Position numbers and translations under genes: made by a program. Below the pieces are notes generated by a model. That model was given only the letters and a program-made list of their open reading frames with translations, was not told the origin of the DNA and made no database searches. From Nitrospirota bacterium (lineage in GTDB: Bacteria > UBA2233), in assembly GCA_011620345.1 (NCBI GenBank), contig WOZJ01000050.1, positions 215,976 to 258,234 on the forward strand: a DNA stretch of 42,259 nucleotides, given 5' to 3'. Below are positions 1 to 42,259 of the stretch, one piece after another (positions within the stretch are counted from its first letter, which is position 1; each line of letters begins with the position of its first letter).

Positions 1-443
1 TTTAGGCCTGGGAACTTACCGTAGAGCTCTTCGAGCTCGTCCACAATTCGTAAGCCTTGGAGGTTGTGCTCAAACCCTCCACAGTCTTGTGTCAGCCGGT
101 TCATCGTAGCCTCCCCCGTATGTCCGAACGGGGGGTGTCCAATATCGTGACCGAGCGCAATCGCCTCGGTTAAATCCTCGTTCAACCCTAACGCCCTGGA
201 GATAGTCCTTGCGATTTGCATGACCTCTAACGTATGGGTTAGCCGAGTTCTGTAGTTGCCGTCCTCGTGATTTACGAACACCTGGGTCTTGTATTCAAGC
301 CGGCGAAATGCTTTAGAGTGGATAATTCTGTCCCTATCCCTTTGGTATTTTGTCCTGTAGGGGTGCTCTTCTTCGGGATAGACCCGCCCCCTAGATAGAT
401 CGTCGGGCGATGCAAAAGGCCCTAAAGGATTTCCTGAATGCAT
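1..443 (-). CDS. dgt: dGTPase-like HD-domain triphosphohydrolase (3' part cut by window edge)
   Basis: This enzyme family hydrolyses dGTP (or other dNTPs) to the nucleoside and tripolyphosphate in the cytoplasm, affecting dNTP pools. Only the N-terminal 147 codons are in the window; the rest lies beyond position 1. The visible part has the family opening with a [20 protein letters not shown] stretch, the first metal histidine in [10 protein letters not shown], and the HD pair in [16 protein letters not shown], followed by the start of the FEHNLQG region. The ATG at 443 is secure because a TAG stop sits immediately before it in the same frame; a GGAAGAG-like ribosome site lies upstream. The gene reads away from the tRNA-Arg gene. 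The family is well recognised; substrate preference (dGTP or other dNTPs) cannot be read from this part. Confidence 0.93.
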
Positions 444-446
444 CTA

Positions 447-475
447 TTGGCTTCTCTTCCGGTATGTGATAGCAT
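447..475 (+). promoter_or_regulatory. candidate sigma-70 promoter for tRNA-Arg
   Basis: A TTGGCT -35 box (447-452), a 17-nt spacer and a TAGCAT -10 box (470-475) lie about 35 nt before the tRNA-Arg gene. The match is moderate and the assignment rests on position and spacing. Confidence 0.45.
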
Positions 476-509
476 AATCTCTCTTCGAGCCGCAAAGCGT
501 CTCCCTTTG

Positions 510-585
510 GCCCCTGTAGCTCAGTGGATAGAGCAAGGGATTCCTAATCCCTGTGCCGCAGGTTCGATTCCTGCCAGGGGCACCA
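510..585 (+). tRNA. tRNA-Arg (anticodon CCT)
   Basis: A complete cloverleaf can be drawn: acceptor stem GCCCCTG/CAGGGGC, D arm GCTC...GAGC, anticodon stem AGGGA/TCCCT with loop TTCCTAA (anticodon CCT, reading AGG), T arm GCAGG-TTCGATT-CCTGC, discriminator A and an encoded CCA. A T-rich tract (TTTTTTTGCTTTTTG) follows and may serve as the termination signal. It stands alone on the plus strand between two minus-strand genes. Confidence 0.97.
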
Positions 586-607
586 TTTTTTTGCTTTTTG
601 TAACTTT

Positions 608-1570
608 TTATAATGTGATCGCTCCGTTTAACCTGCGTACAGCCTCCTCCATTTGTCGCTTCAAGCCATCGAACAGTTCGTCAACGCTTAGAATTTGCTC
701 AATAAGCCCGACAGCCTGCGAAGCCCAAACAAACCCTTCATCCAGCTTTCCTTCAAGCGCGGCGCGCTGGTTTGCAGCGCCAGAAATGAGAGGAAGAAGC
801 GCATCAAAACCGGCCCCCTTCTGTTCTCGCTCAAGGATATCCAGCGCATAGGGGATTTTAAGCGCTCTCCCCGGACGCTGAAGGGACCGCTCGATCACGA
901 CCGTATCATGAACACCGGCAGAAACGAGCATTTTTTTGTATGCTTCGTGTGCCACGCACTCTTTAGTTGCTACAAAGCGGGTTCCCATCTCGACTCCTTG
1001 TGCTCCCATAGCCAACGCAGCCACGATTTGCGAGCCTGTCATAAACCCGCCGGAGGCCACGACAGGGATTGTGATTGCCCTTACAACCTCTGGAACCAGC
1101 ACGGTTGATCCGATGTCGTCTCGGCCGATGTGTCCTCCCCCTTCCATGCCGACGGCAATCACCGCATCGACACCGAGCGTTTCCGCTTTCTTGGCCTGCT
1201 TTGGAGAAGAAACCAGGACAAGGACCTTAACGAGAGTTCCTTCAAGCTTTGACAGGACATGCTCAGGGTTGCCTGCCGTCAACGTTACGGCAGGAACCTC
1301 TTCTTCGATGACGGCTTCGATAAACGGAGAAACATCAAGCCTACCAAGGGCAATGTTCACCGCAAAGGGCTTCTCGCTTAGTCGACGAAACTCTCTAATC
1401 TCCTCAACGAGCGCTTCTTTGGTGCCGAGCGTTACGGCCGTTATTTGGCCAAGCCCTCCGGCGTTGGAAACGGCAGCAGCCAGCCTTGCTCTTGCAAGGT
1501 AGGCGAGCCCCCCTTGAATCAACGGGAAAGAAATTCCCAGCATTTCCGTGAGGCGTGTTCGAATGTACAA
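608..1570 (-). CDS. nitronate monooxygenase / FabK-like FMN-dependent oxidoreductase
   Basis: A 320-residue TIM-barrel flavoprotein of the nitronate monooxygenase/enoyl-ACP reductase II family. Visible hallmarks are the N-terminal FPLIQGGLAYLA and VSNAGGLGQIT segments that shape the FMN site, the GMEGGGHIGRDD loop with its conserved histidine, the VVASGGF phosphate-binding strand and the GVEMGTRFVAT motif near residue 200. Members oxidise alkyl nitronates or reduce enoyl-ACP; the sequence alone does not decide between these, and there is no fatty-acid synthesis neighbour to favour FabK. The start at 1570 gives the expected short lead to the first strand. It lies 18 nt downstream of the aldehyde dehydrogenase gene on the same strand, so the two are probably cotranscribed. 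Confidence 0.88.
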   Translation of the reverse strand: MYIRTRLTEMLGISFPLIQGGLAYLARARLAAAVSNAGGLGQITAVTLGTKEALVEEIREFRRLSEKPFAVNIALGRLDVSPFIEAVIEEEVPAVTLTAGNPEHVLSKLEGTLVKVLVLVSSPKQAKKAETLGVDAVIAVGMEGGGHIGRDDIGSTVLVPEVVRAITIPVVASGGFMTGSQIVAALAMGAQGVEMGTRFVATKECVAHEAYKKMLVSAGVHDTVVIERSLQRPGRALKIPYALDILEREQKGAGFDALLPLISGAANQRAALEGKLDEGFVWASQAVGLIEQILSVDELFDGLKRQMEEAVRRLNGAITL

Positions 1571-1588
1571 GGCAGCCCTCCTCCGGAG

Positions 1589-3079
1589 CTAAAAACGGGA
1601 ACGGTAGAGCCAAGCAAGCCCGCGCTCGATCATTCTGGCAACCGACTTCGAATAAGGGTACCAAACGACCTCTCGATTTGGCGCAAAACGAGGCAATAGT
1701 ACGCTCTGTGATCTTACAAAACGGCGAATTCCCTCCTTGCCGTGCCGTGTTCCGTAGCCGCTCTGTTTTATGCCTCCAAAAGGTAACTCGGGCACCATAA
1801 AATTTGTCAATGCCTCATTGATGCATACGCTTCCCGATTCTAGTCTACGGCTAAGCAGAAGGGCCTTTTTTTGGTTACCCCATACGCTTGCAGACAATCC
1901 ATATGTCGATTGGTTTGCGGCAGCCAGAGCCTCCTCGCCGTCCTTCACTTTCTGGATAGCAACGATTGGTCCAAAGCTCTCTTCGTCCATGATGGCCATG
2001 CCCGGCCTTACGTCGACAACGACGGTAGGCTCAAAAAAATATCCACCAAGCGATGAAATTCGTTTTCCACCCGCTAAAACTTTAGCCCCTTTGGCCAACG
2101 CATCCTCAATATGGCGCTCGACGGTTTGCAGCTGGGCATGGGTGGTCATAGAACCCATGTCTACCGAAAACTTTTCATCTATTCCCATTCTCAAGCCTTT
2201 AACTTCTTTTAGCACTAGGCTTACAAACGCCTCGTACACAGCTTCTGTAGCATAGATGCGCTCAATCGAAACGCAAGTTTGGCCAGCATTGAACAAGGAC
2301 CCCCACACAATCCCCTTGGCGATCCTCTTGAGATCCCCTCCTTCCAAGACGATGGCGGGATCTTTGCCGCCAAGCTCAAGGCTAAAAGGCTTGAGCACAC
2401 GGGCGCAAGCTTCGGCAATCTTGAGTCCGGTACTGTGGCTACCCGTAAAAGCCACCATGTCCGAGTGGCGTACGACGTGCTCGCCCGTTTTGCCGTTGCC
2501 CGTGGCGGTTTGGTATACCCCTTCCGGCAGTTCCGCCCTGCGAAAGATATCCTGAATCAGGAGTGCGGTAAGGGGCGTAAATTCTGAGGGCTTAAGGATA
2601 ACGCAATTTCCGGCGATAAGCGCGGGGCCTGCATCGCAAAGAGGGAGGAGAAATGGGTAATTCCAAGGGGAAATTACGCCAACAACACCCCTTGGAAAAT
2701 ACCGAATAAACACCTTTTTGAGAAATCGCATCGGCCCATGGGGTGTTCTACTTTCGTCTTTGAGGAAAGATTTGGCGTGTTTTCTGTAGAATGTGAGGAT
2801 ATTGATGGCTCCGAATAGCTCATACAGCGCTTCCGTCCTCGTTTTGCCCGTTTCGAGGCATATCGTATCCAAGATTCTTTCTTTTTCATCAATGAAGGCG
2901 TCTATGGCACGCCTGATTCGTTGAGCTCTCTGTTTGACCTCCAAATCTTTCCAACCGATAAAGGCCTCTTTTGCCCGCTTCACCAAAAAGACAATATCCT
3001 CCTCGCCCATCAAGGGTACTTGACCCAACTTCTCGAGCGTTGCCGGAGACTCAACCTGGAGAAAGCGGCCGGTATCCAT
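1589..3079 (-). CDS. NAD(P)-dependent aldehyde dehydrogenase
   Basis: A full-length, 496-residue cytosolic aldehyde dehydrogenase that oxidises an aldehyde to a carboxylate with NAD(P)+. The catalytic set is complete: the oxyanion asparagine in SPWNYPF (N140), the cofactor lysine in ILKPSEFTP (K163), the FTGSHSTG turn, the general base in LELGGKDP (E235) and the nucleophile in FNAGQTCVS (C269). The C-terminal PFGGIKQSGYGTRHG motif is also present. The last 30 residues (PYSKSVARMIERG...) form a short basic extension seen in some succinate-semialdehyde and fatty-aldehyde dehydrogenases. The substrate is unknown. It lies upstream of the nitronate monooxygenase-like gene with an 18-nt gap, and 138 nt separate it from the oxidase genes. 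Confidence 0.93.
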   Translation of the reverse strand: MDTGRFLQVESPATLEKLGQVPLMGEEDIVFLVKRAKEAFIGWKDLEVKQRAQRIRRAIDAFIDEKERILDTICLETGKTRTEALYELFGAINILTFYRKHAKSFLKDESRTPHGPMRFLKKVFIRYFPRGVVGVISPWNYPFLLPLCDAGPALIAGNCVILKPSEFTPLTALLIQDIFRRAELPEGVYQTATGNGKTGEHVVRHSDMVAFTGSHSTGLKIAEACARVLKPFSLELGGKDPAIVLEGGDLKRIAKGIVWGSLFNAGQTCVSIERIYATEAVYEAFVSLVLKEVKGLRMGIDEKFSVDMGSMTTHAQLQTVERHIEDALAKGAKVLAGGKRISSLGGYFFEPTVVVDVRPGMAIMDEESFGPIVAIQKVKDGEEALAAANQSTYGLSASVWGNQKKALLLSRRLESGSVCINEALTNFMVPELPFGGIKQSGYGTRHGKEGIRRFVRSQSVLLPRFAPNREVVWYPYSKSVARMIERGLAWLYRSRF

Positions 3080-3217
3080 TAGTAACCCCTATAGAATGCT
3101 ACGTTACGTGCGTATCTCGGTAAACTATCGTACCATCTGGTGATTTCTGGGGCCAACCTCCGCAAAAAAGGCGGGGCCTTCTTTGGTCCCCCTAGAGATC
3201 AAGCCTTTCCCTTCTGC

Positions 3218-4327
3218 CTAGGATGACGCAGGTCGCTCCGGCCGAAAGAAGCGCCCAAACATGTAAGCTACAAAAGCCAGCCCAAGGATAAACAACGCAA
3301 AAAAGATGGCCATGGGGCCAACCTGGTAGCGGACGCTAAGGGGCGCTGCGTGAAAGTATGGCGCAATAAAGGCATCTCGAAGGCGGTCCCGTACAATCGC
3401 CATAAAAACGACCCCAAGGGCCGAGAGAATCAGCGCTGCCCATGCCAACCTACGGGGATCTTTAGCCTGGAACGCCGAAGATATCGCGAAAATCGCGGCA
3501 AGGCCAAGCATAATTCCTAAAAGCAACGAAATCGTCCCAAAGGCGCTTTGTCCTAGAAAAAGCTGCCTAAAAGGTGCGGAAAGGCTAAAAAGAAACCCAA
3601 AACCCGCCACCATGGCAAGACCCGTGATATAGATGAACCACCTGCCGCCATGCTCGATCAAAAACCTGCCATAATCAGGCTCTTTCTTAAAATGAAACAG
3701 GCCTAATGCAACCACAAAGAGTGAGCCAACCCCGAAAGCCGCCAAAAGCATGTGGGCGTACCGGAAAATAAGCGTTGGCTCGCTTAAGTTCAGCCGCATT
3801 CCTGTTGGGTCCGCTATATACATGGCAAACCATTTTTCCGGCGTGATGAGCAATGTCATGTTGTTGACGAAGAGAAAGGCGATAAGCAGAAAAAAAACGA
3901 GGGCCAGGAATACGCTCAGGTCAATTAATTTTGAAGCGCGGTTCTTCCACCAACTCCCGATGTACAAGCTATAGTAGGCAACGAGCAGTAGAGCAATGAC
4001 CATAAGCCACGGCCATGCAATCAGCACGGACGATGTGAAAAAAAAGTTGCCGAAGAGCACCTGGATAAAAAGCAAGGGGACAATTCCAAACGTGATTGCC
4101 GGAGAAAGGAGAGAGGTTGTCGAATGCATAAGGCTATCAGAAAGGCGCCTGTGTTCGGGAGTTTCCCCGAACCAACGCGTCCAAAGGCCGATGAGTGTCG
4201 CGCCGAGCACGCCATTGATTGCAAGGATATGAAGGACAAACCCCAATACCAGCAGTACCTCAAGAAGCCAGACGGCTGCCGGAAGGGGCGTAGGGTCAGC
4301 GTAAGGCACAACGGCTTGCGCGTTCAT
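3218..4327 (-). CDS. cytochrome bd-like oxidase, second membrane subunit (CydA-related)
   Basis: A 369-residue membrane protein with about nine predicted helices, encoded 19 nt downstream of the haem c-bearing subunit. It is not a typical CydB. It has its own helix-1 histidine (LHILAING, H33) and an FRYAHMLLAAFG helix with H192 in the region where CydA carries a haem ligand, which suggests a CydA-type fold without the long Q loop. A strong GGAGG ribosome site precedes the ATG at 4327. In the known extended bd superfamily some lineages use two CydA-like chains; this pair fits that description. Electron donor and product are not known from sequence. The alternative is a non-haem or structural partner, because haem ligation is inferred only from histidine positions. 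Confidence 0.75.
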   Translation of the reverse strand: MNAQAVVPYADPTPLPAAVWLLEVLLVLGFVLHILAINGVLGATLIGLWTRWFGETPEHRRLSDSLMHSTTSLLSPAITFGIVPLLFIQVLFGNFFFTSSVLIAWPWLMVIALLLVAYYSLYIGSWWKNRASKLIDLSVFLALVFFLLIAFLFVNNMTLLITPEKWFAMYIADPTGMRLNLSEPTLIFRYAHMLLAAFGVGSLFVVALGLFHFKKEPDYGRFLIEHGGRWFIYITGLAMVAGFGFLFSLSAPFRQLFLGQSAFGTISLLLGIMLGLAAIFAISSAFQAKDPRRLAWAALILSALGVVFMAIVRDRLRDAFIAPYFHAAPLSVRYQVGPMAIFFALFILGLAFVAYMFGRFFRPERPASS

Positions 4328-4346
4328 GTCTCATTCCTCCAGGCGT

Positions 4347-5666
4347 TCACGAATTTGATTGCACCACGGATGTCAAGAAGTGCGAAAGGGCCTCCTTTTC
4401 TTTTGCGGTCCCCGCAAAAGGCGGCATGACGCTTGAAGTCGGGATTTTGTCCAGTACGCCAAGGATTGCAAGAATTGCCGGCTGGCCTGTGAGCTGTTTG
4501 CGCCGCAACAGCCAGCCGATATCCCTGTAGCCTCCTAACGAATGACAGGCCTGGCATTCGAGACGAAAGATCTCCCGACCGGCCTGGATCATGTTGTCTT
4601 CATGAATTTCGCGTGTTTGGACCCAATTTGCCGTCCGAAGGACTCCTCTCTCGTTCAAAGTAGGAAGGTTGAGTCCTCTATCCCCATCCAATGGGACGCT
4701 GTAGATAGAGTTGCCGTACATGTACCCAAAAATTACGTAAGGTTTTCGAAGGATTTCTCGAAGGAGTTCGAACGAGGCAACCGTAGAGAAGGCTGCAAGG
4801 AACACGAGCAAAGAAAGGACAAGGGGCGTTCTCTTAGCCAAAAGCCAGGCAATGAACGCGAACACGAAGGCAAGAAAGGCGCTTAAGCCAATAAGCATGG
4901 CAGAGTGCGTCGCTGCAGGCAGCGTGCCCTTTGCGAAAGCCCAAACTGCCGGGGGGATGCTCTGGGTATACCAGTACGCAGCCGGTATGGCAAGAATGGC
5001 GTTGAGGAGCACCCAGATGGAGCTCCATCTTACAACCTTGGCCTTCAGAGCTGGATCTTTTTGCCAAGCCGCCGTGATGAGCGCGTAGACGCCTGCAAGC
5101 GCAAAGCTTAAAAATGAGCGAAAGAATAGGGAGGGGAAGTAGGTCGGGTTAAAAAAACCGTTCCATACCTGAAAGTCTTCGAGCCACTTGCCAGGAGTCA
5201 ACATGAAATCGATGATACCGTTGATGGTAAACAGGCTCATCCATGCGGCAATGAAGTAAACCCAGCCAAACCAAAGATGGGTCCTTCGGTCGAGCTTTTC
5301 CCAGCCGTAGTAGTACATCAAGGCCGCGACAATCTCGATCAAGAAAAACACCCACTCGATCCCGAAAAACCAGACAAAAATATGTATGAGAGCGCTCGTT
5401 CCTTGCGGGTGAACAAGTGCAATCGTCCACCAGATGCCGACCCCGGTTACGGCCCCCCATACTACCGTCACCAGCACAAAAAACGCGGAGTGAAGCTTGA
5501 GCCAGGAAAGGAGCCCGGAGTCATTTTCGCGGTAAGCTTTTCTCTCCGTAAGGACAAGGAACAGTCCTCCGCCCACTGCAAAGTGAGAAACGAACACGTG
5601 GACAACGGCTACGATGGCGATCAAAATACCCGATCCAAACCAAACGTCCCATACAGGAAAGTTCAT
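4347..5666 (-). CDS. cytochrome bd-like oxidase subunit I with C-terminal cytochrome c domain
   Basis: A 439-residue protein with about eight membrane helices (residues 10-300) followed by a periplasmic c-type cytochrome domain. The helix-1 histidines (H23, H28), the acidic pair E104 and E111 in GIEWVFFLIE and the RKPYVIFGYMYG segment after the last helix recall CydA. The haem c site is CQACH (371-375), with M414 in SVMPPFAG as the likely sixth ligand. The place where canonical CydA has the b558 histidine reads FFRSFLSFALAG, an arginine. The fused haem c suggests electrons come from a c-type carrier or pass through it, rather than directly from quinol. It is the first gene of a two-gene unit with the downstream CydA-like protein. 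Oxygen is the likely acceptor by family, but this is an inference. Confidence 0.8.
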   Translation of the reverse strand: MNFPVWDVWFGSGILIAIVAVVHVFVSHFAVGGGLFLVLTERKAYRENDSGLLSWLKLHSAFFVLVTVVWGAVTGVGIWWTIALVHPQGTSALIHIFVWFFGIEWVFFLIEIVAALMYYYGWEKLDRRTHLWFGWVYFIAAWMSLFTINGIIDFMLTPGKWLEDFQVWNGFFNPTYFPSLFFRSFLSFALAGVYALITAAWQKDPALKAKVVRWSSIWVLLNAILAIPAAYWYTQSIPPAVWAFAKGTLPAATHSAMLIGLSAFLAFVFAFIAWLLAKRTPLVLSLLVFLAAFSTVASFELLREILRKPYVIFGYMYGNSIYSVPLDGDRGLNLPTLNERGVLRTANWVQTREIHEDNMIQAGREIFRLECQACHSLGGYRDIGWLLRRKQLTGQPAILAILGVLDKIPTSSVMPPFAGTAKEKEALSHFLTSVVQSNS

Positions 5667-5834
5667 CCCTCTTCCCCCTTTTTGCCCTCATAAATCGCAA
5701 CACAAAGCAGGGTTGCTAGCTCGAGTATTTATCGAACGCAATGTAGATAAAAAACCTCCAAGCCGTTGGTTAGGGTATAGCGTACACCAGCAAAATTGGG
5801 ATTAAAAGACGACGTATAAGACAAAAAAGGGAGG

Positions 5835-5928
5835 TGGCGGAGAGAGTGGGATTCGAACCCACGGTACCCCTTTTTGGGGTACAGTCGCTTAGCAGGCGAC
5901 CGCCTTCGACCTACTCGGCCATCTCTCC
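5835..5928 (-). tRNA. tRNA-Ser (anticodon GCT)
   Basis: Class II tRNA with acceptor stem GGAGAGA/TCTCTCC, anticodon loop CTGCTAA (anticodon GCT), a long variable arm built on TACCCC/GGGGTA, T arm GTGGG-TTCGAAT-CCCAC, discriminator G and encoded CCA. It follows tRNA-Ser(TGA) by 16 nt and is probably cotranscribed with it. Confidence 0.97.
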
Positions 5929-5944
5929 GAAAAAACGCTCGACC

Positions 5945-6033
5945 TGGCGGAGGAGGTAGGATTTGAACCTACGGTGCGGAAAACGCACAACGGTTTTCAA
6001 GACCGCCGCCTTAAGCCGCTCGGCCACTCCTCC
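5945..6033 (-). tRNA. tRNA-Ser (anticodon TGA)
   Basis: Class II tRNA with acceptor stem GGAGGAG/CTCCTCC, anticodon loop CTTGAAA (anticodon TGA), a variable arm with GTGCG/CGCAC, T arm GTAGG-TTCAAAT-CCTAC, discriminator G and encoded CCA. It starts 34 nt after the serS stop codon on the same strand. Confidence 0.97.
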
Positions 6034-6042
6034 ACGACCTTT

Positions 6043-6071
6043 ACTTTAGTAGTTTTACCGTCAGCGATCAA
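6043..6071 (-). promoter_or_regulatory. candidate promoter for the tRNA-Ser pair
   Basis: On the minus strand TTGATC (6066-6071), a 17-nt spacer and TAAAGT (6043-6048) fall at the end of serS. They would place a transcription start only a few bases before the tRNA-Ser(TGA) 5' end. Each box matches the consensus at four of six positions. Confidence 0.4.
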
Positions 6072-7360
6072 CCATCAACCCTCAAAACTTCCTGGCCGTT
6101 CATAAAGGGTCTCAGCGCCTTCGGTAGGATAACCGACCCGTCTTCAGCCTGCCCGTTCTCTAAGATTGCCGCAAGGGTTCTGCCAACGGCCAGGCCTGAC
6201 CCGTTGAGCGTGTGGACAAAGCGGTTTTTGCCAGTGGCTTTTTCTTTGTATCGAATCGCACCCCGTCTTGCCTGAAAATCGCCAAAATTACTGCAGGAGG
6301 ATATCTCCCTGTAGGTATACTGGGAAGGAAACCATACTTCGATATCGTACGTCTTTCTGGCTGCAAACCCAAGATCCCCAGTGCATAAGACAACCACTCG
6401 GTATGGAAGCTCCAGCTCTTGCAAAACCCTTTCTGCATGGCAAAGGAGTTCTTCAAGAGCCGCTTCGGAGCCTTCCGGATTGACAAAGCGAACCAACTCA
6501 ACCTTGTCGAACTGGTGCTGACGGATCAGCCCTCGAACGTCCTTGCCGTGAGATCCAGCCTCCCTTCTGAAGCAGGGCGTATAGGCCGTATAGCATAAAG
6601 GCAGCACGTCTTCGTCAAGGATTTCCCCCCTATGAATATTTGTAACGGGCACCTCGGCGGTAGGGATCAAGTAGAGCTCATCAAGGCCGATGGAGTAGAG
6701 GTCATTCTGAAACTTTGGAAGCTGCCCTGTGCAGAGCATGCTTTGGGCATTTACAAGAAGAGGCGGGGAGACTTCTTTGTAGGCGTGCTTAGAAGTGTGC
6801 AGATCCAGCATGAACGCGATCAAGGCACGCACGAGCCTGGCACCCTGGCCGATGAACAAAGGAAAGCGTGCCCCCGCGATCTTGCTCGCCCGGTCGAGGT
6901 CCAGAATGCCTAACGATTGAGCAATCTCGACATGCCCTCTTACAGGAGAACGAAACGCCCTCGGTTCAAGGTAGCGCCGAACCTCAAGATTGTGCGCTTC
7001 GTCTAGGCCGATAGGTATGGATTCATCGGGCAAGTTTGGCAGTCCCAGGAGGATGTCCTGAAGCTCTTGCTCTACTATGGATAAGTCTTTCTCGAGTTTC
7101 GCGATGGTCTCGGAGACCACCTGCAACCCCTCCATAAGGTAGCTTGGATCTTGGCCATCGAGCTTTGTCCTGGCAACTTGTTTGGAGCCCGCGTTGCGCT
7201 TTTTCTTCAGGTCTTCTACGCGCTGAATGAGTTCGCGCCGTTGTTTATCGAGCTCGAGAAAGCGTTTGAGCTGGTCTTCTAGAAAGGGGTCTTCCCCCCT
7301 TGTCTTGAGACGCTCGACGACGAATTCTGGATTTTCACGAATGAACTTTGAGTCGAGCAT
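6068..7360 (-). CDS. serS: seryl-tRNA synthetase
   Basis: Class II aminoacyl-tRNA synthetase of 430 residues that charges tRNA-Ser with serine. The N-terminal part (about 1-110) is the antiparallel coiled coil that reads the long variable arm of tRNA-Ser. The catalytic domain shows motif 2 ([20 protein letters not shown]), the serine-binding TAEVP segment and motif 3 ([14 protein letters not shown]). The start at 7360 ([10 protein letters not shown]) is preferred over an in-frame start 14 codons upstream. It has an AGAGGAT ribosome site, gives the normal family N terminus, and lies 1 nt after the uvrD stop codon, which suggests translational coupling. Two tRNA-Ser genes follow directly, so enzyme and substrate genes are neighbours. 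Confidence 0.97.
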
Positions 7361-7361
7361 T

Positions 7362-9368
7362 CTATCCTCTGTATGTTTGCCTAGAAAATTGGCTGCTCCC
7401 AACGAGGGATGAAAGCCATCCCTCGTTGGGAGATGGAGCTCGCTCCATCAATTCACGAGGAATGTCTTCCAAGAACGGCGAGGGTTCTCTCGGCTCTTTG
7501 CCCATTGGGCCGAAACGATACCTGCATAAGGACAGAAAGAGTCGCTCTTTGGCACGCGTAACGCCGACATAAAACAACCTTCTTTCCTCCTCGATCTGGT
7601 TGGGAAGATCCCTGCAAAGACTGTGCGGCAAAAGGCTGTCCTCGAGTCCGACAAGGAATACGAACGGGAACTCCAGCCCTTTTGCTTGATGAAGCGTCAT
7701 TAAGAGCACCTGACCGGTGCGCGACCCTGCCTGATCGAGGTCTGTCATCAGTGAGACATGGTCGAGATAGTCCTGAAGTTCCATTGTTCCTTGGGTTGCC
7801 TCAAGGGAGCGCGCCAGCGCGACCATTTCGTAGAGATTCTCTACGCGTTCTTTCGCTTCGCGCTCTGGTTTTGAAAGGAGCGCCGCTTCAAGGCCGCTTT
7901 CATTGATGACGCAAAGAAGCCCATCGGAAAGCGACGATGCGTTTTTTATTCCCTCATCCATCTCTTGCAACTTCTTTCCGAGCGCAAGAAGCTTTTTTGC
8001 CTGGGATTTTAGCGGGGCTGGCAACATTTCGGTCGTCAGCAGGGTTAGGTAGTCATGGCTAAGCTGTTCTTTGAGGTCCGAAAGCTTTTGAAGCGTGACC
8101 TCGCCAATTCCTTTTGGGGGGTTCTGCGCCAGCCTATAAAGGCTTAACGTATCGCATGGGTTGGCTAAAAACTTCAGGTAGGCAAGGAGGTCTTTAATCT
8201 CCCTTCTTTGGTAAAATTTTACGCCGCCTAGGATCAAATAAGGAATTCCAAGGCCTAAAAGTGCCTCTTCAAGCGCCCGAGATTGCGCGTTGGTCCTGTA
8301 GAGGATGGCGATTTCGCCGGGATTTTTACCATCGTTGATTAGCCTTTTAATGGCCTCGGCAGCCATCCTTCCTTCTTCAAACTCGTTCGATGCCTCGATA
8401 AGTTGGATCGGAGACCCTTTGGCGTTTTCCGTCCAAAGCGTTTTGCCTCGCCTAAAGTTATTTTTTTTGATGACGCCGTTCGCCGCCTCTAGAATGACCC
8501 GGGTGCTCCGGTAGTTCTGCTCAAGCCGAAACACTTGAGGCTCGGAGAAATCCTCTTCAAACCGAAGGATAGAGGCTAGGTTGGCCCCCCTCCAGCCGTA
8601 GATTGACTGATCGTCATCCCCAACGGCAAATAGAGGCCTGTTGGGCTGGCATAAGAGCTTCAAGAGGCGGTACTGGGTAAAATTGATGTCTTGGAATTCG
8701 TCGACGAATACATGGCTGAAGCGTCGTCGCGCCTCCTCAAAGATTCCTGGATCCTGCTCGAGCAGTCTTACGGGCCTAAGCAAGAGATCGCCGAAATCAG
8801 CCAAGTTCTCCTTTTTCAAGTAGGCTTCGTAGGCTTTTAGGATCTCAAACAGGGCAAGCCCGCGCGTCTTGGCCAAGAAAGGGTTTATGGACTCTATCGC
8901 CTGCTCGAAGGTCAACATGCTGTCCTTCATTTTTGCCAGCACTTGGGCGATCAACCCGGAATCTATGCGTTTGTCCTGAACGTTGGCCGCTCCTATGAGC
9001 CTCTTGAGAAGCCTTGTTTGGTCTGCATCGTCCAAAATACCGGGTCGGAATCCTGCAAACGAACGTAGAAACCAAAGCCCGAAGCTGTGGAAGGTTGAGG
9101 CCATAACTTCTCCCCCTACCCCAATTCCCAACATATCGGTAAGACGCTCGCGCATCTCTCTGGCGGCCTTGTTCGTAAAGGTTATGGCCAGTACGCTCCT
9201 TGGATTGACGCCCTTGGCGGTAAGATAAGCAATCCTTGTCGTGAGTACCCTCGTCTTTCCAGATCCCGCACCCGCCAAGACGAGCGTAGGACGCTCCGGC
9301 GCCATGACGATTTCTTTCTGAGCTGGGTTTAGTGTCTGGATCAGCCGGTTAATATCAAAACAGTCCAT
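7362..9368 (-). CDS. UvrD/PcrA-type superfamily 1 DNA helicase
   Basis: A 668-residue 3'-5' DNA helicase of the UvrD/PcrA/Rep family, acting in repair and replication restart. Motifs in order are Walker A GAGSGKT (33-39), motif Ia [16 protein letters not shown], the DEFQD Walker B, motif [17 protein letters not shown], motif IV EQNYRST, motif [18 protein letters not shown] and motif [15 protein letters not shown]. Length and motif spacing are normal. The C terminus lacks the extended UvrD/PcrA tail that binds RNA polymerase, and its last codons form a long perfect hairpin (7396-7432). The gene lies between a ClC gene and serS on one strand. Distinguishing UvrD, PcrA and Rep needs a phylogeny. 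Confidence 0.94.
7396..7448 (-). repeat. 16-bp perfect inverted repeat plus small palindrome in the 3' end of uvrD
   Basis: Left arm 7396-7411 (CTCCCAACGAGGGATG) and right arm 7417-7432 are perfectly complementary around a 5-nt loop. A second hairpin, ATGGAG...CTCCAT, follows directly at 7433-7448. Both lie inside the last uvrD codons. A short T-rich stretch (AATTTTC) lies a few bases downstream on the minus strand but does not touch the stem. It could be a terminator or attenuator before serS, an mRNA-stabilising element, or a palindromic repeat unit. The structure is certain; the role is not. Confidence 0.8.
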
Positions 9369-9445
9369 CCCTTGGCCTTACCGTTTCTTTTTAGTGTCCC
9401 ATACGAAGCCATCGAAAAAAAAGCGTGCAGAATGGGGGAAGTTCC

Positions 9446-11311
9446 CTAGCCCGCTGGTCTTTGGCCGGTATACATGGGCCGGGCGAAAGGTTCCGATTTC
9501 GGAAGGGTTCCTTTGGCCTTAAACGCCTCAACCCTCTGGTTGTAAAAAAGGATAATGTCCCTTCGATCGAGCATTCCGAGCAGCCTTTTCGAATTCTTTT
9601 CTTCGACGACCGGTATTTGACGCAAGTTGCGTACGGTTACCTTCTTGAGAACTTCGTTTAGATCTTCTGTGGGGTTTGTGACTACGACTTTTGTTTGCGC
9701 GAGGTCTTTCATGGTGACGGGGTCGGAAATATCCGATTCAAACAAGACGCCCCGGAAGTCTTTGATCGAGAAGATCCCACTTAGCTCTCCTTTATCGTTC
9801 GTGACGGGAAAGTACTGCTGGTTCGTGCGGGCAAAGACCTGTTTAAACTCTCCAAAACGCATACCCTCTGGAACGGTCGTTACCTGCTTGAGTGAGTCAA
9901 GCAGGTCTTGGACCTTGATTGCCTCCAGCACGTCGATAAAGAATTCTCCTTGGTGGGCCGGAGATGCAAGCCTGTTTTTCACCTGCTTCGAGTAAATCGA
10001 GGACGTACCCGTTAAGGCATAGCAAATGGTGCATACGAGCATGGAAGGAAGAAGGAGAAGATAGGAACCGGTCATCTCGCTTACCATGATAATAGTAGAA
10101 ATAGGCGCCTTGGAAACGCCGGCGAAGAAACCTGCCATGCCGACGATGACGAATGCCTCGGGGTGAACGACGATACCCGGCACGAGTGCATGAAAGGCTT
10201 TGCCAAGACAGGCGCCTAGAGCTCCGCCGATCACGACGGACGGACCGAACACGCCTCCGCTCCCCCCTGACCCGATCGAGAACGCGGTCGTTAGGATCTT
10301 ACCGAAAGCCAAAGGGAGAAGCATGCCGAAGCCTGCCTGCCCGTAAATAGCCTGCTGGAGAAACCCGTAGCCAAACGCAAGCGTCTGAGGATAAAAAAAG
10401 CCGATCAAGCCGGTTATCAGGCCCCCTAAGGCAGGCTTAAGGATTTTTGGCAGCTTCAAGCTTTGGAACCAGCCGTGGATGCCGTAAAAAGTATGGACAT
10501 AAATAACGCCTACACCGGCAAGCACGAGTGCAAGGATGATGTAGAACAAAAGCGTGGCCGGGTTATGGAAGGCAAGACTCGGACCGTTGAAGAGCGATCC
10601 AAAACCAAACAGCGAGCAAAAAACGCAATAGGAAACAACAGCGGAGATCACTGCGGGGATGATTAACTCGGCCTCGAACTCAGGCTGGCTGTAGAGCACC
10701 TCCGAAGCGAACAGCGCGCCTGCCAAAGGAGCCCGAAAGATTGCGCCGATACCCGCACCCATGCCAGCCGCCAGCATGATACGACGCTCCCTGTCAGAGA
10801 GCCTAAAGCGGTCCGCAAGGAACGAGCCAAAGCCAGCTCCAATCTGGGCGATTGGCCCTTCCCTCCCCCCTGACCCGCCGGTTGTGAGTGTAAGTACCGA
10901 GGCGATCGTCTTGACAAACGGGATACGCGCCCGAACATACCCTTGCTTGTGATGGTAGGCTTCGATAACTGCGTCAGTTCCGTGGCCTTCAGCCTCCGGG
11001 GCGAGGGTGTAGACTATAAGTCCGCTCAAAAGCCCGCCTAGGGCAGGAAGCCAGATGAGCCAGGCGCGATGAAAAGGTGTGGTCGTTGCTGTAAACAGGC
11101 TTTGCTCTCCAAAGGGTGCCGGCGGACGATAGCCCGCAATCCCGCCCAGGAAAACATGCATGCCGACATCGCAAAGGACTTGAAAAATGATGGCCCCTAG
11201 GCCTGCAACGATGCCGATCGCGACGTAGGCCGCTATCCAGCGGCCTGCCGATTTGATGATTCCGTTGAGCATAAAGACTAGACCGTAAGGCTCGTTTGAT
11301 GAAGATGGCAA
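9446..11311 (-). CDS. ClC-family chloride channel/antiporter with C-terminal CBS domains
   Basis: A 621-residue inner-membrane ClC protein (about residues 25-455) followed by paired CBS domains (about 465-600). Selectivity and gating motifs are GSGGREGPIAQIGAG, with the gating glutamate E151, FRAPLAGALFASE in mid-protein and GSGGSGGVFGPSVVIGG. Such proteins move chloride, usually coupled to protons, and CBS domains often sense nucleotides. The outermost start is TTG at 11311; an ATG at 11272 is also possible because neither has a strong ribosome site and the first helix begins near residue 24. It lies 77 nt upstream of the helicase gene on the same strand and is divergent from thiM. Channel versus exchanger is not settled. 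Confidence 0.92.
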   Translation of the reverse strand: MPSSSNEPYGLVFMLNGIIKSAGRWIAAYVAIGIVAGLGAIIFQVLCDVGMHVFLGGIAGYRPPAPFGEQSLFTATTTPFHRAWLIWLPALGGLLSGLIVYTLAPEAEGHGTDAVIEAYHHKQGYVRARIPFVKTIASVLTLTTGGSGGREGPIAQIGAGFGSFLADRFRLSDRERRIMLAAGMGAGIGAIFRAPLAGALFASEVLYSQPEFEAELIIPAVISAVVSYCVFCSLFGFGSLFNGPSLAFHNPATLLFYIILALVLAGVGVIYVHTFYGIHGWFQSLKLPKILKPALGGLITGLIGFFYPQTLAFGYGFLQQAIYGQAGFGMLLPLAFGKILTTAFSIGSGGSGGVFGPSVVIGGALGACLGKAFHALVPGIVVHPEAFVIVGMAGFFAGVSKAPISTIIMVSEMTGSYLLLLPSMLVCTICYALTGTSSIYSKQVKNRLASPAHQGEFFIDVLEAIKVQDLLDSLKQVTTVPEGMRFGEFKQVFARTNQQYFPVTNDKGELSGIFSIKDFRGVLFESDISDPVTMKDLAQTKVVVTNPTEDLNEVLKKVTVRNLRQIPVVEEKNSKRLLGMLDRRDIILFYNQRVEAFKAKGTLPKSEPFARPMYTGQRPAG

Positions 11312-11382
11312 GCAACCGCTTCTTTATGTGTTTTATGCTAGGCCTTTTTGTGTAGAATGACAATAGAGGCCGATTAGATAAG

Positions 11383-11400
11383 AAGGAGTATAAGGAGTAT
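11383..11400 (+). promoter_or_regulatory. tandem Shine-Dalgarno repeat before thiM
   Basis: AAGGAGTAT occurs twice in tandem. The second AAGGAG lies 7 nt before the TTG at 11405 and 4 nt before the TTG at 11402, which favours 11405 as the start. The upstream copy is an unusual second ribosome site. Confidence 0.6.
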
Positions 11401-11404
11401 CTTG

Positions 11405-12172
11405 TTGCAAAACGCATACTTGAGCGCAGCCTTGGAACGAATTGCTTCCACCCGACCGCTCATCCACCACATGACGAACCTGGTTGTTGCGAGCGTAACG
11501 GCCAATCTTACGCTTGCAATGGGGGGACTTCCCATCATGGCGTCCGCCAAAGAGGAAGTTGAGGAGATCGTCTCCAAGTCGAGCGTCCTTTTGCTCAACA
11601 TTGGTACGCCTACAAGCGAGCAGCTTGAGGCCATGGAACGGGCCGGTTCCATGGCCAAGGAGCTCAAGATTCCGATCGTCTTCGACCCGGTCGGGGCAGG
11701 GGCGAGCCGCTTCCGGACGAAAGCGGCGATTGATCTCATCCGAGAGCTTCAGCCATCTGTAGTCCGAAGTAACCTTGCCGAGGCTCTTTCGCTGATTCAA
11801 GAAGATGCGCGCATCCTCGGCGTCGAGAGCCTCGAGGACGACGAGGAGACCGCCAAACGGGCCGCTAGGGGGCTTGCTGCACGCTTTGGCTGCGTGGCGG
11901 CCATTACGGGCAAAGTAGATATCGTCTCGGACGGCGAAAATGTAGGGCGCATAACAGGCGGAAACCCTTTGCTCAAAAGCATTACAGGGTCGGGCTGCAT
12001 GGCAACTACGGCTGTGGCTTGCTTTCTTGCCAAGGATACCCCTATCAAAGCCGCAGTACTTGGACTCTCTCTTATAAAAACGGCAAGCGAACTCGCTTTG
12101 GAGGTCAAAGGGCCTGGATCCTTCCAGGTCTCCCTTCTGGATGCCGTTTACCGCCTTAGAGAAGGGCTTTAG
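11405..12172 (+). CDS. thiM: hydroxyethylthiazole kinase
   Basis: A 255-residue ribokinase-like enzyme that phosphorylates 4-methyl-5-hydroxyethylthiazole for thiamine salvage. Diagnostic segments are the N-terminal HHMTNLVVASVTANLTLAMG substrate-binding stretch, FDPVGAGASRFRT, the RSNLAE(A) turn, AITGKVDIVSDG and the anion-hole loop GSGCMATTAVACF. Length is normal. The start codon is a TTG (11405, or the adjacent TTG at 11402), chosen from spacing to an AAGGAG site. thiE follows 3 nt after the stop. The leader is under 90 nt and shows no TPP riboswitch, so control by TPP at this locus is not evident. Confidence 0.95.
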   Translation: MQNAYLSAALERIASTRPLIHHMTNLVVASVTANLTLAMGGLPIMASAKEEVEEIVSKSSVLLLNIGTPTSEQLEAMERAGSMAKELKIPIVFDPVGAGASRFRTKAAIDLIRELQPSVVRSNLAEALSLIQEDARILGVESLEDDEETAKRAARGLAARFGCVAAITGKVDIVSDGENVGRITGGNPLLKSITGSGCMATTAVACFLAKDTPIKAAVLGLSLIKTASELALEVKGPGSFQVSLLDAVYRLREGL

Positions 12173-12175
12173 TCC

Positions 12176-12799
12176 ATGTTCAAGAGGCCTATTCTTTGCG
12201 CGATTACGGCTAGCAACGCTCAGCTCAGTCATGCCGATATCGCGAATGCAGCGGTCCGGGCCAACGTGCCGATGGTCCAGCTACGCATGAAGGGTGCTTT
12301 CAGTACCGAGATGTACGAAACGGCCCGAACCCTTCGAGCGATCACCGAGGGAAAGGCTCTTTTGATCGTCAATGACAGCCTCGAGGTGGCGCTGACGGTT
12401 GGAGCGGACGGCGTTCATTTGGGAAAAGAAGACTTGCCCATTGATGCCGCGAGACGGATCTCCCCGAAAGGGTTTTTGATCGGGGCGTCCGTCTCGAATG
12501 CCTACGAGGCAAAAAAAGCCGCAACGCTCGGGGCGGACTACATTGGCGCTGGCCCCGTGTTTGCTACGAAGAATAAGCTGGATAAACCTCCAATCGGGCT
12601 TGCTCGGCTATCCGAGGTATGCGGTGTCGTCTCGATCCCCGTCCTTGCGATCGGGGGCATAACGCTCGAGAATGCCCCGCAAGTCATGCAGGCTGGAGCT
12701 TCCGGCGTGGCCGTAATTTCAGCCATCTTGGATGCAAAGCACCCCCTTGAGGCTATCCGCAGCTTGATGGTAAGCCTCAAGGGGGTCTCTTTCCCATAG
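12176..12799 (+). CDS. thiE: thiamine-phosphate synthase
   Basis: A 207-residue TIM-barrel enzyme that joins HMP-pyrophosphate and thiazole phosphate into thiamine phosphate. Recognisable elements are VQLRMKG (pyrophosphate-binding R/K), the LLIVNDSLEVALTVGADGVH strand with its metal aspartate, GASVSNAYEA, the IGAGPVFATKNKLD loop and the phosphate-binding AIGGI and GASGVAVISAI segments. It follows thiM with a 3-nt gap, forming a compact salvage unit; no de novo thiazole or pyrimidine genes are nearby. Its last codons contain a perfect 13-bp inverted repeat that may serve as the terminator of this operon. Confidence 0.95.
   Translation: MFKRPILCAITASNAQLSHADIANAAVRANVPMVQLRMKGAFSTEMYETARTLRAITEGKALLIVNDSLEVALTVGADGVHLGKEDLPIDAARRISPKGFLIGASVSNAYEAKKAATLGADYIGAGPVFATKNKLDKPPIGLARLSEVCGVVSIPVLAIGGITLENAPQVMQAGASGVAVISAILDAKHPLEAIRSLMVSLKGVSFP
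12742..12785 (+). terminator. intragenic terminator-like hairpin in the 3' end of thiE
   Basis: CCCCCTTGAGGCT (12742-12754) and AGCCTCAAGGGGG (12773-12785) are perfect complements with an 18-nt loop, followed by the pyrimidine run TCTCTTTCCC. The stem lies within the coding sequence and ends 14 nt before the end of thiE. The next gene is convergent, so termination here makes sense, but the T tract is imperfect. Confidence 0.55.
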
Positions 12800-12921
12800 C
12801 CGGAGAGGGCGCGCCTAGGGTTGGCCTTGAAAAGCTTTCCGCTGCACGGCCTAAAATTGCCCCACCTTCACGAAGGCATCGCCTCCTAGCGCTAAAGCCC
12901 TTTCTGAGAGGATACTCGGCA

Positions 12922-14124
12922 TCAGTAGGACTTAGGCAACCCAAGAACATGCTCGGAGATGAAGTTCATCACCATCTCGTTGTTTATCGGGGCGGTTTTT
13001 AAGAGCCTTGCCGGCGCCCACATCTGGATGAGCTGGTAGTCGGTCACGAACCCGTTCCCCCCGTGCGTCTGGATTGCCCGATCGATAGCATCGACGGCCA
13101 GCTCGGACGCCAAGAGCTTGGCCATGTTGGCGTAACCCCCTGTCTGGGCGGGGGGGAGGCCATTGTCGAACGCCCAGGCCGCCTTGTAGGTCAAGAGCCT
13201 TACCGCTTCCTGCGTCGCCTTAATGTGGGCCAGGGGATGTTGGACGCCTTGGTAGGCCCCGATCGGAGTATCTGACCAAACCTTTCGCTCTAAGGCGTAG
13301 GCCACCGCTTTCCTTAGGGCGAACTCGGACATACCGACGGCCCCAGCGGCAAGAAGGATGCGCTCGGGGTTGAGTGCATGGAATAAGACCATCGCTCCCA
13401 TGTGCTCTTCACCCACGCGGTTTTCCAAGGGGACTTCGACGTCGTCGAAGTAAATATGAAACTGCTTGAACCCTTCGATCCCCATCGTGTTCATCGCGTT
13501 CATCGTGATCCCTTTGGCCTTCGTATCGACGATGAACAACCCCATGCCATAGCTCTTGGGCAGGCCTTGAGCTTTCAGCTCGTCGAGTGTCATCGTGCGC
13601 GCGACGATAATCGCGTAATCGGCCACGTCGAACCCGGTGATCCAGGCCTTTTGGCCGTTTATCCGGTAGATGTCGCCTTCGCGCTTAGCGAGCGTTCTCA
13701 TTCGGAACGCATTGGTCCCGGCGTCCGGCTCGGTGATCGCAAAGGCCATCTTCATGTCGCCGTTTGCAATCTTTGGCAACCAGGTGCGCTTTTGTTCTTC
13801 GGAGCCGCCACGCAAGATGGCCATCGTATCCATTGTGGTCAACACGGAAAATAGAGAGGCCCCTACTCCCTCGGTCGCAAGCGTCTCCAAAGCCAACACC
13901 ATCCCAAGAAGGCCAACCCCAGTCCCACCGTAGCTTTCGGGAATCATTGCGCCTAGGATGCCCGCATTGGCCATTTCCTTCCAGATTTCCTCCGGAAAGC
14001 GCTGCTCTTCAAAAATCATTTTGTTAAACAAGTCCATTTTTGGTCCAAGCTTTTTGGCGACCCCCTTTGCCGCCTCTATCACCATAAGGTGCTCTTGCGT
14101 GAGCCCAAATTGCCCCTGTTCCAT
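12922..14124 (-). CDS. acyl-CoA dehydrogenase family protein
   Basis: A 400-residue FAD-dependent acyl-CoA dehydrogenase, forming the 2,3 double bond of an acyl-CoA and passing electrons to ETF. Seen are the PESYGGTG helix region, the FAD/substrate segment MAFAITEPDAGTNAFRMRT, ING(Q)KAWITGFDVADYAIIVART, and C-terminal IQTHGGNGFVTDYQLIQMWAPARL, where the glutamate-like base region lies. The start is set at 14124 by a perfect AAGGAGG site 6 nt upstream; a longer in-frame reading of 46 extra codons runs back through the divergent promoter and has no family support. Substrate class (short, medium or other) is unknown. It is divergent from a VOC gene with palindromic sites between them, which suggests a local regulator. 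Confidence 0.93.
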   Translation of the reverse strand: MEQGQFGLTQEHLMVIEAAKGVAKKLGPKMDLFNKMIFEEQRFPEEIWKEMANAGILGAMIPESYGGTGVGLLGMVLALETLATEGVGASLFSVLTTMDTMAILRGGSEEQKRTWLPKIANGDMKMAFAITEPDAGTNAFRMRTLAKREGDIYRINGQKAWITGFDVADYAIIVARTMTLDELKAQGLPKSYGMGLFIVDTKAKGITMNAMNTMGIEGFKQFHIYFDDVEVPLENRVGEEHMGAMVLFHALNPERILLAAGAVGMSEFALRKAVAYALERKVWSDTPIGAYQGVQHPLAHIKATQEAVRLLTYKAAWAFDNGLPPAQTGGYANMAKLLASELAVDAIDRAIQTHGGNGFVTDYQLIQMWAPARLLKTAPINNEMVMNFISEHVLGLPKSY

Positions 14125-14193
14125 GAACGCCTCCTTAAAAAACATTAGAAAATCATCGAGTCCATCTATTAAAAATATCAAAAAACTGGTATA

Positions 14194-14238
14194 TTGATCA
14201 ACTAATGTTACCAAATGGGAGTTGATTGCGTTATCAAC
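14194..14238. promoter_or_regulatory. candidate operator between acyl-CoA dehydrogenase and VOC genes
   Basis: The 136-nt divergent spacer holds TTGATCAA (14194-14201) and the inverted repeat GTTGAT-N6-ATCAAC (14221-14238), which share the half-site GTTGAT. Such spaced repeats between divergent genes suit a dimeric repressor. No regulator gene is adjacent. Confidence 0.35.
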
Positions 14239-14260
14239 AAAAAAACAGGCTGGGGATGGC

Positions 14261-14653
14261 ATGGAAATTCTAGAAACTTGCCTCTATGCAGAGGACCTAG
14301 TGGAGGTTCGAAGGTTCTACGAAGGGATCCTTGGGCTTAAATGCCTTCAGTTCAAGTTGGGCCAGTTCGCCTTCTTTAGGGCTGCAAGAGGCGTCCTTCT
14401 CGTCTTTAACCCGGCCTATTCGCTAAACCTCCAAAAACTCCCACCTCATGGGGCGGCCGGGTCCATACACGTTGCCTTTCGAGCGGACGAACAAGAAATC
14501 CCTAAATTGAAGAAACGCTTCCAGGAGGGCGGCTTTGTAGTCTATGACGCACTTTGGTGGAACGGACAATCGAGCTTTTACGTGTACGACCCCGCGGGTA
14601 ACCTGATCGAATTTGCCCCTGCTGGTATCTGGGAGCTTCCTAAAGAGGCCTAA
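14261..14653 (+). CDS. VOC (glyoxalase/bleomycin-resistance fold) family protein
   Basis: A small 130-residue protein with the paired beta-alpha-beta-beta-beta modules of the vicinal oxygen chelate superfamily: an N-terminal LETCLYAEDLVEVRRFYEGI module and a C-terminal SFYVYDPAGNLIEFAP module. H in SIHVAF and E in NLIEFAP are likely metal ligands, as in glyoxalase-type members. The ATG at 14261 has a GGGGAT ribosome-site-like stretch; a TTG start 13 codons upstream is less likely. It is divergent from an acyl-CoA dehydrogenase and its end overlaps the convergent znuB-like gene by 4 nt. The reaction is unknown; small VOC proteins act on methylglyoxal, fosfomycin, catechols and others. Confidence 0.82.
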   Translation: MEILETCLYAEDLVEVRRFYEGILGLKCLQFKLGQFAFFRAARGVLLVFNPAYSLNLQKLPPHGAAGSIHVAFRADEQEIPKLKKRFQEGGFVVYDALWWNGQSSFYVYDPAGNLIEFAPAGIWELPKEA

Positions 14654-15471
14654 GCCCTACCCGCCCTTGCCTTGAATCCGATGGTGACAAGGTATACGGC
14701 TCCAGCTAGGACCGCAATACTCGAACCTGTAGGCAAATCCAAGAAATAGCTCGCAATGATCCCGGCCCACGAAAGGAGCAGGCAAAGAACGCCTGCGACG
14801 ATCATGGCCTTCCAGAGTTTCATCGGGAATACGCAGGCAATAGCGGCCGGGAGCGTAAGCAGCGCGATCACGAGGATGAGGCCTACAAGCCGAAGCATGG
14901 CAACGGTCGCAAGCGCCACTAACAACAGCATGCACAAAGAAAGTATCTCGGTTTTGATGTTTCGTACCTTGGCAAACGACTCATCGAAGCACAATGCAAG
15001 GATTTCCCTGTAAAAGGGTGCAACTACACCAAGGACGGCCATATCTAAAAAGACGGTCAAGAAAAGGTCCGTATCGGAAACCAGCAGGATGTTCCCGAAC
15101 AGGTAACTCATGGGATCTGCATACCCAGGTGTCTTCGAGAGAAAAAGGAGGCCAATCGCCATTCCCACGGCCCAGATCCCTCCGATGACCGTATCCTCGC
15201 GCTGCTGAAAGCGAAGGCTTACCCAAGAAATGCCAAGCGCGGATACCAAGGCGGCAAGAATAGCACCAGGAAGGGGCCCGCTCCAGGGAATGCCAAGCGC
15301 ACGTTCGCAAAATAAGCCAATCCCGATACCGCCCAATACGCTGTGGGAGATCGCTCCTGCGGCAGAACTGATACGCCGTACAACAACGAGCGTCCCAAGG
15401 ATACCGAACGAAACGCTCGAAAGGAGCGTGATCAAAAAGGCGTTGGCTAAAATACCGAGCCCTAGATTCAT
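14650..15471 (-). CDS. znuB: zinc/manganese ABC transporter permease (ZnuB type)
   Basis: A 273-residue ABC-3 family inner-membrane permease with about eight helices. The N terminus reads ANAFLITLLSSVSFGILGTLVVVRRISSAAGAISHSVLGGIGIG, which includes the conserved SHSVLGG cytoplasmic loop that contacts the ATPase. The later YLFGNILLVSDTDL and LVGLILVIALLTLPAAIA segments are also typical. It is the last gene of a three-gene transporter and lies 6 nt after znuC. Zn and Mn permeases cannot be told apart from this chain alone; the neighbouring cysteine-containing regulator favours zinc. Confidence 0.9.
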   Translation of the reverse strand: MNLGLGILANAFLITLLSSVSFGILGTLVVVRRISSAAGAISHSVLGGIGIGLFCERALGIPWSGPLPGAILAALVSALGISWVSLRFQQREDTVIGGIWAVGMAIGLLFLSKTPGYADPMSYLFGNILLVSDTDLFLTVFLDMAVLGVVAPFYREILALCFDESFAKVRNIKTEILSLCMLLLVALATVAMLRLVGLILVIALLTLPAAIACVFPMKLWKAMIVAGVLCLLLSWAGIIASYFLDLPTGSSIAVLAGAVYLVTIGFKARAGRA

Positions 15472-15477
15472 TCGAGC

Positions 15478-16224
15478 CTATCTTTCTTCATTGCCTAAGA
15501 CAAGGTCATGCCGGACGAGCCGCATTGGCTCGTTGTAAAGGTCATGCAGCGAGAGGGAGTCGAGCTCAGAGGTTGGATGCTCAACGACTCTTCGGTTGAC
15601 GCAAAACACGCGGTCCACATGCTTCGAGACAAAGCTCAGGTCGTGTGTAACGAGAAGCAAGGCAATTTTGCCCTTGAGTTCGGCCAAAAATTCGGCCAAA
15701 AGCTTGCCCCCTTCCGGGTCAACGTTCGCCGTCGGTTCGTCTAAAAGGAGCACCTCCGGGTCACAGGCAAGGGCGCGCGCAAGCAACGTCCTTTGCCTTT
15801 GGCCTCCAGAGAGCTCACCAAAAAAACGATCTTTCATCGGCTCAAGCCCAAGGAATGCTAAGACCTCTTCTGCCTTTTTAAGGTCAGACCTTGAGTAGCG
15901 CCAGCCCCCTCCCCCACCAAGCCTGCCCATGAGCACGACCTCTTTTAGGGTAACGGGAACTTGAAGGTCAGATTGGATCGCTTGGGGCATGTATCCGGCC
16001 CTCATTCTCGCTTGTTCCGGACGTTGCCCAAGCAGAGATACTCTACCGCTTTGCGGCATTGTAAGGCCTAAAATAATCTTAAGAAGCGTGGTTTTCCCTC
16101 CCCCGTTCGGGCCCAAAATGCAGACATATTCCCCTCGCGCAACGAGGAGGCTTACCTCTTCTAGGACGGGCCAGGAGGCATACGCAAAGTTTACCCCTTC
16201 CAAACATACGGCCTCATGTCCCAC
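15478..16224 (-). CDS. znuC: zinc/manganese ABC transporter ATP-binding protein (ZnuC type)
   Basis: A 248-residue ATPase that powers metal import. It contains Walker A GPNGGGKTT, the Q loop MPQAIQSDL, signature LSGGQRQRTLLARALA, Walker B VLLLDEPTANVDPEGG and the switch histidine in LLVTHDLSF. The start is GTG at 16224 with a GGAG site 6 nt before it; its first 11 nt overlap the end of znuA, so the two are translationally coupled. It pairs with the downstream permease. Zinc rather than manganese is inferred from context. Confidence 0.93.
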   Translation of the reverse strand: MGHEAVCLEGVNFAYASWPVLEEVSLLVARGEYVCILGPNGGGKTTLLKIILGLTMPQSGRVSLLGQRPEQARMRAGYMPQAIQSDLQVPVTLKEVVLMGRLGGGGGWRYSRSDLKKAEEVLAFLGLEPMKDRFFGELSGGQRQRTLLARALACDPEVLLLDEPTANVDPEGGKLLAEFLAELKGKIALLLVTHDLSFVSKHVDRVFCVNRRVVEHPTSELDSLSLHDLYNEPMRLVRHDLVLGNEER

Positions 16225-17089
16225 GGCAATCTCCTAGTGCCCCGGAAAGAATCCTTCCAAGCTTCCGGATGGTATCGAACACGTCGTAGTCCAAGTCGTT
16301 CACTACGGCGAGCTTGGCATCCAACGCTTGGGCGACGAGCCTAGCTTCCCTAAAATCAAACTGGGGTTGAACAATCACGATGCGGACATGCTCTTTTTTT
16401 GCTTGGACAACCACCGCCTGAAGCCTCCTTGGCGTGGGCTCCTTCCCCTCTTCTTCGATGTAAAGCTGGCGCAGCCCAAAGTTTGCGGCAAAATGGCCAA
16501 ACGCCGGGTGGTGCACAAGGAAGGCCCTTCCTTTGTAGGGCGCAAGCATGCTTTTAACTTCGCCCTCGAGGGATTCGGCCTCCGTCAGAAAAAGGGAGAG
16601 TCTCTTATAAACCTCTTGCTCCTTGCTTGGAAACATCTGGATCAGGGCCGATGCAATGGCCTTGGCGATCCCCTTCAAGCGCTGCGGCGAAAGCCAAACG
16701 TGGGGGTCTTGGCCCTCTTGGATGTCTTGGGCAAGGTCTACAACCTTGAGGTTGGGATAGCGTTGCTGCAGGCGTTTTGCCAATGCCCTCTCAAAAGGGA
16801 GCCCTACGATAAAGAAGGCCCTAGCCTTTCCTAGCGCCAAGACTTGCCTTGGTGTCGGCTCGAACGTGTGGGGATCCTTGGAAGCACCCGCAATCGTCCT
16901 TACGCGCACGAAGGATCCGCCAAGGCGTTCGGCCAGAAAGGCGATCGGCGGAATGCCGGCATACAGCTCGACAACGTCGCTTGCATGCGAGCTTCGCACC
17001 AAAATGGATGAGGCTCCTAAGGTCCAACAGCCCACCATTAGGAGCGCGACGAAATCAAGCCTTCGCAGAACAAACCGGAAACGAGCCAT
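16214..17089 (-). CDS. znuA: zinc/manganese ABC transporter substrate-binding protein (ZnuA type)
   Basis: A 291-residue cluster A-I binding protein exported by a signal anchor (RRLDFVALLMVGCWTLGASS, about 9-28); the cysteine at 21 is not in a clear lipobox. Candidate metal ligands are H74 in KDPHTFEPTP, H130 in DPHVWLSP, a histidine in LVHHPAFGHF (193-199) and an aspartate near 265-269. The histidine-rich loop found in many zinc-specific ZnuA proteins is missing. The ATG at 17089 has an AAGGAG site; its beginning overlaps the upstream regulator gene by 35 nt, so regulator and transporter are probably one transcript. Confidence 0.88.
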   Translation of the reverse strand: MARFRFVLRRLDFVALLMVGCWTLGASSILVRSSHASDVVELYAGIPPIAFLAERLGGSFVRVRTIAGASKDPHTFEPTPRQVLALGKARAFFIVGLPFERALAKRLQQRYPNLKVVDLAQDIQEGQDPHVWLSPQRLKGIAKAIASALIQMFPSKEQEVYKRLSLFLTEAESLEGEVKSMLAPYKGRAFLVHHPAFGHFAANFGLRQLYIEEEGKEPTPRRLQAVVVQAKKEHVRIVIVQPQFDFREARLVAQALDAKLAVVNDLDYDVFDTIRKLGRILSGALGDCRGT

Positions 17090-17315
17090 GGCACTCCTTG
17101 CATTCTTTGATCGCATGGTTTTTTAAGAATTCCTTCCAATGCAGCTTGAGATGAGGCGACAGGACGCCCGTTCCGTTACACAAGGGGCATATCCCGGAAA
17201 GGTACGCAAGGAGCGCCGTGCGTATGAATTCCGAACGGTTGGGAATACGCTCAAGCGCCTTTGCCAGGTCTTCGTCTACCTTGAAGGTGATAATTTCCTG
17301 CTTCTTCGTCGGCAT
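17055..17315 (-). CDS. ribbon-helix-helix regulator with C-terminal Cys/His metal site
   Basis: An 86-residue protein with two parts. Residues 6-40 (EIITFKVDEDLAKALERIPN and the following FIRTALLAYL helix) are a MetJ/Arc-type ribbon-helix-helix DNA-binding unit. Residues 41-86 hold C43 and C46 in CPLCNGTG, H55, H59, H67, then C72, C75 and H76 in CKECHG, and C82, a layout suited to one or two zinc ions. It is the first gene of the znuACB transcript and overlaps znuA. The natural reading is a metal-sensing repressor of zinc uptake, analogous in logic to NikR but with a different sensor. That function is inferred, not shown. A direct repeat in front of the gene is a candidate operator. Confidence 0.8.
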   Translation of the reverse strand: MPTKKQEIITFKVDEDLAKALERIPNRSEFIRTALLAYLSGICPLCNGTGVLSPHLKLHWKEFLKNHAIKECKECHGSFPVCSAKA

Positions 17316-17331
17316 TTATCGAACCCCTTAT

Positions 17332-17348
17332 TATTACAGCGTATTACA
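17332..17348. promoter_or_regulatory. direct-repeat candidate operator for the ribbon-helix-helix regulator
   Basis: TATTACA occurs at 17332-17338 and again at 17342-17348, exactly one helical turn apart, 17 to 33 nt before the regulator start at 17315. Ribbon-helix-helix dimers often bind such closely spaced short repeats cooperatively. On the minus strand the same bases contain TAATA-rich sequence that could be a -10 element. Confidence 0.45.
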
Positions 17349-17388
17349 AGCGGGCCCGATCCATCAAGGCCTTTTGAGAAACGAACGG

Positions 17389-17414
17389 TACAATAAGCCT
17401 ATCATCGTACGATG
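17389..17414 (+). promoter_or_regulatory. -10-like box and 12-bp palindrome before the DUF72 gene
   Basis: TACAAT (17389-17394) resembles a -10 box and is followed by the perfect palindrome CATCGTACGATG (17403-17414), where transcription would start. No good -35 box was found. The palindrome could be an operator. Confidence 0.3.
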
Positions 17415-17433
17415 TACCAGGTGTTTGGAGGCG

Positions 17434-18162
17434 ATGAGAGTAAGGATAGGGACTTCGGGTTTTTACTATCCCCACTGGAGAGGGGTTTTTTATCCGCGCG
17501 AGCTCCATCGGGCCCACTGGCTTCAGTATTACCAAGAAAGGTTCGATACGCTGGAAATTAACTCCACGTTCTACCAATTGCCAAAGCCCGAAACCTTCCT
17601 AAAATGGAAGCAAAGCGTGAGGCCTGGCTTCATGTTCGCCCTCAAGGCTAGCCGGCTGATCACCCATCTCAAGCGGTTAAAGGATGCCGAAGGCACGCTT
17701 GCGCTCTTCTTGAATAGGGCAGAGATTTTAGGAGATCTGCTTGGTCCCGTCCTCTACCAACTTCCTCCTTCGTTTGAGCTCGACATCGGACGCCTGAGTG
17801 CATTCTTGGCGCTTCTTCCTGAGTGCTTATGCCATGCGTTTGAGTTTCGTCACCCGAGCTGGTTTATCAATGATGTTCGAAGCCTCCTCATCCGACAGGG
17901 CGTTTCGTTCTGCATCGCGGATGGGCCGGATGCACACCAGAGTCCGCAATGGATTACTTCGGAAACTGTCTACATCCGTTTCCACGGGCCGGCATGGCAG
18001 CACCAGGCGCAGTACCCCATAGAGCAACTTGCAGAATGGGCCGCAAGAATCGATGGATATCTTAAGGAAGGGCTGCACGTTTTCGCGTTTTTCAATAACG
18101 ACGCTCATGGGTTTGCCTTAAAGAACGCCGAACAGCTCAAGGGTCTGCTCGGCGTTCTTTAA
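17434..18162 (+). CDS. DUF72 (YecE-like) TIM-barrel protein
   Basis: A 242-residue member of the DUF72 family, whose molecular function is not established. The characteristic opening RIGTSGFYYPHWRGVFYP is present, with FDTLEINSTFYQLP, FALKASRLITHLKRL, YQLPPSF, the FEFRHPSW motif and the closing HVFAFFNNDAHGFALKNA. The ATG at 17434 is chosen for its GGAG site and because it gives the family N terminus; a much longer upstream in-frame reading overlaps the regulator gene on the other strand and has no family similarity. The final codons and the stop lie inside a perfect 14-bp inverted repeat. Confidence 0.92.
   Translation: MRVRIGTSGFYYPHWRGVFYPRELHRAHWLQYYQERFDTLEINSTFYQLPKPETFLKWKQSVRPGFMFALKASRLITHLKRLKDAEGTLALFLNRAEILGDLLGPVLYQLPPSFELDIGRLSAFLALLPECLCHAFEFRHPSWFINDVRSLLIRQGVSFCIADGPDAHQSPQWITSETVYIRFHGPAWQHQAQYPIEQLAEWAARIDGYLKEGLHVFAFFNNDAHGFALKNAEQLKGLLGVL
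18118..18162 (+). terminator. hairpin overlapping the stop codon of the DUF72 gene
   Basis: TTAAAGAACGCCGA (18118-18131) and TCGGCGTTCTTTAA (18149-18162) are perfectly complementary with a 17-nt loop. The TAA stop is the last three bases of the right arm. The GC-rich part of the stem is followed by TTCTTT, as in an intrinsic terminator, and the next gene is convergent. Confidence 0.55.
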
Positions 18163-18247
18163 GGCCGGTCAAGACAGCTCAAGATAGCCTGGAATTTTCA
18201 GAAAAACGCGGGACAAAAATGCCTGCCTATCGAAATTTCGGTATTTC

Positions 18248-18520
18248 TTAGGGCTCTTCGTCAAACTTCCTGTCAATAAGACCCTTTAAGGCATTGATGG
18301 CAAGCTCAGCATCCTCGCCTTCTGCGAGAATTTCTACTCTGGACCCTTTTGTTGCAGCAAGCGTGAGCAAATCAAGGATGCTTTTCGCATTTGCGGTATT
18401 GCCGTTCTTTTTGAGAGAAACGCTCGAGTGGAACGTCTTTGCCTCTTGGGCAAGCTTTGCGGCCGCCCTGGCATGGAGCCCGAGCGTATTCACAATCTCG
18501 ACCTCTTGCCTACAGCGCAT
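18248..18520 (-). CDS. HPr-type phosphocarrier protein
   Basis: A 90-residue HPr-fold protein. The histidine phosphorylated by PTS enzyme I lies in NTLGLHARAA (H16), and the serine targeted by HPr kinase in other species is present in ANAKSILDLL (S47), so both regulatory positions are intact. The start at 18520 gives the usual HPr length; GGAGG is only 2 nt upstream, so a start a few codons earlier (18535) is possible. It overlaps the phoR stop by 11 nt, which suggests cotranscription with phoBR. No enzyme I, HPr kinase or PTS permease is in the window, so a regulatory rather than sugar-transport role is plausible but unproven. Confidence 0.88.
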   Translation of the reverse strand: MRCRQEVEIVNTLGLHARAAAKLAQEAKTFHSSVSLKKNGNTANAKSILDLLTLAATKGSRVEILAEGEDAELAINALKGLIDRKFDEEP

Positions 18521-19757
18521 GCCCTCCGCCACCATCACGCGAGTCAGCCTGAGACAGGCAGAACGCAACTCGAGTACCCTTTCCCACATGGCTTTCAATG
18601 ATAAGCTCCCCGTTGTGAAGTTGCAAGAGATGCTTTACGATCGCTAGCCCAAGGCCTGTTCCTCCAAGTGCGCGGGAACGAGCCTTATCTACTCTGTAGA
18701 ACCGCTCTGTGATCCTTGAAAGGTCCGAACGTGGAATTCCAATGCCCGTATCTTCTACGGATACCCAAACCTTTCCTTGTCCTTGCCGACATTCCGCTCC
18801 GACGGTAACGCCCCCTTCGTTGGTATACTTAATGGCGTTTTCAACCACGTTGATGAGGACCTGGAGGATCTTGTCGCGGTCACAGGCAACCCAGATGTCG
18901 GATGCACAACGAACTTCGAGCCTAAGGCCCTTTTCTTGAACCATCGGAAGAAGGATTTCAAGCGTTTCTTGGATAAGCTCCAGAAGGTTATGGTCCCCAA
19001 CCGTCATGTTTACGTTTCCGAGCTCGAGGTTTGAAAGGAGGAATAGCTCGTTAATGAGCCTATCCATCCGGTCCGTGTGCCGCTTGGCGATCCCTAGGAA
19101 CCGCTTGCTCGCGCTCTGGTCTTCCAGTGCGCTGTCGAGCAAGGTTTCCAAAAACCCGTTGATTGTCGTGATCGGCGTCTTCAGCTCGTGCGCCACGTTT
19201 GCGATAAAATCCGACCGAACCGCCTCAAGGCGCTTCCATTCTGTCAAATCCTGTATAAGAACAACCCAAAGATCCTCCTCAAGACAAGAGGCACGAAGGC
19301 CAAGATAGCGGCCTTGCGCTAAAAGTTCTCCTCCGGTACGGACTTCTCGCCGCCTTCCATGATTTGCGTCTAGAATGAGCGCCTCAATGGCTTCAATCAG
19401 CCGAAAATCCCTTATCTCATATTTTAGGTGCTTGTTTACAGCGTCTCCTTTGAGCCCTAAAAGGCGAACTGCACTTTGATTGGCATGAACGACTCTAAGC
19501 TCGCCCGTTAATATGATTACGCCTTCCTCAATGGAGTCGAGCACGGCCAACAAAACCCCGAGCCGCCCCTTTAACTCTAACGCCAATCCTTTTGTATTCA
19601 GAAGAGCCTCCCTAGTCTTCCAAAAAGGGGCCGATATTAGCCGCAAAAACCTTGAAGGGGGTGTCGCAAGGGATAGAGATGTGAGCACCACGCGAAACAG
19701 CGCAAGCCCTAACAAGGCTCCAAGGAGAATACCGCCTCCTAAGGCGACAAAAAGCAC
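18510..19757 (-). CDS. phoR: PhoR-like sensor histidine kinase
   Basis: A 415-residue membrane kinase: an N-terminal hydrophobic hairpin or single helix (about 3-26), a PAS domain (about 70-175, with EEGVIILTGELRVVHAN), a HisKA domain with the phospho-accepting H190 in DFIANVAHELKTPIT, and a HATPase_c domain with N box VVENAIKYTNEGG, G1 VEDTGIGIP and G2 GTGLGLAIVKHLL. There is no large periplasmic sensing domain, which matches PhoR proteins that sense phosphate through the Pst/PhoU complex. The GTG start overlaps the phoB stop (TAGTG), so the two are translationally coupled. Pst and PhoU genes are not in the window, so the phosphate role is inferred from domain plan and partner. Confidence 0.9.
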   Translation of the reverse strand: MLFVALGGGILLGALLGLALFRVVLTSLSLATPPSRFLRLISAPFWKTREALLNTKGLALELKGRLGVLLAVLDSIEEGVIILTGELRVVHANQSAVRLLGLKGDAVNKHLKYEIRDFRLIEAIEALILDANHGRRREVRTGGELLAQGRYLGLRASCLEEDLWVVLIQDLTEWKRLEAVRSDFIANVAHELKTPITTINGFLETLLDSALEDQSASKRFLGIAKRHTDRMDRLINELFLLSNLELGNVNMTVGDHNLLELIQETLEILLPMVQEKGLRLEVRCASDIWVACDRDKILQVLINVVENAIKYTNEGGVTVGAECRQGQGKVWVSVEDTGIGIPRSDLSRITERFYRVDKARSRALGGTGLGLAIVKHLLQLHNGELIIESHVGKGTRVAFCLSQADSRDGGGGHAL

Positions 19758-20461
19758 TAAGAATCCTTAAGTTTTTGCTGGAACTTGTAACCCGTTCCAC
19801 GAACGGTCACGATATGGGCAGGGTTTGCAGGATCATTCTCAAGCTGGGCGCGTAGACGGCTTACGTGAACATCTACCGTGCGGGGCTCGATAAAAATGTC
19901 CTGTCCCCAAACTTTTTCAAGTAGCTGTTCTCGAGAGAAAACCCGGTTTGGATGGGTGACCAATAGCTTTAGGAGCCTGAATTCCGTCGGAGTGAGTTGC
20001 AGGGGTGACCCATCCTTGAGGACGTCGTGAGTTGCGAAGTTCACATAAAGCCTCCCGAAACGTACCTCGCCTTCGCCAGTATCTGGGGATCTTACACGCT
20101 TCAACACGGCCTTAACGCGGGCGATCAACTCCCGAACGCTGAAAGGCTTCGTCACATAATCGTCGATGCCTAAATCAAACCCTCTTATCTTGCTTTCTTC
20201 TTCCGTCCTTGCCGTAAGGACGATGATCGGAAGCCCTTTTGTCGCAGGCCTCGATTTTAAGATTCTGCAAAGCTCGATCCCATCAATACCAGGAAGCATT
20301 AGATCTACAAGAAGCAATGCAGGTGGGTCTTTCTGAACCTGCTCGAGCGCCTGAAGCCCGCTTCCCGCACACCTGGCCTCAAACCCGGCCCTGGTTAAGT
20401 TGTAAACAAGCAACTCTACAATGTCTTCTTCGTCTTCGACGATCAGAATATGGTCAGACAC
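19757..20461 (-). CDS. phoB: PhoB-like OmpR-family response regulator
   Basis: A 234-residue two-domain regulator. The receiver has the acidic pocket VEDEED, the phospho-accepting D53 in LLLVDLMLPGIDGIEL, T in IVLTARTEEES and K in DYVTKPFSVREL. A winged-helix domain follows, with LTPTEFRLLKLL, REQLLEKVWG and the recognition-helix region RTVDVHVSRLRAQLE. The start is taken as GTG at 20461: any earlier start would lie within tRNA-Cys (20489-20563) or leave almost no leader. An AAGGGCG stretch is 11 nt upstream. It is followed by phoR and HPr, and preceded by two tRNA genes with no clear promoter in the 27-nt gap. Confidence 0.9.
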   Translation of the reverse strand: MSDHILIVEDEEDIVELLVYNLTRAGFEARCAGSGLQALEQVQKDPPALLLVDLMLPGIDGIELCRILKSRPATKGLPIIVLTARTEEESKIRGFDLGIDDYVTKPFSVRELIARVKAVLKRVRSPDTGEGEVRFGRLYVNFATHDVLKDGSPLQLTPTEFRLLKLLVTHPNRVFSREQLLEKVWGQDIFIEPRTVDVHVSRLRAQLENDPANPAHIVTVRGTGYKFQQKLKDS

Positions 20462-20488
20462 TGCGAGCACACGCCCTTGCAGAAGCGA

Positions 20489-20563
20489 TGGAGGCGGCAC
20501 CCGGATTCGAACCGGGGTATAGAGGTTTTGCAGACCTCTGCCTTGCCACTTGGCTATGCCGCC
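20489..20563 (-). tRNA. tRNA-Cys (anticodon GCA)
   Basis: Acceptor stem GGCGGCA/TGCCGCC, D arm AGCC...GGC, anticodon stem AGAGG/CCTCT with loop TCTGCAAAA region reading GCA, T arm CCCGG-TTCGAAT-CCGGG, discriminator T and encoded CCA. It lies between tRNA-Gly and phoB. Confidence 0.97.
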
Positions 20564-20597
20564 AGATTTTGTGGAATTTATGCATGTGCAAAAAAAA

Positions 20598-20672
20598 TGG
20601 AGCGGGAAACGGGATTTGAACCCGCGACCCTCGCCTTGGCAAGGCGATGCTCTACCTCTGAGCTATTCCCGC
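20598..20672 (-). tRNA. tRNA-Gly (anticodon GCC)
   Basis: Acceptor stem GCGGGAA/TTCCCGC, D arm GCTC...GAGC, anticodon stem TCGCC/GGCGA with loop TTGCCAA (anticodon GCC), T arm GCGGG-TTCAAAT-CCCGT, discriminator T and encoded CCA. It is the first gene after a strong promoter. Confidence 0.97.
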
Positions 20673-20683
20673 GATCTTTCATT

Positions 20684-20712
20684 ATTGTAACCGCGTACAG
20701 AGCGTGCGTCAA
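20684..20712 (-). promoter_or_regulatory. strong sigma-70 promoter for tRNA-Gly / tRNA-Cys (and possibly phoBR)
   Basis: On the minus strand TTGACG (20707-20712), a 17-nt spacer and TACAAT (20684-20689) match the consensus at five of six positions each. The predicted start is about 5 nt before tRNA-Gly. Confidence 0.75.
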
Positions 20713-20736
20713 ATCAGAAAAGCGCTTCGATTAGGC

Positions 20737-21684
20737 CTAAAAGACCGCCCCAACCGTCGCGCCGATTGCGCTGATTGGGCCTTGATCCTCCATGCCTTTG
20801 GTCGCACGATCGACGTTGGCAAGCGACTCTTCGGCTTTTTTGTAGAGCGAATCGTCCGTAACCAGCTTGCCTAGCGTTCCCTCGCCCCGGTTCACCTTCT
20901 GGGCTACTTCGGTCAAATCTTTGAGCGCACGATCGAGCCTGTCCATCATGGCCGTCGTTTTTTTGTAGAGCGAATCGTCCTTAACCAGCTTGCCCAGTGT
21001 CCCCTTCCCCTCTTCTAGGCTCTTGACGGAGCCCTGGAGGCTGGACATAGTCGAGGAAAGTTGGCTGTAGAGCGTATCGTCTTCTAAGAGCTTGCCTAGT
21101 GTCCCCTCGCCCTTGGCGAGCTTCTCCGAGAAAACGCTGAAGTTGTGAACCATATCGCCCATCTCTTTTTCGTGCTTTTCAAAAAACGTATTGAGCTTTG
21201 CGAGCGGCCCCTCTTTGCCGGCACCGAAAGATTCAGCGGCATCCTGAAGCGAAGCGACGGCCTTGTTGACGTTGTCTAGCACTTCAGCAACACTAGGCGA
21301 CTCTTTCACGTTCAAGTAATCCCCGTTTTTCAGCGCGGCATTGGCCGAAGAGCCGGGCGCAATGTTCAAGGCTGACGTCGACGTAGCCCCCATAATCGAG
21401 GCCTCGAGCGTCGCCGTTGCGTCTTTGTATAGCCGCACCTCTTCTGGCACAGCGATGGCCACCTTGACTTTGCCGTCTTTAAAGGCAAGATCACGGACCT
21501 TTGCGACGTTCATGCCGGATACGCTGACATCGGTCCCCTCTTGAATCCCTCGAACGTTTCGAAAAAGCCCGTAAACGGTATACGTTTTTCTAAAAGGCAT
21601 AAACCCGGTTGTTAGTTCAAGGAACACGATAAAAATTGCCAGTGCCAGAAGGACAAATAAGCCTACGCGTTGCTCTCGATTCAT
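20737..21684 (-). CDS. mlaD: MCE-domain lipid-transport protein (MlaD type) with C-terminal repeats
   Basis: A 315-residue protein anchored by one N-terminal helix (VGLFVLLALAIFIVFLEL) with a single periplasmic MCE domain (about 35-115: VYGLFRNVRGIQEGTDVSVS, then VRLYKDATATLEASIMG). MCE domains form hexameric rings that carry lipids between membranes. The region from about 125 to 300 is helical and contains three copies of a G-EGTLGKL-DDSLY unit (about 190-207, 225-241 and 266-282). The ATG at 21684 has a GAGG site. It is the third component of the mlaE-mlaF-mlaD set, 27 nt after mlaF. mlaC, mlaB and mlaA homologues are not present nearby. The repeats may form a long coiled extension towards the outer membrane. 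Confidence 0.9.
   Translation of the reverse strand: MNREQRVGLFVLLALAIFIVFLELTTGFMPFRKTYTVYGLFRNVRGIQEGTDVSVSGMNVAKVRDLAFKDGKVKVAIAVPEEVRLYKDATATLEASIMGATSTSALNIAPGSSANAALKNGDYLNVKESPSVAEVLDNVNKAVASLQDAAESFGAGKEGPLAKLNTFFEKHEKEMGDMVHNFSVFSEKLAKGEGTLGKLLEDDTLYSQLSSTMSSLQGSVKSLEEGKGTLGKLVKDDSLYKKTTAMMDRLDRALKDLTEVAQKVNRGEGTLGKLVTDDSLYKKAEESLANVDRATKGMEDQGPISAIGATVGAVF
20841..21115 (-). repeat. threefold ~50-bp repeat in mlaD
   Basis: Three similar segments, about 20841-20890, 20964-21013 and 21066-21115, share TGTAGAGCG.ATCGTC and AGCTTGCC.AG.GT on the plus strand. They are 123 and 102 nt apart, so they stay in frame and encode the G-EGTLGKL-DDSLY unit. Two of the copies are nearly identical at DNA level. 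Confidence 0.85.
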
Positions 21685-21711
21685 AGAAACCTCATATGCT
21701 TGCCTAGTTGC

Positions 21712-22464
21712 TCATGCAAGGGCCGCCGCTTCGATAAATGCCCGAAGGGGGGGATACTCAGCATTAAGAAGCTCGCCCACTTTTACGCTGCAGGCGATCC
21801 TTCCGTCCTCCAAAAGAGCGATCCTATCCGCTACCTGCCTTGCAAACACAAGGTTGTGAGTGACAACTACAATCGTCATCTTATGGGCAGATTGAATCTT
21901 CTGGATAACCTCAGCTAACTCGGCGCTCAAAAGAGGGTCCAGCTCTGCCGTCGGCTCGTCGAACAAAAGGACGTCCGGCCTCGTTGCCAGTGCGCGTGCA
22001 ATGGCCGCACGCTTGCGCATGCCCCCCGAAAGCTCCGTCGGATAGAGGTCCCTGGCATGCTCAAGCTCGACGCTTGTTAGGGCATCCATGACGAGCCTGT
22101 CTAAGTTGTCCCCTTTGGCCATTCCATGCTCTTTAAGGTAGAGCGCTACGTTTTCGAACACGCTAAGAGAGTTGAGCAAAGCAGACCCTTGGAACACCAT
22201 GGCCATACGAAAAGGCTTTTTTTGGGCCGAAATGTTGCGATAAGTGTCTGCCGGAATTCCGTTCAGCAACACCTCCCCCGAGTCGGGACGCTCTAGCCCT
22301 GCGCTAAGCCGAAGGAGCACGCTTTTTCCCTGTCCAGACTTACCGATCACGACGAGCGTTTCGCCGGCCTCTACCCCAAGGTTCAGCCCTTTGAGGACGG
22401 GCTTGTCCCCGTAGGCCTTAGTCACGTGTTTTAGCTCTATCCTCACGCCTTCTTTAAGCTGCAT
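21712..22464 (-). CDS. mlaF: MCE/Mla lipid ABC transporter ATP-binding protein
   Basis: A 250-residue cytoplasmic ATPase with Walker A GKSGQGKSVLLRL, Q loop MVFQGSALLNSLSVFENVAL, signature LSGGMRKRAAIARALATRP, Walker B LLFDEPTAELDP and H loop VVVTHNLVFARQVAD. The GMRKR form of the signature is typical of MlaF-type ATPases. A GGGAGGG site precedes the ATG at 22464. It lies between mlaE (23-nt gap) and mlaD (27-nt gap) and should energise lipid movement through MlaE and the MlaD ring. Direction of transport cannot be told from sequence. Confidence 0.93.
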   Translation of the reverse strand: MQLKEGVRIELKHVTKAYGDKPVLKGLNLGVEAGETLVVIGKSGQGKSVLLRLSAGLERPDSGEVLLNGIPADTYRNISAQKKPFRMAMVFQGSALLNSLSVFENVALYLKEHGMAKGDNLDRLVMDALTSVELEHARDLYPTELSGGMRKRAAIARALATRPDVLLFDEPTAELDPLLSAELAEVIQKIQSAHKMTIVVVTHNLVFARQVADRIALLEDGRIACSVKVGELLNAEYPPLRAFIEAAALA

Positions 22465-22487
22465 CGTCCCTCCCCTTGTCTGGCCGG

Positions 22488-23300
22488 TTAAAAAATTAGG
22501 ACGACCCTAGCAATGATGTAATCGAAGACGGTCACCGTAATAAAGCTCCACACTACGGCAGAAGTTGTGGCGCTTGAGATTTCTTCTGTCCCTCTTCGGG
22601 CGCGGAGGCCGATCGTACAGCTAAGGATGGCCGTAACGGCGCCAAAAACGAGTCCTTTGGCCATACCTATAATGATATCGCTGAATTTCAAGTAGGCTTG
22701 GAGGTTATGGAAGTATGCGTTGACGGAAACGTGGATGGCAGGGTCGATAGCCACTGCGAAGGCTCCGGCAAGGATGCCGATGATGTCGGCATAAAGGATT
22801 AACAAAGGCAAGGTTAGCGCCGTGGCAATAAACTTCGGCAGGATGAGGTAGGATTCTACGCTGACGTCGAGCGTTCGCAGCGCCGCGATCTCCTCGTAGA
22901 CCTGCATCGTGGCCAACTCGGCCGCCATGGCAGACCCTGCCCTCCCTGCGAGTAAAAAGGCCATTAACACAGGGCCGAGCTCTTTTGTCATGGCAAGCCC
23001 AACGATCGAGCCTAGAACTTCTTGAGAGTATCCTTCGAGCTGGTCTGCCGTCTGGACGACAAGGACCATGCCTATAAAAAAAGCAAGGAAGGAGGAAATG
23101 AACAAGCTCGAGGTGCCGATGCGTACCATCTCGTCAAGAATCAGCCCCGCCCTCTTGGGGATCTCTCTAAAGCTTCCAAGCGTACGAAGTGCCCAATCCA
23201 CGCTCTGGCCCAAGATCTCAAGCCCGTAGAGAACGCTCCTCCCAATACTTGTAAGTAGCCCCTGGGAATTTTTGACCTCGAGGCGCTCTGTGGCCTGCAT
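22488..23300 (-). CDS. mlaE: MCE/Mla lipid ABC transporter permease
   Basis: A 270-residue inner-membrane permease of the MlaE family. It has an N-terminal amphipathic stretch, then helices including GTSSLFISSFLAFFIGMVLVVQ and the family signature region ELGPVLMAFLLAGRAGSAMAAELATM with the following VYEEIAAL. The start is placed at ATG 23300, 2 nt after the stop of the upstream repeat-protein gene, which implies coupled translation; a longer reading to 23387 would overlap that gene by 85 nt and adds a basic extension with no family support. It is the membrane core of the transporter with MlaF and MlaD. Confidence 0.92.
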   Translation of the reverse strand: MQATERLEVKNSQGLLTSIGRSVLYGLEILGQSVDWALRTLGSFREIPKRAGLILDEMVRIGTSSLFISSFLAFFIGMVLVVQTADQLEGYSQEVLGSIVGLAMTKELGPVLMAFLLAGRAGSAMAAELATMQVYEEIAALRTLDVSVESYLILPKFIATALTLPLLILYADIIGILAGAFAVAIDPAIHVSVNAYFHNLQAYLKFSDIIIGMAKGLVFGAVTAILSCTIGLRARRGTEEISSATTSAVVWSFITVTVFDYIIARVVLIF

Positions 23301-23302
23301 CT

Positions 23303-24541
23303 CTATCGGCCGCCGAAATGGATTAAATCGTACAGCACGCTTATCCCCCATTCGTTTCGCTCGAACACGCCCCATAAAGGGGCCCATGTTTTCTCGATTC
23401 CTTCGTTATACGGGAAGACCTGCTCCAAAAGAGAAAATACGCGAATTTTTCTGCCGAACGATGCGTCGCGAACATGGACCAAGGGCATTAGGCCGTGAAA
23501 CTCAACTTCTCTTCTTTGGTTATCCAAAGATATCTTACGCTCGTTTCGGTAAAGAAAAAACACGCTGTCGTCTCGAAGGTAGAGGTGTTCACCTTTACTG
23601 ACGCCGTGGAAGCGCCACAGCGGCCAAAGCAAGAATTCGGCCTTATAGTTGTCGTATTCCTGTCTTTGAAAGAAGGGAAAAAGGCGAAGCGTCCTTCGGG
23701 CCCCGGTCTTCGTGTCGTGAGAGTTGACCATGAACGGCCACGGAAACCCCTTACTTTCATAGTTGTCAGCCTTAGAGACGGTCTTGTTATAGAGCCCATA
23801 CATTTGGGTTTCGAACTGAGGGTTGGAAAGGTGCGCCCAAACAGGAAAATTGACCTTCGAAATCCAGGGCCCATCCTCTCGAATGTCCGTCCGGCGAATA
23901 TGAAACGGCCAGAGGACGAACGACTCGGTACGCTTGCCAGGGTCTTCCTCGCTGCCGTAAAAGGGGAACAGATCCCACCCTTTCGCGCCCTCGCCCGACA
24001 ACGAGGCAAAGAATGGAAAAGGCCGGAACGTCTTGCTTACCCCTCTGTTTGTGACCCGGAGGTATGCAGGAAAAAACCTGACGAATATTTCGTCCTGCCC
24101 CATGAAGCGATTGACAGTCCCCCAAAAAGGGAAGAACATCCACCTCGTTCCGTACGTTTGATCCCGCTCGTAGAAATACAAAGGAAAAATCCGGAAGCGC
24201 TTCTCTCCATCCGGTTCACGTTTGTGGACATAGCTCAGCACAAGCAGGCTAGAGATCGACGTCTCCCGCTCGGAGCTTCGCACCTGAAGCAAGGGGTAGA
24301 GCGCATATAGCGTTTTCTCATCCTTCTTCAAACTTCGCTCTTTTAAGAAAAAAGGAAGGATGCCGTACCGGACAGCGTCCTTGGTGCGCTCGTAGAGGCC
24401 AAACGGCGGAAGAATGCGAACCTGCACAGAACCGTTTTCGAGTTCCTTACGCACATAGAATGGCCAAAGCGACAGGCTAAAGGCGTGGCCTACGTCCAAA
24501 AAAAAGAGCCATACGGCGAAGAGTCCTACCAAGCGGATCAT
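23303..24541 (-). CDS. secreted repeat protein of unknown function in the Mla operon
   Basis: Not assigned to a characterised family. The 412-residue product starts with a signal peptide (IRLVGLFAVWLFFLDVGHAFS). The rest carries about fourteen copies of a short F/W-P-F/L-aromatic motif at intervals of roughly 12-30 residues, for example ILPPFGLYER, IFPLYFYERD, MFFPFWG, LFPFYGSEED, VLWPFHIRR, RLFPFFQRQ and LLWPLWRFHG. Each is followed by charged turns rich in R, D and E. This alternation suggests repeated beta-hairpins, perhaps an outer-membrane barrel or a beta-propeller-like periplasmic protein. Similar uncharacterised aromatic-proline repeat proteins occur in myxobacteria and relatives, from memory. 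Its ATG overlaps the metH stop by 4 nt (ATGA) and its stop is 2 nt from mlaE, so a role with the lipid transporter is inferred. Confidence 0.85.
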   Translation of the reverse strand: MIRLVGLFAVWLFFLDVGHAFSLSLWPFYVRKELENGSVQVRILPPFGLYERTKDAVRYGILPFFLKERSLKKDEKTLYALYPLLQVRSSERETSISSLLVLSYVHKREPDGEKRFRIFPLYFYERDQTYGTRWMFFPFWGTVNRFMGQDEIFVRFFPAYLRVTNRGVSKTFRPFPFFASLSGEGAKGWDLFPFYGSEEDPGKRTESFVLWPFHIRRTDIREDGPWISKVNFPVWAHLSNPQFETQMYGLYNKTVSKADNYESKGFPWPFMVNSHDTKTGARRTLRLFPFFQRQEYDNYKAEFLLWPLWRFHGVSKGEHLYLRDDSVFFLYRNERKISLDNQRREVEFHGLMPLVHVRDASFGRKIRVFSLLEQVFPYNEGIEKTWAPLWGVFERNEWGISVLYDLIHFGGR

Positions 24542-26964
24542 GCGCCCTCCCTTTTGAGCCGGCCAAGGAGGGTTTCGGTCAGGGATACCACCTCGCTTAC
24601 GTCCTTTCCATAGCCGTCTGCATGAATCTCCTCGGCAAACTGCCTAGTAACCGCGGCGCCGCCAACCATGACCTTGTCGGAAAGCCCTCTTTTTTTTACC
24701 TCTTCGATGACCGTTTTCATCTCCAGCATGGTTGTCGTCATCAGCGCGCTTAGCCCGATTACCTCCGCGTTGTGCTCGATAGCGGCATCGAGGATCTTCA
24801 GCATTGGGACGTTTCTGCCCAGATCGATCACTTCGAACCCAAAGTTGCGGAGCATCAGGCAGCAAAGGTTCTTTCCGATGTCGTGGATGTCGCCCTTTAC
24901 GGTGGCAAACACAACCCGACCCTTGGTCCTGGCGGTTTTTTGTCCTTTTTGAAGAACGGGCTCAAGCACCTCGACGCCTCTTCGCATCGCATCGGCCGCA
25001 AGAATCAGGTGTGGGAGGAATTTCTTTCCCATGCCGAACAAGTCGCCCAGCGCCTTTAGCGCCGGTGTCATTACCTCGGTCAAGACCCAAAGGGGGTCTA
25101 GCCCCTCTTGAAGCCCTTGCTCTACAAGCCCGGCGATCCGTTCCTTATCCCCGTCGAACACGGCCTTGTAAATCTTGTCCTTCGTGTCTTGGGGCTCTTT
25201 GTCCGAAGGCTTGCCTTCTGCCAAGCCTGCGGAGGCCGCCTGAACTGTCGAAAGATACACCTTGCACCCCGGGTCTCTCCCGGAAAAGAGGGATGCTGCG
25301 AGAATGGCCTGCTGGATGTCTTTGTCGGTAGGGTCAAGAATGGCCGCGTCCAACCCGTAGCCCATGGCCATGGCAAGGAATGTACGGTTGACAAGCCTTC
25401 TTTCGGGAAGGCCAAACGATACGTTGCTCAGGCCGATAGTCGTAGGAAGCCCGAAGTGCTCCCTGACGCCCTGGATCGTGCGGAGGGTTTCCCTGGACGC
25501 CTGTTGCATGGCCGAAACCGTGAGGCATAAACAATCGACGAGGATCTGGCTTCGTTGTATCCCTAAAGCCTCTGCATGTTTTAGGATAACCTCCAGGACA
25601 GCCAGCCTTTCCTTGGCCGTTTCCGGGATTCTGTCCTCGCTTAGAAGGCAAATAACGCTCGCGCCGAAGCGCTTGATGAGCGGGAGGATCGCTTCAAGGC
25701 GCTCGGGTTCTGCGTTTACGCTGTTGACAAGCGCCCTGCCTGGGTAGGCCTCAAGCCCCGCTTTGAGCGCGGCCGGAAACGAGCTGTCCAGAACTAGCGG
25801 CACCTCGACAACCTGGGAGGCTCGTATCACGGCCTCCCTCATCAATGCGGACTCGTCCGATAATGGAACACCAACGTTGATGTCGAGCGCCAAAGCGCCC
25901 GATCGTACCTGGGAGAGCGCAAGCTCGATCACTCTTTGAAAGTTTTGCTCTTGAAGCTCTTTTTGAAAGGCCCTTTTTCCTGTCGGGTTAATTTTTTCGC
26001 CAATCAGGACGAAAGGTTCCCCCTCCCCAAGCATTACTCTGTCCGACCTCGAGGCAAGAGAGGTTTTCAATCGCACGCTCCTCGGCGTGCAGGGCCTTCC
26101 TTTGAGGGCTTGGCTAATCCGCCGGATATACCCCGGCGTCGTGCCACAGCATCCGCCCAAGATTGCAACCCCTTTCTCGACAAAAGTTTGTGCGAACTCG
26201 GCAAGCTCCTTCTCGTCCAAGGGGTAGGTTGTACGCCCGTCCCTGTAAACAGGAAGGCCGGCGTTTGGCTTGACTAGCACGGGAACGGGAGTAGCGGTCA
26301 ACAAAGACTCGATGATCGGGAGCATCTCCTTTGGCCCGAGCGAACAGTTGATTCCGAACGCTTGTATGCCGAACCCATCAAGGATGGCTGAAGCGACCTC
26401 AGGCGGTGTCCCCGTGTCGAGCGTGCCTTTTGGCCCGTAAGTCAGGCTTACAAAGAGGGGCATGGCCGGGGCCGCCTCTTTCACGCCGACCACGGCCGCC
26501 CTTGCTTCTTGGATGTCGAAAAACGTCTCGATCAAGATGAGGTCCGCTCCGCCCTCCTTGAACAACCTTGCCTGGTCGTAAAAATACCCGGCAGCATCTT
26601 CAAAGCTCAGCTCTCCCAAGGGTGAGACGAGCAGGCCCAAGGGGCCGATGTCGCCTGCGACCAGCGCCTTGTCTTGGGCGATTCCCCTTGCGATTTCCAG
26701 GCCCCGAAGGACAATATCTTTTTGGCGGGGCTCGAGCCCGTATTCTTTGAGCCTAGGAACGCTCGAGCCAAAGGTGTTGGTTGTCAAGATTTGTGCGCCG
26801 GCATCCAGGTAGGCATGGTGGACGTGCGCCACCGCTTCAGGGTGTTCCAGGTTCCAGATGTCCGGGGCAACCCCCTGGCCGAGCCCCATTGCCTGGAGCA
26901 TCGTTCCCATCGCACCGTCAAGAATTAGCACCTCTTTGCCGAGGCCCAGAAGGCTTGGTCTCAT
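24538..26964 (-). CDS. metH: corrinoid-dependent methionine synthase, short form
   Basis: An 808-residue enzyme moving a methyl group from methyl-tetrahydrofolate via cobalamin to homocysteine. Domains in order: homocysteine methyltransferase barrel (about 1-290) with zinc cysteines in FGINCS (C207) and GGCCGT (C272, C273); pterin-binding barrel (about 315-600) with IGEKINPTGKRAF and LDINVGV; four-helix cap (about 610-680); and a B12-binding domain with base-off motif VKGDIHDIGKNL (H694). The C-terminal AdoMet activation domain of classical MetH (about 1,200 residues) is absent, so reactivation must use a separate protein. The ATG at 26964 is preferred to TTG at 26967. A strong promoter lies 45-73 nt upstream. 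It is the first gene of a transcript that continues into the repeat protein and Mla genes. Confidence 0.94.
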   Translation of the reverse strand: MRPSLLGLGKEVLILDGAMGTMLQAMGLGQGVAPDIWNLEHPEAVAHVHHAYLDAGAQILTTNTFGSSVPRLKEYGLEPRQKDIVLRGLEIARGIAQDKALVAGDIGPLGLLVSPLGELSFEDAAGYFYDQARLFKEGGADLILIETFFDIQEARAAVVGVKEAAPAMPLFVSLTYGPKGTLDTGTPPEVASAILDGFGIQAFGINCSLGPKEMLPIIESLLTATPVPVLVKPNAGLPVYRDGRTTYPLDEKELAEFAQTFVEKGVAILGGCCGTTPGYIRRISQALKGRPCTPRSVRLKTSLASRSDRVMLGEGEPFVLIGEKINPTGKRAFQKELQEQNFQRVIELALSQVRSGALALDINVGVPLSDESALMREAVIRASQVVEVPLVLDSSFPAALKAGLEAYPGRALVNSVNAEPERLEAILPLIKRFGASVICLLSEDRIPETAKERLAVLEVILKHAEALGIQRSQILVDCLCLTVSAMQQASRETLRTIQGVREHFGLPTTIGLSNVSFGLPERRLVNRTFLAMAMGYGLDAAILDPTDKDIQQAILAASLFSGRDPGCKVYLSTVQAASAGLAEGKPSDKEPQDTKDKIYKAVFDGDKERIAGLVEQGLQEGLDPLWVLTEVMTPALKALGDLFGMGKKFLPHLILAADAMRRGVEVLEPVLQKGQKTARTKGRVVFATVKGDIHDIGKNLCCLMLRNFGFEVIDLGRNVPMLKILDAAIEHNAEVIGLSALMTTTMLEMKTVIEEVKKRGLSDKVMVGGAAVTRQFAEEIHADGYGKDVSEVVSLTETLLGRLKREGA

Positions 26965-27008
26965 CAAACGGAACTCCCGATAGGACTGAACGTTTAAGGC
27001 CGCTCTCC

Positions 27009-27037
27009 ATTATAAGCGAGCAAACCTCGCGACACAA
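27009..27037 (-). promoter_or_regulatory. sigma-70 promoter for the metH-mla unit
   Basis: Minus-strand TTGTGT (27032-27037), a 17-nt spacer and a perfect TATAAT (27009-27014). The leader to metH is only about 38 nt, too short for a cobalamin or SAM riboswitch. Confidence 0.68.
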
Positions 27038-27040
27038 CGC

Positions 27041-27068
27041 TTGGTAAGGCCGATTGTTGAGGTATACT
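27041..27068 (+). promoter_or_regulatory. sigma-70 promoter for the glycosyltransferase cluster
   Basis: Plus-strand TTGGTA (27041-27046), a 16-nt spacer and TATACT (27063-27068), about 55 nt before the first glycosyltransferase start. It lies back to back with the metH promoter, only a few bases apart. Confidence 0.55.
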
Positions 27069-27123
27069 ACACCATTAGGCCCGACAAAACATAGGCGGTT
27101 TTACGAAGCTCGCGAGTACAACA

Positions 27124-28701
27124 ATGAAAGAGTGTCTCCAGCCAAGGAGGGGATTTGCCATTCTCATGGCAATCGGTCTATGGCTTAGCATTGTGGGTAT
27201 TTGGAGTTACCCCTTGCTCGAGCCGGACGAGGCTAAGCATGCCCTTATTGTCCGTGCCATGCTCGAAGGATCGTTTTGGATGCCCTACTTAAACGGGGAG
27301 CCTTTCTTCGATAAGCCCATTCTTCCTTTTGCGTTGATGGCCGTCTTTGCGAAGTTTCTTGGGATGAACGAGGTCGCCCTACGCCTTCCTGGGGCACTCC
27401 TTGGGTTTGCGAGTGTCATCGTGCTCTATCGGTTCGTCCTCAGGCTTCGTGGCGACGCGGAGGCTTTTTGGGCGGGGTTTATATGGACTACCAGCCCGCT
27501 GTTTCTCGCTGCAAGCCATATACCGACCCATGACATCTACCTCGCGTTCTTTAGTACGCTATCAGCGTTCGCGGGTTTTAGACTACTTACGGAACAGGGC
27601 ACTCCTACGGAAAGCCGCTTCTTGGGCATCGGATTCTGGCTTGGTTTGGCGGGCGGCGTTCTTTCCAAGGGGCTTCTTGGCATCGTCCTTCCGGGGATTG
27701 CACTGCTAGGGCCTGCCTTGGTTGAGCGTCAATCTTTGAAGGCCGCCGCAAAAAGGTTCCTTCGTATCGAGGGAATTGCTTGTTTTTTGCTGCTCGTCCT
27801 CCCTTGGTATGCATACGTCCTTGTTCGCTACCCAGAGTTCGGCCCAAGCTTTCTCGTGCGTCAGCATCTGGGTAATTTTTTGGGGTCTTTGCCAAGGCAC
27901 CCAGAGCCTTTCTGGTATTACCTTCCGCTTTTGTTTGGGGTCTTCTTCCCATGGGCATTCTTTTTGCCCTTTATTCCCTTTGCGTGGCGTCCAGAGCGCA
28001 AAGACAGAGCATTCGTAGCGCTTTGCGCCTCTCAAAGCCTTGGAATTTTCTTGTTCTTCTCCGTTGCCGCTTCAAAGCTTCCTTTGTACATCTTGCCGGC
28101 ACTGCCAGGTTTTTGCATGGCGCTTGCACCCTTTTTAGTCAAACACGCCCCCGCCAGGGAGAGGCATTTAAAAATCCTTCTGGGCTTCGTTGCGGTCGTT
28201 TTTTTGGCGGCTATTCCTTACGGGTTGGTGTTCGCCAAAAGCGCCTACCCCGGCTTCTTTAGGCCTGCCGCTGTTCTCAGCGTCTTGATGACTCCCGTTC
28301 TTTTGGTAGCGCTTTTGTTTTCCTGGAGGGGCACGGTCGGCTGGCTCAAAGGCTATATCGTGTTCGGCCTTGTCTTCTTGTATACTCTCGCGTTTCTTTG
28401 CGTAACTCCCCTCGTGGGAAGTTACAGCTCGAGCAAGGCTGCCGTCCAACGGCTTAAACAAAACGCCTCCGAAGATGCGGTAGTCGTCTGTTACAGGAGG
28501 AATTGCTTATCCGCTCAATTCTACCTAGGGCGCCCGGTAAAACGGATCGAGCACTTGGACCGAAACATGCTTGTGTCTTCAAGGCCTCTTTACGTGCTCG
28601 TTAAGAAAAAACACCTCATCCCCTTCCTTGCAGAGGCGAGACCGCTCGGCATAAAAGTTGAATTCCGTTCCGAGGGGTTCTGGCTGATCCGGGTGGGATA
28701 A
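27124..28701 (+). CDS. GT39/ArnT-like polyprenyl-phosphate-sugar glycosyltransferase
   Basis: A 525-residue integral membrane protein of the PMT/ArnT (GT-C fold) superfamily. The first periplasmic loop carries the acidic motif LLEPDEAKHA (E33, D35, E36), typical of the catalytic site, followed by MPYLNGEPFFDKPILPF. About twelve helices follow, with a small soluble C-terminal domain (about 430-525). Such enzymes use a lipid-linked sugar donor to modify lipid A, a glycan or a protein at the periplasmic face. It is the first of three glycosyltransferase genes; the downstream DPM1-like enzyme could make its polyprenyl-phosphate-sugar donor, which fits functionally. The acceptor is unknown. Confidence 0.9.
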   Translation: MKECLQPRRGFAILMAIGLWLSIVGIWSYPLLEPDEAKHALIVRAMLEGSFWMPYLNGEPFFDKPILPFALMAVFAKFLGMNEVALRLPGALLGFASVIVLYRFVLRLRGDAEAFWAGFIWTTSPLFLAASHIPTHDIYLAFFSTLSAFAGFRLLTEQGTPTESRFLGIGFWLGLAGGVLSKGLLGIVLPGIALLGPALVERQSLKAAAKRFLRIEGIACFLLLVLPWYAYVLVRYPEFGPSFLVRQHLGNFLGSLPRHPEPFWYYLPLLFGVFFPWAFFLPFIPFAWRPERKDRAFVALCASQSLGIFLFFSVAASKLPLYILPALPGFCMALAPFLVKHAPARERHLKILLGFVAVVFLAAIPYGLVFAKSAYPGFFRPAAVLSVLMTPVLLVALLFSWRGTVGWLKGYIVFGLVFLYTLAFLCVTPLVGSYSSSKAAVQRLKQNASEDAVVVCYRRNCLSAQFYLGRPVKRIEHLDRNMLVSSRPLYVLVKKKHLIPFLAEARPLGIKVEFRSEGFWLIRVG

Positions 28702-28704
28702 CGT

Positions 28705-29859
28705 ATGACATTCCGAACCGATTGCCTGGAGTTCCTAGGGGACAGGCCCTGCAAGCCTCACAAATTAAGGGGCCGTACGTGCGATACCTGTCCTGAATAC
28801 ATACGGGAACGAGGAAGGCTTCTCCTTGTCAAGCTGGGCGCTTTGGGAGATGTCGTAAGGACGTTGCCATTGCTGGAAGCGCTTGCCAAAGCCTATGTCG
28901 GCTGCAGTATTTGGGTAGTTACGCAAAAGCCATCTCTTCCGTTCTTTTCGGCAAACCCATTTGTCAGACGGGTGGTCTTGCTTGAACACGCCCCGCTTTT
29001 CCTTTCTCAGGTAGGCTTCCAAATCGCCGCAAACCTAGACCTCGACCCGTTGGCCTGCGCGGTGATCGGACTTGCCCAGGCCGATCAAAAGCTTGGGTTC
29101 GGGCTCGATGCCTCGGGTAACGTCATCCCCTTGAATGAGCGGGCAAGCACTTGGTATACGATGAGCCTCGATGACGCCACCAAACGGGCCAACCGCGAAA
29201 CCTACCAGCAGCACATGGCTAGAATCCTCGGGGTCCCCTTCAAGAACGAGTCAATCCGAATCGAGCCTGGCCAAAAGCGAGTGGAACTGGCGAAAAAGCT
29301 TCTGCAGCAGGCTGGGCTCAACCCTTCCCAACGGCCGCTCATCGGGCTGAACACGGGTTCCTCCGGGCGGTGGCCGCTTAAGGCCCCTCCTGTCGCTCAT
29401 TTTGTGGAGCTTATCCGCCTTTTGGACGCTCAGGGTCTTACGCCCGTCAGCCTGCTAGGCGGTCGTGAGCAGCTCCCCAAGAATCAAGCCATTGCAAGCG
29501 CTGCCCGGAATAAGGCGGTCGTTTTGGATGTTCGCCAAGACGTTCTCGAGTTTGCGGCACTCGTCGCTTGGCATAACCTTATCGTTACGGGGGATACCTT
29601 AGCCCTTCACCTGGCGCTTGCCTTCAAAGTGAGGGTCGTTGCAATGTTTGGGCCTACCTCCGCCCAAGAGATCGAGCTTTACGGATTCGGCACAAAGCTC
29701 GTCGGCGACGTCCCCTGCATCGGATGCTATACGAGCGCTTGCGACAAACAACCCACGTGCATGGATACGATCACACCCAAGGAGATTTTCGGTGCCATCC
29801 TCAACGAGCTTTCCTTTGGCCATCGTCCTACCCACCTACAACGAGGCCCCGAACGTTGA
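28705..29859 (+). CDS. GT9 heptosyltransferase-like glycosyltransferase with N-terminal Cys cluster
   Basis: A 384-residue cytoplasmic-face GT-B enzyme of family GT9. The first Rossmann domain starts at LLLVKLGALGDVVRTLPLLEAL (about 39-60) and the second holds LIGLNTGSSGRWPLK and the donor-site segment TGDTLALHLALAFKVRVVAMFGPT. Ahead of the fold is a 38-residue extension with C7, C16, H19, C26 and C29 (DCLEFLGDRPCKPHKLRGRT, then CDTC). A second cysteine group (PCIGCYTSACDKQPTCM) sits near the C terminus. Family members add heptose or other sugars to the LPS core. The extension could bind a metal or Fe-S cluster. It follows the GT39-type gene by 3 nt. The sugar is unknown. Confidence 0.88.
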   Translation: MTFRTDCLEFLGDRPCKPHKLRGRTCDTCPEYIRERGRLLLVKLGALGDVVRTLPLLEALAKAYVGCSIWVVTQKPSLPFFSANPFVRRVVLLEHAPLFLSQVGFQIAANLDLDPLACAVIGLAQADQKLGFGLDASGNVIPLNERASTWYTMSLDDATKRANRETYQQHMARILGVPFKNESIRIEPGQKRVELAKKLLQQAGLNPSQRPLIGLNTGSSGRWPLKAPPVAHFVELIRLLDAQGLTPVSLLGGREQLPKNQAIASAARNKAVVLDVRQDVLEFAALVAWHNLIVTGDTLALHLALAFKVRVVAMFGPTSAQEIELYGFGTKLVGDVPCIGCYTSACDKQPTCMDTITPKEIFGAILNELSFGHRPTHLQRGPER

Positions 29860-30523
29860 TGGAATTTTAAGGGAACTCCACGGCCTGTTTCCCGACGCTG
29901 CCCTCGTCGTCGTGGACGACAACTCCCCAGATGGAACGGCGAAGATCGTCGAAGGGCTCAATCAAACCATCCCAGGGGTTGTGCTCATTGTTCGCCAAAA
30001 CGAGCGTGGCCGGGGTACCGCAGGGAAGGCAGGCTTCCAGAAAGCCCTTGGTTTGGGTGCTCGGGTAATCGCCGAAATGGACGCCGACGGCTCTCATAGC
30101 CCAGGCGACCTCCCTTTGCTTGTCAAGGCGCTTGATTCTTGTGATGTCGCCGTAGGGTCGCGGTATACATCGGAAGGGGGAGATTTTCGAGGCTCATGGG
30201 GCAGAAGGTCGCTGTCGCGGGCATCCATTCTCTTCGTCCGGGCCCTTTTAGGCGTGCCGGTTCGAGACCCAAACTCGGGATTTCGAGCGTTCAAGCGAGA
30301 GGTACTCGAGGGAATCTCGCTAGAAACGCTCAAGGCCAAAGGGCCGGAGATCGTCCATGAGGTGCTGATGAGGGCCTACAGGCAAGGCTTTCGAATTAAG
30401 GAAGTACCGATTCGTTTCCATGACAGGCGAGCGGGTACCTCGAAACTCACGCTCGGCCAGCTTCTCAAGAGCTTCCTGTTTGCGTTGTACTTAAGGCTCA
30501 CTACGATATTTTATAGGTCATAA
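29792..30523 (+). CDS. GT2 polyprenol-phosphate mannosyl/glucosyltransferase (DPM1-like)
   Basis: A 243-residue GT-A enzyme resembling dolichol/polyprenol-phosphate mannose synthase without membrane domains. It shows IVLPTYNEAPNVDGIL, VVDDNSPDGTAKIV, ERGRGTAGKAGFQKAL, the DxD-type motif AEMDADGSHSP, VGSRYTSEGG, the DPNSGFRAFKREVL acceptor loop and the IKEVPIRFHDRRAGTSKL tail. The start is assigned to GTG at 29792 because AAGGAG lies 7 nt upstream. It makes a 68-nt overlap with the end of the GT9 gene in another frame. It likely supplies a lipid-linked sugar for the GT39-type enzyme. Its 3' end overlaps the convergent thioesterase gene by 23 nt. Confidence 0.9.
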   Translation: MPSSTSFPLAIVLPTYNEAPNVDGILRELHGLFPDAALVVVDDNSPDGTAKIVEGLNQTIPGVVLIVRQNERGRGTAGKAGFQKALGLGARVIAEMDADGSHSPGDLPLLVKALDSCDVAVGSRYTSEGGDFRGSWGRRSLSRASILFVRALLGVPVRDPNSGFRAFKREVLEGISLETLKAKGPEIVHEVLMRAYRQGFRIKEVPIRFHDRRAGTSKLTLGQLLKSFLFALYLRLTTIFYRS

Positions 30524-30896
30524 GCGCCTTTCCGAGCGCCTTGCCATGCTCGTCCGTGATGTCCACCTCCCCTACGGCGATCGAGCGTCCTTTTTGGACA
30601 ATCCTAGCCCTTGCAAGCATCGTACCCTGTAAAAAAGGCCGAAAGTAATTTATCTTCATCTCTATCGTGGAGATAGCACGCGGTTCTTTCAGAACTCCCA
30701 TCAAGGCGATGGCAACGGCGGAATCGGCAAGCGTGGCCATTACCCCGCCATGGGCGACGCCCATCGGCTGCGTTAGCTTTGGGTCAAAATCGACGGCAAG
30801 CAGTGCCTCCCCATTTACGGCCGATTCGATCCGTATCCCCAAGAGTTTGTAAGCTCCAGAGCCTTCAATAGCTTGTTTTAGGCTCGAGTCAAGCAT
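30501..30896 (-). CDS. PaaI-type hotdog-fold thioesterase
   Basis: A 131-residue single hotdog domain. The helix motif GVAHGGVMATLADSAVAIAL with the HGG turn is typical of PaaI/YbdB acyl-CoA thioesterases; the ending VGEVDITDEHGKALGKALMTY is also family-like. Members hydrolyse acyl- or aryl-CoA thioesters. An AAGG site precedes the ATG at 30896. It follows the AI-2E permease gene by 24 nt and converges on the GT2 gene with a 23-nt overlap. The substrate cannot be inferred from these neighbours. Confidence 0.87.
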   Translation of the reverse strand: MLDSSLKQAIEGSGAYKLLGIRIESAVNGEALLAVDFDPKLTQPMGVAHGGVMATLADSAVAIALMGVLKEPRAISTIEMKINYFRPFLQGTMLARARIVQKGRSIAVGEVDITDEHGKALGKALMTYKIS

Positions 30897-30920
30897 GCGA
30901 AGCCTTCTGAGAAGCGCTTT

Positions 30921-32033
30921 TCATCGAGTCTCCTCCTTGGGAGCCTCTTGGGGCTGTTTCTCTAGAGTACGCCCCTCAGGATTTTTTGGTTCCAAGGCGA
31001 TTTCTGTCTCATAGAGGTTCACGACGGCAAGGATAAGCGAGAAGATTAGCGGACCAAGAACAATGCCTACCATTCCAAAGGCCTGCAATCCGCCTAGGAT
31101 GGCAAACATAAGGACCACGGGAGAAATATCTGCCTGCCCCCCTACGAAGTACGGCCGGACGAAGTTGTCCGACAGGCTGATCACCACAGACCCCCATAGG
31201 CCTAAGAAGATTGCCGCACCCCAGTGCTGTTGGGCAAGCAAGACCAGGACGGCCGGAACCCACACGATGCCGGCTCCCACGACTGGAATAAGCGAAAAGA
31301 AGGCCATCATCACCCCCCAAAGCACTATCGAGGGAAGGCCTGCGATTGCAAACCCGATTCCACCGAGCGTTCCTTGGACAATCGCCGTTAAAAGCCCTCC
31401 GTAGATGGTGGCCTTGAGGGTTTGGTTGAGTTGGCCGATCACTTTTTTGCGGGAGGCAGGGGGCATTGGCAAAAGGCTCTCCAAGCGCCCTAGAACCAGC
31501 TTGCCGTCCTTAAAAACGAAGAATAGCGTGAACAATACAAGGCCGAGGTTCATTAAAAAGCTAGAAAAATTGAGGACAATCTGGGAGCTCCCAGAGACCA
31601 TGACCATCGAGAAGTTCCGGATATTGTCGAGAATGGCCTTTCTGAAGTCAAACGTAGGAATTTCCACGTAACGGCCTACAAAATTGAGTACGCTCGCTAG
31701 CGGGGGAAAATCGTAAGGGCTGGAAAAATGCCTGCCCTCCAGGGCCTTCTCAAGCGAGCGATAGGCTGAAATTGCTTCGTTTGCAAGGCTTGCACCGACG
31801 ATAGCGATCGGAATGGCAAGGCCCAGGATGACCAATACGAGCATCAATAGCGAAGCCAAGGATTTCCTGCCGCCTAGGCCGCGAAGGAGCCTGTCGTAGA
31901 TAGGATACGAGACTGCTCCGATGATGATTGCCCAAAGAATGGGGGTCAAGTAAGGGGCAAGCGTAAGGTAGCCTAAATAGAAAAGCCCAACAAGAAGCGA
32001 AAGTGCCAGGAACCCAAGAAAAAAGCGGGTCAT
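30921..32033 (-). CDS. AI-2E/PerM family membrane permease
   Basis: A 370-residue membrane protein of the AI-2E (PerM/YdiK/TqsA) family with about eight helices. Family landmarks are LTPILWAIIIGAVSYPIYDRL near the N terminus, the central ELLP-like SLLPMPPASRKKVIGQLNQT segment, GGLLTAIVQGTLGGIGFAIAG, MMAFFSLIPVVGAGIVWVPA and the ending FGMVGIVLGPLIFSLILA. Members export small molecules or ions (autoinducer 2, Na+/H+ in some), so the substrate is open. The charged tail (residues about 340-370) is proline- and glutamate-rich. The ATG at 32033 has a GAGGTG site; a longer in-frame reading to 32135 is possible but adds a polar 34-residue stretch outside the family. Confidence 0.9.
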   Translation of the reverse strand: MTRFFLGFLALSLLVGLFYLGYLTLAPYLTPILWAIIIGAVSYPIYDRLLRGLGGRKSLASLLMLVLVILGLAIPIAIVGASLANEAISAYRSLEKALEGRHFSSPYDFPPLASVLNFVGRYVEIPTFDFRKAILDNIRNFSMVMVSGSSQIVLNFSSFLMNLGLVLFTLFFVFKDGKLVLGRLESLLPMPPASRKKVIGQLNQTLKATIYGGLLTAIVQGTLGGIGFAIAGLPSIVLWGVMMAFFSLIPVVGAGIVWVPAVLVLLAQQHWGAAIFLGLWGSVVISLSDNFVRPYFVGGQADISPVVLMFAILGGLQAFGMVGIVLGPLIFSLILAVVNLYETEIALEPKNPEGRTLEKQPQEAPKEETR

Positions 32034-32370
32034 CGCATGCACCTCTAGATCTTCCTGCTCCAAGCGTTCCACTTCATTCCAAGAGGCCCGTATGTTAATC
32101 TTTGTAAAGTGTAAAGCGAACCTACCAAGTGGCACGGGGTTTTAGTGGGGCATGAGCTTGTTAGTAATACTTTAGTGAGCCCCCGTGTTTATAGAAGAGC
32201 CAATACATTATACAGCGTATTTTGCAGGGTGAATACCCAGCAGGCGCTCACGGTTTCTCAAAAAGCATCAATCTTAGGATGGTTTTGGCGAGCAACCCTT
32301 AGACGTCGAGCACTGCAAGAGTTCTGGAATATTCTAACTGAACCGCCAAGAAACATACGGAAGGGAAACT
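32034..32370. other. divergent intergenic region (about 340 nt)
   Basis: It separates the AI-2E permease and STAS genes. It holds the leader of the permease gene, AT-rich stretches with -10-like TATACA near 32212, and a small GGGT-GAAT-ACCC hairpin near 32229. No convincing promoter pair, RNA gene or coding region was recognised; plus-strand reading frames here have no similarity I can see. Confidence 0.5.
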
Positions 32371-33252
32371 GTGCAAGCACCTGCAACCCAAAGGCTCAAC
32401 TTCAATTCGATTGTCGTTATTATTCCAGCATTAATGGTCGTCCTGGCCACGGTTCCGTTCTGGATCATCGGGCTTTTGGGCGTATGGGCGTTTTTCTCGC
32501 TGGGAACTCGTATCAGCGAAATTGCCGCAAGGAGCGAGGCGAGCCAACAATCCGCCCAGTTTATAGCCGTCTTTCGGAGCCTCCAGGACGCGGTGACCGA
32601 CGCCGGCTGGGCGTTTTTTATCGAGGCGGTCATTATTGCCATTTTAGGGGCAATCGCCGTGTTTGGCGTATCTTACTATGTCTACAGGAAAACTAAGCGG
32701 ATTGCGAATAGCCTTTTGGACGCCGTCCAAGCCATCGAGGAAGGCCAGGAGGAGGTTTCCCCTGACGGCGGCGGCTACGAGGAAACCGAGCTTCTTGCCA
32801 AGAGTATCCAAGAGATGGCAAGGATCATTGCAAGGCAGAACCAGGCGCTCCGCGGAACAGTAGATGAATTAAGCATTCCTGCCATCGAGATCTGGCGGGG
32901 GGTTGTTTTCATGCCCGTCGTGGGCTACGTAGATTCTAGGCGGGCGTTTCAAATCGAGGAGGCGCTCCTTGAGAGGACGGTTCAAACCAAAGCCCGGTTT
33001 GTTATCCTGGATATTTCAGGGATTTCCAGCATCGACACGCAAGTCATGGCGCACATCCTGAAGATCATCAAGGAAATTGCGTTGTTGGGGGCTAAGGCGA
33101 TTCTTTCTGGCACTTCCCCCCAAACGGCACGCTCTCTTGTACACCTAGGGGTAGATCTTGGCACCACGGAGGCGTATGGCGAGCTTGAAGCAGCGCTTAG
33201 GCGGATATTTGCAGATTACGGCTTTTTCAAGAAGAAGCCTGCGCAAGTTTAA
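32371..33252 (+). CDS. membrane-anchored HAMP-like plus STAS domain protein (RsbR type)
   Basis: A 293-residue protein with two membrane helices (about 14-41 and 80-106) bracketing a short outside loop rich in S, E and A, a HAMP-like linker (about 107-160, KRIANSLLDAVQAIEEGQEE) and a C-terminal STAS domain (about 165-285). The STAS part begins ELSIPAIEIWRGVVFMPVVG and has DISGISSIDTQVMAHILKII, very like RsbR, with S/T residues where RsbR is phosphorylated by RsbT. The GTG start at 32371 has an AAGGG site. No RsbT or RsbS gene adjoins it. Its end overlaps flgL by 26 nt. A stressosome-like or other partner-switching role is inferred. Confidence 0.84.
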   Translation: MQAPATQRLNFNSIVVIIPALMVVLATVPFWIIGLLGVWAFFSLGTRISEIAARSEASQQSAQFIAVFRSLQDAVTDAGWAFFIEAVIIAILGAIAVFGVSYYVYRKTKRIANSLLDAVQAIEEGQEEVSPDGGGYEETELLAKSIQEMARIIARQNQALRGTVDELSIPAIEIWRGVVFMPVVGYVDSRRAFQIEEALLERTVQTKARFVILDISGISSIDTQVMAHILKIIKEIALLGAKAILSGTSPQTARSLVHLGVDLGTTEAYGELEAALRRIFADYGFFKKKPAQV

Positions 33253-34210
33253 TCACGCTAGGCTGAAGAACCGTGTTGAGCGAGGCAAAAGTTGCTTCGA
33301 GCGCCCTCCTTGACTGGTCAAGCTTTAGAGGGCTTTGCACTTCGACATCGCCGTTTTCGGTGAGCGAGCGAAGGTTGTTGGTGTTTAAGTTGAGTTCGTC
33401 CAGCCATGTCTTTGCGTTCTGAAGGGATTGCGCCCCTACCCCCATCTGGGCCCTGAACGTGGCAACCTGATTGTAGGCGGTGTTTAGGTATAGTGTTGCG
33501 TTTTTGATGCGCTCTTTATTGGAAACACCCGGCCCACCGATGACGCGGCGGTCAGGATAGGCGATCGCGTTCATAAGGTCTTGCATGAGAGCAAACAGGT
33601 TTACACCTTTTTGAGACTCTGCACCCCCGAAAACTGCCGAGCCGGGCAGGCTAATCTCGGCGTAAATCCCCGGAAGCACCTCTAGCTCCATGCTGTTGCC
33701 ATCGCCCGCGTATTCCACGGCCCCTTCAAACTGGAGGTACCCTTGCTCGGTACGTACAGGCTGGACAGTGCTCTTGAAGGGCGGGGACTGGTTTTTGAAG
33801 CCCGCAAACACGTACTTTCCGGCAATAGAGGTGTTCGCTGCATCGAGCAGGCCCCTCATAATTTCATCGAGCGCGCGAAGGTTGACCTGCGTTCGCCTTG
33901 GGTCTTCAACACCCTGGAGCTCTTGGGTCGCGATGTCCCTTGCCTTTAAAATGAGCTGTTGGACCTGGGCCAGCGACTGATCCATGGCCGTTTGAACGGA
34001 TATCGCCCTCTCAATCTGCACGCCGGCCTGCTGGTAGAAGTCCATGGACTCTCGGTAGCCGAGCACCCTTGCGTAGCCTACTGGGTCGTCGGATGGACGG
34101 TTGAGCTGCTTGCCCGTCGAGAGCTGTTCTTGGGCGCGCACAAGATCCTCCCGGTCGTTCTGAACCCAAGAAAGCGTGTTCCTGTATACCGTTGGGTCGG
34201 CCACCCGCAT
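33227..34210 (-). CDS. flgL: flagellar hook-filament junction protein FlgL (HAP3)
   Basis: A 327-residue secreted flagellar protein that joins the hook to the filament. The flagellin-like N terminus MRVADPTVYRNTLSWVQNDREDLVRAQEQLSTGKQLNRPSDDPVGYA is a good match to HAP3, and the C terminus (LDQSRRALEATFASLNTVLQ) forms the complementary helical end. It is the last gene of the flagellar operon, 26 nt after flgK. The usual csrA/fliW neighbours of some relatives are absent; a convergent STAS gene follows with a 26-nt overlap. Confidence 0.94.
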   Translation of the reverse strand: MRVADPTVYRNTLSWVQNDREDLVRAQEQLSTGKQLNRPSDDPVGYARVLGYRESMDFYQQAGVQIERAISVQTAMDQSLAQVQQLILKARDIATQELQGVEDPRRTQVNLRALDEIMRGLLDAANTSIAGKYVFAGFKNQSPPFKSTVQPVRTEQGYLQFEGAVEYAGDGNSMELEVLPGIYAEISLPGSAVFGGAESQKGVNLFALMQDLMNAIAYPDRRVIGGPGVSNKERIKNATLYLNTAYNQVATFRAQMGVGAQSLQNAKTWLDELNLNTNNLRSLTENGDVEVQSPLKLDQSRRALEATFASLNTVLQPSVIKLAQASS

Positions 34211-34236
34211 TGTGATGCCTCCTTTTCCAGCTAAGA

Positions 34237-35652
34237 TCAGCGAACGATTCCCAAAAGAGAATCAAACATAGTTTGCGTTACGATAAGACTTTGACTTGCT
34301 GCCTGAAAGGCCCGCTGGTAACGAGTCAGGGTGATCATCTCCTCGTCCAGTGAAACACCCGAAACAGAATCCCTTTGGGTAGCAAGCTGCTCTAGAGTGC
34401 CTTGCGTAGTTTTTAGCTCGGCCTCCAGCCGCTGCATCGTACCACCTACACCCGATACGATCCCGCCTAGGTATTCTGAGAACGTCTTTGCATCTTTGGA
34501 GCCAGGCTTGACTATGATCTGGTTGTTCCAAAGGCCAGCGATGGCCAATGCCGTACGATTATCTCCCGGTAGGCCCTGCTTGGTAGTCGCCGCGGCGATG
34601 GCGCTCTCCGAGCGTTTGATGGGCTCTGCAAGCTCGAGGAAGCGGGAGGCATCCTGTTCAGCCTTTTGGTCTGGCTTTGCCAGCACAAAGAAGGGCTGAC
34701 CCGTCTGTCCGGCAAGGTCGTAGCCTTGGCGGTGAAGGACGTTCACTTCGCCCCCGAGCACAAACGCAAGATGGTCGATCTGGTTTAAATACGAAGGGAT
34801 GTCCTTTTGTATGACCTCCGTAAGCCCGCCAAGCTTCCCCCCTTGAATCCTGTTTGTAATGTCTTCGTAGTAGGCTCCATCCCGGAATGCGATCTGGATG
34901 TCGCCAGAGCGACTTCCGCCTTGGTATACGAGCGACTTGGCCGTAGAGCCATCGACAAGCGCCTTTCCTCCGACGTAGACCGTAAGGTTGTCCCCGTGAT
35001 CAAGGGTTTCGATGTCAACAAGCTTGGAGAGGTCTCCAAGGAGCGCATCTCGCTGATCCTTAAGGTCGTTGGCCCTGCCCCCTTTCCCTGAAATCGCCCG
35101 GTTTAGCCTTGCAATTTCTTCTGCATAGGCGTTCACCTGTGACACGGTAGCCTCAATGTCGGCCCTCGCGGAGAAATCGGCCTGGTGTAGGATAAGACTC
35201 GTTCGTTTGAAGGTGTCAGTCAACTGGATTGCTTTTTCCCGAACAACCTTTCTCTCCCCCAAACCTGCCGGGTTTTCTGCCAACGCGCGGTAGGCTCCGA
35301 AGAACTCGCTCATTGCTTTCTCTAGTCCAGGAGCGCTCGCTTCGTTTAAGGCGCTTTCGATCTGCCTTAGGTAAGTCTGGCGCACTTCAAGCTCGCCAAG
35401 GGCGTTTTGCTGTTTTTGGATTTGCGAATCAATGTAGAGGTCTTTTACGCGTCGGACATCGGAGGCCTGAACGCCCGTGCCAAGGCCTCCGATAGAGGTG
35501 AGGTAAGGCGGGGTTGCTTCCAAAACGACCTCCTGGCGAGTATAGCCAGGCGTGTTGACGTTCGCGATATTATGTTCCGAAGTGGAAAGAGCTGTTTGAT
35601 TCGCCACCAACGCCCTTTTGCCTGTCTCTAGCGATTGAATCAGCCCCGGCAT
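34237..35652 (-). CDS. flgK: flagellar hook-associated protein FlgK (HAP1)
   Basis: A 471-residue hook-associated protein. The N terminus has the FlgK signature LIQSLETGKRALVANQTALSTSEHNIANVNTPGYTRQ, and the C terminus SLDEEMITLTRYQRAFQAASQSLIVTQTMFDSLL is the conserved C-terminal helix. The ATG at 35652 is chosen over a 45-codon longer reading because it is the family start, has a GAGGAG site and lies 2 nt after the flgN stop. It is exported by the flagellar type III system and chaperoned by FlgN. Confidence 0.95.
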   Translation of the reverse strand: MPGLIQSLETGKRALVANQTALSTSEHNIANVNTPGYTRQEVVLEATPPYLTSIGGLGTGVQASDVRRVKDLYIDSQIQKQQNALGELEVRQTYLRQIESALNEASAPGLEKAMSEFFGAYRALAENPAGLGERKVVREKAIQLTDTFKRTSLILHQADFSARADIEATVSQVNAYAEEIARLNRAISGKGGRANDLKDQRDALLGDLSKLVDIETLDHGDNLTVYVGGKALVDGSTAKSLVYQGGSRSGDIQIAFRDGAYYEDITNRIQGGKLGGLTEVIQKDIPSYLNQIDHLAFVLGGEVNVLHRQGYDLAGQTGQPFFVLAKPDQKAEQDASRFLELAEPIKRSESAIAAATTKQGLPGDNRTALAIAGLWNNQIIVKPGSKDAKTFSEYLGGIVSGVGGTMQRLEAELKTTQGTLEQLATQRDSVSGVSLDEEMITLTRYQRAFQAASQSLIVTQTMFDSLLGIVR

Positions 35653-35654
35653 CT

Positions 35655-36119
35655 CTACACTCTCCTCGAAACCGTTGGAATTTCCCCCGTTATTTTGATC
35701 GTCCCAACGGGGGTGTAGCGTTGGTCGCTCATTCCTATCGTTTGTTTTAGCCTTGAAAAAAGCCCCTCTATCCAAGCAAGCGAACAAGCGACTAAGTCTT
35801 TGAGTTCCCTTGAGGCATGCTGCACGTCCTTAACCCTTTCTTTGAGCAAGGAGGCCTGCCCTCGAAGCTGCCCTGCGTCTTCCTTCGATATACCAGCGAG
35901 AATCTCCTCTATCGAGGCTTCAAGGGGAATCCCGGCTTCCTGAAGACTGGCTTGCCTCATCTGCTCGAGCGCTTGTACCCTACGTTGAACCTGCTCTCTT
36001 TGTTCAAGGAGCGATTCAAGCTTCTCGGCATCCAGGGCCAACGCCGCCTTTTGCTCTTCTTGAAGCACCCTGACCAGTTCCTCGAGTTCAACGTTTAAAC
36101 GCTCAAAGATTTTAAGCAT
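35655..36119 (-). CDS. flgN: FlgN-like flagellar export chaperone
   Basis: A 154-residue, almost wholly helical protein; residues 5-125 read as coiled coil (LNVELEELVRVLQEEQKAAL, LESLLEQREQVQRRVQAL). FlgN chaperones FlgK and FlgL. Sequence similarity in this family is weak, so the call rests on fold, length and location between flgM and flgK. A gap of 3 nt to flgM and 2 nt to flgK implies coupling. The C-terminal 30 residues are unstructured, as expected for the substrate-binding end. Confidence 0.8.
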   Translation of the reverse strand: MLKIFERLNVELEELVRVLQEEQKAALALDAEKLESLLEQREQVQRRVQALEQMRQASLQEAGIPLEASIEEILAGISKEDAGQLRGQASLLKERVKDVQHASRELKDLVACSLAWIEGLFSRLKQTIGMSDQRYTPVGTIKITGEIPTVSRRV

Positions 36120-36122
36120 GGG

Positions 36123-36428
36123 CTAAAAAAGCTCCCCCATAATAATCCCCCAGGCCACAACGTCTTCGTCCATTTCAAGCGTTCCGCGCTCAATGGCCTC
36201 CTTGTGCATAGCAACCACCGCCGGGCGCACCTCTTGGGCAGAGGCGCTTGCGGCAAACTTTTGAGCCAAACGCCCCGCCTCAGAAACCGTCACGCGGTCT
36301 TTTGCGAGAGGCTGCCCTTTTTTCCCTCCAGACGGGCTTTTTTCTCGTACAGAGTCTAACCTCCCCAACTGAGATGAAGCAACCTGCTGGCCGAGGCTAT
36401 CAACCGGAGGATACCCAAAGCTCGCCAT
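36123..36428 (-). CDS. flgM: FlgM-like anti-sigma-28 factor
   Basis: A 101-residue small protein with a disordered N-terminal half and a C-terminal helical part, SEAGRLAQKFAASASAQEV... and HKEAIERGTLEMDEDVVAWGIIMGEL, where FlgM contacts FliA. FlgM holds FliA inactive until it is exported after hook completion. The ATG at 36428 is favoured over TTG at 36431. It is preceded by a candidate sigma-28 promoter in flgJ, the expected target of the factor it inhibits. fliA is at the head of the same gene run. Confidence 0.82.
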   Translation of the reverse strand: MASFGYPPVDSLGQQVASSQLGRLDSVREKSPSGGKKGQPLAKDRVTVSEAGRLAQKFAASASAQEVRPAVVAMHKEAIERGTLEMDEDVVAWGIIMGELF

Positions 36429-36453
36429 CAAAACTCGCCTTCTCGCTTAAGCC

Positions 36454-36828
36454 TTAATCTATACTTAAAGAATCGGTTTTTTTGGAAGAAACTTGACCAG
36501 GCCCCTGCCGCTCTTTTGGTAATTGTTCGGTACGCCCTTCGAGGCCTTTTTCGATGAACTCTGCCACCCCGAGCGAGCTTGTTTTTGCGATTTCGTCTGC
36601 CAAGGCCAAATCGATCAACATCTCGTAAGTATCCTTGCCCGTCATCTCTGGGGCCAGGCTGTTATGGGGGATTGTTTTTCTCATCTCTTTGAGCAGAGAA
36701 TACACGAACATGGATTCAAACTGCCCTGCAATCTCGTGAATGTTGGCGCCGGAAGTTCGACCAAGACTTCCTGGATTAAGGATAGCCTGTTGCGCATTGA
36801 GCTGCCCAATTGGTTCTATTGAATCCAT
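36454..36828 (-). CDS. flgJ: FlgJ-like rod-binding protein (N-terminal domain only)
   Basis: A 124-residue protein matching the rod-capping half of FlgJ: AGQFESMFVYSLLKEMRKTI and DTYEMLIDLALADEIAKTSSLGVAEFIEKGL are the two conserved helices. The peptidoglycan hydrolase domain found in enterobacterial FlgJ is missing, as in many other lineages, so another enzyme must open the wall. The tail (about 95-124) is polar and low complexity. It lies 9 nt after flgI. Its final codons contain the candidate sigma-28 promoter of flgM. Confidence 0.88.
   Translation of the reverse strand: MDSIEPIGQLNAQQAILNPGSLGRTSGANIHEIAGQFESMFVYSLLKEMRKTIPHNSLAPEMTGKDTYEMLIDLALADEIAKTSSLGVAEFIEKGLEGRTEQLPKERQGPGQVSSKKTDSLSID
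36470..36496 (-). promoter_or_regulatory. candidate sigma-28 (FliA) promoter for flgM-flgN-flgK-flgL
   Basis: On the minus strand TCAAGTTT (36489-36496), an 11-nt spacer and ACCGATTC (36470-36477). The first matches TAAAGTTT at seven of eight and the second GCCGATAA at five of eight positions, and the spacer is exact. It lies inside the 3' end of flgJ, about 40 nt before flgM. Confidence 0.58.
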
Positions 36829-36837
36829 AGCCTCTCC

Positions 36838-37956
36838 TTATAGAATTTCAAGGTCCGCGTGTAGCGCTCCAACTTGCTTGATCGCCTGCAAGATGGCGAT
36901 CAAATCCCTAGGCGACGCGCCTAGGGCATTCAATCCTCTTACGACGTCCTGAATCGTGGCGCTGCCATCCACAACGGCCACCTTTCGCTGCTGTTCTTGT
37001 ACCTGGAGCTGCTCTTGTGGAACAACCACTGGTCCCGCCTGGGTAAACGGTGGAGGCTGGACGACGGCGACCTCCTGTTGGACGGTAACCGTTAGATTCC
37101 CGTGAGAGACGGCAACAGGAGAGAGCGTGACGTTGCCCCCCATCACGACGGTTCCCGTACGTTCGTCGATGACAACTTTTGCCGGGGCGTCCGGGCGAAC
37201 ATCGAGGTTTTCAAGCGCGGCCATAAAGTATGCGGGGTCGTTTTGGTATTTATCGGGGATTTGAACGCGTACATAGCCAGCATCGAGCGCCTTGGCCGGA
37301 TACCCTGGAATGCTTTCGTTGATGACCGACGCCATCCTAAGCGCTGTCGTAAAGTCCGGCGTTTGGAGCGCAAGCCCTACCTCTACGAGCGGGCCGGAAG
37401 AGGTTTCGCTTGGCGGGTTTTTCAGTATAGCACCGTTTGGAATGCGTCCAGCGGTCAAATGGTTCTGGACGACCGCGGCCCCAAGCGCGCCAAACGCCCC
37501 AAAGCCGCCTACGGAGAGCGGACCTTGGGCTATGGCGTGGAGTTTTCCATCCGGGCTACTCAAGGGCGTCATGATCAACGTCCCGCCAACCAGGGAGCGA
37601 GCGTCACCCATCGCCGAAACGACGACGTCGAAACGACTGCCTGCCCTGGCGTAGGGAGGAACAGTTGCCGTCACCATTACCGCAGCGGTATCGTCGCCCC
37701 TAAAACGTTGGATATCTTCAACCTTGATCCCGTTGTTCCGAAGAAGGTTGTAGATCGTGCGAACCGTGTAGGGGTTGCGTCGGTTGTCCCCTGTGCGGTT
37801 AAGACCGGTGATAAGCCCGTACCCAACGAGCTGTTCGGTTTGGCCTGTCGAAAAGTTCGCGATATCCTTGATCCTTGCTGCCAAAGCCTCTTGAACCGTC
37901 GAGCAGGCACACCCAAACAAAAAGACGAAGATTAACACGAAAGACTTCATGTTCAT
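36838..37956 (-). CDS. flgI: flagellar P-ring protein FlgI
   Basis: A 372-residue periplasmic protein that forms the P ring in the peptidoglycan layer. A signal peptide (MKSFVLIFVFLFGCACST region) precedes the mature start at RIKDIANFSTGQTEQLVGYGLITGLNRTGDN, the family signature. Later landmarks are the VMVTATVPPYARAGSRFDV, MTPLSSPDGKLHAIAQGPLSVGG and ERTGTVVMGGNVTLSPVAVSHGNL segments. The ATG at 37956 is closest to the AAGGGAGG site; 37950 is also possible. It follows flgH by 10 nt. Confidence 0.96.
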   Translation of the reverse strand: MNMKSFVLIFVFLFGCACSTVQEALAARIKDIANFSTGQTEQLVGYGLITGLNRTGDNRRNPYTVRTIYNLLRNNGIKVEDIQRFRGDDTAAVMVTATVPPYARAGSRFDVVVSAMGDARSLVGGTLIMTPLSSPDGKLHAIAQGPLSVGGFGAFGALGAAVVQNHLTAGRIPNGAILKNPPSETSSGPLVEVGLALQTPDFTTALRMASVINESIPGYPAKALDAGYVRVQIPDKYQNDPAYFMAALENLDVRPDAPAKVVIDERTGTVVMGGNVTLSPVAVSHGNLTVTVQQEVAVVQPPPFTQAGPVVVPQEQLQVQEQQRKVAVVDGSATIQDVVRGLNALGASPRDLIAILQAIKQVGALHADLEIL

Positions 37957-37966
37957 CCAGCCTCCC

Positions 37967-38611
37967 TTAAAAAGGCCAGATCTTGTCAAGGACGCCGGCC
38001 AAGAATCCAGGCCTTTGCTTGTTCCCAACGAGCCCTTTCCCTTCGTAGCTTATGGCCAGGTTTGCAATCAGCATCGAAGAAATTTGGTTACTGGATTCGA
38101 TGTCCTCGGGCCTAACAACCCCCCTTAGCAGCATCACCTGGTCCTCGTCGTTCAGGCGAATCCTGCGTCTTCCTTCGATGAAGAGGTTCCCGTTGGGGTA
38201 CACGTCCCGAACGACGCAGACCACCTGAGTTACGAACGTCCCGCCCCTCTGGGTTGTTCCCGTACCCGTGTAATCGTGCGTGGCGTTCATGTCGCCCGAA
38301 TACGTCCTAGCGCCCGGATTTGTGGTAAAGTCTCCGCTTAAACCCGTTTCACGGTTTGTCGTCGTCCCAGCCTGGTAGGTGGAGGCCGCCTGTTCGGCCA
38401 CGTTCACTACGACGATGTCGTTGAGCCTAGAAGCTCGCTTGTCGCCAAAGAGGTCTCTGTAGGCCGGCTCCGGATAGCCCTGCTGCTGCTCGGATGCGCT
38501 GGGGACGTAATCTACCATGTCCTTAGACATTTCTCCCAGCATCGGTTGCTTGTAGGCACAGCCTAAGGCAAGCAACAAAAGGACAGCGGAGCTATACGAA
38601 GGCATTTTCAC
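37967..38611 (-). CDS. flgH: flagellar L-ring lipoprotein FlgH
   Basis: A 214-residue outer-membrane lipoprotein forming the L ring. The signal sequence ends in LLALGC, a lipobox with the acylated cysteine at 18. The core has YRDLFGDKRASRLNDIVVVNVAEQA, and the C-terminal half NGNLFIEGRRRIRLNDEDQVMLLRGVVRPEDI is the strongly conserved ring-forming part. Its presence implies an outer membrane. The GTG start overlaps the flgA stop (GTGA); ATG at 38605 is an alternative. Confidence 0.95.
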   Translation of the reverse strand: MKMPSYSSAVLLLLALGCAYKQPMLGEMSKDMVDYVPSASEQQQGYPEPAYRDLFGDKRASRLNDIVVVNVAEQAASTYQAGTTTNRETGLSGDFTTNPGARTYSGDMNATHDYTGTGTTQRGGTFVTQVVCVVRDVYPNGNLFIEGRRRIRLNDEDQVMLLRGVVRPEDIESSNQISSMLIANLAISYEGKGLVGNKQRPGFLAGVLDKIWPF

Positions 38612-39357
38612 GGCGCACTCACCCGAACCTGCTTTAGGCCGACAACCCGGCCTTTGACCACTTTTTTCGATGTGGAATTCATCACTTCAACCTCATCTCC
38701 AAGGATTCCATTCTGTTTGGCCGTGCCCTTGGCGTGAATTTGGTACCCGGCTCCCTTAATGAGCAGATCTACCTCGTCGCCAACGTTCACGGCCACGACA
38801 TCCTCGAGCGCATGCTTGCCTATTGGGCCGTCCGAGGGAATATCCATCCGAAGCCGTTTGCCGACAGCTTCCTGGGGATTTTGAAGGACGTTTCGCAATG
38901 CAGGGTCGTTCATGTCAGAACGCACCAGGTCAATATCTGCCGGGTCGAGGACATCGCCCTTGGCCAGCGAACGCCTTGCGACAACGGCCGACTCGTAACG
39001 ACGGACGGCAGGGCGGACCTTCAGCCGAAGGAGCGTCTCAGAGCCGCTTCGAAAGCAGAGAGTAAAGCTCGCCCGGTTGTCGAAGGCAAAATCGTCGGAA
39101 AATTCCGCGACGACTTCAAGCCCATCCTTAGTGGGCAAAAAGACGTCACGAACCCCGTACCAACTTTGGACCTCCACGTCTTTTCCTTCAAGCTTGGCCT
39201 TCTGGAACAAGAAATGCTCCGCCAGTTCTCTAATTTTTTCTTCAGGGACACGAAATCGCCTCGCCTCCCCTTCGGCCAATGACAACCGAACCAAGCCGGC
39301 ACACAGCATCAACGCGACGCAAATAAAGGAGACAAGGGACGAACGACAGCGTGCCAT
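38608..39357 (-). CDS. flgA: flagellar P-ring assembly chaperone FlgA
   Basis: A 249-residue periplasmic protein with a signal peptide (SLVSFICVALMLCAGLVRLSLA) and a C-terminal SAF domain (about 130-249) with SLAKGDVLDPADIDLV and a pattern VLQNPQEAVGKRLRMDIPSDGPIGKHAL, followed by DEVDLLIKGAGYQIHAKGTA. FlgA helps FlgI assemble the P ring. It lies between flgG and flgH; its stop overlaps the flgH start. Confidence 0.92.
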   Translation of the reverse strand: MARCRSSLVSFICVALMLCAGLVRLSLAEGEARRFRVPEEKIRELAEHFLFQKAKLEGKDVEVQSWYGVRDVFLPTKDGLEVVAEFSDDFAFDNRASFTLCFRSGSETLLRLKVRPAVRRYESAVVARRSLAKGDVLDPADIDLVRSDMNDPALRNVLQNPQEAVGKRLRMDIPSDGPIGKHALEDVVAVNVGDEVDLLIKGAGYQIHAKGTAKQNGILGDEVEVMNSTSKKVVKGRVVGLKQVRVSAP

Positions 39358-39365
39358 GTCAGCTC

Positions 39366-40154
39366 TTAACGCTTCAGGTTGTTTGCCAGCTGGAGCATTT
39401 CATCCGATGTTTTTACAGACTGTGAGTTGATCTCGTAGGCGCGTTGGGCCGTGATCATGTTAACCATTTCCTCTACGACGCTCACGTTGGACGTCTCCAA
39501 GTACCCCTGCGCGATTGTTCCCAAGCCTTGCTCGCCTGGGATCCCTGGAATCGCCGCCCCTGAAGCGTCTGTTTCGAGGAAGAGATTTCGGCCGATGGCT
39601 TGAAGGCCGGCCGGGTTCAAAAACTTGACAAGCTCGAGATTCCCTATTTCCTGTGATGCAGACTGGCCGGCCACCTGGACTGAAACCGTCCCGTCGGTAC
39701 CCACGGTAACGGCGGTCGTATCGTCGGGGACAGTGACTTGAGGGTCCAGAGGAAAGCCATCCGAGGTGACGAACCTGCCGTCCCGATCTAGCTTGAAGTC
39801 TCCAGCGCGCGTATACGCAATCAGGCCGTTCGGAAGGAGAACCTGGAAGAACCCGTCCCCTTCGACCGCCACATCGAATGGGTTCTCTGTATTTCGAAGG
39901 TCCCCTTGGAGAAAAATCTTCTGCACGGCTGCCGGCCTCACGCCCGCGCCAAGCTGGATGCCCGTAGGGATCATCGTGTCAACGCTCGAAGGCGCCCCGG
40001 GAGACCTCAAGATCTGGTAGAGTAAATCTTGAAAGTCTGCCCGCCCCTTTTTGAAGCCCGTCGTATTCACGTTTGCCAAATTGTTGGCGATGACATCCAC
40101 GTTGAGTTCCTGGGCTCGCATACCCGTGGAGCCAATCCAAAGCGAGCGCATCAT
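39366..40154 (-). CDS. flgG: flagellar distal rod protein FlgG
   Basis: A 262-residue rod protein. The N-terminal helix with [38 protein letters not shown] is diagnostic, as are [15 protein letters not shown] and the C-terminal [39 protein letters not shown]. Length is normal. It follows flgF with a 46-nt gap that contains an AAGGAGG ribosome site but no convincing promoter. Confidence 0.97.
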
Positions 40155-40200
40155 TTTCTTTGTCCCCTCCTTGTTATTCTAGCGCATTTTCTTCATGGAT

Positions 40201-41019
40201 TCAGCCAACACGGGCTACCCTCTCAATGGCGGTCCCATCGATGCTGTCAAACGCTTGAACGGCTTTTTGGTAAGCCTCGTACCCCCTTAAAAGGTCAATC
40301 ATCGTGACCATCGTTTGAAAAACATCCACGTTGGAACTCTCAAGGTATCCCTGGCCGACTTGGGCCTCCATCGCAGGGCGTATGCCCTCTGGAGCACCCT
40401 CGTAGCGAAAGTATGTTCCAGGTTCCTTTACAAGCCTTTGAGGATCGTCAAACCGAACAAGATTAATCTGGTCTAGTTCGATGAAGGCGTCCTGTTCTTC
40501 GGATTCTGCATACACCCGGCCTTCGGGGGAAATTATCAGGTTGCGGAGGTCCATCGAACCCAAACTTGGAGTCTCTACGTTAATCTCACCTTGAACGCCT
40601 AACACGGGGAACCCTTCCTGGGTGACGATTCTCCCTTGGGTATCTATTGTGAAGTTGCCAGACTTGGTATAGCGGGGGCCGTTTGGAGTGGCCACGCTAA
40701 AAAACCCGTCCCCTAGGAGCGCAAGGTCGAGCGGGTTGTCCGTAGGAATCAGCTTGCCCGTTTCATAGTCCGTGAAAGGCCTCCCTAGGTCAACATACCG
40801 TACTTGGTTCTCATTGTAAGGATAGGGCCATGCACCCGTTGATTCCTTAGTGAAGGATGGCATGTAACGCTTTGTTGTCAGCGGAAGGAGCGAGGTGAAC
40901 GCTAGGTCGTCCCGCTTGTACCCTGCCGTCTCCTTGTTGGAGAGGTTGTTCGCTACGATATCGAATTTTCTTTCAGAAGCAACAGCAGCGGACGCCGCGA
41001 TGTATAGCCCTTTGTTCAC
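40201..41019 (-). CDS. flgF: flagellar proximal rod protein FlgF
   Basis: A 272-residue FlgF/FlgG-like rod protein. The N-terminal ASAAVASERKFDIVANNLSNKETAGYKRDDLAF replaces the ANVNTTGF of FlgG, the central PLDLALLGDGFFSVATPNGP is conserved, and the C terminus ends GYLESSNVDVFQTMVTMIDLLRGYEAYQKAVQAFDS. This pattern and the position before flgG favour FlgF. Its start overlaps the stop of the small membrane protein gene (ATGA). Confidence 0.95.
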   Translation of the reverse strand: MNKGLYIAASAAVASERKFDIVANNLSNKETAGYKRDDLAFTSLLPLTTKRYMPSFTKESTGAWPYPYNENQVRYVDLGRPFTDYETGKLIPTDNPLDLALLGDGFFSVATPNGPRYTKSGNFTIDTQGRIVTQEGFPVLGVQGEINVETPSLGSMDLRNLIISPEGRVYAESEEQDAFIELDQINLVRFDDPQRLVKEPGTYFRYEGAPEGIRPAMEAQVGQGYLESSNVDVFQTMVTMIDLLRGYEAYQKAVQAFDSIDGTAIERVARVG

Positions 41020-41366
41020 GTGCTCCTCCGGGGGCGTTTGAGTTGAGCGATCAATCGAACCTCCTGCTCAGGGATCTGGGTGACCTCTTTGAGGATCTTC
41101 TCTACACTGTATCCTTCTCTTAACAATTCCACTACACGCTCGTAGGCGCTCTCGTGCTCTCCTTGATCTTCTCCTGGGGGAGCTGCCAACCCGTCTTGGG
41201 CGCCCGGTGCAGGTTGGCTCTGAAGGTGTTGAGGACCTTCCGGCTGCACAAGCGCCCGCTCGAGCGTCTCTTCAAAGCTTGAGCGTTTAGCGCGACGAAG
41301 TTCAACAAGAATAACGACCAGCAATAAAACGATCCCAATGTCCAACCCAAGCTCGATCCATGCCAT
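41016..41366 (-). CDS. small single-pass membrane protein of unknown function in flagellar operon
   Basis: Not recognised as a characterised gene. The 116-residue product has one N-terminal helix (LGLDIGIVLLLVVILVEL), a polar, proline- and glutamine-rich linker (about 30-75) and a C-terminal helix-turn-helix-like segment, SAYERVVELLREGYSVEKILKEVTQIPEQEVRLIAQL. Small proteins of this plan (for instance the DUF2802 and DUF6115 types, by resemblance only) sit in flagellar or motility operons. The end overlaps flgF by 4 nt (ATGA), so it is translated with it. Confidence 0.75.
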   Translation of the reverse strand: MAWIELGLDIGIVLLLVVILVELRRAKRSSFEETLERALVQPEGPQHLQSQPAPGAQDGLAAPPGEDQGEHESAYERVVELLREGYSVEKILKEVTQIPEQEVRLIAQLKRPRRST

Positions 41367-41369
41367 CCT

Positions 41370-41558
41370 CTACGCCTCGACGTCAAGCCGGCTTTTGTCC
41401 CCTTGGCCCTGCCTTCCCTTGCCCTTGTCTGGTATTTCACGTTTTTTTTGCTGCTGCCCTTTATCCTTGGGCTTCCTTTCTTGCCCCTCCGTCGGGGTAG
41501 GGCCGCCTGCTGGAGGACGAACCGGACCCAAGGGGGTTGCCAGAAGAAAAAAATGCAT
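41370..41558 (-). CDS. possible small low-complexity protein after fliA
   Basis: A 62-codon reading frame fills the 200-nt space between fliA and the small membrane protein, starting at ATG 41558, 5 nt after the fliA stop, and ending 3 nt before the next start. The product begins MHFFLLATPLGPVRPPAGGP and continues with K, Q, G and E-rich low-complexity sequence. Tight packing favours a real gene; low complexity and the lack of a clear ribosome site argue against. Function unknown. Confidence 0.45.
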   Translation of the reverse strand: MHFFLLATPLGPVRPPAGGPTPTEGQERKPKDKGQQQKKREIPDKGKGRQGQGDKSRLDVEA

Positions 41559-41563
41559 ACCGC

Positions 41564-42253
41564 TCACGTCTTTTCGTACCCTTTGAGTTCTTGCCGAATA
41601 AACCCGATGCAATGGCTGTGGATTTGGCAAACCCTCGATTCCGTGACCCCTAGAACCAGGGCGATCTCCTTCATCGTCAGCCCGGCTTGGTAGTAGAGCG
41701 TCAAGACCTGCTGCTCCTTGGCATTCAGCCTGGATAAGCAGGCCTTCACGAGGGTGAGCAGCTCTGTGGCCTCAAGCCTGGATAGGGCGTCCGGTTGCTC
41801 TTTGTCTACCAGCTGTTTCGATTCCTGTTCCATTTCTTGGAGCGATCGAACTTTCATGGCTCTTGCCCAAAAAAGCCGCGGAGAGGGCTCAAGCCCGTAA
41901 TCCGCCATCTGGGTTTGGAGCTCGACGGACGAAGGCTTGCGGCCATTTTGCTCGAAAAAAGCTTCCTCGAGAGCGTCCATCTGCTTTACCTTACGCCGCA
42001 TTTCCGCGGGAAGCACATCGAGGCTGCGTAAGCCGTCAATCATCGCCCCCTTGACTCTGCGCCTTGCGTACGCGCTAAACGGGACGCCACGGCCGGCATC
42101 GTACCGGCCCGCCGCTTCGATAAGCCCCTGAAGCCCCGCAGCATAGATCTCCTCAATATCAATTTCTTCGGGCAATCTCAGCTTTAGCCTGTAGGCCTCT
42201 TGCCGAACCAAGGGGAAGTACATCTCGAGCTGACCTTCAACCATCGGTTGCAT
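41564..42253 (-). CDS. fliA: flagellar sigma factor sigma-28 (FliA), start near window edge
   Basis: A 229-residue sigma-70-family factor of the FliA class. Region 2 contains YFPLVRQEAYRLKLRLPEEIDIEEIYAAGLQGLIEA and FSAYARRRVKGAMIDGLRSLD, region 3 the ELQTQMADYGLEP part, and region 4 LNAKEQQVLTLYYQAGLTMKEIALVLGVTESRVCQIHSHC. It directs transcription of late flagellar genes such as flgM, flgK and flgL here. The frame is open to the window edge, so the start (42253 or ATG 42244) is not fully certain. Upstream control cannot be seen. Confidence 0.92.
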   Translation of the reverse strand: MQPMVEGQLEMYFPLVRQEAYRLKLRLPEEIDIEEIYAAGLQGLIEAAGRYDAGRGVPFSAYARRRVKGAMIDGLRSLDVLPAEMRRKVKQMDALEEAFFEQNGRKPSSVELQTQMADYGLEPSPRLFWARAMKVRSLQEMEQESKQLVDKEQPDALSRLEATELLTLVKACLSRLNAKEQQVLTLYYQAGLTMKEIALVLGVTESRVCQIHSHCIGFIRQELKGYEKT

Positions 42254-42259
42254 GCATCC

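Follow-up and report, generated by a model that had tools for sequence, protein, structure and literature searches.

The protein encoded on the minus strand at positions 23303–24541 of the window, the 42,259-nucleotide stretch of DNA analysed here, is likely the outer-membrane-side partner of a distinct class of MlaEFD transporter. This 412-residue protein, described here as a WP-hairpin-repeat protein, belongs to an uncurated family for which REP is used as a working name. It carries an array of aromatic-proline repeats, its gene is linked to mlaE, mlaF and mlaD, MlaA and MlaC are excluded from REP loci, and REP co-occurs with MlaD proteins that end in a particular hydrophobic tip. Contact with this tip, an outer-membrane position for all members and phospholipid as the cargo are inferred.

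The REP gene is tightly packed between its neighbours. It overlaps the upstream metH-like methionine synthase gene (24538–26967, minus strand; Pfam/NCBIfam) by 4 nt (24538–24541), and the mlaE ATG at 23300 lies 2 nt past the REP stop. This mlaE start was judged the most likely; the longer open reading frame, open to 23387, would instead overlap REP. The mlaE permease gene (22488–23300; PF02405, 4.8e-63) is followed by those for the mlaF ATPase (21712–22464; PF00005, 1.2e-31; NF008809 MlaF, 3.1e-45) and for a 315-residue MlaD (20737–21684; PF02470, 1.9e-9), all on the minus strand. The three are encoded together, as expected of an MlaEFD system, and are supported by Pfam/NCBIfam. The window MlaD comprises an MCE domain and coiled-coil GEGTLGKLV repeats, lacks a C-terminal barrel, and ends in the hydrophobic tip MEDQGPISAIGATVGAVF (20740–20793, minus strand), the signature that co-occurs with REP.

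The metH-like product contains homocysteine, pterin and B12 domains and stops at about 800 residues; the AdoMet-dependent activation domain found in full MetH is missing. A link between REP and methionine synthesis was rejected because metH adjoins REP only in the window's genus. Elsewhere in the window, a Trans_reg_C response regulator and a PAS-HisKA kinase (a two-component pair; 18510–20500) directly follow mlaD, a flagellar gene cluster (flagellin-like, FlgK, FlgI and rod proteins) occupies 33227–41019, and two open reading frames of 369 and 299 residues (3218–4327 and 11333–12232) have no Pfam match at E ≤ 1e-4.

The N-terminus of the window REP, MIRLVGLFAVWLFFLDVGHA|F, resembles a signal peptide, predicted by eye to span residues 1–20 (24482–24541, minus strand) with cleavage at GHA|F; no second hydrophobic helix is evident beyond this stretch. 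The repeat array extends over about residues 26–390 (23372–24466, minus strand), with conserved prolines at residues 27, 46, 63, 83, 120, 138, 158 and 176 in its first part and at 193, 212, 233, 269, 289, 307, 353 and 388 in the rest. Fourteen [FWY]-P-[hydrophobic] motifs were counted, compared with 1.95 ± 1.3 expected from 20,000 shuffles (maximum 9), and a chance origin of the repeats was rejected; the number of repeats rises to ~20 once the variants LP, MP and AP are included. The initial annotation, made from the sequence alone, had claimed a signal peptide, about fourteen F/W-P-F/L motifs at intervals of 12–30 residues, a 4-nt overlap with metH and a 2-nt gap to mlaE. The signal-like N-terminus, the motif count and the overlap hold, as does the gap given the mlaE start at 23300. 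The repeat interval holds only in part, as the family-wide spacing is tighter, mostly 17–22 residues, and the pairing with metH proved specific to the window's genus and not meaningful.

Genome searches were started with the single protein and continued with profiles that grew afterwards. REP was found in 18 genomes of a 386-genome sample spanning Bacteria, in every searched genome of three phyla (those of G025, 3/3; G042, 4/4; and G133, 2/2), and in 113/395 genomes of the phylum of G309. The family spans at least five GTDB phyla, the window's own lineage included, usually with one copy per genome. A homologue 93% identical to the window REP occurs in 'Nitrospirae bacterium UBA2233', and the contig was therefore assigned to the small UBA2233 lineage, which corresponds to Candidatus Cutipiota in the list of PMC11382960. 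A divergent aromatic-proline repeat protein (L043, G270:C1) is longer, at 615 residues, and truncated by the contig edge; it lies on a short contig without an mla gene and is possibly a REP paralogue with a different role.

Known families offer little guidance. Pfam searches gave nothing above noise for the window REP and nothing at E ≤ 0.1 for 18 members, and homology with MlaA, MlaC or PqiC was rejected on the latter result. NCBIfam has no match of its own for REP. Weak, sub-threshold similarity to NF047486, the Leptospira-named LA_1737 family of unknown function, was seen in 9 of the 18 members (best E 3.3e-7), mostly over the C-terminal part; the best score among eight members scanned singly was 23.1 bits against a curated cut-off of 60 bits. 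A PDB sequence search with REP returned no convincing relative, and a plasmid search no match. No description of the family was found in the open literature, a search that did not cover most subscription journals and preprints.

The flanks of about 130 REP loci were examined, with open reading frames typed by MlaE, MlaD, MlaF and REP profiles. In 111/130 loci, REP has an mla gene as its immediate same-strand neighbour, with a median gap of 7 nt, and all 36 GTDB families represented have at least one REP locus directly beside mlaE, mlaF or mlaD. The gene order varies (EFD-REP in 62 loci, REP-EFD in 11 and F-REP-ED in 3), and the linkage has therefore outlived rearrangement. Among the 19 loci without an adjacent mla gene, 4 are at contig ends and 9 belong to family f287, in which 9/11 REP loci lie away from the mla operon; the rest are from f297, f308, f230 and f291. 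A functional link between REP and MlaEFD is thus shown by neighbourhood and co-occurrence, and physical contact is not. The initial annotation had named homologues found mostly away from mla genes as an outcome that would refute its proposal, and this was not observed. The f287 strays are L101, L103, L107, L109, L173, L176, L177, L180 and L182; the two f287 MlaDs examined at other sites of such genomes (L256, L257) still carry the tip. In four loci of one phylum (L029, L033, L035, L083), a gene for a DnaC-like helicase loader and a gene for a product of ~235 residues lie between mlaE and mlaF.

Both mlaA and mlaC are missing from the mla cluster of the window, as had been stated from its sequence, and this absence extends to the whole window genome (G000, 96.8% complete), where PF04333 (MlaA) and PF05494 (MlaC) have no match. 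MlaE is present twice in this genome; the second mlaEFD set (L216, G000:C2:7500-17135; also L217) has an MlaD of 365 residues and lacks the tip, REP and MlaC. No recognisable MlaA or MlaC was detected in the 130 REP loci with two queries of each. Genome-wide, MlaA occurs in 6/40 REP-positive versus 20/40 REP-negative genomes, and MlaC in 8/40 versus 27/40. Within one phylum only, the counts are 5/26 versus 20/40 for MlaA (p = 0.019) and 7/26 versus 27/40 for MlaC (p = 0.002); because the genomes share ancestry, the p values are indicative only. Where a genome has REP together with MlaC or MlaA, they occupy separate loci, mostly on separate contigs.

The MlaD encoded beside REP is typically ~340 residues long and barrel-less, with GEGTLGKLV-type coiled-coil repeats and a hydrophobic C-terminal tip of consensus E-Q-x-P-I-[ST]-x-x-G-x-x-x-G-x-x-F. 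A regular expression for the tip matched 100/109 complete MlaDs encoded next to REP, against 0/45 from other mla operons. This expression was tuned on REP-side tips, and a stricter earlier version matched 58/109. The tip was re-tested with a 60-column profile, a search independent of the expression albeit built from tips that the expression had picked; a match was considered full-length if it reached profile position 58 or beyond. Such matches occur in 40/40 REP-positive versus 1/40 REP-negative genomes. In the sole exception (G425), MlaE lies at base 129 of its contig and the gene order of its family is REP-E-F-D, so that REP would fall off the contig. Across Bacteria, full-length matches were found in 18/18 REP-positive genomes and in none of the other 368. 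Eight other genomes of the 386 matched in the coiled coil only; in place of the tip, their MlaDs have a barrel-like domain at the C-terminus, assigned by length and sequence without a structural model. MlaEFD operons without REP encode a short MlaD (146–195 residues) with MlaC/MlaA, a long barrel-type MlaD, or an MlaD with another tail; the barrel-type proteins have 422–628 residues versus 315 for the window MlaD, which ends in the coiled coil and tip. The idea that REP is the missing partner of the cluster, put forward in the initial annotation, is supported by the exclusion of MlaA and MlaC from REP loci and by the co-occurrence with one MlaD class.

Tip-MlaD and REP also co-occur while unlinked, in G413, G512, G510 and G133. 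This bears on an alternative in which REP is an envelope protein inherited together with this MlaEFD class and needed to assemble or regulate it, with no lipid handling or tip contact. All data are genomic, and operon linkage cannot separate transport from assembly. The strict one-to-one match with a C-terminal motif of MlaD, kept when the genes are unlinked, nevertheless argues for contact there, and the alternative is considered unlikely. It remains possible that tip-MlaD and REP are one vertically inherited package.

A hydrophobic stretch near the N-terminus is present in 118 of 124 complete REP members. Under a strict rule, a lipobox was found in 25/127 members from seven families, uniformly so in f298, f278 and f269; none of these lipoboxes has Asp at +2. 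According to the E. coli sorting rule, a residue other than Asp at +2 directs a lipoprotein to the outer membrane; the lipoboxes of the seven families thus point to that membrane. The window REP has no lipobox, as is the case for most members, and the outer-membrane position and a direct lipid role both remain inferences; the lipid role was already marked as inferred in the initial annotation. In a second alternative, REP would serve as a periplasmic carrier or groove for lipid, either soluble or elongated, in the manner of a functional MlaC or an AsmA-like bridge, and not as an outer-membrane docking factor. The simple signal peptide without lipobox in most members, the aromatic-rich hydrophobic repeats (about 20% F/W/Y), which could line a groove, and the lack of MlaC in REP loci speak for it. 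Against it, REP is a lipoprotein in several families, and the long MlaD needle with its tip resembles tunnel-type MCE proteins, which need no shuttle. A carrier is regarded as unlikely.

The repeat anatomy was derived from an alignment of 126 members. The array comprises about 20–24 units, mostly 17–20 residues in length and most with a near-invariant proline. Residues −2 to +2 relative to the proline are hydrophobic on either face ([LF]-[WF]-P-[LF]-[YF]), and charged turns come after them. In consecutive repeats, charges at positions +3 to +8 of a unit anticorrelate with those at the corresponding negative positions of the unit after it (mean −0.034; z = −5.8 relative to non-neighbour repeats; family-wise bootstrap 95% interval −0.041 to −0.023). 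The other side of the repeats shows no such anticorrelation (z = +1.8). The one-sided covariation suggests a β-hairpin between proline motifs, with WP as the corner between hairpins; each unit would then contribute a pair of short strands instead of a single long one. Mean-field DCA on the 126 sequences yielded noise, and only the repeat-pooled covariation was informative. The structure prediction proposed as a check in the initial annotation was run with AlphaFold and reached low confidence only, with pLDDT 28 for the window REP plus one homologue and pLDDT 42 for a fragment with its own repeats as a pseudo-alignment. The latter model resembles a hairpin arrangement and is not counted as evidence. 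The β-rich fold anticipated in that annotation, and the hairpin as the repeat unit, are thus supported by covariation and composition, with the fold inferred and not confirmed by a confident model.

These features also bear on a third alternative, in which REP is an integral outer-membrane β-barrel with at least 20 strands and is itself the conduit through that membrane, in effect the barrel of a long MlaD supplied in trans. REP swaps one for one with barrel-type MlaD, its amphipathic alternation is akin to that of MlaD barrels, and it has about 20–24 units of about 18 residues. On the other hand, profile–profile comparison revealed no homology between REP and MlaD barrels, a proline in nearly every unit and a core hydrophobic on both faces are unusual for transmembrane strands, and the covariation indicates two short strands per unit. 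An aromatic C-terminal residue (F or W) is present in only 18/124 members, which does not meet the criterion based on this residue, and lipoboxes occur in seven families. The barrel is an improbable reading.

The preferred reading remains that of an outer-membrane-side partner. MlaE and MlaF would energise the inner-membrane ring, and MlaD would form the MCE ring and a coiled-coil needle with the conserved hydrophobic tip at its end. REP would be retained on the outer membrane's inner face, as a lipoprotein in several families, where it would receive or cap this tip and complete the lipid path. It would thereby do the work of MlaC/MlaA, of the C-terminal β-barrel of Veillonella-type MlaD, or of the PqiC collar on PqiB. 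Several observations weigh against this reading: no confident structure is available, the anchoring of members without a lipobox, including that of the window, is not accounted for, f287 REP genes lie mostly outside the mla operon, and the tip sequence diverges in f30 and f133. A bolder version, for and against which the case seems to us evenly balanced, is that REP marks a third, previously unrecognised Mla class in at least five phyla and, at the outer membrane, docks on the tip of a hexameric MlaD needle to form a lipid conduit's outer end.

Most diderms have MlaEFD without MlaA/MlaC, and it has been asked whether non-homologous proteins fill this gap; which proteins, if any, serve barrel-less long MlaDs was left open (PMC10665443). 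REP is an uncurated family that fits the gap, nearly always present with MlaEFD, without MlaA or MlaC in the same locus, and matched to an MlaD signature. It makes the missing-partner question testable via one gene, and the REP/tip pairing divides MlaEFD systems into classes that can be read from sequence. In E. coli, MlaA and MlaC are comparable to REP in the proposed pathway position (outer membrane or periplasm), but REP has no PF04333 or PF05494 similarity and both proteins are excluded from its loci. In PqiABC, the outer-membrane lipoprotein PqiC forms a collar on the PqiB needle (PMC10897342). REP would similarly act from the outer-membrane side on an MCE needle protein encoded alongside it, holding the C-terminal end of the needle; unlike PqiC, it is a hairpin-repeat protein of 400–550 residues, is not always a lipoprotein, and has MlaEFD rather than PqiAB as its partner. 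The Veillonella-type MlaEFD has a long MlaD with a C-terminal β-barrel (Grasekamp et al. 2023, PMC10665443), and the barrel-less window MlaD does not qualify as such. Both types have MlaEFD without MlaA/MlaC and a long MlaD with a helical region, and a trans-envelope route is proposed for both. The β part is fused to MlaD in the Veillonella type, whereas the REP systems combine a hydrophobic-tip MlaD with a separate, non-homologous WP-repeat protein.
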